A DNA stretch of 64,000 nt from Synchiropus splendidus (Eukaryota > Chordata > Actinopteri > Syngnathiformes > Callionymidae): positions 40,649,437 through 40,713,436 of the forward strand of contig NC_071334.1 in assembly GCF_027744825.2 (NCBI RefSeq), given 5' to 3'. Below, piece by piece: positions 1 to 64,000 of the stretch; positions within the stretch are counted from its first letter, which is position 1, and every line of letters begins with the position of its first letter. Both the position numbers and the translations under genes were made by a program. Under the pieces are notes generated by a model, which saw only the letters and a list, made by a program, of their open reading frames with translations, searched no databases and was not told the DNA's origin.

Positions 1-3000
1 TCTGCTATAGTGGGAGGTTAAAATTTCATGTTCTGAAGCTTCCCTGAAAAGTTATGGCACAATGCACAAAAACGCTTTTCAGCCTGAGATAAGGTGGGTT
101 TCGGAACGCCAAACATAAAAGTGTTGATAACTTTCGAAAAACACTTCAGACAGCTTAGATTTGATGTGCACCTACTAGAAAGACCCTTTCTGCTATAGTG
201 GGAGGTTAAAATTTCATGTTCTGAAGCTTCCCTGAAAAGTTATGGCACAATGCACAAAAACGCTTTTCAGCCTGAGATAAGGTGGGTTTCGGAACGCCAA
301 ACATAAAAGTGTTAATAACTTTCGAAAAACACTTCAGACAGCTAAGATTTGATGTGCAACTACTAGAAAGACCCTTTCTGCTATAGTGGGAGGTTAAAAT
401 TTCATGTTCTGAAGCTTCCCTGAAAAGTTATGGCACAATGCACAAAAACGCTTTTCAGCCTGAGATAAGGTGGGTTTCGGAACGCCAAACATAAAAGTGT
501 TGATAACTTTCGAAAAACACTTCAGACAGCTTAGATTTGATGTGCACCTACTAGAAAGACCCTTTCTGCTATAGTGGGAGGTTAAAATTTCATGTTCTGA
601 AGCTTCCCTGAAAAGTTATGGCACAATGCACAAAAACGCTTTTCAGCCTGAGATAAGGTGGGTTTCGGAACGCCAAACATAAAAGTGTTGATAACTTTCG
701 AAAAACACTTCAGACAGCTAAGATTTGATGTGCACCTACTAGAAAGACCCTTTCTGCTATAGTGGGAGGTTAAAATTTCATGTTCTGAAGCGTCCCTGAA
801 AAGTTATGGCACAATGCGTAAAAACGCTTTTCAGCCTGAGATAAGGTGGGTTTCGGAACGCCAAACATAAAAGTGTTGATAACTTTCGAAAAACACTTCA
901 GACAGCTTAGATTTGATGTGCACCTACTAGAAAGACCCTTTCTGCTATAGTGGGAGGTTAAAATTTCATGTTCTGAAGCTTCCCTGAAAAGTTATGGCAC
1001 AATGCACAAAAACGCTTTTCAGCCTGAGATAAGGTGGGTTTCGGAACGCCAAACATAAAAGTGTTGATAACTTTCGAAAAACACTTCAGACAGCTTAGAT
1101 TTGGTGTGCAACTACTAGAAAGACCCTTTCTGCTATAGTGGGAGGTTAAAATTTCATGTTCTGAAGCTTCCCTGAAAAGTTATGGCACAATGCACAAAAA
1201 CGCTTTTAAGCCTGAGATAAGGTGGGTTTCGGAACGCCAAACATAAAAGTGTTAATAACTTTCGAAAACACTTCAGACAGCTTAGATTTGATGTGCACGT
1301 ACTAGAAAGGCCTTTTCTGCTATAGTGGGAGGTTAAAATTTCATGTTCTGAAGCTTCCCTGAAAAGTTATGGCAAAATGCGTAAAAACGCTTTTCAGCCT
1401 GAGATAAGGTGGGTTTCGGAACGCCAAACATAAAAGTGTTAATAACTTTCGAAAAACACTTCAGACAGCTTAGATTTGATGTGCAACTACTATAAAAACC
1501 CTTTCTGCTATAGTGGGAGGTTAAAATTTCATGTTCTGAAGCTTCCCTGAAAAGTTATGGCACAATGCACAAAACCGCTTTTCAGCCTGAGATAAGGTGG
1601 GTTTCGGAACGCCAAACATAAAAGTGTTAATAACTTTCGAAAAACACTTCAGACAGCTAAGATTTGATGTGCAACCAATAGAAAGACCCTTTCTGCTATA
1701 GTGGGAGGTTAAAATTTCATGTTCTGAAGCTTCCCTGAAAAGTTATGGCACAATGCACAAAAACGCTTTTCAGCCTGAGATAAGGTGGGTTTCGGAACGC
1801 CAAACATAAAAGTGTTGATAACTTTCGAAAAACACTTCAGACAGCTTAGATTTGATGTGCACCTACTAGAAAGACCCTTTCTGCTATAGTGGGAGGTTAA
1901 AATTTCATGTTCTGAAGCTTCCCTGAAAAGTTATGGCACAATGCACAAAAACGCTTTTCAGCCTGAGATAAGGTGTGTTTCGGAAACGCCAAACATAAAA
2001 GTGTTGATAACTTTCGAAAAACACTTCAGACAGCTTAGATTTGATGTGCAACTACTAGAAAGACCCTTTCTGCTATAGTGGGAGGTTAAAATTTCATGTT
2101 CTGAAGCTTCCCTGAAAAGTTATGGCACAATGCACAAAAACGCTTTTCAGCCTGAGATAAGGTGGGTTTCGGAACACCAAACATAAAAGTGTTGATAACT
2201 TTCGAAAAACACTTCAGACAGCTTAGATTTGATGTGCACCTACTAGAAAGGCCCTTTCTGCTATAGTGGGAGGTTAAAATTTCATGTTCTGAAGCTTCCC
2301 TGAAAAGTTATGGCACAATGCACAGAAACGCTTTTCAGCCTGAGATAAGGTGGGTTTCGGAACGCCAAACATAAAAGTGTTAATAACTTTCGAAAAACAC
2401 TTCAGACAGCTTAGATTTGATGTGCACCTACTAGAAAGGCCCTTTCTGCTATAGTGGGAGGTTAAAATTTCATGTTCTGAAGCTTCCCTGAAAAGTTATG
2501 GCACAATGCGTAAAAACGCTTTTCAGCCTCAGATAAGGTGGGTTTCGGAACGCCAAACATAAAAGTGTTAATAACTTTCGAAAAACACTTCAGACAGCTA
2601 AGATTTGATGTGCAACTACTAGAAAGACCCTTTCTGCTATAGTGGGAGGCAATAATTTCATGTTCTGAAGCTTCCCTGAAAAGTTATGGCACAATGCACA
2701 AAAACGCTTTTCAGCCTGAGATAAGGTGGGTTTCGGAACGCCAAACATAAAAGTGTTGATAACTTTCGAAAAACACTTCAGACACCTTAGATTTGATGTG
2801 CACCTACTAGAAAGACCCTTTCTGCTATAGTGGGAGGTAAAAATTTCATGTTCTGAAGCTTCCCTGAAAAGTTATGCCACAATGCGTAAAAACGCTTTTC
2901 AGCCTGAGATATGGTGGGTTTCGGAACGCCAAACATAAAAGTGTTGATAACTTTCGAAAAACATTTCAGACAGCTTAGATTTGATGTGCAACTACTAGAA

Positions 3001-4764
3001 AGACCCTTTCTGCTATAGTGGGAGGTTAAAATTTCATGTTCTGAAGCTTCCCTGAAAAGTTATGGCACAATGCACAAAAACGCTTTTCAGCCTGAGATAA
3101 GGTGGGTTTCGGAACGCCAAACATAAAAGTGTTGATAACTTTCGAAAAACACTTCAGACAGCTTAGATTTGATGTGCACCTACTAGAAAGACCCTTTCTG
3201 CTATAGTGGGAGGTTAAAATTTCATGTTCTGAAGCTTCCCTGAAAAGTTATGGCACAATGCACAAAAACGCTTTTCAGCCTGAGATAAGGTGGGTTTCGG
3301 AACGCCAAACATAAAAGTGTTGATAACTTTCGAAAAACACTTCAGACAGCTAAGATTTGATGTGCACCTACTAGAAAGACCCTTTCTGCTATAGTGGGAG
3401 GTTAAAATTTCATGTTCTGAAGCGTCCATGAAAAGTTATGGCACAATGCACAAAAACGCTTTTCAGCCTGAGATAAGGTGGGTTTCGGAACGCCAAACAT
3501 AAAAGTGTTGATAACTTTCGAAAAACACTTCAGACAGCTTAGATTTGATGTGCACCTACTAGAAAGACCCTTTCTGCTATAGTGGGAGGTTAAAATTTCA
3601 TGTTCTGAAGCTTCCCTGAAAAGTTATGGCACAATGCACAAAAACGCTTTTCAGCCTGAGATAAGGTGGGTTTCGGAACACCAAACATAAAAGTGTTGAT
3701 AACTTTCGAAAAACACTTCAGACAGCTAAGATTTGATGTGCACCTACTAGAAAGACCCTTTCTGCTATAGTGGGAGGTTAAAATTTCATGTTCTGAAGCG
3801 TCCCTGAAAAGTTATGGCACAATGCGTAAAAACGCTTTTCAGCCTGAGATAAGGTGGGTTTCGGAACGCCAAACATAAAAGTGTTGATAACTTTCGAAAA
3901 ACACTTCAGACAGCTTAGATTTGATGTGCACCTACTAGAAAGACCCTTTCTGCTATAGTGGGAGGTTAAAATTTCATGTTCTGAAGCTTCCCTGAAAAGT
4001 TATGGCACAATGCACAAAAACGCTTTTCAGCCTGAGATAAGGTGGGTTTCGGAACGCCAAACATAAAAGTGTTGATAACTTTCGAAAAACACTTCAGACA
4101 GCTAAGATTTGATGTGCACCTACTAGAAAGACCCTTTCTGCTATAGTGGGAGGTTAGAATTTCATGTTCTGAAGCGTCCCTGAAAAGTTATGGCACAATG
4201 CGTAAAAACGCTTTTCAGCCTGAGATAAGGTGGGTTTCGGAACGCCAAACATAAAAGTCTTGATAACTTTCGAAAAACACTTCAGACAGCTTAGATTTGA
4301 TGTGCACCTACTAGAAAGACCCTTTCTGCTATAGTGGGAGGTTAAAATTTCATGTTCTGAAGCTTCCCTGAAAAGTTATGGCACAATGCACAAAAACGCT
4401 TTTCAGCCTGAGATGAGGTGGGTTTCGGAACGCCAAACATAAAAGTGTTGATAACTTTCGAAAAACACTTCAGACAGCTTAGATTTGGTGTGCAACTACT
4501 AGAAAGACCCTTTCTGCTATAGTGGGAGGTTAAAATTTCATGTTCTGAAGCTTCCCTGAAAAGTTATGGCACAATGCACAAAAAGGCTTTTCAGCCTGAG
4601 ATAAGGTGGGTTTCGGAACGCCAAACATAAAAGTGTTAATAACTTTCGAAAAAGACTTCAGACAGCTTAGATTTGATGTGCACCTACTAGAAAGGCCCTT
4701 TCTGCTATAGTGGGAGGTTAAAATTTCATGTTCTGAAGCTTCCCTGAAAAGTTATGGCACAATG
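1..4764 (+). repeat. 188-bp satellite array, young subfamily (left block)
   Basis: About 25 head-to-tail copies of a 188-bp unit; the anchor TCTGCTATAGTGGGAGG recurs at 1, 189, 377 and so on. Copies differ by only a few bases, for example GCACAAAAAC versus GCGTAAAAAC and GTTGATAAC versus GTTAATAAC. The block ends inside a monomer, where the retrovirus is inserted. Short open frames of 60-80 codons recur once per unit and are by-products of the repeat, not genes. No host gene is visible here. Confidence 0.98.
4760..4764. repeat. Target-site duplication, left copy (CAATG)
   Basis: CAATG directly precedes the 5' LTR and is repeated directly after the 3' LTR. Joining the flanks at one copy gives an uninterrupted satellite monomer, which fixes both ends of the provirus. 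Confidence 0.92.
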
Positions 4765-5211
4765 TGTTGTATATACTGGAAAATCGAAAATATTATAACT
4801 ATGCTTTGCACTTATTATGAGCACTTATTGAATCTGTATGCTTTGCACTTTTGAACTTGCATGGCATGCTCTAACCTCAGGGTGAATTTGTAAGCAGAAC
4901 ATGTTTTTAAGCCGAGCTTGCGATTATGGTTAACACTTAGAAAGGAACGTTGTATTAATAGAACCTTGTGGTCTTCACTTAGAACATAAGTTACATTTAT
5001 CAAAACAATGAAACTAACACTCAGCATGTTCAATGAATCTAAAACATCTGCATAAGACATAAGGGGTGTATCTAATGAAGTTAAAAACTTTCCACTAAGG
5101 ACGACAGCTAGAACACGTGATGAAAATTAAAACTTTCCACTGAAGATGACAAGAACACGTCACCCATTAATGACGCATTGGGGGATTGTTTATTGAAATC
5201 GGCAGTGTTGC

Positions 5212-5217
5212 TATAAA
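5212..5217 (+). promoter_or_regulatory. TATA box of the 5' LTR promoter
   Basis: TATAAA in a CTATAAAGG context. A pyrimidine-rich CTCGCTCTCGCTC stretch lies about 25 bases downstream and is a plausible start region (about 5235-5245). U3 would then be about 475 bp. The start site is inferred. Confidence 0.7.
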
Positions 5218-5523
5218 GGTCTAGGATAAACTGACCTCTCGCTCTCGCTCTTGATCCACGCTTTTGGCTTCATCCGTTTGCTGTAAGGTCTTGTATCTTA
5301 ACTTGGGACGGTGCTCTTGCTCTTGCTCTTAGGCCATTTGATTTAACTCTTTTTGTTGTTCTCTTATGGTTCTTTATTATTGATTGGTTGATTTTTATGA
5401 TTAATTCTTTTGACTTAATCTCTTTTATTGCATATACTTTGAATATATTTTTTATGATCTTTGACTTAATCCTTTTTATTGTGTATGCATTTTGATTATA
5501 TGATTTTTGACATTTATGTATGT

Positions 5524-5580
5524 GCACTAGCGTCTGGCAGTGCCTTTGACTAAGTTGGGTATTAGCGTCTGGCAATACCC
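5524..5580 (+). promoter_or_regulatory. Twin RNA hairpins with the same loop in the LTR transcript
   Basis: Two adjacent inverted repeats carry the identical 10-base loop AGCGTCTGGC on different stems. The first is GCACT/AGTGC (5524-5543) and the second GGGTATT/AATACCC (5557-5580). The stems differ in sequence but both pair perfectly, as expected if the structure and loop are what is selected. The GC dinucleotides inside the loop could pair, leaving a bulged A and a 5-base apical loop. The hairpins lie between the TATA box and AATAAA, so they would be in R and present at both RNA ends. Role unknown: possible binding site for a viral regulatory protein, or part of RNA processing or packaging. 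Confidence 0.6.
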
Positions 5581-5630
5581 TTGAGTTTATTGATGTTTAT
5601 TGATTTTATTGTTTTCATTATCCTTTTTTG

Positions 5631-5710
5631 AATTTTATTGTTTTATTACCCTTTTATCATTTTTGTATTGAATTTTATTGTTTTATTACCCTTTTATCAT
5701 TTTTGTATTG
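5631..5710 (+). repeat. 40-bp tandem duplication inside the LTR
   Basis: A 40-bp T-rich unit starting AATTTTATTGTTTTATTACC occurs twice in perfect tandem (5631-5670, 5671-5710). The same duplication is in the 3' LTR, so it predates integration. Confidence 0.9.
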
Positions 5711-5790
5711 AATTTGATTCTTTATTGATTTTACTGTTTTGTTATTCTTTTTATCAATTTTTTGGAGAAATACTTTTGACATAAAAACAA

Positions 5791-5796
5791 AATAAA
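5791..5796 (+). terminator. Polyadenylation signal AATAAA (5' LTR copy)
   Basis: AATAAA about 580 bases after the TATA box, giving an unusually long R of roughly 550-580 bases if it is the signal used. The 3' LTR carries the same hexamer at 23743. Confidence 0.55.
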
Positions 5797-5890
5797 ACTG
5801 AGTACGAATTAAGTACTGAAAAGGCACAACGGCATTGATCCCTGACTACTAAAGATTCGACTGGCTCCTGTACTACCATCAACTGGGTTA

Positions 5891-5899
5891 TAGGTGAGT
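5891..5899 (+). promoter_or_regulatory. Candidate major splice donor in the LTR (TAG|GTGAGT)
   Basis: TAGGTGAGT closely matches the vertebrate donor consensus, with GT at 5894-5895. Foamy viruses place their major donor inside the LTR, and this is the best donor-like site seen upstream of gag. Weaker sites lie in the leader (AAGGTAAT near 6629, CCGGTAAAG near 6788). Function is inferred. Confidence 0.45.
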
Positions 5900-6385
5900 T
5901 AATGCTGGATTGAATTAATGTCTGATTCCCTTTCCTGTGCACATGTAGTGAATGTCTCGACTGGTAGCATTATTCCATCCTGAATTATTATGTCAATGAT
6001 AAAGTGGTAGTTCAGAAGGCTGAGGTAATATTTTATTTAAGGAATGGATTGAGGATCTAATCATGTGTCCCTAAACGAAGCTAAGTAAAGAGACTACGGT
6101 AGAAGGTGTAGCATTGTAAGGTCAAGAACCTGTTTCTCAACAGGTCGGGCGAATTAAATAACCCGCTCAGTGAAGCGCCGACACTACTCACTAATATAAT
6201 AGGTGAAGTTGATACATCTATTATAGTTTTAGAACCGTGTCTGCAACAAGAGGCTGACTGAGTTGACCACACGAGGGGGCCCTTTACCAGAGAGGCAAAG
6301 GGAGGTAGTGTACTCGGAACTAGGGGCGGCTTGTTACAGCCAATTGCCCTGTACACAAAACCTTGAAATCCAAAACCCGGCGACA

Positions 6386-6403
6386 TGGCGCCCGAACAGG
6401 GAC
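6386..6403 (+). promoter_or_regulatory. Primer binding site, tRNA-Lys3 type
   Basis: TGGCGCCCGAACAGGGAC begins at the base after the LTR and is the 18-base PBS complementary to the 3' end of tRNA-Lys3, as in primate lentiviruses. Known foamy viruses use tRNA-Lys1,2, so the Lys3-type site is noteworthy. Confidence 0.95.
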
Positions 6404-6835
6404 ATGATTGAAAAACGTACAATCTATTTGTGAGTAACTGGACCCCAGAGTGAAACTCTGACGGGAAAAGTTCGGTAGTAAATAGATAGATCCTACTATC
6501 TCTGAGTTTTGAATCAATGATATAGATTCAGACTCTATCACTCGACAAAGTACGATTTAGTTGACTCTGTAATTTATCAAGGAGCTGCCCCTTGGGACTG
6601 ATCACCCCGAGTAGTGCAGTTAAAGTATTAAGGTAATTACAGTGCAACTGCTATAATAGCTGGAATACAGAAGTACAGCAAAAAGTCCCGTGAGGCCTTA
6701 TAACGGGCACCCCATAAGAAGTCCGCCAGGGACAACTGGGGAACTGCAGCAGGAAGCAGCGGCATAGTTCGGGAAACTGTTCATAGCCGGTAAAGTGAAT
6801 TCCTTGAATAATTTGACTGAGACTGCAGAATAAAA
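6404..6835 (+). other. Untranslated leader between PBS and gag
   Basis: No long frame. Only two short upstream AUG frames occur (6404, nine codons; 6517, two codons). By position it should hold packaging/dimerisation signals. Several short inverted repeats are present but none is diagnostic. Confidence 0.6.
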
Positions 6836-6937
6836 ATGAGCAAAGAGGTTGTGCCTGAAAGCAGTGGAGTCTCTAAGAGAAGAGCCTCCATAGCCGAATC
6901 TGAGGTTTTGACTGCCCCCCCGATATGTGGGTTGTAG
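6836..6937 (+). pseudogene. Probable original N-terminus of Gag, out of frame
   Basis: A 33-codon frame starts at an AUG with A at -3 and ends at TAG, just after a run of seven C (6915-6921). The gag frame is already open through this C run, so a one-base length change there would put this AUG in frame with the macro domain. The encoded peptide is hydrophilic with a KRRAS basic patch and no N-terminal Gly, hence no myristoylation signal. It could be the true Gag start broken by homopolymer slippage, a sequencing error in the C run, or an unrelated upstream ORF. Confidence 0.45.
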
Positions 6938-8958
6938 CATCTTTTCTGATAATCGATGCACGATTAGAAAATCAGGAATTATGGGATATTTTGCCTTTCG
7001 GTTCGTATACGCTCCTTAATCCACGGAGGTGCCCAAGACCTACCGATAGTGCGGGTATAGCTTGTTGGGTGAAAGAGAGTTTTCCTGAAGCGGTGAAAGA
7101 CTTTGACCAGGATCACCCGGGGGACTGGGCCCCAGGTGAGGCGCGTCCCTTGGACACCGGGGACTCGAGATTGCATACAATATTAATGGCTCATTACTTG
7201 CCCTTTGACGACAAGGACCCTGAGGGTTCCTTTAAGATACTTTCGACAACTTATCACAACTCCTTGACTCATGCCGGAACGTGGGCCGTCATTGTTCCCA
7301 TATTTGGGACAGGAGTGTTCAATTTCCCTCTCGGAAGGGCAGTGGAAATTTGTATTGATCACACTCGGGAATGGGTAAACCGTGACCCCGATTTTAACAG
7401 AATAGTAGTCCTCCTGGCTCCTGAGGCTGGGCTGCGGCAGGAAATACTCTGCCAATTAAAAGGGCGATTTAAAGTAGATCCAGTGAAAGTTCAGGACTAT
7501 GCAGCGTCCAGTAATTATCGAGTTGATGCGACATTAATTGCTGAACTAATGAGGATGCCCGTTGTGGGCAAGTCATATAAGGAGTTTGTCTTTGACCATG
7601 CCGTAGGGAATATTACTGACAGCTTTGTTCGTCAATACCAGCGCTACCCCGCTAAATCCGGAATGTATCCCCACGCTGATCTCAAAGAACACCAAACGTT
7701 ATACGGACCAACTGGTCCATCACCACTGACAAATATGGGGTCATTGGACACTGCATTACAAGAAATAGCCCATACTCCGACTGCAACTGCGCCACCCGCC
7801 TATGAAACTAGCGAGGCTCTCAGGGACCATGGCTATGCCACTCCAGTGAGGGCCCACTTCTCCCCGCCATCAGAGGATGACTCTGATAAGGGAGAACCCC
7901 TGCACGTGAGTGAAAACAGCAGAGAAATTATTACTAGTCTGGAAAAAATGGCGGGACAACTTAGTGCGATCTCACAACAAATAGAAAGTCATCGGGATCA
8001 GATCAATAGAAGTTTAAGCCAGGGAAGATTAGAATATATTTCAGGTTCCCCAGAAAATCGCCCACAGCCCATGCAACCACTTAATCCCTCTAATGGCTTA
8101 ATAGAGGCCTCGGGCCTTAATGCCCCAGGAAACTCTGATGCCAGAGACCCAGGGTTGAGTGAGTCAACTCCGGATGACATCCCGGTTATTAGAATGGACA
8201 ATGGATCCATGTTTATTATTTTGCCCACTTCTACGGCTAAATATAAACCCACTGGGGACAATGTAGTGATCCCCTTAAGAAAGTGGAACGGACTAGATGA
8301 GGTGAGGGCATTTATTCCGTGGAAAAAGAAGATTGGCAGAAAGGACCTCGATTATCAACTTTCACTTTTGAGTGAAGAAGTTCGTGACCGGAGTTACCGA
8401 GCCTTTGAGCGGGTCCATCACCTTGACTTCACTGATTGCGAAGATTCCTCCGTGGCTACTGTCTGTTTGACACCGTTAGTACATTCGCGCTCAGTAGAAG
8501 GTCAAATACACACCGGAGCCAGCAAAATTGCCCGGCTTGAATTGTCTAAGGTGACCCTTGACCTCAATCCTCCTGAATCATTGGGGGTTGTCACAAATAC
8601 ACAATTAGCACGATGGATGACGGCTACTTATGCGACGCTGGCCTCACTGGGTTATTTTGAAACAGTTAAGTGTCTGGTAGGAAACCGACAACTGGCAAAA
8701 ACACTCTATGACACAGTATTACTTTTAAAACAGGATAACTTTGCAAAGTATCTAGATAATTCTCCTCAGCTGCAGCATGGCTTAGAGGAGGAGGAGCGCA
8801 GAGAGCCAGAGGAGCCTCGGGTTTCCTTCCGACCCTCCTCTGCGTCTACACCACGTCCCCCAACTTCTCTACCCAGGTCCCCACGTGACGAACGGCCCTC
8901 CTCTGTGTCTGCACCACGCCCCTCAACCCCTCTACCCAGGTCCCCACGTGACGAATGA
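6925..8958 (+). CDS. gag: Gag, N-terminal part, with macro domain
   Basis: 677 codons to an in-frame TGA. Residues about 25-180 form a macro (ADP-ribose-binding) domain: an LLNP strand/loop (30-33), SAGIA then a helix (42-60), PGEA (70-73), a YHNSL helix (110-114), the hallmark GTGVFNFP loop (128-135), the following helix (138-151) and a last strand FNRIVVLL (157-164). A PPAY late-domain motif (290-293) fits ESCRT-dependent budding via NEDD4-type ligases. A coiled coil follows (about 330-368), then a mostly helical capsid-like stretch (about 450-610). The end holds two tandem 21-residue Pro/Arg/Ser repeats. In SARS-CoV-type macro domains the VNxAN loop carries the catalytic Asn; here the loop reads LNPRR, so ADP-ribose binding may remain without strong hydrolysis (inference). 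The start used is the first Met of this frame; the original may be at 6836. Confidence 0.85.
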   Translation: MWVVASFLIIDARLENQELWDILPFGSYTLLNPRRCPRPTDSAGIACWVKESFPEAVKDFDQDHPGDWAPGEARPLDTGDSRLHTILMAHYLPFDDKDPEGSFKILSTTYHNSLTHAGTWAVIVPIFGTGVFNFPLGRAVEICIDHTREWVNRDPDFNRIVVLLAPEAGLRQEILCQLKGRFKVDPVKVQDYAASSNYRVDATLIAELMRMPVVGKSYKEFVFDHAVGNITDSFVRQYQRYPAKSGMYPHADLKEHQTLYGPTGPSPLTNMGSLDTALQEIAHTPTATAPPAYETSEALRDHGYATPVRAHFSPPSEDDSDKGEPLHVSENSREIITSLEKMAGQLSAISQQIESHRDQINRSLSQGRLEYISGSPENRPQPMQPLNPSNGLIEASGLNAPGNSDARDPGLSESTPDDIPVIRMDNGSMFIILPTSTAKYKPTGDNVVIPLRKWNGLDEVRAFIPWKKKIGRKDLDYQLSLLSEEVRDRSYRAFERVHHLDFTDCEDSSVATVCLTPLVHSRSVEGQIHTGASKIARLELSKVTLDLNPPESLGVVTNTQLARWMTATYATLASLGYFETVKCLVGNRQLAKTLYDTVLLLKQDNFAKYLDNSPQLQHGLEEEERREPEEPRVSFRPSSASTPRPPTSLPRSPRDERPSSVSAPRPSTPLPRSPRDE

Positions 8959-10539
8959 CCATCAACGCCCCCTATTAACCGCCAGCCCACCCGAATGGTT
9001 CGAGCAAAAGACTCTAGAGGGCGTAAGATAACCTGGGGAGAGTACGACGCCACCAAGTGGCCGTGCGACCCCGGCAAGGAAGAATTAAGAGAACACCCTA
9101 TGGCTCATGACTATGATCCGCTGGTACACCAGCAGCCTCCGGAGCCAGGGTGGAATAAAGAAATAATTACACCCCAGTGGTTTCCTCATGATAGGAAGGA
9201 AAGGGCCCGGAGAATGCGATCTCCCTCTGCTGAGGAAATAGGTGAGTGGCAAGGAGTGTCAAAATCTTTTAAGCGGGCGTATCTTGCACGAGGGTATGAT
9301 GCACACCGTGATTCATTAACTGATATTTACTCTCATATGCCCAGGGCCACTCGCCAGCCGATGGAGCCCTGGGAGGGACAGTCTCAATGTCCCTCTGAAC
9401 CTGACGATCAGAGTAGCGATGAATCCGGCAGCGATAGTGACTCGCCTCTCGGTCCGCAGCCAGATCCCCCAACTCCCCCAAGACAGGGTGGCAGGATGGC
9501 CCCCGCAGGTAGGATAGGACGGCAGCGCACCCAGCTGGCAGTGTCGATTCTTGCAGGAGGCCCCCTATCGGAGCCCAGGCAAGACAGTGACGTCAGGGTG
9601 TCGAATAAAATTACCCTGGCAGACCTATGCAAAGCACTCCCAAAAAGAAGAGATAAAGAATCCAACTGTGAGTATGTCAGGAGATTGAATAAGGAGTTAT
9701 CTCCTGCTCAAATGACTGACCCGTTTATTAGTAAATATGTCTCCAGAGAGAATGGATTAGATTTAGTCCAAGGGCAGACATTAATGGATTTGTTAACCTC
9801 CGATGTGGCTACTTTACTCACTAGTCAGGTAGAAGCAACCATACGAGATCTGGTTGATAAAGTAAATAGAGGAGAAATGTCTCTTTTACAGGCTTATTCT
9901 ATTCTGGCAGAAGAGGGGGCTGATGAGTCACAGGTTAAGAGTTTTCTGATTCAGATTAACTGCCCCGAGCAAGCAAAATTAGTTCTGGAGTTCCTCCAAG
10001 CGAAGGGACTCGATGCAAAAACTGAGGTTATCACACGTCACAGCTCCCTTATGGGTGTGAGAAGAGCTCTTAGAAAGCAAAAAGAGAAACAGGATGTATC
10101 TGAACCTCGACAGCCAAAAAACGAGCAGAGGGGGAAGCCCCTTCCCCCTACCAAATCGAAACCAGCAAACCCACAGCGCGCCCCGCCTCGCACTCGATCT
10201 TCCTTTCCACCCAGAAAGGATCGAAACCAGCAAGACATCAGACCCGAGAGACAGGGTGGGGGCAAGCGCCCTCCATTCAACAAGAATATGAATGGCTCAG
10301 GCATGAATACCCACAGGCAGCCTCGCTGGAGGCAGAATCATGCCGACAATCGACCCCAAACAAAGGGGCAAGATCGCCCCCGTCCGAAACCAGTGTCCGA
10401 CGAGGACTGGAAAACGATGACCCAAGAGCAAAAAGAAGCGGTAATACTTGCAGCGGCACGGCGAAATCAGGATCAGGGAAGGGAACTGACCGCAGCCCAG
10501 AGGAAAGTGTTAGAGAAACACGAACCCAAAACCCAATAA
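8959..10539 (+). CDS. gag: Gag, C-terminal part, after in-frame TGA
   Basis: Same reading frame as the upstream part, open from the codon after the TGA (8956-8958) to TAA at 10537-10539; the first Met is at 8995 (514 codons). It has an acidic Ser/Asp stretch (about residues 135-150 from that Met), a helical domain (about 205-350) and a long basic Arg/Pro/Gly/Gln-rich tail, with no CCHC zinc knuckle. Foamy Gags also lack knuckles and use Gly/Arg-rich nucleic-acid-binding boxes. The TGA falls exactly where a third tandem repeat would begin, at the place of an Arg codon in the earlier repeats, so this is one gag of about 1200 codons cut by a nonsense change. Programmed readthrough is an alternative. 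The stop overlaps the pol start (TAATG). Confidence 0.82.
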   Translation, partial: PSTPPINRQPTRMVRAKDSRGRKITWGEYDATKWPCDPGKEELREHPMAHDYDPLVHQQPPEPGWNKEIITPQWFPHDRKERARRMRSPSAEEIGEWQGVSKSFKRAYLARGYDAHRDSLTDIYSHMPRATRQPMEPWEGQSQCPSEPDDQSSDESGSDSDSPLGPQPDPPTPPRQGGRMAPAGRIGRQRTQLAVSILAGGPLSEPRQDSDVRVSNKITLADLCKALPKRRDKESNCEYVRRLNKELSPAQMTDPFISKYVSRENGLDLVQGQTLMDLLTSDVATLLTSQVEATIRDLVDKVNRGEMSLLQAYSILAEEGADESQVKSFLIQINCPEQAKLVLEFLQAKGLDAKTEVITRHSSLMGVRRALRKQKEKQDVSEPRQPKNEQRGKPLPPTKSKPANPQRAPPRTRSSFPPRKDRNQQDIRPERQGGGKRPPFNKNMNGSGMNTHRQPRWRQNHADNRPQTKGQDRPRPKPVSDEDWKTMTQEQKEAVILAAARRNQDQGRELTAAQRKVLEKHEPKTQ

Positions 10540-11630
10540 TGAGGCCTTATAAAGTGCAGATATGGGTTAAAGATCAAAAAAGAGATTGCTATTATGATAC
10601 TGGAACAGATATATCCATATTACCGAGAGAATGGTTGGATGAAGAACTCGATCAGAAGATACTCGTAAAATTGGCTAATGGAGATGTTGTTATGATGGCC
10701 CTAGGTATATTTAATGGAAAAACTGTGGCAATAGGGCCTAACCCGTTATTGTCTCCGAATGATTCAGAATGGATTATTGATGCCCCTTCCTCAAATTGGA
10801 TGAGAGAAGTTAACAGGATTACGGCCATAGAAAAATTAGTGTGTGCCTCGCACATAAAAGACAAGGCACGCTTAGAAAAGATTCTCTATTCGGCCGAAGT
10901 GGCTCGATTTAAAAATGATGTAGGATTAATGAAAACAGAACCATATGTCATTAGGGGTGGTCTCCCCGGTAAACAAAAACAATACCCATTAGGAAAATAT
11001 GAAGCTCAATTGCTGGCAGTGTTTAAAGAATTAGAACAATTGGGGGTCATTGAAAAGATTAAAGAACCACCCTGCTTAATGCCAGTGCAGGCAGTACCAA
11101 AAAAGGACGGTACTGTTAGGCCTGTCCATAATCTGAAAATGTTAAATGACGTGACAGTGAAAGATACTAGACAAATAATTAATCCCCGACAAACCATGTT
11201 AAAAATACGCCCGGGAGAATATAACTCCAGTATTGACCTCGCTAATGGATTCTGGTCAGTGCCACTGGCGGAAGAGAGCAGGCCAAAAACTTGTTTTATG
11301 ATAAAAGGACAGGGCTACATGTGGACCAGGCTGCCCCAAGGATTTGTAAATTCCCCAAACGCATTTCAGGAAAGAATGGAGAAATTGTTGCATGACTTGC
11401 CAGTCACGTGCTATATAGACGATATATTTATCTCCACAGAGACAGAAGAAGAACATCTCGAGCTTTTAGAGGAAGTGATCCGGAGACTGAAGGATCATGG
11501 AATGAAGATTGGAATTGCTAAATGTGAGATAGGAGTACCGCAAGTTAAATATCTGGGTGTTTTGGTTACAAAGCACGCGGTAACTTCCACTATCTCCAAA
11601 ATCTGCACCCTACTACGCTTAAAGAGCTAG
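10539..11630 (+). CDS. pol: Pol, protease and reverse transcriptase part
   Basis: 363 codons starting with an AUG that shares its A with the gag stop (TAATG). The retroviral aspartic protease active site is at residues 20-22 (YYDTGTDISIL). Reverse transcriptase follows: palm motif SSIDLANGFW with catalytic Asp233, the RLPQGFVNSP motif, the YIDD catalytic box at 292-295, and KYLGVLV in the primer grip. It makes DNA from viral RNA. The frame stops early at 11628-11630; the thumb/connection continues in another frame from about 11600, consistent with one base lost in the AAAA run at 11598-11601. A start codon separate from Gag resembles foamy Pol, which is made from its own mRNA rather than as Gag-Pol. 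Confidence 0.92.
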   Translation: MRPYKVQIWVKDQKRDCYYDTGTDISILPREWLDEELDQKILVKLANGDVVMMALGIFNGKTVAIGPNPLLSPNDSEWIIDAPSSNWMREVNRITAIEKLVCASHIKDKARLEKILYSAEVARFKNDVGLMKTEPYVIRGGLPGKQKQYPLGKYEAQLLAVFKELEQLGVIEKIKEPPCLMPVQAVPKKDGTVRPVHNLKMLNDVTVKDTRQIINPRQTMLKIRPGEYNSSIDLANGFWSVPLAEESRPKTCFMIKGQGYMWTRLPQGFVNSPNAFQERMEKLLHDLPVTCYIDDIFISTETEEEHLELLEEVIRRLKDHGMKIGIAKCEIGVPQVKYLGVLVTKHAVTSTISKICTLLRLKS

Positions 11631-11665
11631 AAAAATGCTTAGGAAAACTGGGGTGGCTGCGAAGT

Positions 11666-13525
11666 ATGATTCCTTATTACTCTACTTTAGCGAGACCTGT
11701 TGAGATAATTAAAAATAAGGTCAGGTCATTCGACAAGCGGTCCCTAAAATTAATAGAGCACAATAGAATGCTAACGCCAGAAGAAACAGAAACCTGGAAC
11801 TGTCTTATTCAACACATTCTTACAGATGGGGTGAAGCTCGCTCCGTATCGAGATGGACAGAACATCTCCGTGGTAGTGTTGGAGGAAAAGGAAAATGGGG
11901 GGTGCGCGGCAGTCTACGAGGAAAGTAATGAAACACCGATTTGCTACGTATCTGTCAGATATTCACCCACTGAAAGTCGATTTGCCCCAGCAGAAAGAGA
12001 ACTGAGGTTATTATGGAAAGTTTATACTGAACTGGCTTCTAACTTAGGCCAGGTTTATGTAAAATGTACAGTACAGAATGACCTCACTAAAGAAATGGTC
12101 AAGGACACGGTGGAGTTTGCTAAAGCTTATGCCTCTAGATGGGGAAAGTGGAAGCAAATGCTTCTAGATCCGAATTGGTCATTTGTAATGGCTAAGTCTA
12201 GGCAGCAGCCTAAAATCCCTACGATGTCTCAACCAGACTATACAGGGATATACACCCTTTTTACTGACGGTAGTAAAACATCTCAGGATCCCGAGGGATA
12301 TTGGGGTTTTGTGTTATACAAACGAGACAAACCGATATATAAGGAAAAAGGAAGAATGGGCAAAACAGCACAGGAAGCCGAGCTACAGGCAGTTGTCAGC
12401 GGGCTACAATATGTGAAAAAGAAAGGAATAAAATCCATACGGATTGTGACCGATAGTTGGTATGTGTCGGAAGGGCTGAAAGATAACCTTAAATACTGGC
12501 AGCAACGAGACTTCCAGAATTATAAAGGTAAAGAACTGGAGCACCGTGACTTATGGATAGTGGTGAACCAGATGCTGCAACATATAAAATTGTGGGTGAC
12601 ACATGTCAATAGTCACACGGGACTCCAAGATTTTGATCACATGGGAAATGATGTGGTCGACAGACTAGTGCAGACTAGAGCAGTTGTAGTGGGCACCTTG
12701 ATTTTTCCTGATAAATGGAAGAATGATCAAGGGAAACTTGTCATCCCTCAGGAAGAGAGGCTGGATTATGTCCAGCATATACATCGCGCTTTGCTACATG
12801 TTGGTAATGAGAGAACGCGGCGATGGATGGTTGATAACGGGATTGAGGCCGGCCCTCTCAAAGACACAATATCGCTGGTTAGACATAATTGTGAGATATG
12901 CATGGAGAAGGGATTGTTGCCTCCTATTGCTTATCAAGAAGGCAAAATAGCTGAAGAATTCCCAGGCATTTCTGCATCTATGGACGTAGGTGTCCTGGGG
13001 AGTCACTTCGGTCAATATAAAAAATTCCTGGTAATAGCTGATAATGGGGGAGGACACACCCGAGTCTACCCCATTAAAAAGGAAACCACAAAGACAGCAA
13101 AAGAGTGTGTGATGTCATTTATTCAGGGGAACCCAGTCAAAAGCCTCAGATCTGATAATGCCGCCATGTTTACTTCTAAACACTTTCGTTCGTGGTTGGA
13201 ACAGGTGGGGATACGACATGTCTTATCTATCCCGCACCAATCCAACACTAATGGAGTCGCGGAACGCGCAGTGCGCGCGGCAAAATCACAAATACTGTTG
13301 TATAAACATAGATGGCACTTACCTGAAAACCTCTTTGCCATTAACCAACAGCTCAGTCTCCCTAAGTTGCGGGGTCATGACCCTGCCCGCTCTCACGGGC
13401 CCTCTGTATCGTTACAGGTGGGCAGTGAGGTGTGGATACTCGCCACTGGAAGGTCTACTACGATAGTGAAAGTCGAAGGGAACGTACTTACGGGAAAAGA
13501 TGGCCACAGGTACCACCCTAAGTAA
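11666..13525 (+). CDS. pol: Pol, RNase H and integrase part (frameshifted)
   Basis: Open from about 11600; the first Met is 11666 (619 codons). After the RT connection comes RNase H, with Asp201 in FTDGSK, the Glu in AQEAELQAV, the Asp in VTDSWYV and a final Asp in GNDVVDR. Integrase has an HHCC zinc finger (His373, His378, Cys409, Cys412) and a D,D(35)E core (Asp440, Asp497, Glu533), then a basic C-terminal domain. It degrades the RNA strand and inserts the DNA copy. All catalytic residues seen are intact, so the only visible damage in pol is the one-base frameshift. The last 26 bases overlap ORF-A in a different frame. Confidence 0.93.
   Translation: MIPYYSTLARPVEIIKNKVRSFDKRSLKLIEHNRMLTPEETETWNCLIQHILTDGVKLAPYRDGQNISVVVLEEKENGGCAAVYEESNETPICYVSVRYSPTESRFAPAERELRLLWKVYTELASNLGQVYVKCTVQNDLTKEMVKDTVEFAKAYASRWGKWKQMLLDPNWSFVMAKSRQQPKIPTMSQPDYTGIYTLFTDGSKTSQDPEGYWGFVLYKRDKPIYKEKGRMGKTAQEAELQAVVSGLQYVKKKGIKSIRIVTDSWYVSEGLKDNLKYWQQRDFQNYKGKELEHRDLWIVVNQMLQHIKLWVTHVNSHTGLQDFDHMGNDVVDRLVQTRAVVVGTLIFPDKWKNDQGKLVIPQEERLDYVQHIHRALLHVGNERTRRWMVDNGIEAGPLKDTISLVRHNCEICMEKGLLPPIAYQEGKIAEEFPGISASMDVGVLGSHFGQYKKFLVIADNGGGHTRVYPIKKETTKTAKECVMSFIQGNPVKSLRSDNAAMFTSKHFRSWLEQVGIRHVLSIPHQSNTNGVAERAVRAAKSQILLYKHRWHLPENLFAINQQLSLPKLRGHDPARSHGPSVSLQVGSEVWILATGRSTTIVKVEGNVLTGKDGHRYHPK
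13403..13417 (+). promoter_or_regulatory. Candidate splice acceptor before ORF-A
   Basis: TGTATCGTTACAG|G with AG at 13416-13417 inside the integrase frame. No AUG occurs between it and the ORF-A start at 13500, so splicing here makes that AUG the first one. Confidence 0.45.
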
Positions 13526-15098
13526 CTTCGACTTAAGTGTAAAAATCAGGATGGAAGCTAACCGAGACCATGTGCCAGGATGGGTTCAGGGGGTAGGGGA
13601 AGACTATGTTAAAATGTACCCCGATCGAGTCTTCCCGAATAATGGCCTCCTTGTTATGGCCTGGGATGGTTCTAATCGTTCCTGGAAAAAGGGGATTGTT
13701 ATGCCTTATACTCACCCTACCACCAGTGTTAGGTGGTCTAATTATGAACCTGGTGATTGTGCCCTTTGTGCTAAGCCCATTTTTGTCCTCATCTGGTCTG
13801 GTGATGCAAGGTACAAGCATGAGCACCGTCCTGAGCAAGCGGAGGTAGGAGCTGAACACCTGGTGGGCGGGATCGAATTAATGGGATCTGCCCCTTTCAC
13901 GTTCTGCATGTGGTGCTGGGAGTCATGGGGGGGTCGATACCAAATATTACGTAAAGACACCCACTGCAAGCCATGCATCTGTGGCCGAAGTGAGGGGGAC
14001 TGGGCCGTGTGTGATACAGGCACCCCCTGGCAGATAAACCCAGCACAATTTTTGGCGCTACGGCATCGTTTTCATTCAAACGATTGTCTCATGCAGCCCC
14101 CACTTGCATTAAGGGCCAGTACTGTTGACTCCTGGAACTGCCCCATCCTGATATATCAGACTATGTGGACTACTAGTGATGATGAATTGTCATCGAAGTT
14201 CAAAAGGAAACTTTCAATGATCCCCAAGGATACCACCATGAAATGGGAAGACTTCCTCCCGTGGAAGTGGGAGGATGGCTTACATCTGTCTAGAGACGGA
14301 AGCCTATCTTTGCCAGGCTTTAGTTGGAGAAATTGGGAATCCACCTCTTTGGGAAGGTGGTGGACCGAACAATTATGGCCCCAGGATAAGGAGGTGAAGG
14401 GGAAAGTGTACCACCCTGATGTGTACAACTACCCCCATTTATCCAACAATAAAAGGATTTTTACAACTTCTGGGACCTTGCCCAGACATCCCAATGAAGC
14501 AAAAGAAGTTAGGGTCTGCACTATAAAGCGTACTCTTATTCTTGTTACTGAATGTGGCCCTCGAACAGTGCCCGGGGCGGCCCATGTCCTTATTGCGTCC
14601 ACCCGCATCGCATGGTACCCGTTGGGGGTCTTCATAGAGGTGAAGACTGGAGATTTGATGATATTGACCAATGTCTCGATCCCGGTTGTGCCCGTAGCAA
14701 AAGAAAAATTGACTTGGTGGAGGTCAGCTTGGCTGAGGAAAAGATCTAAGCTGAGTCGTACTGGATTCTCTGAGGCTGTTCTGGACCTGGAGATGCCAGG
14801 CAACACATTTTTCCAGCAGCACCTGAGGCCCCGCCTAGCTGTATATGAGATTGGTCCAGAGGGGGAGAGGAATAATCCCAAAAACAGCCCGGCTATTATG
14901 AACCAATCAGGAGAAAAAAGGGAGTCCGAGTTGCAAGAATTAATGCCACCGCCCTCTTCTCACCCACAGGATCTCAATAATCCTGGGTCAGAAGAGGAAG
15001 AGGCCCCTAATAAACACGATAAGGGCAAACGGCCAGCTAACGGTAAGCAATCGAGAATAGCCCGCCTTCTTAAAAGAAGGAAGGGAAAGAAGGAATAA
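13500..15098 (+). CDS. ORF-A: Cys-rich, basic-tailed accessory protein between pol and env
   Basis: 532 codons, not recognised. The start AAGATGG is a strong initiation context and the first AUG after a candidate acceptor at 13417. Features are a Cys cluster suggestive of zinc binding (CALC at 87-90, CMWC at 136-139, CKPCIC at 156-161, Cys171), many Trp residues, a hydrophobic beta-like middle region, a hydrophilic Pro/Glu-rich segment (about 455-505) and a basic nuclear-localisation-like tail (about 515-532, RLLKRRKGKK). No signal peptide or clear membrane segment. Its position is that of lentiviral vif-type genes; the zinc cluster plus nuclear signal would suit a regulatory or host-antagonist protein, but no function can be assigned. 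Its stop overlaps the env start (TAATG). Confidence 0.8.
   Translation: MATGTTLSNFDLSVKIRMEANRDHVPGWVQGVGEDYVKMYPDRVFPNNGLLVMAWDGSNRSWKKGIVMPYTHPTTSVRWSNYEPGDCALCAKPIFVLIWSGDARYKHEHRPEQAEVGAEHLVGGIELMGSAPFTFCMWCWESWGGRYQILRKDTHCKPCICGRSEGDWAVCDTGTPWQINPAQFLALRHRFHSNDCLMQPPLALRASTVDSWNCPILIYQTMWTTSDDELSSKFKRKLSMIPKDTTMKWEDFLPWKWEDGLHLSRDGSLSLPGFSWRNWESTSLGRWWTEQLWPQDKEVKGKVYHPDVYNYPHLSNNKRIFTTSGTLPRHPNEAKEVRVCTIKRTLILVTECGPRTVPGAAHVLIASTRIAWYPLGVFIEVKTGDLMILTNVSIPVVPVAKEKLTWWRSAWLRKRSKLSRTGFSEAVLDLEMPGNTFFQQHLRPRLAVYEIGPEGERNNPKNSPAIMNQSGEKRESELQELMPPPSSHPQDLNNPGSEEEEAPNKHDKGKRPANGKQSRIARLLKRRKGKKE
14952..14969 (+). promoter_or_regulatory. Splice acceptor for env mRNA
   Basis: A pyrimidine-rich GCCCTCTTCTCACCCACAG|G with AG at 14968-14969. 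The first AUG after it is the env start at 15098, so a spliced RNA would translate Env directly. Confidence 0.6.
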
Positions 15099-18000
15099 TG
15101 AATTTATGGGACAAATTCTGGTATTGGAAAGCTAGGCGCTGGTGGCAATTTAAGGCAAGACAACAATTGGCATATAAAGATCAAGCCAAAGACATGCAAC
15201 AACAGACGCCAGCTACAATTTCCAGGAAACAAATGAAACGAGACAAAATGATCAAGGAATGGGAGAAAACCACTAGGATGTCTCCCTTGAGTCTTTTTAT
15301 AATTGGAATGTTATTATTCATACTAATATTAGTTATAGCCTCATGGTCAAATATAGTCTATGAACACATGACCCATACTAGCAGTGTCACCCGACGTTGG
15401 AAATTAAAAACAGTACACTGTAAAAACTGCACCATTCTGACTCCAGAAACTAGAGAAATACCCCTACCAATTGCAACAGAGAAAAGTGGCACTCAATTTG
15501 ATCAAGCTTTATGGATGAGACAAGCAGCTGTCTATCTAAATATACACGGAGCTGTAAGTGGCACGTGTCAATATGCTGAGCAAAAATCTGCTGAACAGGA
15601 AATGACAGGTCGGGCTGTCACCGCAAAACCCAGACAGAGACAGCGCCAGAGTGTGAAAAGATCTGTGAACAAAATCACAGAAGCAGCTACTATTTTGATA
15701 GCTACCATCATGACAATTACCCCCACTATAAATAATCAGAAACAAAATGCCAATACTACTCAAGACCAAATAGAAACCTATGTTCCCCCGCCTGCTATTA
15801 TTAAGACAATCCCATTATCAGACCACATTGAAATTAATAATGACACTTCAGAATCTGCGAGTACAGATAAGAAGGACACCGGAGATTGTGATATCCAATT
15901 TAAGAGGGCCAATGTGTCAGATTGTGATGAAGGACTCATGAGCTGGCTTCTTCAGGCATCTCAGGCAGCATATGAAAGGCTGTGTAGATACAAGGCTCAG
16001 TGTGGTCAGCAGAATGAAACCTTATGTAGTTACAATACCTGGGAGGATATAGCATCTAGTTATGGACCCACATCCAAGGAATTCGTAACAGTAAAAGTAA
16101 AGCTAATAAATCATGAGGAGATGAGACTCTCTGGATGGTCCATCGGCATTAGCCCTCTTAAAACCTGTCATTATAGAGTTTTTGCCCAACAGACAAGACG
16201 AGGCTGGACGATGGGAGAAGATAGGTATTATCAGATGAAAACATGTCAGAAGATTAATGCTACCCATATATGGGATGCCCCGATTATCAAAAGAATTGAA
16301 CCAGACAGCTTTGATAATAAAACATGGGAACAAGAACTGTGGGCAACCACGGAAACTTATGGAAATGATGAATGGGATAAAAGTAATCAAATAGGACAGC
16401 TTCTGTTAGATATAGCCCCCCTGCCTTTTTCGGCCAACCCTGACCCCGACGTGTTAAACACTGATCCGACTGACCCTGCTCCTAGAAGAGTGAGAAGAGG
16501 GCAGGAGTACACACTTGAGAGCCTATGCACTAAAGGAATGTTCCAAAAGGTAGAGGCAAAAACCACGTCGTTATCATCTAGTGTTATTTCTGCCGCTATA
16601 GTAGCGGCGAATCAAAATAAACACAAAGGAAAGAAGGAACAACAAACTGCGTTCATTCTCTCCGAACACGAAGACAGACAATTTGAGAATTGTTTTTATT
16701 TGATGACAAATGGTTCCAGACCATGGTCAGACGGCAAGCCTCCCCCTGACACTCATTTCAGGAGAGAGGAGGTTTACCCCAGATGCAAACCAGGAAAAAA
16801 TTGCAGAAACAGAGGACCTGAAAATGATGGAGATGATGCCAACGCACAAGACACCGGATTACGTAATGTTTATTGGAGATGGCATTTGCTATCCACCACG
16901 AGTGAACAAAATAAGAACAAAATTAACGGGACAGGAAAGGAATACATTGCAGATCAGCACTCAGATAGTAAATTTTGGAAATTATGGCTAAAATACCCTG
17001 TCGTGCAGCGAAGGGTCATGTGGTACAAATTAGGGGCGCTGCAAGAAAATGGTATATTATGCCATAACATGCAGTTTAATAATAAAGGAATGGAAGAAGG
17101 AAATGATTGTCACAAAGAGCCCTGTGAGTGTCGAAGGGATCAGATAGGACTAGCAATTCCCATGATGACTCAACAACCCTGGAGGAATTGGGTCAATAAT
17201 AATCAGTCGACCTGGTGGGCTGAGGCTAAGCAATGTTTGTCCAAAGTACTAAGGATAAACATTACTCATGTAAGATATGCATATCAGCTCATAAATGAAA
17301 AACCTAACAATACAGAAAACAGAATATTTTATCCTATGAGGGGAGAAGATTGGGCAAGAGCAATGGAGGACTGTACCAAAGACCTACCGGTCAATCTATC
17401 CTGCCCACTCCCATCTAGAAACTCCATTGGTCAACGACCTAGTGGTCAAGAGCAAGGAGACCATAAGTATACTATTTCTCCGACATGTCTAAATAATGAG
17501 GCTGAAAAAAAAGACCCCACGGTTTTCTTTAAAGCATGGGAGTGGTCTCAGTTAGCCGGCCTTTTGTTAGGAAAAGGATTAGGATGGAACTCGTTTGACA
17601 CAGAAAGCTTAGGAATGTTGATATGGCCCCATATTGTGTCATATAAAGAACTAAAGGAAAATACTCTTACTGCTCACCAGAAAGGAAAGAAGAATACTAC
17701 GATAATACATCAATTCCTGGTGGGCTCCGGACTCCCACATCTAACAAACCCATTGAACAATCTGAAGGAAAGAGTTAAAAAATATGAGATAGAAGTACAG
17801 ACTGAGCAAGGGATGTGGGGTTACGACTCAGTGTTCCAAGAAAATATTACTGAATGGAAGAGACCATCTACGGAAGGACTCCGAGATAATGACCAAAGGA
17901 CGTGGTATGCTACACTTAAAGAAGCAACATTATTGTTTAACCCAAGCCAACTGTGGGGAGATATTACACAAATTACAGGAGGTGAAAGAACCTCGGGAAT

Positions 18001-19441
18001 GGCCCTTCAGGATCAATTAGCTAATTACCAGAACTTTCTCGGAAGGAAAGAAGTCTCCTGGAATGATTCCAATGGAGAAGTGTCTATTCGGGCCTGGCCC
18101 CATTTTAATAACATGATAATTGTCCCGGGGAAAAATAGTGTACAAAAGGAGGGAATGGGGGTAGAACCTCCCATGAAGTACACAGCGCAGTTTCTGTTGC
18201 CCAAACATCTGAAAACAGTCAGACAATATTTTAAACGATACTCGGAATGGCACCACGTAAGAACATTTCAGTCATCATTCCCGTTTGTCCACACTACTCT
18301 AATGACTACGGAGAGGTTTTTAATAGCAGGTCTAGACCTCTTTGAGATCAATAATATGAAGAAGACAAAAAACAAAAGATTTGACAAAACTGAATTTAGG
18401 AAAACCTGGTTCCCCGTCCTAAGCAACATTCAGTACCCACAGCTCAGATGGCAACCCAATGACCCTGAGTATTTTAATTTAAGTATTACAGGATACCAAA
18501 AATGCTTTCGTGCACCTAATTTGAAACCTGAGGCGGTATACAGTCATGATTCTAATCCATGCGATCCACACCTCTGGGGTTATATTCCGTGTAATACCTC
18601 CGGATGTTTTAATGGATCTCGAATAGCTAAACAATTAAAAAGAAAACATGAGTCCTATTTTACCACAAGGTGGGGGACACATGGTATACTGTCGAAAAAT
18701 AGGGAAGAAATGTGTGGACGACTAGGAGTCCATGTAGCCGTACCACACTGGCCAAAAGTAGCGGCTCCATTCGGTTTTCTGGAAAGCATAAACCCGGGAT
18801 TTTTAATGTACAATCGCTATGAAACATACCGGGATCAGCTATGTGATAAAGACAATGTGCATGCAAAATCACGGACACAGGTATACTCTATAGATGATAG
18901 GATTCTTTCAAAAATATCCTATGCCGAAACATCCCCGTGGTATATCCCACTAGGAAATAGGAGTTGTGTCTATGAAGATTATAGTGCCCCTAAGATCGAT
19001 ACATCTCAAGATATATTTGCTTGTGAAAAATTGGACGACTATTGGCATATTGTACGTGATTTCCGCACTAAAACCCCGACAGCAGGATGGTTAGGATTCA
19101 TAGGTATGGTGGCAGAAGCGACGGTGTATGGGGTAGGACAAGGAGTTGTAGACACGGTAGACGCCGTGTGGGAAATAATTAAATTAATGTGGTGGTACAT
19201 AAAATGGATACTTATTGTGTTAGCAGTCCTCATAGGTCTTGCTGCAATCTCTAAAGTAGTCACCTCATGCCGGTGCTTTAACAGTATATGCTGCTATCCG
19301 TGCCGTGCAGCCAGCAGACGAAAAGATAGACAAGAAAGAGAGTTCTTGAAGAAAGCTCTTCGAGACGTTAAGGAAGACATAAGGAAAAAGAAACAAGGAA
19401 AATGGAAAAAATCATCAGACGAAGGCTATAGTGAGGTTTAA
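15098..19441 (+). CDS. env: Env glycoprotein precursor, 1447 residues
   Basis: A single intact frame, about 1.5 times the length of foamy Env. The N-terminus is Trp-rich (Trp4, Trp8, Trp10), then basic/amphipathic, followed by a membrane segment at about 65-83; this resembles the foamy Env leader, which is long, spans the membrane and contacts Gag through Trp residues. A basic run (about 178-189, ending VKRS) is followed by a hydrophobic stretch (191-211). A clear furin site RRVRRG lies at 463-468. The large ectodomain has many NxS/T sites and Cys residues. The C-terminus has a membrane anchor at about 1366-1388, a Cys cluster suited to palmitoylation (CRCFNSICCYPC) and a highly charged tail ending GYSEV (a YxxPhi-type signal). 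No C-terminal KKxx retrieval signal, unlike foamy Env. Role: receptor binding and membrane fusion, inferred from position and architecture. Confidence 0.9.
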   Translation: MNLWDKFWYWKARRWWQFKARQQLAYKDQAKDMQQQTPATISRKQMKRDKMIKEWEKTTRMSPLSLFIIGMLLFILILVIASWSNIVYEHMTHTSSVTRRWKLKTVHCKNCTILTPETREIPLPIATEKSGTQFDQALWMRQAAVYLNIHGAVSGTCQYAEQKSAEQEMTGRAVTAKPRQRQRQSVKRSVNKITEAATILIATIMTITPTINNQKQNANTTQDQIETYVPPPAIIKTIPLSDHIEINNDTSESASTDKKDTGDCDIQFKRANVSDCDEGLMSWLLQASQAAYERLCRYKAQCGQQNETLCSYNTWEDIASSYGPTSKEFVTVKVKLINHEEMRLSGWSIGISPLKTCHYRVFAQQTRRGWTMGEDRYYQMKTCQKINATHIWDAPIIKRIEPDSFDNKTWEQELWATTETYGNDEWDKSNQIGQLLLDIAPLPFSANPDPDVLNTDPTDPAPRRVRRGQEYTLESLCTKGMFQKVEAKTTSLSSSVISAAIVAANQNKHKGKKEQQTAFILSEHEDRQFENCFYLMTNGSRPWSDGKPPPDTHFRREEVYPRCKPGKNCRNRGPENDGDDANAQDTGLRNVYWRWHLLSTTSEQNKNKINGTGKEYIADQHSDSKFWKLWLKYPVVQRRVMWYKLGALQENGILCHNMQFNNKGMEEGNDCHKEPCECRRDQIGLAIPMMTQQPWRNWVNNNQSTWWAEAKQCLSKVLRINITHVRYAYQLINEKPNNTENRIFYPMRGEDWARAMEDCTKDLPVNLSCPLPSRNSIGQRPSGQEQGDHKYTISPTCLNNEAEKKDPTVFFKAWEWSQLAGLLLGKGLGWNSFDTESLGMLIWPHIVSYKELKENTLTAHQKGKKNTTIIHQFLVGSGLPHLTNPLNNLKERVKKYEIEVQTEQGMWGYDSVFQENITEWKRPSTEGLRDNDQRTWYATLKEATLLFNPSQLWGDITQITGGERTSGMALQDQLANYQNFLGRKEVSWNDSNGEVSIRAWPHFNNMIIVPGKNSVQKEGMGVEPPMKYTAQFLLPKHLKTVRQYFKRYSEWHHVRTFQSSFPFVHTTLMTTERFLIAGLDLFEINNMKKTKNKRFDKTEFRKTWFPVLSNIQYPQLRWQPNDPEYFNLSITGYQKCFRAPNLKPEAVYSHDSNPCDPHLWGYIPCNTSGCFNGSRIAKQLKRKHESYFTTRWGTHGILSKNREEMCGRLGVHVAVPHWPKVAAPFGFLESINPGFLMYNRYETYRDQLCDKDNVHAKSRTQVYSIDDRILSKISYAETSPWYIPLGNRSCVYEDYSAPKIDTSQDIFACEKLDDYWHIVRDFRTKTPTAGWLGFIGMVAEATVYGVGQGVVDTVDAVWEIIKLMWWYIKWILIVLAVLIGLAAISKVVTSCRCFNSICCYPCRAASRRKDRQEREFLKKALRDVKEDIRKKKQGKWKKSSDEGYSEV

Positions 19442-19449
19442 CTCAGGGA

Positions 19450-19468
19450 CCTTGCTTATGTCTTACAG
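19450..19468 (+). promoter_or_regulatory. Candidate splice acceptor before ORF-B
   Basis: CCTTGCTTATGTCTTACAG with AG at 19467-19468, two bases before the ORF-B AUG at 19471. Confidence 0.55.
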
Positions 19469-19470
19469 AT

Positions 19471-20055
19471 ATGAAGACCAAGGTATCGGCTACAAAAGTA
19501 CCTGAGGGGGAAGCGAATAAGGAAAACCTCAGGATTAAATTTATGACCTTAATATGGGTGTTTGGCACCATCATAATAATATATGAATCACTTAATTTTA
19601 AAATTACCTACTTCTCCAACAGAGAAGATTGGTGTCAGAGAACAAACATTACTCTTTGTAGATCCATAACCACTCAGAGTACTTATAGATCTCTTCTGGA
19701 ATGGAGAAAGGTTGAAACAACCACTATAATAACAGAAAAATACATCGTAATCAGTGCCAAGGCATTGGTTTATGACATCACTGAAGGATTGACTAAATGG
19801 CAAAATGATACAATGTTACAGAACGATACACTGAGCTCCATGGCTTATTACCCACGTTACATTATACACCCAAAAGTGTTTGAACACTGCACGGATCCAG
19901 GAGATAGTGTTTGGACTATCTTCTGGATGATGCTGACATGGGCATACATTGGAGCAGACATACTGATGTTCCATCTACGTCAACAGGAAACTGAAGGTAA
20001 CACCTCCATCTACAAGCACACAGGCAAAGCTGCGCAGGAAGTATCTTACATTTAG
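19471..20055 (+). CDS. ORF-B: small two-span membrane glycoprotein
   Basis: 194 codons, not recognised. A basic N-terminal tail of about 24 residues precedes a hydrophobic segment (25-39). The middle (about 45-145) has three NxT sequons (NIT at 59, NDT at 112 and 118) and three Cys, so it probably faces the lumen. A second hydrophobic segment (147-168) is followed by a hydrophilic tail. It starts 29 bases after the env stop and just after a candidate acceptor, and could be made from its own spliced RNA. Size and topology recall small accessory membrane proteins of complex retroviruses, but no homology is claimed. Confidence 0.75.
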   Translation: MKTKVSATKVPEGEANKENLRIKFMTLIWVFGTIIIIYESLNFKITYFSNREDWCQRTNITLCRSITTQSTYRSLLEWRKVETTTIITEKYIVISAKALVYDITEGLTKWQNDTMLQNDTLSSMAYYPRYIIHPKVFEHCTDPGDSVWTIFWMMLTWAYIGADILMFHLRQQETEGNTSIYKHTGKAAQEVSYI

Positions 20056-20066
20056 TCGCACTGAGC

Positions 20067-20717
20067 ATGGCAAGCAACCAGACGAACAACACCGGGTATG
20101 ACCCAGCAAATCCTCCTCAGGTAGGGACAGATTTTATTGATCTTATGATACTGTCCATGTTACAAGTAGTATTTGTTCCTCCATTACACAAGCAAAAAAC
20201 TTGCCTAGGGTGCATCTTCGGATTAGTAGTAGGATGCATTCGTTTTTTAGTTAGGAAAGTAACCCCTTTACACACATCATTCGGCCTCATTGGAGTCGCT
20301 GCATTGAATCTTAGTCCTCAGAGACCGTGGCTTTGGCCGACCGCGGTCACCGTAGTATACATTCTGGACAGTTTGTACACCGAATTGACTTTACTATTTT
20401 GCACAGATTCTCAGTGCACCTATTGCAATATAGCAGGAACAGTGATATATCTTGTACTCATAGGTTTATTGCTGACATTAATTTGGTCAACCCTGGGGAG
20501 GTATAAAAAGGCAGCACTAAATCTTACAGGGCAATGGATGATTCTGATGATATGGGTCCTGATTAAAAAATTAGCTGGAGGAACTTCCTTGTATGTCTCT
20601 ATGTTTTATATAGGTTATCTGATGGGGACTTGTTATCCCATGAAATTATGGAAAACTCCTAACGACATTAGGTTGTTTGGAATGGCGTCTGCTGTTAGTA
20701 GACCTTCTCAAAATTGA
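20067..20717 (+). CDS. ORF-C: multi-pass membrane protein
   Basis: 216 codons, not recognised. About six or seven hydrophobic segments: 24-39, 46-63, 70-83, 89-111, 122-143, 154-168 and 174-190. Two NxT/S sites lie in the short N-terminal tail (NQT, NNT). Cys pairs lie at CLGC (46-49) and CTDSQCTYC (112-120). The start sits 11 bases after the ORF-B stop in a GAGCATGG context. A TTTAG at 20051-20055, overlapping that stop, could be an acceptor; otherwise it would be the second cistron of the ORF-B RNA. Polytopic membrane proteins are not part of standard retroviruses; a viroporin-like or receptor-modulating role is possible, as is capture of a host gene, but nothing in the sequence decides this. 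Confidence 0.75.
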   Translation: MASNQTNNTGYDPANPPQVGTDFIDLMILSMLQVVFVPPLHKQKTCLGCIFGLVVGCIRFLVRKVTPLHTSFGLIGVAALNLSPQRPWLWPTAVTVVYILDSLYTELTLLFCTDSQCTYCNIAGTVIYLVLIGLLLTLIWSTLGRYKKAALNLTGQWMILMIWVLIKKLAGGTSLYVSMFYIGYLMGTCYPMKLWKTPNDIRLFGMASAVSRPSQN

Positions 20718-20738
20718 CATTTTGTAATGTTTCTGCAG
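20715..20738 (+). promoter_or_regulatory. Strong splice acceptor overlapping the ORF-D start
   Basis: A TTGAC branch-like motif, a T-rich tract and TTTCTGCAG|GG with AG at 20737-20738. It lies 11 bases downstream of the AUG at 20727, so splicing here would remove that AUG. Confidence 0.6.
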
Positions 20739-22694
20739 GGCCCAATTGTGATTACGGACGGGAACGACAAGGCGGATCAATGGGATCCATGGGGCACAAA
20801 GGAGACGAATGTGCTGTTAGCTCTGGATGTGATCATGGAGCCCCTTGATCCTAAAACCAAAGTCCGCCCTGCAGACATAGGACGCCGTAGAGTTTTTAGT
20901 TGGGGACCCTCCACCAAAATGATTGAATATTGGAGGAATAAGCCCCTCATGAGATTTACAGCAAAAGTATCACGCGGCGTCGTCACTCAAGATCACCGAA
21001 AGAAGGTCCAAAAGATATGGGTGCCCCTCGAAATCAAACCAACGAGAAAGATCGTGTGGTCATTTGAAAAAGAGACCCCGTTCATCCTCCAGGCATGGCC
21101 ACGTTTCGTGGTAATGTGCCAGGAGAATGAGCCATTAGTACACTGGCTTCCAGTGGTATGTGCCGAACACTGGGAGTTCACATTCCCAGGGGATGATAAG
21201 CTGCCCCCATTGACCACGTACGCCCTTAGGGTGTACCACTGTACTATAGGACCTGGGCAGACATCCTGGATTGAACAGGGAGGATTTCATCCTCCATATG
21301 TGGTGCAAGGAATGGTGTTTAAAATGGAACAGGTGGGAGAAGTGTATGATAAAGATTTGGGGTTCATTAGTCCCGCTAGACCTTGGGGGCCGGGAAACAT
21401 ACAGCCAGGTTACCGACGTCCAGGGGACCAGATTCACCTCCGTGACCCAAACTTACTGATGGTGACTCAGTGGCTAAGAGACGATGTGAGCGTGTATGAG
21501 GACTGGGAGGACTTGATACTCAGTGAACATGGTAGATTATGGCATGGGGGGTTTCGTCTACACCATTATCAGGGAGGATTTTGCCCTCATGGTTACTTCG
21601 AGTGGATGAGCAAATTATTGAAAAATAGAACAACAGTGCCCACCGCATTGGGGTGGCATGTTCAAGGACCAGTCTCATGGCAGAATTTTGCCCAACTGGT
21701 AATAAGTGGAAATGAGAAAGAAGCTCTGGCTGTGTTGAAGGGAGAACGTGACTGGAAGCGCCCTGCTATGCTCGAGCAGCACAAGCAGAGATTTAGGCGC
21801 GGTGGGAGGCCCTTTCCTCGGAGAACAAATCCGGCGAGACGCTGGGTAGAGAGAGCTGCGACATCCAGAAGCGGTTGGGTATTTCAGTTTGCTTCGCCTC
21901 CTGGGCAGGGGAACAACTGTCTGTCTGATACAGGACCATCTGCTAACTCGGATTCGGGAGCTACTCCCGCCCCAACGGCACCCAGACGTTCAAGGGCCTC
22001 CGTGTCCGTACCAACGTACGTACACCTGCAGTCCTTTCCTCGATCACAGCAGAGTGACACCTCGCTAACTGAAGGTGAGACGGATGAAGAAAATCCGAAA
22101 GATCAATCAAAATCTCCGGAAGACACCGGTGCAACAAATTGCAACTATTGTGAAGGTAATGTAATGACTCTTAAAAATCTACTCCTATGTAAACATGAGG
22201 GCCATGTCCTGAACAATTGTCATCAATGTGGGTTAAATATGATAAAAAACAAATTTGTCTTCCCAGACTCAAAACAGCTCACAGATGTCCCAGCTAATGT
22301 TACCTCCACGGGGTCGGCTGACCCTGTGAACACATCTTCGGGGTCGGCTGATCCTGTGAACACATCATCTCCGGTGCGTCCGAATACCCCCAGAGTTTCG
22401 ACCCCTGTTACGCCTGAGCGGAACGAATACTCTCCTACCACCCCCCGAGCTGAGAGTCCAGATCCCACCATGCCTAATCGTCCAAGCAGAGGAAGCGACC
22501 TCACTCCTCCTTCAACGCACGCCGCCACGACATCTACCGGTAGATCCAAGGAGTCTGCACAGAAATTATTTGACTACTATATGAATGTGCTGAGAAGGCT
22601 GAAGGAGGAAGAATTGAAGGAGCTTGAGTCCCGAATGAATGAAAAAGATGAGAAAGATGAAGAAGATGAATCGATGGACTTAGACAAATGGTGA
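20727..22694 (+). CDS. ORF-D: 3' regulatory-type protein (Tas-like position)
   Basis: 655 codons between env/ORF-C and the 3' LTR, where foamy viruses carry their transactivator and Bet. Parts in order: a Trp/Pro-rich N-terminal half (about 1-350) with no membrane segment; an Arg-rich nuclear-localisation or RNA-binding-like patch (about 353-375, RFRRGGRPFPRR); a Ser/Pro/Thr-rich linker; a candidate zinc site (about 472-502: CNYC, CKHEGH, CHQC); a perfect GSADPVNTSS tandem repeat (about 532-551); and a coiled-coil, strongly acidic C-terminus (about 610-655) that could act as an activation domain. Transcriptional activator is the best guess from position and layout; sequence homology to Tas is not shown. 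Because a strong acceptor lies just inside the ORF, the real start may be Met37 or a spliced leader exon. Confidence 0.78.
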   Translation: MFLQGPIVITDGNDKADQWDPWGTKETNVLLALDVIMEPLDPKTKVRPADIGRRRVFSWGPSTKMIEYWRNKPLMRFTAKVSRGVVTQDHRKKVQKIWVPLEIKPTRKIVWSFEKETPFILQAWPRFVVMCQENEPLVHWLPVVCAEHWEFTFPGDDKLPPLTTYALRVYHCTIGPGQTSWIEQGGFHPPYVVQGMVFKMEQVGEVYDKDLGFISPARPWGPGNIQPGYRRPGDQIHLRDPNLLMVTQWLRDDVSVYEDWEDLILSEHGRLWHGGFRLHHYQGGFCPHGYFEWMSKLLKNRTTVPTALGWHVQGPVSWQNFAQLVISGNEKEALAVLKGERDWKRPAMLEQHKQRFRRGGRPFPRRTNPARRWVERAATSRSGWVFQFASPPGQGNNCLSDTGPSANSDSGATPAPTAPRRSRASVSVPTYVHLQSFPRSQQSDTSLTEGETDEENPKDQSKSPEDTGATNCNYCEGNVMTLKNLLLCKHEGHVLNNCHQCGLNMIKNKFVFPDSKQLTDVPANVTSTGSADPVNTSSGSADPVNTSSPVRPNTPRVSTPVTPERNEYSPTTPRAESPDPTMPNRPSRGSDLTPPSTHAATTSTGRSKESAQKLFDYYMNVLRRLKEEELKELESRMNEKDEKDEEDESMDLDKW

Positions 22695-22708
22695 AGGAGG
22701 ATATTTTC

Positions 22709-22717
22709 GGAGGGGGA
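22709..22717 (+). promoter_or_regulatory. Polypurine tract
   Basis: GGAGGGGGA directly abuts the 3' LTR (TGTTGTATA), as expected for the plus-strand DNA primer. It lies 15 bases after the ORF-D stop. Confidence 0.9.
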
Positions 22718-23163
22718 TGTTGTATATACTGGAAAATCGAAAATATTATAACTATGCTTTGCACTTATTATGAGCACTTATTGAATCTGTATGCTTTGCA
22801 CTTTTGAACTTGCAGGGCATGCTCTAACCTCAGGGTGAATTTGTAAGCAGAACATGTTTTTAAGCCGAGCTTGCGATTATGGTTAACACTTAGAAGGAAC
22901 GTTGTATTAATAGGACCTTGTGGTCTTCACTTAGAACATAAGTTACATTTATCAAAACAATGAAACTAACACTCAGCATGTTCAATGAATCTAAAACATC
23001 TGCATAAGACATAAGGGGTGTATCTAATGAAGTTAAAAACTTTCCACTAAGGACGACAGCTAGAACACGTGATGAAAATTAAAACTTTCCACTGAAGATG
23101 ACAAGAACACGTCACCCATTAATGACGCATTGGGGGATTGTTTATTGAAATCGGCAGTGTTGC

Positions 23164-23169
23164 TATAAA
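23164..23169 (+). promoter_or_regulatory. TATA box of the 3' LTR
   Basis: TATAAA at the position equivalent to 5212 in the 5' LTR. It could drive transcription into the right-hand satellite array. Confidence 0.6.
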
Positions 23170-23475
23170 GGTCTAGGATAAACTGACCTCTCGCTCTCGC
23201 TCTTGATCCACGCTTTTGGCTTCATCCGTTTGCTGTAAGGTCTTGTATCTTAACTTGGGACGGTGATCTTGCTCTTGCTCTTAGGCCATTTGATTTAACT
23301 CTTTTTGTTGTTCTCTTATGGTTCTTTATTATTGATTGGTTGATTTTTATGATTAATTCTTTTGACTTAATCTCTTTTATTGCATATACTTTGAATATAT
23401 TTTTTATGATCTTTGACTTAATCCTTTTTATTGTGTATGCATTTTGATTATATGATTTTTGACATTTATGTATGT

Positions 23476-23532
23476 GCACTAGCGTCTGGCAGTGCCTTTG
23501 ACTTTGTTGGGTATTAGCGTCTGGCAATACCC
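23476..23532 (+). promoter_or_regulatory. Twin hairpins, 3' LTR copy
   Basis: Same pair as at 5524-5580, stems and both AGCGTCTGGC loops unchanged. The spacer between the hairpins differs at two bases (AA versus TT) while the stems do not. Confidence 0.6.
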
Positions 23533-23742
23533 TTGAGTTTATTGATGTTTATTGATTTTATTGTTTTCATTATCCTTTTTTGAATTTTATTGTTTTATTA
23601 CCCTTTTATCATTTTTGTATTGAATTTTATTGTTTTATTACCCTTTTATCATTTTTGTATTGAATTTGATTCTTTATTGATTTTACTGTTATATTATTCT
23701 TTTTATCAATTTTTTGGAGAAATACTTTTGACATAAAAACAA

Positions 23743-23748
23743 AATAAA
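23743..23748 (+). terminator. Polyadenylation signal of the retroviral transcript
   Basis: AATAAA in the 3' LTR, the most likely 3' end signal for all viral mRNAs. It is the only AATAAA noticed between TATA box and LTR end. Confidence 0.6.
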
Positions 23749-24322
23749 ACTGAGTACGAATTAAGTACTGAAAAGGCACAACGGCATTGATCCCTGACTA
23801 CTAAAGATTCGACTGGCTCCTGTACTACCATCAACTGGGTTATAGGTGAGTTAATGCTGGATTGAATTAATGTCTGATTCCCTTTCCTGTGCACATGTAG
23901 TGAATGTCTCGACTGGTAGCATTATTCCATCCTGAATTATTATGTCAATGATAAAGTGGTAGTTCAGAAGGCTGAGGTAATATTTTATTTAAGGAATGGA
24001 TTGAGGATCTAATCATGTGTCCCTAAACGAAGCTAAGTAAAGAGACTACGGTAGAAGGTGTAGCATTGTAAGGTCAAGAACCTGTTTCTCAAAAGGTCGG
24101 GCGAATTAAATAACCCGCTCAGTGAAGCGCCGACACTACTCACTAATATAATAGGTATTATAGTTTTAGAACCGTGTCTGCAACAAGAGGCTGACTGAGT
24201 TGACCACACGAGGGGGCCCTTTACCAGAGAGGCAAAGGGAGGTAGTGTACTCGGAACTAGGGACGGCTTGTTACAGCCAATTGCCCTGTACACAAAACCT
24301 TGAAATCCAAAACCCGGCGACA

Positions 24323-24327
24323 CAATG
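24323..24327. repeat. Target-site duplication, right copy (CAATG)
   Basis: CAATG follows the terminal CA of the 3' LTR and continues into CACAAAAACG, resuming the satellite monomer exactly where the left flank stopped. Confidence 0.92.
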
Positions 24328-26419
24328 CACAAAAACGCTTTTCAGCCTGAGATAAGATGGGTTTCGGAACGCCAAACATAAAAGTGTTAATAACTTTCGA
24401 AAAACACTTCAGACAGCTAAGATTTGATGTGCAACCAATAGAAAGACCCTTTCTGCTATAGTGGGAAGTTAAAATTTCATGTTCTGAAGCTTCCCTGAAA
24501 AGTTATGGCACAATGCACAAAAACGCTTTTCAGCCTGAGATAAGGTGGGTTTCGGAACGCCAAACATAAAAGTGTTGATAACTTTCGAAAAACACTTCAG
24601 ACAGCTTAGATTTGATGGGCACCTACTAGAAAGACCCTTTCTGCTATAGTGGGAGGTTAAAATTTCATGTTCTGAAGCTTCCCTGAAAAGTTATGGCACA
24701 ATGCACAAAAACGCTTTTCAGCCTGAGATAAGGTGTGTTTCGGAACGCCAAACATAAAAGTGTTGATAACTTTCGAAAAACACTTCAGACAGCTTAGATT
24801 TGATGTGCAACTACTAGAAAGACCCTTTCTGCTATAGTGGGAGGTTAAAATTTCATGTTCTGAAGCTTCCCTGAAAAGTTATGGCACAATGCGTAAAAAC
24901 GCTTTTCAGCCTGAGATAAGGTGGGTTTCGGAACGCCAAACATAAAAGTGTTGATAACTTTCGAAAAACACTTCAGACAGCTTAGATTTGATGTGCACCT
25001 ACTAGAAAGGCCCTTTCTGCTATAGTGGGAGGTTAAAATTTCATGTTCTGAAGCTTCCCTGAAAAGTTATGCCACAATGCGTAAAAACGCTTTTCAGCCT
25101 GAGATAAGGTGGGTTTCGGAAGGCCAAACATAAAAGTGTTGATAACTTTCGAAAAACATTTCAGACAGCTTAGATTTGATGTGCAACTACTAGAAAGACC
25201 CTTTCTGCTATAGTGGGAGGTTAAAATTTCATGTTCTGAAGCTTCCCTGAAAAGTTGTGGCACAATGCACAAAAACGCTTTTCAGCCTGAGATAAGGTGG
25301 GTTTCGGAACGCCAAACATAAAAGTGTTGATAACTTTCGAAAAACACTTGAGACAGCTTAGATTTGATGTGCACCTACTAGAAAGACCATTTCTGCTATA
25401 GTGGGAGGTTAAAATTTCATGTTCTGAAGCTTCCCTGAAAAGTTATGGCACAATGCACAAAAACGCTTTTCAGCCTGAGATAAGGTGGGTTTCGGAACAC
25501 CAAACATAAAAGTGTTGATAACTTTCGAAAAACACTTCAGACAGCTTAGATTTGATGTGCACCTACTAGAAAGACCCTTTCTGCTATAGTGGGAGGTTAA
25601 AATTTCATGTTCTGAAGCTTCCCTGAAAAGTTATGGCACAATGCACAAAAACGCTTTTCAGCCTGAGATAAGGTGGGTTTCGGAACGCCAAACATAAAAG
25701 TGTTGATAACTTTCGAAAAACACTTCAGACAGCTTAGATTTGATGTGCAACTACTAGAAAGGCCCTTTCTGCTATAGTGGGAGGCTAAAATTTCATGTTC
25801 TGAAGCTTCCCTGCAAAGTTATGGCACAATGCACAAAAACGCTTTTCAGCCTGAGATAAGGTGGGTTTCGGAACGCCAAACATAAAAGTGTTGATAACTT
25901 TCGAAAAACATTTCGGACAGCTTAGATTTGATGTGCAACTACTAGAAAGACCCTTTCTGCTATAATGGGAGGTTAAAATTTCGTGTTCTGAAGCTTCCCT
26001 GAAAAGTTGTGGCACAATGCACAAAAACGCTTTTCAGCCTGAGATAAGGTGGGTTTCGGAACGCCAAACATAATAGTGTTGATAACTTTCGAAAAACACT
26101 TCAGACAGCTTAGATTTGATGTGCACCTACTAGAAAGACCCTTTCTGCTATAGTGGGAGGTTAAAATTTCATGTTCTGAAGCTTCCCTGAAAAGTTATGG
26201 CACAATGCACAAAAACGCTTTTCAGCCTGAGATAAGGTGGGTTTCGGAACGCCAAACACAAAAGTGTTGATAACTTTCGAAAAACACTTCAGACAGCTTA
26301 GATTTGATGTGCAACTACTAGAAAGACCCTTTCTGCTATAGTGGGAGGTTAAAATTTCATGTTCTGAAGCTTCCCTGAAAAGTTATGGCACAATGCACAA
26401 AAACGCTTTTCAGCCTGAG

Positions 26420-27660
26420 ATAAGATGGGTTTCGGAACGCCAAACATAAAAGTGTTGGTAACTTTCGAAAAACACTTCAGACAGCTTAGATTTGATGTGC
26501 ACCTACTAGAAAGACCCTTTCTGCTATAGTGGGAGGTTAAAATTTCATGTTCTGAAGCTTCCCTGAAAAGTTATGCCACAATGCGTGAAAACGCTTTTCA
26601 GCCTGAGATAAGGTGGGTTTCGGAACGCCAACATCAAAGTGTTGATAACTTTCGAAAAACATTTCAGACAGCTTAGATTTGATGTGTAACTACTAGAAAG
26701 ACCCTTTCTGCTATAGTGGGATGTTAAAATTTAATGTTCTGAAGCTTCCCTGAAAAGTTATGGCACAATGCACAAAAACGCTTTTCAGCCTGAGATAAGG
26801 TGGGTTTCGGAACGCCAAACATAAAAGTGTTGATAACTTTCGAAAAACACTTCAGACAGCTTAGATTTGATGTGCAACTACTAGAAATACCCTTTCTGCT
26901 ATAGTGGGAGGTTAAAATTTCATGTTCTGAAGCTTCCCTGAAAAGTTATGGCACAATGCACAAAAACGCTTTTCAGCCTGAGATAAGATGGGTTTCGGAA
27001 CGCCAAACATAAAAGTGTTGGTAACTTTCGAAAAACACTTCAGACAGCTTAGATTTGATGTGCACCTACTAGAAAGACCCTTTCTGCTATAGTGGGAGGT
27101 TAAAATTTCATGTTCTGAAGCTTCCCTGAAAAGTTATGCCACAATGCGTAAAAACGCTTTTCAGCCTGAGATAAGGTGGGTTTCGGAACGCCAACATCAA
27201 AGTGTTGATAACTTTCGAAAAACATTTCAGACAGCTTAGATTTGATGTGTAACTACTAGAAAGACCCTTTCTGCTATAGTGGGAGGTTAAAATTTAATGT
27301 TCTGAAGCTTCCCTGAAAAGTTATGGCACAATGCACAAAAACGCTTTTCAGCCTGAGATAAGGTGGGTTTCGGAACGCCAAACATAAAAGTGTTGGTAAC
27401 TTTCGAAAAACACTTCAGACAGCTTAGATTTGATGTGCACCTACTAGAAAGACCCTTTCTGCTATAGTGGGAGGTTAAAATTTCATGTTCTGAAGCTTCC
27501 CTGAAAAGTTATGCCACAATGCGTAAAAACGCTTTTCAGCCTGAGATAAGGTGGGTTTCGGAACGCCAACATCAAAGTGTTGATAACTTTCGAAAAACAT
27601 TTCAGACAGCTTAGATTTGATGTGTAACTACTAGAAAGACCCTTTCTGCTATAGTGGGAG
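26420..27660 (+). repeat. Local higher-order repeat of three monomers
   Basis: A variant set (AAGATGGGTTTC with GTTGGTAAC, then GCCAACATCAAAG, then GTGTAACTAC) recurs at about 564-base spacing (26.42 and 26.98 kb), then part of it again 376 bases on. Boundaries are approximate. Confidence 0.6.
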
Positions 27661-30600
27661 GTTAAAATTTAATGTTCTGAAGCTTCCCTGAAAAGTTATG
27701 GCACAATGCACAAAAACGCTTTTCAGCCTGAGATAAGGTGGGTTTCGGAACGCCAAACATAAAAGTGTTGATAACTTTCGAAAAACACTTCAGACAGCTT
27801 AGATTTGATGTGCACCTACTAGAAAGACCCTTTCTGCTATAGTGGGAGGTTAAAATTTCATGTTCTGAAGCTTCCCTGAAAAGTTATGCCACAATGCGTA
27901 AAAACGCTTTTCAGCCTGAGATAAGGTGGGTTTCGGAATGCCAAACATAAAAGTGTTGATAACTTTCGAAAAACATTTCAGACAGCTTAGATTTGATGTG
28001 CAACTACTAGAAAGACCCTTTCTGCTATAGTGGGAGGTTAAAATTTCATGATCTGAAGCTTTCCTGAAAAGTTATGGCACAATGCACAAAAACGCTTTTC
28101 AGCCTGAGATAAGGTGGGTTTCGGAACGCCAAACATAAAAGTGTTGATAACTTTCGAAAAACACTTCAGACAGCTTAGATTTGATGTGCACCTACTAGAA
28201 AGACCCTTTCTGCTATAGTGGGAGGTTAAAATTTCATGTTCTGAAGCTTCCCTGAGAAGTTATGGCACAATGCACAAAAACGCTTTTCAGCCTGAGATAA
28301 GGTGGGTTTCGGAACGCCAAACATAAAAGTGTTGATAACTTTCGAAAAACACTTCAGACAGCTTAGATTTGATGTGCAATTACTAGAAAGACCCTTTCTG
28401 CTATAGTGGGAGGTTAAAATTTCATGTTCTGAAGCTTCCCTGAAAAGTTATGGCACAATGCACAAAAACGCTTTTCAGCCTGAGATAAGGTGGGTTTCGG
28501 AACGCCAAACATAAAAGTGTTGATAACTTTCGAAAAACACTTCAGACAGCTTAGATTTGATGTGCACCTACTAGAAAGGCCCTTTCTGCTATAGTGGGAG
28601 GTTAAAATTTCATGTTCTGAAGCTTCCCTGAAAAGTTATGGCACAATGCACAAAAACGCTTTTCAGCCTGAGATAAGGTGGGTTTCTGAACGGCAAACAT
28701 AAAAGTGTTGATAACTTTCGAAAAACACTTCAGACAGCTTAGATTTGATGTGCACCTACTAGAAAGGCCCTTTCTGCTATAGTGGGAGGTTAAAATTTCA
28801 TGTTCTGAAGCTTCCCTGAAAAGTTATGGCACAATGCGTAAAAACGCTTTTCAGCCTGAGATAAGGTGGGTTTCGGAACGCCAAACATAAAAGTGTTAAT
28901 AACTTTCGAAAAACACTTCAGACAGCTTAGATTTGATGTGAAACTACTAGAATGACCCTTTCTGCTATAGTGGGAGGTTAAAATTTCATCTTCTGAAGCT
29001 TCCCTGAAAAGTTATGGCACAATGCTTAAAAACGCTTTTCAGCCTGAGATAAGGTGGGTTTCGGAACGCCAAACATAAAAGTGTTTATAACTTTCGAAAA
29101 ACACTTCAGACAGCTTAGATTTGATGTGCACCTACTAGAAAGACCCTTTCTGCTATAGTGGGAGGTTAAAATTTCATGTTCTGAAGCTTCCCTGAAAAGT
29201 TATGCCACAATGCGTAAAAACACTTTTCAGCCTGAGATAAGGTGGGTTTCGGAACGCCAAACATAAAAGTGTTGATAACTTTCGAAAAACATTTCAGACA
29301 GGTTAGATTTGATGTGCAACTAATAGAAAGACCCTTTCTGCTATAGTGGGAGGTTAAAATTTCATGTTCTGAAGCTTCCCTGAAAAGTTATGGCACAATG
29401 CACAAAAACGCTTTTCAGTCTGAGATAAGGTGGGTTTCGGAACGCCAAACATAAAAGTGTTGATAACTTTCGAAAAACACTTCAGACAGCTTAGATTTGA
29501 TGTGCACCTACTAGAAAGACCCTTTCTGCTATAGTGGGAGGTTAAAATTTCATGTTCTGAAGCTTCCCTGAAAAGTTATGGCACAATGCACAAAAACGCT
29601 TTTCAGCCTGAGATAAGGTGGGTTTCGGAACGCCAAACATAAAAGTGGTAATAACTTTCGAAAAACACTTCAGACAGCTAAGATTTGATGTGCAACTACT
29701 AGAAAGACCCTTTCTGCTATAGTGGGAGGTTAAAATCTCATGTTCTGAAGCTTCCCTGAAAAGTTATGGCACAATGCACAAAAACGCTTTTCAGCCTGAG
29801 ATGAGGTGGGTTTCAGAACGCCAAACATAAAAGTGTTGATAACTTTCGAAAAACACTTCAGACAGCTTAGATTTGATGTGCAATTAGTAGAAAGACCCTT
29901 TCTGCTATAGTGGGAGGTTAAAATTTCATGTTCTGAAGCTTCCCTGAAAAGTTATGGCACAATGCACAAAAACGCTTTTCAGCCTGAGATAAGGTGGGTT
30001 TCGGAACGCCAAACATAAAAGTGTTGATAACTTTCGAAAAACACTTCAGACAGCTTAGATTTGATGTGCAACTACTAGAAAGACCCTTTCTGCTATAGTG
30101 GGAGGTTAAGATTTCATGTTCTGAAGCTTCCCTGAGAAGTTATGGCACAATGCGTAAAAACGCTTTTCAGCCTGAGATAAGGTGGGTTTCGGAACGCCAA
30201 ACATAAAAGTGTTAATAACTTTCGAAAAACATTTCAGACAGGTTAGATTTGATGTGCAACTACTAGAAAGACCCTTTCTGCTATAGTGGGAGGTTAGAAT
30301 TTCATGTTCTGAAGCTTCCCTGAAAAGTTATGGCACAATGCACAAAAACGCTTTTCAGCCTGAGATAAGGTGGGTTTCGGAACGCCAAACATAAAAGTGT
30401 TGATAACTTTCGAAAAACACTTCAGACAGCTTAGATTTGATGTGCAATTACTAGAAAGACCCTTTCTGCTATAGTGGGAGGTTAAAATTTCATGTTCTGA
30501 AGCTTCCCTGAAAAGTTATGGCACAATGCACAAAAACGCTTATCAGCCTGAGATAAGGTGGGTTTCGGAACGCCAAACATAAAAGTGTTAATAACTTTCG

Positions 30601-33600
30601 AAAAACACTTCAGACAGCTTAGATTTGATGTGCAACTACTAGAAATACCCTTTCTGCTATAGTGGGAGGTTAAAATTTCATGTTCTGAAGCTTCCCTGAG
30701 AAGTTATGGCACAATGCACAAGAAAGCTTTTCAGCCTGAGAAAAGGTGGGTTTCGGAACGCCAAACATAAAAGTGTTAATAACTTTCGAAAAACACTTCA
30801 GACAGCTTAGATTTGATGTGCAACTACTAGAAAGACCCTTTCTGCTATAGTGGGAGGTTAAAATTTCATGTTCTGAAGCCTCCCTGAAAAGTTATGGCAC
30901 AATGCACAAAAACGCTTTTCAGCCTGAGATAAGGTGGGTTTCGGACGCCAAACATAAAAATGTTAATAACTTTCGAAAAACACTTCAGACAGCTTAGATT
31001 TGATGTGCAACTACTAGAAAGACCCTTTCTGCTATAGTGGGAGGTTAAGATTTCATGTTCTGAAGCTTCCCTGAGAAGTTATGGCACAATGCGTAAAAAC
31101 GCTTTTCAGCCTGAGATAAGGTGGGTTTCGGAACGCCAAACATAAAAGTGTTAATAACTTTCGAAAAACACTTCAGACAGCTTAGATTTGATGTGCAACT
31201 ACTAGAAAGACCCTTTCTGCTATAGTGGGAGGTTAGAATTTCATGTTCTGAAGCTTCCCTTAAAAGTTATGGCACAATGCACAAAAACGCTTTTCAGCCT
31301 GAGATAAGGTGGGTTTCGGAACGCCAAACATAAAAGTGTTGATAACTTTCGAAAAACACTTCAGACAGCTTAGATTTGATGTGCAACTACTAGAAAGACC
31401 CTTTCTGCTATAGTGGGAGGTTAAAATTTCATGTTCTGAAGCTTCCCTGAAAAGTTATGGCACAATGCACAAAAACGCTTTTCAGCCTGAGATAAGGTGG
31501 GTTTCGGACGCCAAACATAAAAGTGTTAATAACTTTCGAAAAACACTTCAGACAGCTTAGATTTGATGTGCAACTACTAGAAAGACCCTTTCAGCTGTAG
31601 TGGGAGGTTAAAATTTCATGTTCTGAAGGTTCCCTGAAAAGTTATGGCACAATGCAAAAAAACGCTTTTCAACCTGAGATAAGGTGGGTTTCGGAACGCC
31701 AAACATAAAAGTGTTGATAACTTTCAAAAAACACTTCAGACAGCTTAGATTTGATGTGCAACTACTAGAAAGACCCTTTCTGCTATAGTGGGAGGTTAAA
31801 ATTTCATGTTCTGAAGCTTCCCTGAGAAGTTATGGCACAATGCACAAAAACGCTTTTCAGCCTGAGATAAGGAGGGTTTCGGAACGCCTAACATAAAAGT
31901 GTTAATAACTTTCGAAAACACTTCAGACAGCTTAGATTTGATGTGCAACTACTAGAAAGACCCTTTCTGTTATAGTGGGAGGTTAAAATTTCATGTTCTG
32001 AAGTTTCCGTGAAAAGTTATGGCACAATGCACAAAAACGCTTTTCAGCCTGAGATAAGGTGGGTTTCGGAATACCAAACATAAAAGTGTTGATAACTTTC
32101 GAAAAACACTTCAGACAGCTTAGATTTGATGTGCAACTACTAGAAAGACCCTTTCTGCTATAGTGGGAGGTTAAAGTTTCATGTTCTGAAGCTTCCCTGA
32201 AAAGTTATGGCACAATGCACAAAAACGCTTTTCAGCCTGAGATAAGGTGGGTTTCGGAACACCAAACATAAAAGTGTTGATAACTTTCGAAAAACACTTC
32301 AGACAGCTTAGATTTGATGTGCAACTACTAGAAAGACCCTTTCTGCTGTAGTGGGAGGTTAAAATTTCATGTTCTGAAGCCTCCCTGAAAAGTTATGGCA
32401 CAATGCACAAAAACGCTTTTCAGCCTGAGATAAGTTGGGTTTCGGACGCCAAACATAAAAATGTTAATAACTTTCGAAAAACACTTCAGACAGCTTAGAT
32501 TTGATGTGCAACTACTAGAAAGACCCTTTCTGCAATAGTGGGAGGTTATGATTTCATGTTCTGAAGCTTCCCTGAGAAGTTATGGCACAATGCGTAAAAA
32601 CGCTTTTCAGCCTGAGATAAGGTGGGTTTCGGAACGCCAAACATAAAAGTGTTAATAACTTTCGAAAAACATTTCAGACAGGTTAGATTTGATGTGCAAC
32701 TACTAGAAAGACCCTTTCTGCTATAGTGGGAGGTTAGAATTTCATGTTCTGAAGCTTCCCTGAAAAGTTATGGCACAATGCACAAAAACGCTTTTCAGCC
32801 TGAGATAAGGTGGGTTTCGGAACGCCAAACATAAAAGTCTTGATAACTTTCGAAAAAAACACTTCAGACAGCTTAGATTTGATGTGCAACTACTAGAAAG
32901 ACCCTTTCTGCAATAGTGGGAGGTTAAAATTTCATGTTCTGAAGCTTCCCTGAAAAGTTATGGCACAATGCACAAAAACGCTTTTCAGCCTGAGATAAGG
33001 TGGGTTTCGGAACGCCAAACATAAAAGTGTTAATAACTTTCGAAAAACACTTCAGACAGCTTAGATTTGATGTGCAACTACTAGAAAGACCCTTTCTGCT
33101 ATAGTGGGAGGTTAAAATTTCATGTTCTGAAGCTTCCCTGAGAAGTTATGGCACATTGCACAAAAACGCTTTTCAGCCTTGAGATAAGGTGGGTTTCGGA
33201 ACGCCAATCATAAAAGTGTTGATAACTTTCGAAAAACAATTCAGACAGCTTAGATTTGATGTGCAACTACTAGAAAGACCCTTTCTGCTATAGTGGGAGG
33301 TTAAAATTTCATGTTCTGAAGCTTCCCTGAAAAGTTATGGCACAATGCGTGAAAACGCTTTTCAGCCTGAGATAAGGTGGGTTTCGGAACTCCAAACATA
33401 AAAGTGTTAATAACTTTCGAAAAACACTTCAGACAGCTTAGATTTGATGTGCAACTACTAGAAAGACCCTTTCTGCTATAGTGGGAGGTTAAAATTTCAT
33501 GTTCTGAAGCTTCCCTGAGAAGTTATGGCACAATGCACAAAAACGCTTTTCAGCCTGAGATAAGGTGGGTTTCGGAACACCAAACATAAAAGTGTTGATA

Positions 33601-34439
33601 ACTTTCGAAAAACACTTCAGACAGCTTAGATTTGATGTGCAACTACTAGAAAGACCCTTTCTGCTGTAGTGGGAGGTTAAAATTTCATGTTCTGAAGCCT
33701 CCCTGAAAAGTTATGGCACAATGCACAAAAACGCTTTTCAGCCTAAGATAAGGTGGGTTTCGGACGCCAAACATAAAAATGTTAATAACTTTCGAAAAAC
33801 ACTTCAGACAGCTTAGATTTGATGTGCAACTACTAGAAAGACCCTTTCTGCAATAGTGGGAGGTTATGATTTCATGTTCTGAAGCTTCCCTGAGAAGTTA
33901 TGGCACAATGCGTAAAAACGCTTTTCAGCCTAAGATAAGGTGGGTTTCGGACGCCAAACATAAAAATGTTAATAACTTTCGAAAAACACTTCAGACAGCT
34001 TAGATTTGATGTGCAACTACTAGAAAGACCCTTTCTGCAATAGTGGGAGGTTATGATTTCATGTTCTGAAGCTTCCCTGAAAAGTTATGGCACAATGCAC
34101 AAAAACGCTTTTCAGCCTGAGATAAGGTGAGTTTCGGAACGCCAAACATAAAAGTCTTGATAACTTTCGAAAAACACTTCAGACAGCTTAGATTTGATGT
34201 GCAACTACTAGAAAGACCCTTTCTGCTATAGTGGGAGGTTAAAATTTCATGTTCTGAACCTTCCCTGAAAAGTTATGGCACAATTCACAATAACGCTTTT
34301 CAGCCTGAGATAAGGTGGGTTTCGGAACGCCAAACATAAAAGTGTTAATAACTTTCGAAAAACACTTCAGACAGCTTAGATTTGATGTGCAACTACTAGA
34401 AAGACCCTTTCTGCTATAGTGGGAGGTTAAAATTTCATG

Positions 34440-37400
34440 TTCTGAAGCTTCCCTGAGAAGTTATGGCACAATGCACAAGAAAGCTTTTCAGCCTGAGAAA
34501 AGGTGGGTTTCGGAACGCCAAACATAAAAGTGTTAATAACTTTTGAAAAACACTTCAGACAGCTTAGATTTGATGTGCAACTACTAGAAAGACCCTTTCT
34601 GCTATCGTGGGAGGTTAAAATTCCATGTTCTGAAGCTTCCCTGAAAAGTTATGGCACAATGCACAAAAACGCTTTTCAGCCTGAGATAAGGTGGGTTTCG
34701 GAACGCCAAACATAAAAGTGTTGATAACTTTTGAAAAACACTTCAGACAGCTTAGATTTGATGTGCAACTAATAGAAAGACCCTTTCTGCTATAGTGGGA
34801 GGTTAAAATTTCATGTTCTGAAGCTTCCCTGAAAAGTTATGGCACATTGCGTAAAAACGCCTTTCAGCCTGAGATAAGGTGGGTTTCAGAACGCCAAACA
34901 TAAAAGTGTTGATAACTTTCGAAAAACACTTCAGACAGCTTAGATTTGATGTGCAACTACTAGAAAGACCCTTTCTGCTATAGTGGGAGGTTAAAATTTC
35001 ACGTTCTGAAGCCTCCCTGAAAAGTTATGGCACAATGCACAAAAACGCTTTTCAGCCTGAGATAAGGTGGGTTTCGGAACGCCAAACATAAAAGTGTTGA
35101 TAACTTTCGCAAAACACTTCAGACAGCTTAGATTTGATGTGCAACTACTAGAAAGACCCTTTCTGCTATAGTGGGAGGTTAAAATTTCATGTTCTGAAGC
35201 CTCCCTGAAAAGTTATGGCACAATGCACAAAAACCCTTTTCAGCCTGAGATAAGGTGGGTTTCGGACGCCAAACAAAAAATTGTTTATAACTCTCGAAAA
35301 ACACTTCAGACAGCTTAGATTTGATGTGCAACTACTAGAAAGACCCTTTCTGCTATAGTGGGAGGTTAAGATTTCATGTTCTGAAGCTTCCCTGAGAAGT
35401 TATGGCGCAATGCGTAAAAACGCTTTTCAGCCTGAGATAAGGTGGGTTTCGGAACGCCAAACATAAAAGTGTTGATAACTTTCGAAAAACACTTCAGACA
35501 GCTTAGATTTGATGTGCAACTACTAGAAAGACCCTTTCTGCTATAGTGGGAGGTTAAAATTTCATGTTCTGAAGCTTCCCTGAAAAGTTATGGCACAATG
35601 CACAAAATCGCTATTCAGCCTGAGATAAGGTGGGTTTCGGAACGCCAAACATAAAAGTGTTGATAACTTTCGAAAAACACTTCAGACAGCTTAGATTTGA
35701 TGTGCAACTAATAGAAAGACCCTTTCTGCTATAGTGGGAGGTTAAAATTTCATGTTCTGAAGCTTCCCTGAAAAGTTATGGCACAATGCAAAAAAACGCT
35801 TTTCAGCCTGAGATAAGGTGGGTTTCGGAACGCCAAACATAAAAATGTTAATAACTTTCGAAAAACACTTCAGACAGCTTAGATTTGATGTGCACCTACT
35901 AGAAAGGCCCTTTCTGCTATAGTGGGAGGTTAAAATTTCATGTTCTGAAGCTTCCCTGAAAAGTTATGCCACAATGCACAAAAACGCTTTTCAGCCTGAG
36001 ATAAGGTGGGTTTCGGAACGCCAAACATAAAAGTGTTGATAACTTTCGAAAAACACTTCAGACAGCTTAGATTTGATGTGCAACTACTAGAAAGACCCTT
36101 TCTGCTATAGTGGGAGGTTAAAATTTCATGTTCTGAAGCTTCCCTGAAAAGTTATGGCACAATGCGTAAAAACGCTTTTCAGCCTGAGATAAGGTGGGTT
36201 TCGGAACGCCAAACATAAAAGTGTTGATAACTTTCGAAAAACACTTCAGACAGCTTAGATTTGATGTGCAACTACTAGAAAGACCATTTCTGCTATAGTG
36301 GGAGGTTAAAATTTCATGTTCTGAAGCTTCCCTGAAAAGTTATGGCACAATGCACAAAAGCGCTTTTCAGCCTGAGATAAGGTGGGTTTCGGAACGCCAA
36401 ACATAAAAGTGTTAATAACTTTTGAAAAACACTTCAGACAGCTTAGATTTGATGTGCAACTACTAGAAAGACCCTTTCTGCTATCGTGGGAGGTTAAAAT
36501 TCCATGTTCTGAAGCTTCCCTGAAAAGTTATGGCACAATGCACAAAAACGCTTTTCAGCCTGAGATAAGGTGGGTTTCGGAACGCCAAACATAAAAGTGT
36601 TGATAACTTTCGAAAAACACTTCAGACAGCTTAGATTTGATGTGCAACTAATAGAAAGACCCTTTCTGCTATAGTGGGAGGTTAAAATTTCATGTTCTGA
36701 AGCTTCCCTGAAAAGTTATGGCACATTGCGTAAAAACGCTTTTCAGCCTGAGATAAGGTGGGTTTCAGAACGCCAAACATAAAAGTGTTGATAACTTTCG
36801 AAAAACACTTCAGACAGCTTAGATTTGATGTGCAACTACTAGAAAGACCCTTTCTGCTATAGTGGGAGGTTAAAATTTCATGTTCTGAAGCCTCCCTGAA
36901 AAGTTATGGCACACTGCACAAAAATGCTTTTCAGCCTGAGATAAGGTGGGTTTCGGAACGCCAAACATAAAAGTGTTGATAACTTTCGAAAAACACTTCA
37001 GACAGCTTAGATTTGATGTGCAACTACTAGAAAGACCCTTTCTGCTATAGTGGGAGGTTAAAATTTCATGTTCTGAAGCCTCCCTGAAAAGTTATGGCAC
37101 AATGCACAAAAACGCTTTTCAGCCTGAGATAAGGTGGGTTTCGGACGCCAAACATAAAAATGTTTATAACTTTCGAAAAACACTTCAGACAGCTTAGATT
37201 TGATGTGCAACTACTAGAAAGACCCTTTCTGCTATAGTGGGAGGTTAAGATTTCATGTTCTGAAGCTTCCCTGAAAAGTTATGGCACAATGCACAAAATC
37301 GCTATTCAGCCTGAGATAAGGTGGGTTTCGGAACTCCAAACATAAAATTGTTAATAACTTTCGAAAAACACTTCAGACAGCTTAGATTTGATGTGCAACT

Positions 37401-38720
37401 ACTAGAAAGACCCTTTCTGCTATAGTGGGAGGTTAAAATTTCATGTTCTGAAGCCTCCCTGAAAAGTTATGGCACAATGCACAAAAACGCTTTTCAGCCT
37501 GAGATAAGGTGGGTTTCGGACGCCAAACATAAAAATGTTTATAACTTTCGAAAAACACTTCAGACAGCTTAGATTTGATGTGCAACTACTAGAAAGACCC
37601 TTTCTGCTATAGTGGGAGGTTAAGATTTCATGTTCTGAAGCTTCCCTGAAAAGTTATGGCACAATGCACAAAATCGCTATTCAGCCTGAGATAAGGTGGG
37701 TTTCGGAACTCCAAACATAAAAGTGTTAATAACTTTCGAAAAACACTTCAGACAGCTTAGATTTGATGTGCAACTAATAGAAAGACCCTTTCTGCTATAG
37801 TGGGAGGTTAAAATTTCATGTTCTGAAGCTTCCCTGAAAAGTTATGGCACAATGCGTAAAAACGCTTTTCAGCCTGAGATAAGGTGGGTTTCGGAACTCC
37901 AAACATAAAAGTGTTAATAACTTTCGAAAAACACTTCAGACAGCTTAGATTTGATGTGCAACTACTAGAAAGACCCTTTCTGCTATAGTGGGAGGTTAAA
38001 ATTTCATGTTCTGAAGCTTCCCTGAAAAGTTATGGCACAATGCACAAAAACGCTTTTCAGCCTGAGATAAGGTGGGTTTCGGAACGCCAAACAAAAAAAT
38101 GTTAATAACTTTCGAAAAACACTTCAGACAGCTTAGATTTGATGTGCAACTACTAGAAAGACCCTTTCTGCTATAGTGGGAGGTTAAAATTTCATGTTCT
38201 GAAGCTTCCCTGAGAAGTTATGGCACAATGCACAAAAACGCTTTTCAGCCTGAGATAAGGTGGGTTTCGGAACGCCAAACATAAAAGTGTTGATAACTTT
38301 CAAAAAACACTTCAGACAGCTTAGATTTGATGTGCAACTACTAGAAAGACCCTTTCTGCTATAGTGGGAGGTTAAAATTTCATGTTCTGAAGCTTCCCTG
38401 AAAAGTTATGGCACAATGCGTAAAAACGCTTTTCAGCCTGAGATAACGTGGGTTTCGGAACGCCAAACATAAAAGTGTTGATAACTTTCGAAAAACACTT
38501 CAGACAGCTTAGATTTGATGTGCAACGAAGAGAAAGACCCTTTCTGCTATAGTGGGAGGTTAAAATTTCATGTTCTGAAGCTTCCCTGAAAAGTTATGGC
38601 ACATAGCGTAAAAACGCTTTTCAGCCTGAGATAAGGTGGGTTTCAGAACGCCAACCATAAAAGTGTTGATAACTTTCGAAAAACACTTCAGACAGCTTAG
38701 ATTTGATGTGCAACTACTAG
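34440..38720 (+). repeat. Ten-monomer higher-order repeat, about 1.88 kb
   Basis: Distinctive variants recur with a period near 1,879 bases (10 x 188 minus 1). CTATCGTGGGAGG with ATTCCATG occurs near 34.61 and 36.48 kb. CACATTGCG/CACATAGCG with TTTCAGAACGCC occurs near 34.85, 36.73 and 38.60 kb. Ends are approximate. Confidence 0.65.
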
Positions 38721-41529
38721 AAAGACCCTTTCTGCTATAGTGGGAGGTTAAAATTGCATGTTCTGAAGCCTCCCTGAAAAGTTGTGGCACAATGCACAAA
38801 AACGCTTTTCAGCCTGAGATAAGGTGGGTTTCGGAACGCCAAACATAAAAGTGTTGATAACTTTAGAAAAACACTTCAGACAGCTTAGATTTGATGTGCA
38901 ACTACTAGAAAGACCCTTTCTGCTATAGTGGGAGGTTAAAATTTCATGTTCTGAAGATTCCCTGAAAAGTTATGGCATAATGCACAAAAACGCTTTTAAG
39001 CCTGAGATAAGTTGGGTTTCGGAACGCCAAACATAAAAGTGTTGATAACTTTCGAAAAACAATTCAGACAGCTTAGATTTGATGTGCAACTACTAGAAAG
39101 ACCCTTTCTGCTATAGTGGGAGGTTAAAATTTCATGTTCTGAAGCTTCCCTGAAAAGTAATGGCACAATGCAAAAAAACGCTTTTCAGCCTGAGATAAGG
39201 TGTGTTTCGGAACGCCAATCATAAAAGTGTTGATAACTTTCGAAAAACACTTCAGACAGCTTAGATTTGATGTGCAACTACTAGAAAGACCCTTTCTGCT
39301 ATAGTGGGAGGTGAAAATTTCATGTTCTGAAGCTTCCCTGAGAAGTTATGGCACATTGCACAAAAACGCGTTTCAGCCTGAGATAAGGTGGGTTTCGGAA
39401 CGCCAAACATAAAAGTGATGATAACTTTCGAAAAACACTTCAGACAGCTTAGATTTGATGTGCAACTACTAGAAAGACCCTTTCTGCTATAGTGGGAGGT
39501 TAAAATTTCATGTTCTGAAGCTTCCCTGAAAAGTTATGGCACAATGCGTAAAAACGCTTTTCAGCCTGAGATAAGGTGGGTTTCGGAACGCCAAACATAA
39601 AATTGTTGATAAATTTCGAAAAACACTTCAGACAGCTTAGCTTTGATGTGCAACTACTAGAAAGACCCTTTCTGCTATAGTGGGAGGTAAAACTTTCATG
39701 TTCTGAAGCTTCCCTGAAAAGTTATGGCACAATGCACAAAAACGCTTTTCAGCCTGAGATAAGGTGGGTTTCGGAACGCCCAACATAAAAGTGTTGATAA
39801 CTTTCGAAAAACACTTCAGACAGCTTAGATTTGATGTGCAACTACTAGAAAGACCCTTTCTGCTATAGTGGGAGGTTAAAATTTCATGTTCTGAAGCTTC
39901 CCTGAAAAGTTATGGCACAATGCACAAAAGCGCTTTTCAGCCTGAGATAAGGTGGGTTTCGGAACGCCAATCATAAAATTGTTGATCACTTTCGAAAAAC
40001 ACTTCAGACAGCTTAGATTTGATGTGCAACCACTACAAAGACCCTTTCTGCTAAAGTGGGAGGTTAAAATTTCATGTCCTGAAGCTTCCCTGAAAAGTTA
40101 TGGCACAATGCACAAAAGCGCTTTTCAGCCTGAGATAAGGTGGGTTTCGGAACGCCAAACATAAAAGTGTTGATAACTTTCGAAAAACACTTCAGACAGC
40201 TTAGATTTGATGTGCAACTACTAGAAAGACCCTTTCTGCTATAGTGGGAGGTTAAAATTTCATGTCCTGAAGATTCCCTGAAAAGTTATGGCACAATGCA
40301 CAAAAACGCTCTTAAGCCTGAGATAAGGTGGGTTTCGGAACGCCAAACATAAAAGTGTTGATAACTTTCGAAAAACACTTCAGGCAGCTTAGACTTGATG
40401 TGCAACTACTAGAAAGACCCTTTCTGCTATAGTGGGAGGTTAAAATTTCATGTTCTGAAGCTTCCCTGAAAAGTTATGGCACAATGCAAAAAAACGCTTT
40501 TCAGCTTGAGATAAGGTGGGTTTCGGAACGCCAAACATAAAAGTGTTGATAACCTTCGAAAAACACTTCAGACAGCTTAGATTTGATGTGCAACTACTAG
40601 AAAGACCCTTTCTGCTATAGTGGAAGGTGAAAATTTCATGTTCTGAAGCTTCCCTGAGAAGTTATGGCACAATGCACTAAAACGCTTTTCAGCCTGAGAT
40701 AAGGTGGGTTTCGGTACGCCAAACATAAAAGTGTTGATAACTTTCGAAAAACACTTCAGACAGCTTAGATTTGATGTGCAACTACTAGAAAGACCCTTTC
40801 TGCAATAGTGGTAGGTTAAAATTTCATGTTCTGAAGATTCCCTGAAAAGTTATGGCACAATCCACAAAAACGCTTTTCAGCCTGAGATAAGGTGGGTTTC
40901 GGAACGCCAAACATAAAAGTGTTGATAACTTTCGAAAAACACTTCAGACAGCTTAGATTTGATGTCCAACTACTAGAAAGACCCTTTCTGCTATAGTGGG
41001 AGGTTAAAATTTCATGTTCTGAAGCTTCCCTGAAAAGTTATGGCACAATGCACAAAAACGCTTTTCAGCCTGAGATAAGGTGGGTTTCGGAACGCCAAAC
41101 ATAAAATTGTTGATCACTTTCGAAAAACACTTCAGACAGCTTAGATTTGATGTGCAACCACTACAAAGACCCTTTCTGCTATAGTGGGAGGTTAAAATTT
41201 CATGTCCTGAAGCTTCCCTGAAAAGTTATGGCACAATGCACAAAAGCGCTTTTCAGCCTGAGATAAGGTGGGTTTCGGAACGCCAAACATAAAAGTGTTG
41301 ATAACTTTCGAAAAACACTTCAGACAGCTTAGATTTGATGTGCAACTACTAGAAAGACCCTTTCTGCTATAGTGGGACGTTAAAATTTCATGTCCTGAAG
41401 ATTCCCTGAAAAGTTATGGCACAATGCACAAAAACGCTCTTAAGCCTGAGATAAGGTGGGTTTCGGAACGCCCAACATAAAAGTGATGATAACTTTCGAA
41501 AAACACTTCAGACAGCTTAGATTTGATGT

Positions 41530-43783
41530 CCAACTACTAGAAAGACCCTTTCTGCTATAGTGGGAGGTTAAAATTTCATGTTCTGAAGCTTCCCTGAAAA
41601 GTTATGGCACAATGCACAAAAACGCCTTTCAGCCTGAGATAAGGTGGGTTTCGGAACGCCAAACCTAAAAGTGTTGATAACTTTCGAAAAACACTTCAGA
41701 CAGCTTAGATTTGATGTGCACCTACTAGTAAGATCTTTTCTGCTATAGTGGGAGGTTAAAATTTCATGTTCTGAAGCTTCCCTGAAAAGTTATGGCACAA
41801 TGCGTCAAAACGCATTTCATGCTGAGATAAGGAGGGTTTCGGAACGCCTAACATAAAAGTGTTAATAACTTTCGAAAACACTTCAGACAGCTTAGATTTG
41901 ATGTGCAACTACTAGAAAGACCATTTCTGCTATAGTGGGAGGTTAAAATTTCATGTTCTGAAGCTTCCCTGAAAAGTTATGGCACAATGCACTAAAACGC
42001 TTTTCAGCCTGAGATAAGGTGGGTTTCGGAACGCCAAACATAAAAGTGTTGATAACTTTCGAAAAACACTTCAGACAGCTTAGATTTGATGTGCAACTAC
42101 TAGATAGACCCTTTCTGCAATAGTGGTAGGTTAAAATTTCATGTTCTGAAGATTCCCTGAAAAGTTATGGCACAATGCACAAAAACGCTTTTCAGCCTGA
42201 GAAAAGGTGGGTTTCGGAACGCCAAACATAAAAGTGTTGATAACTTTCGAAAAACACTTCAGACAGCTTAGATTTGATATGCAACTACTAGAAAGACCCT
42301 TTCTGCTATAGTGAGAGGTTCAAATTTCTTGTTCTGAAGCTTCCCTGAAAAGTTATGGCACAATGCACAAAAACGCTTTTCAGCCTGAGATAACGTGGGT
42401 TTCGGAACGCCAAACATAAAAGTGTTAATAACTTTCGAAAAACACTTCAGACAGCTTAGATTTGATGTGCAACTACTAGAAAGACCCTTTCTGCAATAGT
42501 AGGAGGTTAAAATTTCATGTTCTGATGCTTCCCTGAAAAGTTATGGCACAATGCACAAAAACGCTTTTCAGGCTGAGATAAGGTGGGTTTCGGAATGCCA
42601 AACATCAAAGTGTTGATAACTTTCGAAAAACACTTCAGACAGCTTAGATTTGATGTGCAACTACTAGAAAGACCCTTTCTGCTATAGTGGGAGGTTAAAA
42701 TTTCATGTTCTGAAGCTTCCCTGAAAAGTTATGGCACAATGCACAAAAACGCCTTTCAGCCTGAGATAAGGTGGGTTTCGGAACGCCAAACCTAAAAGTG
42801 TTGATAACTTTCGAAAAACACTTCAGACAGCTTAGATTTGATGTGCACCTACTAGTAAGATCTTTTCTGCTATAGTGGGAGGTTAAAATTTCATGTTCTG
42901 AAGCTTCCCTGAAAAGTTATGGCACAATGCGTCAAAACGCATTTCATGCTGAGATAAGGAGGGTTTCGGAACGCCTAACATAAAAGTGTTAATAACTTTC
43001 GAAAACACTTCAGACAGCTTAGATTTGATGTGCAACTACTAGAAAGACCATTTCTGCTATAGTGGGAGGTTAAAATTTCATGTTCTGAAGCTTCCCTGAA
43101 AAGTTATGGCACAATGCACTAAAACGCTTTTCAGCCTGAGATAAGGTGGGTTTCGGAACGCCAAACATAAAAGTGTTGATAACTTTCGAAAAACACTTCA
43201 GACAGCTTAGATTTGATGTGCAACTACTAGATAGACCCTTTCTGCAATAGTGGTAGGTTAAAATTTCATGTTCTGAAGATTCCCTGAAAAGTTATGGCAC
43301 AATGCACAAAAACGCTTTTCAGCCTGAGAAAAGGTGGGTTTCGGAACGCCAAACATAAAAGTGTTGATAACTTTCGAAAAACACTTCAGACAGCTTAGAT
43401 TTGATATGCAACTACTAGAAAGACCCTTTCTGCTATAGTGAGAGGTTCAAATTTCTTGTTCTGAAGCTTCCCTGAAAAGTTATGGCACAATGCACAAAAA
43501 CGCTTTTCAGCCTGAGATAACGTGGGTTTCGGAACGCCAAACATAAAAGTGTTAATAACTTTCGAAAAACACTTCAGACAGCTTAGATTTGATGTGCAAC
43601 TACTAGAAAGACCCTTTCTGCAATAGTAGGAGGTTAAAATTTCATGTTCTGATGCTTCCCTGAAAAGTTATGGCACAATGCACAAAAACGCTTTTCAGGC
43701 TGAGATAAGGTGGGTTTCGGAATGCCAAACATCAAAGTGTTGATAACTTTCGAAAAACACTTCAGACAGCTTAGATTTGATGT
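41530..43783 (+). repeat. Six-monomer higher-order repeat, two near-perfect copies of 1127 bp
   Basis: Rare variants occur in the same order 1,127 bases apart: ACGCCTTTCAG at 41622 and 42749, then CTAGTAAGATCTTTTC, CGCATTTCATGCTG, GATATGCAAC, and GTGAGAGGTTC with TTCTTG. The 187-bp unit with CGAAAACAC explains the missing base. I saw no difference between the copies, so the duplication is very recent. Confidence 0.8.
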
Positions 43784-45899
43784 GCAACTACTAGAAAGAC
43801 CCTTTCTGCTATAGTGGGAGGTTAAAATTTCATGTTCTGAAGCTTCCCTGAGAAGTTATGGCACAATGCACAAAAACGCTTTTCAGCCTGAGATAAGGTG
43901 GGTTTCGGAACGCCAAACATAAAAGTGTTGATAACTTTCGAAAAACACTTCAGACAGCTTAGATTTGATGTGCAACTACTAGAAAGACCCTTTCTGCTAT
44001 AGTGGGAGGATAAAATTTCATGTTCTGAAGCTTCCCTGAGAAGTTATGGCACAATACACAAAAACGCTTTTAAGCCTGAGATAAGGAGGGTTTCGGAACG
44101 CCAAACATAAAAGTGTTGATAACTTTCGAAAAACACTTCAGACAGCTTAGACTTGATGTGCAACTTCTAGAAAGACCCTTTCTGCTATAGTGGGAGGTTA
44201 AAATTTCATGTTCTGAAGCTTCCCTGAAAAGTTATGGCTCAATGCACAAAAACGCTTTTCAGCCTGAGATAAGGTGGGTTTCGGAATGCCAAACATCAAA
44301 GTGTTGATAACTTTCGAAAAACACTTCAGACAGCTTAGATTTGATGTGCAACTACTAGAAAGACCCTTTCTGCTATAGTGGGAGGTTAAAATTTCATGTT
44401 CTGAAGCTTCCCTGAGAAGTTATGGCACAATGCATAAAAACGCTATACAGCCTGAGATAAGGTGGGTTTCGGAACGCCAAAAATAAAAGTGTTGATAACT
44501 TTCGAAAAACACTTCAGACAGCTTAGATTTGATGTGCAACTACTAGAAAGACCCTTTCCGCTATAGTGGGAGGTTAAAATTTCTTGTTCTGAAGCTTCCC
44601 TGAGAAGTTATAGCACAATGCACAAAAACGCTTTACAGCCTGGGATAAGGAGGGTTTCGGAACGCCTAACATAAAAGTGTTAATAACTTTCGAAAACACT
44701 TCAGACAGCTTAGATTTGATGTGCAACTACTAGAAAGACCCTTTCTGCTATAGTGGGAAGTTAAAATTTCATGTTCTGAGGTTTCCCTGAAAAGTTATGG
44801 CACAAAAACGCTTTTTAGCCTGAGATAAGGTGGGTTTCGGAATGCCAAACATCAAAGTGTTGATAACTTTCGAAAAACACTTCAGACAGCTTAGATTTGA
44901 TGTGCAACTACCAGAAAGACCCTTTCTGCTATAGTGGGAGGTTAAAATTTCATGTTCTGAAGCTTCCCTGAGAAGTTATGGCACAATGCACAAAAACGCT
45001 TTTTCAGCCTGAGATAATGCGGGTTTCGGAACGCTAAACATAAAAGTGTTGATAACTTTCGAAAAACACTTCAGACCGCTTAGATTTGATGTGCAACTAC
45101 TAGAAAGACCCTTTCTGCTATAGTGGGAGGTTAAAATTTCATGTTCTGAAGCTTCCCTGAAAAGATATGGCACAATGCACAAAAACGCTTTTCAGCCTGA
45201 GATAAGGTGGGTTTCGGAACGCCAAACATAAAAGTGCTGATAACTTTAGAAAAACACTTCAGACAGCTAGATAAAATGTGCAACTACTAGAAAGACCCTT
45301 TCTGCTATAGTGGGAGGTTAAAATTTCATGTTCTGAACTTTCCCTGAAAAGTTATGGCACAATGCACAAAAACGCTTTTCAGCCTGAGATAAGGTGGGTT
45401 TCGGAACGCCAAGCATAAAAGTGTTGATAACTTTCGAAAAACACTTCAGACAGCTTAGATTTGATGTGCAACTACTAGAAAGACACCTTCTGTTATAGTG
45501 GGAGGTTAAAATTTCATGTTCTGAAGCTTCCCTGAGAAGTTATGGCACAATGCACAAAAACGCTTTTCAGCCTGAGATAAGGTGGGTTTCAGAACGCCAA
45601 ACATAAAAGTGTTAATAACTTTCAAAAAACACTTCAGACAGCTTAGATTTGATGTGCAACTACTAGAAAGACCCCTTCTGCTGAAATGGGAGGTTAAAAT
45701 TTCATGTTCTGATGCTTCCCTGAAAAGTTATGGCACAATGCACAAAAACGCTTTTCAGCCTGAGATAAGGTGGTTTTCGGAACGCCAAACATAAAAGTGT
45801 TGATAACTTTCGAAAAATCCTTCAGACAGCTTAGATTTGATGTGCAACTACTAGAAAGACCCTTTCTGCTATAGTGGGAGGTTAAAATTTCATGTTCTG

Positions 45900-48800
45900 A
45901 AGCTTCCCTGAAAAGTTATGGCACAATGCACAAAAGCGCTTTTCAACCTGAGATAAGGTGGGTTTCGGAACGCCAAACATAAAAGTGTTGATAACTTTCG
46001 AAAAACACTTCAGACAGCTTAGATTTGATGTGCAACTACTAGAAAGACCCCTTCTGCTATAGTGGGAGGTTAAAATTTCATGATCTGAAGCTTCCCTGAG
46101 AAGTTATTGCACAATGCACAAAAAGGCTTTTCAGCCTGAGATAAGGTGGGTTACGGAACGCCAAACATAAAAGTGTTGATGACTTTCGAAAAACACTTCA
46201 GACAGCTTAGATTTGATGTGCAACTACTAGAAAGACCCTTTCCGCTATAGTGGGAGGTTAAAATTTCATGTTCTGAAGCTTCCCTGAAAAGTTATGGCAC
46301 AATGCACAAAAACGCTTTTCAGCCTGAGATAAGGTGGGTTTCGGAACGCCAAACATAAAAGTGTTGATAACTTTCGAAAAACACTTCAGACAGCTTAGAT
46401 TTGATGTGCAACTACTAGAAAGACCCCTTCTGCTATAGTGGGAGGTTAAAATGTCATGTTCTGAAGCTTCCCTGAGAAGTTATTGCACAATGCACAAAAA
46501 GGCTTTTCAGCCTGAGATAAGGTGGGTTTCGGAACGCCAAACATAAAAGTGTTGATAACTTTCGAAAAACACTTCAGACAGCTTAGATTTGATGTGCAAC
46601 TACTAGAAATACCCTTTCTGCTATAGTGGGAGGTTAAAATTTCATGTTCTGAACTTTCCCTGAAAAGTTATGGCACAATGCACAAAAACGCTTTTCAGCC
46701 TGAGATAAGGTGTGTTTCGGAACGCCAAACATAAAAGTGTTAATAACTTTCAAAAAACACTTCAGACAGCTTAGATTTGATGTGCAACTACTAGAAAGAT
46801 CCTTTCTGCTGAAATGGGAGGTTAAAATTTCATGTTCTGATGCTTCCCTGAAAAGTTATGGCACAATGCACAAAAACGCTTTTCAGCCTGAGATAAGGTG
46901 GTTTTCGGAACGCCAAACATAAAAGTGTTGAAAACTTTCGAAAAACACTTCAGACAGCTTAGATTTGATGTGCAACTACTAGAAAGACCCTTTCTGCTAT
47001 AGTGGGAGGTTAGAATTTCATGTTCTGAAGCTTCTCTGAGAAGTTATGGCACAATGCGTAAAACCGCTTTTCAGCCTGAGATAAGGTGGGTTTCGGAACG
47101 CCAAACATAAAAGTGTTAATAACTTTCGAAAAACACTTCAGACAGCTTAGATTTGATGTGCAACTACTAGAAAGACCCTTTCTGCTATAGTGGGAGGTTA
47201 AAATTTCATGTTCTGAAGCTTCCCTGAGAAGTTATGGCACAATGCACAAAAACGCTTTTCTGGCTGAGATAAGGAGGGTTTCGGAACGCCTAACAAAAAA
47301 GTGTTAATAACTTTCGAAAACACTTCAGACAGCTTAGATTTGATGTGCAACAACTAGAAAGACCCTTTCTGCTGTAGTGGGAGGTTAAAATTTCATGTTC
47401 TGAAGCTTCCCTGAAAAGTCATAGCACAATGCACAAAAACGCTTTTCAGCCTGAGATAAGGTGGGTTTCGGACCGCCAAACATCAAAGTGTTGATAAATT
47501 TCGAAAAACACTTCAGACAGCTTAGATTTGATGTGCAACTACTAGAAAGACCCTTTCTGCTATAGTGGGAGGTTAAAATTTCATGTTCTGAAGCTTCCCT
47601 GAAAAGTTATGGCACAATGCACAAAAGCGCTTTTCAACCTGAGATAAGGTGGGTTTCGGAACGCCAAACATAAAAGTGTTGATAACTTTCGAAAAACACT
47701 TCAGACAGCTTAGATTTGATGTGCAACTACTAGAAAGACCCCTTCTGCTATAGTGGGAGGTTAAAATTTCATGATCTGAAGCTTCCCTGAGAAGTTATTG
47801 CACAATGCACAAAAAGGCTTTTCAGCCTGAGATAAGGTGGGTTTCGGAACGCCAAACATAAAAGTGTTGATGACTTTCGAAAAACACTTCAGACAGCTTA
47901 GATTTGATGTGCAACTACTAGAAAGACCCTTTCCGCTATAGTGGGAGGTTAAAATTTCATGTTCTGAAGCTTCCCTGAAAAGTTATGGCACAATGCACAA
48001 AAACGCTTTTCAGCCTGAGATAAGGTGGGTTTCGGAACGCCAAACATAAAAGTGTTGATAACTTTCGAAAAACACTTCAGACAGCTTAGATTTGATGTGC
48101 AACTACTAGAAAGACCCCTTCTGCTATAGTGGGAGGTTAAAATGTCATGTTCTGAAGCTTCCCTGAGAAGTTATTGCACAATGCACAAAAAGGCTTTTCA
48201 GCCTGAGATAAGGTGGGTTTCGGAACGCCAAACATAAAAGTGTTGATAACTTTCGAAAAACACTTCAGACCGCTTAGATTTGATGTGCAACTACTAGAAA
48301 TACCCTTTCTGCTATAGTGGGAGGTTAAAATTTCATGTTCTGAACTTTCCCTGAAAAGTTATGGCACAATGCACAAAAACGCTTTTCAGCCTGAGATAAG
48401 GTGGGTTTCGGAACGCCAAACATAAAAGTGTTAATAACTTTCAAAAAACACTTCAGACAGCTTAGATTTGATGTGCAACTACTAGAAAGATCCTTTCTGC
48501 TGAAATGGGAGGTTAAAATTTCATGATCTGAAGCTTCCCTGAGAAGTTATTGCACAATGCACAAAAAGGCTTTTCAGCCTGAGATAAGGTGGGTTTCGGA
48601 ACGCCAAACATAAAAGTGTTGATGACTTTCGAAAAACACTTCAGACAGCTTAGATTTGATGTGCAACTACTAGAAAGACCCTTTCTGCTATAGTGGGAGG
48701 TTAAAATTTCATGTTCTGAAGCTTCCCTGAGAAGTTATGGCACAATGCACAAAAACGCTTTTCTGGCTGAGATAAGGAGGGTTTCGGAACGCCTAACAAA

Positions 48801-49080
48801 AAAGTGTTAATAACTTTCGAAAACACTTCAGACAGCTTAGATTTGATGTGCAACAACTAGAAAGACCCTTTCTGCTGTAGTGGGAGGTTAAAATTTCATG
48901 TTCTGAAGCTTCCCTGAAAAGTTATAGCACAATGCACAAAAACGCTTTTCAGCCTGAGATAAGGTGGGTTTCGGACCGCCAAACATCAAAGTGTTGATAA
49001 ATTTCGAAAAACACTTCAGACAGCTTAGATTTGATGTGCAACTACTAGAAAGACCCTTTCTGCTATAGTGGGAGGTTAAA
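45900..49080 (+). repeat. Nine-monomer higher-order repeat, about 1691 bp
   Basis: AAAAGCGCTTTTCAACC at 45932 and 47623, and TGATCTGAAG at 46081 and 47772, are 1,691 bases apart. Linked variants (GTTATTGCAC, AAAAAGGC, GAACTTTCCC) keep their order. The second copy lacks some units. Confidence 0.7.
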
Positions 49081-52000
49081 ATTTCATGTTCTGAAGCTTC
49101 CCTGAAAAGTTATGGCATAATGCACAAAAACGCTTTTCAGCCTGAGATAAGGTGAGTTTCGGAATGCCAAACATCAAAGTGTTGATAACTTTCGAAAAAC
49201 ACTTCAGACAGCTTAGATTTGATGTGCAACTACTAGAAAGAACCTTTCTGCTATAGTGGGAGGTTAAAATTTCATGTTCTGAAGCTTCCCTGAGAAGTTA
49301 TGGCACAATGCACAAAAATGCTTTTCAGCCTGAGATAAGGAGGGTTTCGGAATGCCTAACATGAAAGTGTTAATAACTTTCGAAAACACTTCAGACAGCT
49401 TAGATTTGATGTGCAACTACTAGAAAGACCCTTTCTGCTATAGTGGGAGGTTAAAATTTCCTGTTCTGAAGTTTCCCTGAAAAGTTATGGCACAATGCAC
49501 AAAAACGCTTTTCAGCCTGAGATAAGGTGGGTTTCGGAATGCCAAACATCAAAGTGTTAATAACTTTCGAAAAACACTTCAGACAGCTTAGATTTGATGT
49601 GCAACTACTAGAAAGACCCTTTCTGCTATAGTGGGAGGTTAAAATTTCATGTTCTGAAGCTTCCCTGAGAAGTTATGGCACAATGCACAAAGACGCTTTT
49701 TCAGCCTGAGATAAGGTGGGTTTCGGAACGCCAAACATAAAAGTGTTGATAACTTTAGAAAAACACTTCAGACAGCTTAGATTAAATGTGCAACTACTAG
49801 AAAGACCCTTTCTGCTATAGTGGGACGTTAAAAATTCATGTTCTGAAGCTTCCCTGAAAAGTTATGGCACAATGCGTAAGAACGCTTTCCAGCCTGAGAT
49901 AAGGTGGGTTTCGGAACGCCAAACATAAAAGTGTTGATAACTTTCGAAAAACACTTCAGACAGCTTAGATTTGATGTGCAACTACTAGAAAGACCCTTTC
50001 TGCTATAGTGGGAGGTTAAAAATTCATGTTCTGAAGCTTCCCTGAAAAGTTTTGGCACAATGCACAAAAACGCTTTTCAGCCTGAGATAAGGTGGGTTTC
50101 GGAACGCCAAACATAAAAGTGTTGATAACTTTCGAAAAACACTTCAGACAGCTTAGATTTGATGTGCAACTACTAGAAAGACCCTTTCTGCTATAGTGGG
50201 ATGTTAAAATTTCATGTTCTGAAGCTTCCCTGAAAAGTTATGGCACAATGCACAAAAGCGCTTTTCAGCCTGAGATAAGTTGGGTTTCGGAACGCCAAAC
50301 ATAAAAGTGTTGATAACTTTCGAAAAACACTTCAGTCAGCTTAGATTTGATGTGCAACTACTAGAAAGACCCCTTCTGCTATAGAGGGAGGTTTAAATTT
50401 CATGTTCTGAAGCTTCCCTGAGAAGTTATGGCACAATGCACAAAAACGCTTTTCAGCCTGAGATAAGGTGAGTTTCGGAATGCCAAACATCAAAGTGTTG
50501 ATAACTTTCGAAAAACACTTCAGACAGCTTAGATTTGATGTGCAACTACTAGAAAGAACATTTCTGCTATAGTGGGAGGTTAAAATTTCATGTTCTGAAG
50601 CTTCCCTGAGAAGTTATGGCACAATGCACAAAAACGCTTTTCAGCCTGAGATAAGGTGGGTTTCGGAGCGCCAAACATCAAAGTGTTGATAAATTTCGAA
50701 AAACACTTCAGACAGCTTAGATAAAATGTGCAACTACTAGAAAGACCCTTTCTGCTATAGTGGGAGGTTAAAATTTCATGTTCTGATGCTTCCTTGAGAA
50801 GTTATGGCACAATGCGTGAAAACGCTTTTCAGCCTGAGATAAGGTGGGTTTCGGAACGCCAAACATAAAAGTGTTAGAAACTTTCGAAAAACACTTCAGA
50901 CAGCTTAGATTTGATGTGCAACTACTAGAAAGACCCTTTCTGCTATAGTGGGAGGTGAAAATTTCATGTTCTGAAGCTTCCCTGACGAGTTATGGCACAA
51001 TGCCCAAAAACGCTTTTCTGCCTGAGATAAGGTGGGTTTCGGAACGCCAAACATAAAAGTGTTGATAACTTTCAGAAAACACTTCAGACATCTTAGATTT
51101 GATGTGCAACTACTAGAAAGACCCTTTCTGCTATAGTGGGAGGTTAAAATTTAATGTTCTGAAGCTGCCCTGAGAAGTTATGGCACAATGCACAAAAACG
51201 CTTTTCAGCCTGAGATAAGGTGGGTTTCGGAACGCCAAACATAAAAGTGTTAATAACTTTCGAAAAACATTTCAGACACCTTAGATTTGATGTGCAACTA
51301 TAGAAAGACCCTTTCTGCAATAGTGGGAGGTTAAAATTTCATGTTCTGAAGCTTCCCTGAAAAGTTATGGCACAATGCACAAAAACGCTTTTCAGCCTGA
51401 GATAAGGTGAGTTTCGGAATGCCAAACATCAAAGTGTTGATAACTTTCGAAAAACACTTCAGACAGCTTAGATTTGATGTGCAACTACTAGAAAGACCCT
51501 TTCTGCTATAGTGGGAGGTTAAAATTTCCTGTTCTGAAGCTTCCGTGAGAAGTTATGGCACAATGCACAAAAACGCTTTTCAGCCTGAGATAAGGAGGGT
51601 TTCGGAACGCCTAACATGAAAGTGTTAATAACTTTCGAAAACACTTCAGACAGCTTAGATTTGATGTGCAACTACTAGAAAGACCCTTTCTGCTATAGTG
51701 GGAGGTTAAAATTTCCTGTTCTGAAGTTTCCCTGAAAAGTTATGGCACAATGCACAAAAACGCTTTTCAGCCTGAGATAAGGAGAGTTAAGGAATGCCAA
51801 ACATCAAAGTGTTGATAACTTTCGAAAAACACTTCAGACAGCTTAGATTTGATGTGCAACTACTAGAAAGACCCTTTCTGCTATAGTGGGAGGTTAAAAT
51901 TTCTTGTTCTGAAGCTTCCCTGAGAAGTTATGGCACAATGCACAAAAACGCTTTTCAGCCTGAGATAAGGTGGGTTTCGGAACGCCAAACATAAAAGTGT

Positions 52001-52689
52001 TGATAACTTTCGAAAAACACTTCAGACAGCTTAGATTTGATGTGCAACTACTAGAAAGAACCTTTCCGCTATAGTGGGAGGTTAAAATTTCATGTTCTGA
52101 AGCTTCCCTGAAAAGTTATGGCACAATGCACAAAAACGTATTTCAGCCTGAGATAAGGTGGGTTTCGGAACGCCAAACATAAAAGTGTTGATAACTTTCG
52201 AAAAACACTTCAGACAGCTTAGATTTGATGTGCAACTACTAGAAAGACCCTTTCTGCTATAGTGGGAGGTTAGAATTTCATGTTCTGAAGCTTCCCTGAG
52301 AAGTCATGGCACAATGCACAAAAACGCTTTTCTGCCTGAGATAAGGAGGGTTTCGGAACGCCTAACATAAAAGTGTTAATAGCTTTCGAAAACACTTCAG
52401 ACAGCTTAGATTTGATGTGCAACTACTAGAAAGACCCTTTCTGCTATAGTGGGAGGTTAAAATTTCATGTTCTGAAGCCTCCCTGAAAAGTTATGGCACA
52501 ATGCACAAAAACGCTTTTCAGCCTGAGATAAGGTGGGTTTCGGAACGCCAAACATGAAAGTGTTAATAACTTTCGAAAACACTTCAGACAGCTTAGATTT
52601 GATGTCCAACTACTAGAAAGACCCTTTCTGCTATAGTGGGAGGTAAAAATTTTGTGTTCTGAACCTTCCCTGAGAAGTTATGGCTCAAT

Positions 52690-52708
52690 GCACAAAAAGT
52701 AATCATCA
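52690..52708. other. Inversion junction in the satellite
   Basis: The forward monomer breaks off inside CACAAAAA (52691-52698) and continues as reverse-complement monomer (CACTTTTATGTTTGGC from 52707). From here to the window end the satellite is inverted. No foreign sequence lies at the junction beyond a few bases. Confidence 0.85.
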
Positions 52709-55700
52709 CTTTTATGTTTGGCATTCCGAAACCCACCTTATCTAAGGCTGAAAAGCGTTTTTACGCATTGTGCCATAACTTTTCAGGGAAGCTTCAGAAC
52801 ATGAAATTTTAACCTCCCACTATAGCAGAAAGTGTCTTTCTAGAAGTTGCACATCTAATCTAAGCTGTCTGAAGTGTTTTTCGAAAGTTATTACTACTTT
52901 TATGTTTGGCGTTCCGAAACCCACCTTATCTCAGGCTGAAAAGCGTTTTTGTGCATAGTGCCATAACTTTTCAGGGAAGCTTCAGAACATGAAATTTTAA
53001 CCTCCCACTATAGCATAAAGGGTCTTTCTAGTAGTTGCACATCAAATCTAAGCTGTCTGAAGTGTTTTTCGAAAGTTATCAACACTTTTATGTTTGGCGT
53101 TCCGAAACCCACCTTATCTCAGGCTGAAAAGCGTTTTTGTGCATTGTGCCATAACTTCTCAGGGACGCTTCAGGATATGATATTTTCACCTCCTACTATA
53201 GCAGAAAGGGTCTTTCTAGTAGTTGCACATCAAATTCAATCTGTCTGAAGTGTTTTTCGAAAGTTATCAACATTTTTATGTTTGGCGTTCCGAAACCCAC
53301 CTTATCTCAGGCTGAAAATGCGTTTTCTGAATTTTGCCATAACTTCTCAGGGAAGCTTCAGAACATGAAATTTTCAGCTCCCACTATAGCAGAAGGGTTC
53401 TTTCTAGTAGTTGCGGATCAAATCTAAGCTGTAGGAAGCGTTTTTCGAAAGTTATCAACATTTTTATGTTTGGCTTTCCGAAACCAACTTTATCTCAGGC
53501 TGAAAAGCGTTTTTGTGCATTTTGCCATAACTTCTCAGGGAAGCTTCAGAACATGAAATTTTCACCACCCACTATAGCAGAAAGGGTCTTTCTAGTAGTT
53601 GCACTTCGAATCTAAGCTGTTGGAAGTGTTTTTCGAAAGTTATCAACATTTTTATATTTGGCGTTCCGAAACCAACTTCATCTCAGGCTGAAAACGCGTT
53701 TTGGCCATTGTGCCATAACTTCTCAGGGAAGCTTCTGAACATCAAATTTTCGCCTCCCGCGATAGCAGAAAGGGTCTTTCGAGTAGTTGCACTTCAAATC
53801 TTAGCTGTCGGAAGTGTTTTTCGAAAGTTATCATCATTTTTATATTTGGCGTTGCGAAACCCACCTTATCTCAGGCTGAAAACGCGTTTTGTGCATTTTG
53901 CCATAACTTCTCAGGGAAGCTTCAGAACATGAAATTTTTGCGTCCCACTATAGCAGAAAGGGTCTTTCTAGTAGTTGCACATCAAATTGAAGCTGTCTGA
54001 TGTGTTTTTCGAAAGTTATCAACATTTTTATGGTTTGCGTTGCGAAACCCACTTTATCTCAGGCTGAAAACGCGTTTGGTGCATTGTGCCATAACTTCTC
54101 AGCGAAGCTTCAGAACATGAAATTTTAATCTCCCACTATAGCAGAAAGGGTCTTTCTCGTAGTTGCATATCAAATCTAAGCTGTCTGAAGTGTTTTTCGA
54201 AAGTTATCAACATTTTTTTGGTTTGCGTTGCGAAACCCACTTTATCTCACGCTGAAAACGCGTTTGGTGCATTTTGCCATAACTTCTCAGGGAAGCTTCA
54301 GAACATGAAATTTTCACCTCCCGCTACAGCAGAAAGGGTCTTTCTAGTAGTTGCACTTCGAATCTAAGCTGTCGGAAGTGTTTTTCGAAAGTTATCAACA
54401 TTTTTATATTTGGCGTTGCGAAACCCACCTTATCTCATCCTGACAACGCGTTTTCTGTATTTTGCCATAACTTCTCTGGGAATCTTCAGAACATGAAATT
54501 TTCACCTCCCACTATAGCAGAAGGGTTCTTTCTAGTAGTTGCGGATCAAATCTAAGCTGTAGGAAGCGTTTTTCGAAAGTTATCAACATTTTTATGTTTG
54601 GCTTTCCGAAACCAACTTTATCTCAGGCTGAAAAGCGTTTTTGTGCATTTTGCCATAACTTCTCAGGGAAGCTTCAGAACATGAAATTTTCACCACCCAC
54701 TATAGCAGAAAGGGTCTTTCTAGTAGTTGCACTTCGAATCTAAGCTGTCGGAAGTGTTTTTCGAAAGTTATCAACATTTTTATATTTGGCGTTGCGAAAC
54801 CCACCTTATCTCATCCTGACAACGCGTTTTGTGCATTGTGCCATAACTTCTCAAGTAAGCTTCAGAACATGAAATTTTCGCGTCCCAGTAAAGCAGACAG
54901 GGTCTTTCTCGTCGTTTCACATCAAATTGAAACTGTCTGATGTGTTTTTCGAAAGTTATCGACATTTTTATGTTTTGCCTTGCGAAACCCACTTTATCTC
55001 AGGCTCAAAACGCGTTTGGTGCATTGTGCCATAACTTCTCAGGGAAGCTTCAGAACATGAAATTTTCACCTCCCACTATAGCAGAAAGAGTCTTTCTAAT
55101 AGTTGCACATTAAATCTAAGCTGTCTGATGTGTTTTTCGAAATTTATCAACATTTTTATGTTTGGCGTTGCGAAACCAACCTTATCTCAGCTGAAAACGC
55201 GTTTTGTGAATTGTGCCATAACTTTTCAGGGAAGCTTCAGAACATGAAATTTTCACCCTCCACTATAGCAGAAAGGGGCTTTCTAGTAGTTGCACATCAA
55301 ATCAAATCTGTCTGAAGTGTTTTCCAAAAGTTATAAACATTTTTATGATTGGCGTTCCGAAACCAACTTTATCTCAGGCTGAAAACGTGTTTTCTGCATT
55401 GTGCCATGACTTTTCAAGGAAGCGTCAGAACATGACATTTTCACTTTCCACTATAGCAGAAAGCGGTTTTCTAGTAGTTACACATCATATCTACGCTGTC
55501 GGAAGTGTTTTTCATAAGTTATCAACATTTTTATGTTTGGCGTTCTGAAACCCACCTTATCTCAGGCTGAAAATGCGTTTTCTGAATTTTGCCATAACTA
55601 CTCAGGGAAGCTTCAGAACAAGAAATTTTCACCTCCCACTATAGCAGAAATGGTCTTTCTAGTAGTTGCACATCAAATCTAAGTTGTCTGAAGTGTTTTT

Positions 55701-58700
55701 CGAAAATTATCAACATTTTTATGTTTGGCGTTCCGAAAGCCATCTTATCTCAGGCTGAAAACGCGTTTTGTGCATTGTTCCAAAACTTTTCAGGGAAGCG
55801 TCAGAACATTGAATTTTCACCTCCCACTATGGCAGAAAGGTTCTTTCTAGTAGTTGCACATCAAATTTAAGCTTTCTGAAGTGTTTTTCGAAAGCTATCA
55901 ACATTTTTACGCTTGGCGTTCCGAAACCCACCTTACCTCAGGGTGAAAAGGCGTTTTCTTCATGGTGCCATAACTTCTCACGGAAGCTTCAGAACATGAA
56001 ATTTTCACCTCCCACTATAGCAGAAATGGTCTTTCTAGTAGTTGCACATCAAATCTAAGCTGTCGGAATTGTTTTTCGAAAATTATCAACATTTTAATGT
56101 TTGGCTTTCCGAAACCATCTTTATCTCAGGCTGAAAACGCGTTTTGTGCATTGTGCCATAACTTCTCAGGTAAGCTTCAGAACATGAAATTTTCAGCTCC
56201 CACTAAAGCAGAAAGGTTCTTTCTAGTAGTTGCACATCAAATTAATCTGTCTGAAGTGTTTTTCGAAAGTTATCAACATTTTTATATTTGGCGTTCCGAA
56301 ACCCATCTTATCTCAGGCTGAAAACGCGTTTTCATTATTTTGCCATAACTTCTCAGGGAAGCTTCAGAACATGAAATTTTCACCTCCCACTATAGCAGAA
56401 AGGTTCTTTCGATTAGTTGCGCATCAAATCTAAGCTGTCGGAAGTGTTTTTCGAAAGTTATCAACATTTTTATGTTTGGCGTTCCGAAACCAACTTTATG
56501 TCAGGCTGAAAACGCATTTTGTGAAATGTGACATAACTTCTCAGCGAAACTTCAGAACATGAGATTTTCACATCCCACTGTAGCAGAAAGGGTCTTTCTC
56601 AAAGTTGCACATCAAATCTAAACTGTCTGAAGTGTTTTTCAAAAGATATCAACATGTTTATGTTTCGCGTTCCGAAAGCCACCTTATCTCAGGCTGAAAA
56701 CGTGTTTTGTGCATTGTGCCATAACTTCTCAGGGAAGCTTCAGAACATGAAATGTTCACCACCAACTATAGCAGAAAGGGTCTTTCCTCTTAGTTGCACA
56801 TCAAATCTAAGCTGTCTGAAGTGTTTTTCAAAAGTTAGCAACATTTTTATTTTTGGCGTTCCACAACCCACATTATCTCAGGCGAAACACGCATTTTTTG
56901 CATTGTGCCATAACTTCTCAGGGAAGCTTCAGAACATGAATTTTTCACGACCGAATATCGCAGAAAGGGTCTTTCTACTACTTGCACATCAAATCTTAGC
57001 AGTCTGAAGTGTTTTTCGAAAGTTATCAACATTTTTATCGATGGCATTCTGAAGCCCACCTTATCTTAGGCTGAAAACGCGTTTTGTGCATTGTGCCTCA
57101 ACCTCTCAGGGATGCTTCAGAACATGAAAATTTTACTACCCACTGTAGCAGAAAGGGTCTTTCTAGTAGTTGCACATCAAATCTAAGCAGACTGAAGTGC
57201 TTGTCCACAGTTATCAACATTTTAATGTTTGCCGTTCCGAAACCCACCTTATCTCAGGCTGAAAACGCGTTTTGTGTATTTTGCCATAACTTCTCAGGTA
57301 AGCTTCAGAACATGAAATTTTCACCTGCCGCTAAAGCAGAAAGGGTCTTTCTTGTAGTTGCACATCAAAATATAAGCTGTCTGAAGTGTTTTTCGAAAGT
57401 CATCAACATTTTCACGTCTGGCGTTCCGAAACCCACCTTATCTCAGGCTGAAAACGTGTTTTCTGCATTGTGCCATAACTTCTCAGGGAAGCTTCAGAAC
57501 ATGAAATTTTCACCTCCCACTATAGCAAAAAGGGTATTTCTAGTAGTTGCACATCTCATCTAAGCTGTCTGAAGTGTTTTTTCGAAAGTTATCAACATTT
57601 TTATGTTTGGCGTTCCGAAACCCACCTTATCTCAGGGTGAAAAGGCGTTTTCTTCATTGTGCCATTACTTCTCACGGAAGCTTCAGAACATGAAATTAGT
57701 GCCTCACACTATAGCAGAAAAGGACTTTCTTGTAGTTGCTCATCAAATCTAAGCTGTCTGAAGTGTTTTTCGAAAGTAAACAACATTTCTATGATTCGCT
57801 TTCCGAAACCCACCTTATCTTCGGCTGAAAATGTGTGTTCTGCATAGTCTCACAACTTCTCAGGGAAGCATCAGAACATGAAAATTTCACCTCCCACCGT
57901 TGCAGAAAGGGTCTTTCTAGTAGTTGTTCATCAAATCTAAGCAGTCTGAAGTGTTTTTCGAAAGTTATCAACATTTTTATGTTTTGCGTTCCGAAACCCA
58001 CCTTATTATCGGCTGAAAACGCGTTTTCTGCATTGTCTCACAACGTATCAGGGAAGCTTAGGAATATGAAATTTTCACCTCCCACTATACCAGAAAGGGT
58101 CTTTCTAGTAGTTGCACATCAAATCTAAGCCGTCTGAAGTGTTTTTCGAAACCTATTAACATTTTTATGTTTGGCCTTCCGAAACCCACCTTGTCTCAGC
58201 CAGAAAACGCGTTTTCTGCATTGTGCCATATTTTCTCAGAGAAGCTTCAGAACACAAAATTTTCACGTCCCACTATGGCAGAAAGGGTGTTTCTAGTAGT
58301 TGCACGTCACATCTAAGCTGTCTGAAATGTTTTTTGAAAGTTATCAACATTTTTATGTTTGGCGTTGAGAAACCCACTCTATCGCAGGCTGAAAACCTGT
58401 TTACTGCATTGTGCCATAACTTCTCAGGGAAGCTTCAGAACATGAAGTTTTCACCTCCCATAATAGCAGAAAGGATCTTTCTAGTAGTTGCACATCAAAT
58501 TTCAGCTGTCTGAAGTGTTTTTCGAAAGGTATCAACATTTTTTTGTATGGCGTTCCGAAACACACAATGTCTCAGGCTGAAAAAGTGTTTCCTGCATTGT
58601 GCCAAAACCTCTCAGGGAAGCTTCAGAACATGAAAATTTCACGTCCCCTATAGCAGAAAGGGTCTTTATAGTAGTTGCCCATCACATCAATGCTGTCTGA

Positions 58701-61700
58701 AGTGTTTGTCCAAAGTGATCAACATTTTTATGTTTGGCATTCCGAAACCCACCTTATCTCAGGCAGAAAACGCGTTTTGTGCATTGTGCATAACTTCTCA
58801 GGGAAGCTTCAGAATATGAAATTTTCACCTCTCAACATCGCAGAAATGGTCTTTCTAGTAGTTGCACATCAAATCTAAGCCGTCTGAAATGTTTTTCGAA
58901 GGTTATCAACACTTTTATGTTTGGCGTTCCGAAACCCACCTTATCTCAGGCTGAAAAGCGTTTTTGTGCATTGTGCCATAACTTTTCAGGGAAGCTTCAG
59001 AACATGAAATTTTAAACTCCCACTATAGCAGAAAGGGTCTTTCTAGTAGGTGCACATCAAATCTAAGCTGTCTGAAGTGTTTTTCGAAAGTTATTAACAC
59101 TTTTATGTTTGGCGTTCCGAAACCCACCTTATCTCAGGCTGAAAAGCGTTTTTGTGCATTGTGCCATAACTTTTCAGGGAAGCTTCAGAACATGAAATTT
59201 TAACCTCCCACTATAGCATAAAGGGTCATTCTAGTAGTTGCACATAAAATCTTAGCTGTCTGAAGTGTTTTTCGATAGTTATTAACACTTTTATGTGTGG
59301 CGTTCCGAAACCCACCTTATCTCAGGCTGAAAAGCGTTTTTACGCATTGTGCCATAACTTTTCAGGGAAGCTTCAGAACATGAAATTTTAACCTCCCACT
59401 ATAGCAGAAAGGGTCTTTCTAGTAGGTGCACATCAAATCTAAGCTGTCTGAAGTGTTTTTCGAAAGTTATCAACATTTCTATATTTGGCTTTCCGAAACC
59501 CACCTTATCGTCGGCTGAAAACACGTTTTTTGCATTGTTTCACATCGTATCAGGGAAGCTTCAGAATATGAAATTTTCACCTCCCACTATAGCAGAAAGG
59601 GTCTTTCTAGTAGTGGCACATCAAATCTAAGCTGTCTGAAGTGTTTTTCGAAAGCTATTAACATTTTTATGTTTGGCGTTCCGAAACCCACCTTATCTCA
59701 GGCTGAAAACGCTTTTCCTACATTGTCTCACATCGTATCAGGGAAGCTTCAGAATATGAAATTTTCACCTCCCACTATAGCAGAAAGGGTCTTTCTAGTA
59801 GTGGCACATCAAATCTAAGCTGTCTGAAGTGTTTGTCGAAAGCTATTAACATTTTTATGTTTGGCGTTCCGAAACCCACCATGTCTCAGGCTGAAAACGA
59901 GTTTTCTGCATTGTGCCAAAACCTCTCAGGGAAGCTTCAGAACATGAAAATTTCACCTCCCACTATAGCAGACAGGGTCTTTATAGTAGTTGCCCATCAC
60001 ATCTAAGCTGTCTGAAGTGTTTGTCCAAAGTTATCAACATTTTTTTGTTTGGCGTTCCGAAACCCACCTTACCTCAGGCTGAAAACGCATTTTGTGCATT
60101 GTGCATAACTTCTCAGGAAAGCTTCAGAATATGAAATTTTCACATCCCAACATAGCAGAAAGGGTCTTTCTAGTAGTTGCTCATCAAATCTAAGCTGTCT
60201 GAAGTGTTTTTCGAAAGTTAACAACATTTCTATATTTGGCTTTCCGAAACCCACCTTATCGTCGGCTGAAAACGCGTTTTCTGCATTGTCTCACATGGTA
60301 TCAGGGAAGCTTCAGAATATGAAATTTTCACGTCCCACTATAGTAGAAAGGGTCTTTCTAGTAGTGGCACATCAAATCTAAGCTGTCTGAAGTGTTTTTC
60401 GAAAGCTATTAACATTTTTAATTTTGGCGTTCGGAAACCCACCTTATCTCAGGCTGAAAACGCTTTTTCTACATTGTCCCATAACTTCTCAGGGAACATT
60501 TCAGAACATGAAATTTTCACCTCCCACTATAGCAGAAACGGTCTTTCTAGTAGTTGCACATCAAATCTGAGCTGTCTGAAGTGTTTTTCGAAAGTTGTCA
60601 ACATTTCTATGTTTGGCTTTCCGAAATCCACCTCATCTCAGGCTGAAAAATAGATTTCTGCATTGTGCCATCACTTCTCAGGATAGCTAAAGAACATGAA
60701 ATTTTCACCTTCCACTATAGCAAAAAGAGTCTTTCTTGTAGTTGCACATCAAATCTAAGCTGTCTGAAGCGTTTTTCGAAAGTTACAAACATTGTTAAGT
60801 TTGGCATTCCGAAACCGACCTTATCTCAGCCAGAAAACGCGTTTTCTGCATTGTGCCATATGTTCTCAGAGAAGCTTCAGAACACAAAATTTTCACCTCC
60901 CACTATGGAAGAAAGGGTCTTTCTAGTAGTTGCACATCACATCTAAGCTGTCTGAAATGTTTTTTGAAAGTTATCAACATTTTTATGTTTGGCGTTGAGA
61001 AACCCACTCTATCGCAGGCTGAAAACCTGTTTTCTGCATTGTGCCATAACTTCTCAGGGAAGCTTCAGAACATGAAGTTTTCACCTCCCACTATAGCAGA
61101 AAGGATCTTTCTAGTAGTTGCACATCAAATTTCAGCTGTCTGAAATGTTTTTCGAAAGCTATCAACACTTTTTTGTATGGCATTCCAAAACCCACCATGT
61201 CTCAGGCTGAAAACGTCTATTCTGCATTGTGCCAAAACCTCTCAGGGAAGCTTCAGAACATGAAAATTTCACCTCCCCTATAGCAGAAAGGGTCTTTCTA
61301 GTAGTTGCACATCAAATTAAGCTGTCTGAAGTGTTTTTCGAAAGTTATCAACATTTTTATGTTTGGCGTTCCGAAACCCACCTTATCTCGGGCTGAAAAC
61401 GCATTTTCTGCATTGTGCCACAACTTCTCAGGGAATCATCAGAACATGAAAATTTCACCTCCCACTGTAGCAGAAAGGGTCTTTCTAGTAGTTGCTCATC
61501 AAATCTAAGCAGTCTGAAGTGTTTTTCGAAAGTTATCAACATTTTTATGTTTGGCGTTCCGAAACCCACCTTATCTAAGGCTGAAAACGCGTTTTTTGCA
61601 TTGTGCGATAACTTCTCAGAGAAGATTCAGAACATGAAATTTTCACCTCCCACTATAGCAGAAAGGGTCTTTATAGTAGTTGCACATGACATCTAAGCTG

Positions 61701-62387
61701 TCTGAAGTGTTTGTCCAAAGTTATCAACATTTTTATGTTTAGCGTTCCGAAACCCACCTTATCTCAGGCTGAAAACCCGTTTTCTACATTGTGCCATAAC
61801 TTTTCAGGGAAGCTTCAGAAAAATGAAATTTTCTCATCCCACTATAGCAGAAAGGGTCTTTCTAGTCGTTGCACATCAAATCTAAGCTGTCTGAAGTGTT
61901 TTTCGAAAGTTAACAACATTTTAATCTTTGCCGTTCCGAAACCCACCTTATCTCAGGCTGAAAACGCGTTTTGTGTATTGTGCCATAACTTCTCAGGGAA
62001 GCTTCAGAACATGAAATTTTCACCTCCCGCTAAAGCAGAAAGGGTCTTTCTTGTAGTTGCACATCAAAATCTAAGCTGTCTGAAGTGTTTTTCGAAAGTC
62101 AACAACATTTTCACGTCTGGCGTTCCGAAACCCACCTTATCTCAGGCTGAAAACGCGTTTTGTGCATTGTGCCATAACTTCTCAGGGAAGCTTCAGAACA
62201 TGAAATTTTCACCTCCCACTGTAGCAAAAAGGGTATTTCTAGTAGATGCACATCACATCTAAGCTGTCTGAAGTGTTTTTCGAAAGTTATCAACATTTTT
62301 AAGTTTGACGTTCAAAAACCCACCTTATCTCAGACTGAAAACCAGTTTTCTGCATTGTGCCATTACTTATCAGTGATGCTTCAGAAC
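52699..62387 (-). repeat. Inverted satellite block, mostly old diverged subfamily
   Basis: About 51 monomers in inverted orientation. Up to about 53.15 kb they are of the young type (reading TTTTAACCTCCC, CACTTTTATG, AAAAGCG). From there on most show TTTTCACCTCCC, CATTTTTATG and AAAACGCG and differ from one another at many positions, so this is an older layer. An open frame of up to 183 codons (61711-62262) is repeat translation. A paired block at about 58.19-58.65 and 60.82-61.29 kb (offset about 2,630 bases, 14 monomers) is a segmental duplication. No genes seen. Confidence 0.95.
58900..59455 (-). repeat. Island of young-type monomers inside the old block
   Basis: Three consecutive monomers carry the young diagnostic bases (CACTTTTATG, AAAAGCGTTTTTG, CTTTTCAGGG, TTTTAAACTCCC or TTTTAACCTCCC) and are close to the main-array consensus, while both neighbours are old type. 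Confidence 0.75.
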
Positions 62388-62741
62388 TAGGGCTGGGTAT
62401 CGATTCTAATTTCAAGAATCGATTCGATTCCGATTCTCATGACTTAGAATCGATTATCACCATTCAATTCGATTCGATTCGATCCGATCCGATCTCGATT
62501 CAGGTTAGTATTTAAACCATTTTCTGAGCTGTTGCCTTAATCACATGACAAGTTACGCAACGTATTAATACTAGTATCATATTGACATTCAACAGGAAAT
62601 TAATGAAGGATTGATAGTAAATGATAATAAAGATCCAGACACAGAACGCCAGATGTGACTGCTCATGGGACTGGTGCATTATTACAAATATGACATTAAA
62701 AATTCACCCAAAAGATGCTGCTGTTTAATACTAATGCATTT

Positions 62742-63238
62742 TTATGTCAGACTTGCGTAAGATTGCGAAAATGTCCACGTATCACTTGTAATGTCCACCC
62801 TGTCTGCTGACTGAAGCTTACTTTTCACCTTTTCTTTTACTGACTGGTGCATGTTTGGGATAACAGACGTTTGCGAGAAAACGTAACGTAGTGAGGCTCT
62901 GTTACTTTCATTAGCCTCCTGTAGCCCTCGTTCTCAACGACGGAAGACGGGCGCATATCTTTGCAAATGAAGCCCGCAATCGCTTCAGTTATTTTGACAG
63001 AGCGTGCAGAATTACCCGGTAGTGGTAAAGTTCGCTCGAGTTTCATATGTTGTGGCCCGGTGGATGGCTTGGATAGGAGCGCTGGGTGATGTCGCGTCAC
63101 GTGACTCGTGAGGTGGGTCGTATTTCCGCTGCACTGCAACACTTCCAATAGCTCCATTAGGCATAACATGCTAATTGCTATGCTTTTGTCGATTTGTTTT
63201 TTGGTTTGGTCGCGTCTGAACGTTGCTAGTGTTGCCAC
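62742..63238 (-). pseudogene. hAT transposase, N-terminal fragment
   Basis: A 133-codon frame (63238 to 62837) resembles the start of Ac/ZBED-type hAT transposases. It has a degraded BED zinc finger (SGNTTHLTSH...RHHP, residues 37-52, with the upstream Cys pair not in standard spacing) and then the DNA-binding/dimerisation region (ITEAIAGFICKDMRPSSVVE, 83-102, and NEGYRRLM). Just past its stop another frame continues with SADRVDITSDTWTFSQ (about 62760-62810), the conserved region with the first catalytic Asp of the RNase-H-like core, before a stop at 62742. So there is one frameshift and then loss of the rest of the catalytic domain. It is not functional. Confidence 0.78.
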
Positions 63239-63278
63239 TGTGAGGAGGCATGTTGTTTTGACTTTGGTGTCCCAGGTG

Positions 63279-63290
63279 CGCGCATGCGCA
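63279..63290. promoter_or_regulatory. NRF1-type motif upstream of the transposase
   Basis: CGCGCATGCGCA matches the NRF1 consensus (YGCGCAYGCGCR) and lies about 40 bases before the transposase AUG (63238, minus strand), a plausible promoter element of the parental transposon. Confidence 0.4.
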
Positions 63291-63419
63291 CTTGACCCGG
63301 AGAATATGTGTTAAAACGTAAATTAATTAATCCGATCTTTGGACCTACGAATCGATTTTATGGAATTGATGTACGAATCGATTCAGAATCGGAAAATCGA
63401 TTTTCTGAACACAGCACTA

Positions 63420-64000
63420 TTCACAACATGAAATTTTCACCTGCCACTATTGCAGAAAGGGTCTTTCTAGTAGTTGCATATCAAATCTAAGCTGTCTGAA
63501 GTGTTTGTCGAAAGTTATCAACATTTTTATGTTTGGCGTTCTATAACCCACCTTATCTCAGGCTGAAAAGGCGTTTTCTGCATTGTGCCATAACTTCTCA
63601 TGGAAGCTTCAGAACATGAAAATTGGACCTCCCACTATTGCAGAAAGGGACTTTCTAGTAGTTGCTCATCAAATCTAAGCTGTCTGAAGTGTTTTTCGAA
63701 AGTTAACAACATTTCTATGATTGGCTTTCCGAAACCCACCTTCTCTTCGACTGAAAACGCGTGTTCTGCATTGTCTCACAACTTCTCAGGGAAGCATCAG
63801 AACATGAAGATTTCACCTCCCACCGTAGCAGAAAGGGTCTTTCTAGTAGTTGCATATCACATCTAAGCTGTCTGAAGTGTTTGTCGAAAGTTATCAACAT
63901 TTTTATGTTTGGCGTTCCGAAACCCACCTTATCTCAGGCTGAAAACGCGTTTTCTGCATTGAGCCACCACTTTTCTGGGAAGCTTTAGAACATTACATTT
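63420..64000 (-). repeat. Inverted satellite, old subfamily, continuing past the window
   Basis: Three further old-type inverted monomers resume after the hAT element at the point where it interrupted the repeat, and run off the end of the window. Confidence 0.95.

Follow-up and report, generated by a model that had tools for sequence, protein, structure and literature searches.

In RNA viruses, macrodomains are known chiefly for erasing ADP-ribose, and the known viral macrodomains stand alone or within multidomain proteins that, in RNA viruses, are non-structural. They have been listed for coronaviruses, togaviruses, iridoviruses, rubella virus, and hepatitis E virus (PMC7729036). In the portion covered here of a survey of NAD/ADP-ribose systems in viruses, 2H domains are recorded in fish retroviruses and no retroviral macrodomain is mentioned (PMC9503650). 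The foamy-like endogenous retroviruses (FLERVs) of ray-finned fish, namely AciFLERV, AliFLERV, and DrFV-1, have an ORF-1 that is annotated as gag by position (PMC5512871), and the gag of zebrafish DrFV has been described as without detectable homology to known genes (PMC10699275).

The 64,000-nucleotide stretch of DNA analyzed here (the window) carries a recently inserted giant foamy-like endogenous retrovirus whose Gag is predicted to open with a macro domain, whereas no domain is named for the Gag of fish FLERVs in the available part of their description (PMC5512871). The finding would mean that the Gag of such a foamy-like virus has a recognizable domain. Macro-domain or CNPase open reading frames (ORFs) have been reported in epsilon-like fish retroviruses, according to a partly covered review citing Basta et al. 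2009 (PMC4977317). Those elements share with this one the trait of a fish retrovirus encoding a macro domain; they carry it as an additional ORF (PMC4977317), whereas here it stands at the N terminus of a spuma-like gag-position polyprotein. The novelty is the fusion of a macro domain to the gag-position frame of a foamy-like element. The author of a preliminary description of this DNA knew of no classical retrovirus Gag with a macro domain. In the literature searched, which was incomplete in coverage and so does not establish absence from print, no foamy-like Gag is reported to contain one; macro ORFs as such had already been reported in the epsilon-like elements.

With both long terminal repeats (LTRs), the provirus occupies window positions 4765 to 24322. 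Its length of 19.6 kb (approximately 18 kb counting one LTR) compares with up to 17 kb for fish FLERVs, and is at or above the largest retroviral genome sizes quoted in the covered part of the same source, 17 kb (PMC6431247). The retroviral hallmarks, paired LTRs, a target-site duplication, a primer-binding site, and a polypurine tract, are all present:

4760..4764, + strand: target-site duplication CAATG, 5 bp, with the second copy at 24323-24327
4765..6385, + strand: 5' LTR, 1621 bp, TG...CA ends
6386..6403, + strand: primer-binding site of the TGGCGCCC type, read from the sequence
22709..22717, + strand: polypurine tract, read from the sequence, directly before the 3' LTR
22718..24322, + strand: 3' LTR, 1605 bp, TG...CA ends

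The two LTRs differ by 9 substitutions over 1605 aligned sites (0.56%), a divergence so low that the insertion must be recent. We take the primer-binding site at 6386 to be of the tRNA-Lys type. A tRNA-Lys primer site, a Spuma-like Pol, and a giant genome are likenesses to AciFLERV, AliFLERV, and DrFV-1, and ORFs lying between pol and env, and also after env, are a likeness to fish FLERVs (PMC5512871).

In this copy, Pol is split over two ORFs:

10539..11630, + strand: pol, protease and the beginning of reverse transcriptase (RVT_1, 6.7e-33; Spuma_A9PTase, 0.0031, under its cut-off)
11666..13525, + strand: pol, RNase H and integrase (RNase_H, 4.2e-23; rve, 2.6e-10)

The best PDB matches of the protease/reverse transcriptase ORF are 7ksf and 7kse (A9 protease/RT/RNase H, E 1.1e-37), followed by Pr125Pol entries at 2.1e-36 and 4e-36; the next match, 4ol8, lies at 1.1e-25. 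The RNase H ORF also matches 7ksf best (E 1.1e-15), and its integrase part is not decisive. The 7ksf, 7kse, and Pr125Pol entries are foamy virus proteins. Judged against PDB chains, and by way of protease-reverse transcriptase and RNase H, Pol appears closest to spumaviruses, in keeping with the foamy-like context first proposed for this locus. Because Pol (10539-13525) is read in two ORFs, the provirus appears to be interrupted in pol as well as in gag. The pol ORF at 10539 has its own ATG and a frame different from that of gag. Two gag copies elsewhere in the genome (C17:2483907 and C8:3595393) have open frames of 2225 and 2176 codons, in which gag and pol look as if they formed one frame, contrary to the separate pol ORF seen here.

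The gag region comprises the following features:

6925..8958, + strand: gag ORF1, 677 amino acids (aa), with the macro domain at the N terminus; the first long ORF downstream of the LTR and primer-binding site
6925..7476, + strand: predicted macro domain, residues 1-184 of ORF1, from profile, hhalign, and fold searches
6982..7062, + strand: WDI...LLNPRR...SAGIA stretch, residues 20-46, from hhalign (low local confidence) and residue counts in 15 rows
7297..7326, + strand: PIFGTGVFNF, residues 125-134, counterpart of the P.ISTGVYGYP loop in phmmer, profile, and hhalign alignments
7792..7803, + strand: PPAY, by position in ORF1
8179..8844, + strand: most constrained part of ORF1, residues 419-640 (omega approximately 0.1)
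8995..10539, + strand: second part of gag, 514 aa, with a basic C-terminal region; mostly continues the ORF1 frame in other copies

We call the polyprotein Gag because of its place between the primer-binding site and pol, its PPAY (a possible late-domain motif), its constrained part, and its basic tail. A genome search for gag gave 67 matches at 69 to 100% identity in the 582.7-Mb genome, a lower bound, as 66 of 201 candidates were scored. Twenty-eight gag loci were read, the window (L001) included. The frame is open 33 to 35 codons further upstream in 24 of these, opens just before the window's ATG in two (the window and L025), and is broken inside the macro domain in two; in L010 and L024 the first part of the domain is missing. 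Frames that stay open for 1189 codons or more, with the macro domain inside, occur in 18/28 loci (the window counted in the denominator), and the other 10, with frames below 1189 codons, were compared in open pieces only. From these counts, the window copy is shortened at both ends, and uninterrupted gag frames exist elsewhere in the genome. In the uninterrupted copies, a segment of approximately 30 residues and then the macro domain head one long polyprotein. The N-terminal place proposed for the domain holds; its end lies near residue 184 (7476), slightly past the 7470 first given, and the ORF1 of the window is a curtailed form of the frame that the domain heads.

The identity of the domain was examined with Pfam, PDB, and fold searches. 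In the whole window ORF, the Pfam Macro family matches residues 52-143 (E 0.0034, 17.7 bits), and in the first 230 residues alone the match improves to E 0.0014 and 19.0 bits. The curated cut-off of PF01661 is 22 bits, and taken alone the window copy falls under it, as does the gag frame of L003 (16.5 bits). All five diverged copies scanned exceed it: L015 (37.8 bits; E 2e-9, residues 41-143), L019 (35.7), L013 (32.5), L014 (32.1), and L012 (29.6). We aligned the window with 14 of the other 27 gag loci, the remainder being identical or near-identical over the domain; all 15 rows of this alignment (A1) match PF01661 at E <= 10, the best at 1.2e-9. Weak additional Pfam matches among the rows were MFD_D3 (six of 15), IL8 (three), and Psu (one). 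Against PDB, 10 of the 11 phmmer matches of the window piece at E <= 10 are macro-domain proteins, the other being a nanobody, and the A1 profile retrieves macro-domain proteins in 18 of 18 matches at that threshold (best E 2.5e-4; 1spv under an older name).

Alignment against bacterial domains gave the same picture. When A1 was compared by hhalign with 39 YmdB-type macrodomains (A4; 38 from 80 fetched bacterial loci, plus Escherichia coli YmdB), the probability was 94.7, with E 6.3e-8 and a score of 54.0. The highest score among 200 column-shuffled versions of A1 was 26.1, and the reversed alignment scored 16.2; the actual score is so far above these controls that the resemblance is not due to chance. 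A structure model built from the gag rows alone is of low confidence (pLDDT 47.6, pTM 0.42), and it retrieves macro domains by both Foldseek and VIA-align, with PARP14 macro 1 first in Foldseek. Among the 50 matches listed per search, Toxoplasma mitoribosome proteins account for two (Foldseek) and three (VIA-align), and a few more are macroH2A fusions. By profile search and by this low-confidence model, the domain is predicted to fall in the same fold class as the viral MacroD-type macrodomains. No relative at E <= 10 emerged when protein databases were searched with the full ORF (7997 candidates scored) or the macro alignment (2223), nor did any when six short peptides were used as patterns against IMG/VR.

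We conclude, on sequence evidence, that residues 1-184 of ORF1 represent a genuine, divergent macro domain. This was the central claim of the preliminary description, and its motifs LLNPRR, SAGIA, PGEA, YHNSL, and GTGVFNFP are present where it placed them. The Pfam match that it proposed as a check is sub-threshold in the window and over the cut-off in the five diverged copies scanned, and the domain is conserved across copies.

Purifying selection, for which the preliminary description had proposed a test, acts on the domain. For residues 20-180, comparison of the window with L012, L014, L015, and L019 gives omega values of 0.19 to 0.27 (bootstrap bounds, 0.10 to 0.44). In the same comparisons the linker gives 0.38 to 0.49, with bootstrap ranges that overlap those of the macro domain in three of four cases (L012, L014, and slightly L015), and residues 419-640 give the strongest constraint. 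Among closer families the macro omega is higher (0.36 to 0.56), perhaps from drift after insertion.

A PF01661 scan of the genome lists 75 places, all over the cut-off. Diverged families appear in this list, and the 99% family to which the window copy belongs does not. Of 30 loci fetched, 22 are gag and eight are not; one of the latter, L111, is identified as PARP14 from its KH domains. Of the eight non-gag loci, none is nearer to the Gag domain than this host PARP14 exon, yet the likeness to the cellular PARP14/PARP9 domains is distant (E 0.016, within a small set). Since the gag profile scores the non-gag macro loci so poorly, the domain appears not to have been captured recently from this host.

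Does the domain read ADP-ribose or erase it? The loop at residues 125-134 corresponds to a P.ISTGVYGYP-type loop, which we take to hold the ADP-ribose diphosphate. GxGVFN is found in 15/15 rows, and the loop is intact except for one T129P. In the N-terminal third, hhalign pairs WDI (D21) with GDI, LLNPRR with IVNAAN, and SAG-I-A with GGG-V-D, at low posterior confidence. A MAFFT alignment with the bacterial domains (A5) places this third differently; it seemed misplaced and was not used for folding. With the hhalign pairing, of low local confidence, D21 and the first Asn are kept in 14/14 covered rows. Because the rows come from related copies in a handful of families, such counts are not independent. 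The catalytic Asn is absent in all 14, where residues 35-36 read R (12 rows) or S (two rows) followed by C (14 rows), and neither alignment puts an Asn at the catalytic place. The replacement of this Asn, as first described, is thus upheld by two alignments, with the same low local confidence. Only the last Gly of GGG is retained (13/14 covered rows), and Ala46 occupies the position of the catalytic Asp of cellular enzymes in 14/14. The same holds for coronavirus macrodomains, in which a non-functional Ala takes the place of the catalytic Asp of cellular enzymes (PMC7729036). At the same low local alignment confidence, the Gag domain lacks the signature of active MacroD-type hydrolases (NAAN Asn, GGG, and Asp/His or an equivalent). 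It differs from viral MacroD-type domains in its place in a gag-position frame and in lacking the catalytic Asn and two of the three glycines. Given the replacement of the NAAN Asn, the triple glycine, and the Asp/His dyad, hydrolysis is predicted to be weak or absent, and we favor the interpretation of the Gag macro domain as an ADP-ribose reader.

Based on these features, we consider it probable that Gag opens with a divergent macro domain, followed by PPAY, a constrained domain, and a basic tail, and that it reads ADP-ribose on macroPARP-modified targets or on chromatin. The domain would bind ADP-ribose on proteins via its retained adenine Asp and diphosphate loop, and would have little or no power to hydrolyze it. 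Gag shells are assembled from many copies of the protein, so each assembling or incoming shell would present many readers close to the Gag N termini, and these may anchor Gag to host targets that are ADP-ribosylated. The most likely targets would be marks made by macroPARPs, among them PARP14, which the host genome encodes; the readers would mask these marks, and the masked ADP-ribose could sit on Gag itself or on host factors. The link between PARP14 and this virus is a candidate one. Alternatively, the readers may bind ADP-ribosylated chromatin and tether Gag before integration; in mammalian foamy viruses, chromatin tethering is done by a chromatin-binding sequence of Gag. The wider proposal, that the whole giant foamy-like lineage displays many ADP-ribose readers per Gag shell to mask or capture macroPARP marks or to tether to chromatin, is tentative, and we lean somewhat against it. 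If true, a binding-only macrodomain built into a structural polyprotein of a retrovirus would bring retroviruses into the ADP-ribose conflict, place an ADP-ribose module on the virus particle, and make Gag itself an agent in the PARP arms race.

A different reading accepts the macro fold and supposes a decayed ADP-ribose pocket, in a domain that now binds RNA or G-quadruplexes or serves assembly. Gag proteins bind RNA, and the NAAN and GGG motifs are degenerate. An RNA/G-quadruplex role also has a precedent in the macrodomains of the SARS-unique domain (PMC2674928). A ligand-free role would, however, have no need of the near-invariant diphosphate loop (15/15 rows bar one T129P) or of D21 (14/14 rows), and we regard such decay as unlikely. 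Less probable still is that the domain actively hydrolyzes ADP-ribosyl groups by means of an atypical set of catalytic residues. Its Ala46 would be coronavirus-like, but the coronavirus enzyme retains NAAN and the triple glycine, whereas Gag has lost the second Asn and two of the three glycines; moreover, the SARS-CoV-2 domain was left with almost no activity when its catalytic Asn was changed (PMC7729036).

The remaining alternatives concern the protein rather than the pocket. The ORF might encode an accessory leader protein and not a capsid-forming Gag, as the rest of it has no Gag family match in Pfam and no Gag match in PDB. The model of a 612-residue piece of this remainder is unusable (pLDDT 35, pTM 0.20), showing no capsid fold and, in Foldseek, no match at E <= 0.001. 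Yet ORF1 and ORF2 are the sole ORFs of at least 150 aa between the primer-binding site and pol and form one long frame in the 18 loci described above. PPAY, the strongly constrained part, and the basic tail are all present, and the ORF-1 of fish FLERVs is likewise named gag by position (PMC5512871), so that a leader protein seems very improbable. A chance similarity, or the isolated capture of a host exon by the window copy, might be read into the sub-threshold Pfam score and the absence of the window's family from the genome list, and is contradicted by the matches in 15/15 rows, the shuffle control, and the remoteness of all eight non-gag macro loci.

Downstream of pol, the provirus contains further ORFs:

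13500..15098, + strand: 532-aa ORF separating pol from the 1447-aa ORF, no Pfam match; in the place of fish FLERV acc3/acc4 (PMC5512871)
15098..19441, + strand: 1447-aa ORF, env candidate by position, no Pfam match over cut-off
19471..22694, + strand: three further ORFs of 194, 216, and 655 aa from the ORF list, accessory candidates

These five ORFs can be compared with those of a giant FLERV of ray-finned fish, which has eight (PMC5512871). The 194- and 216-aa ORFs (19471-20717), which lie between the env candidate and the last ORF, contain stretches that look hydrophobic by eye.

The provirus sits inside a 188-bp satellite array, copies of which flank it at window positions 1-4764 and 24323-64000, with a flip of orientation at approximately 52.7 kb. 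On the contig of the window (C1), gag copies cluster around it at 37.5 to 40.8 Mb and at 45.5 Mb, and three of them (L003, L004, and L005) have identical macro-region protein. This clustering, together with the three identical copies, suggests that array segments bearing the provirus were duplicated.
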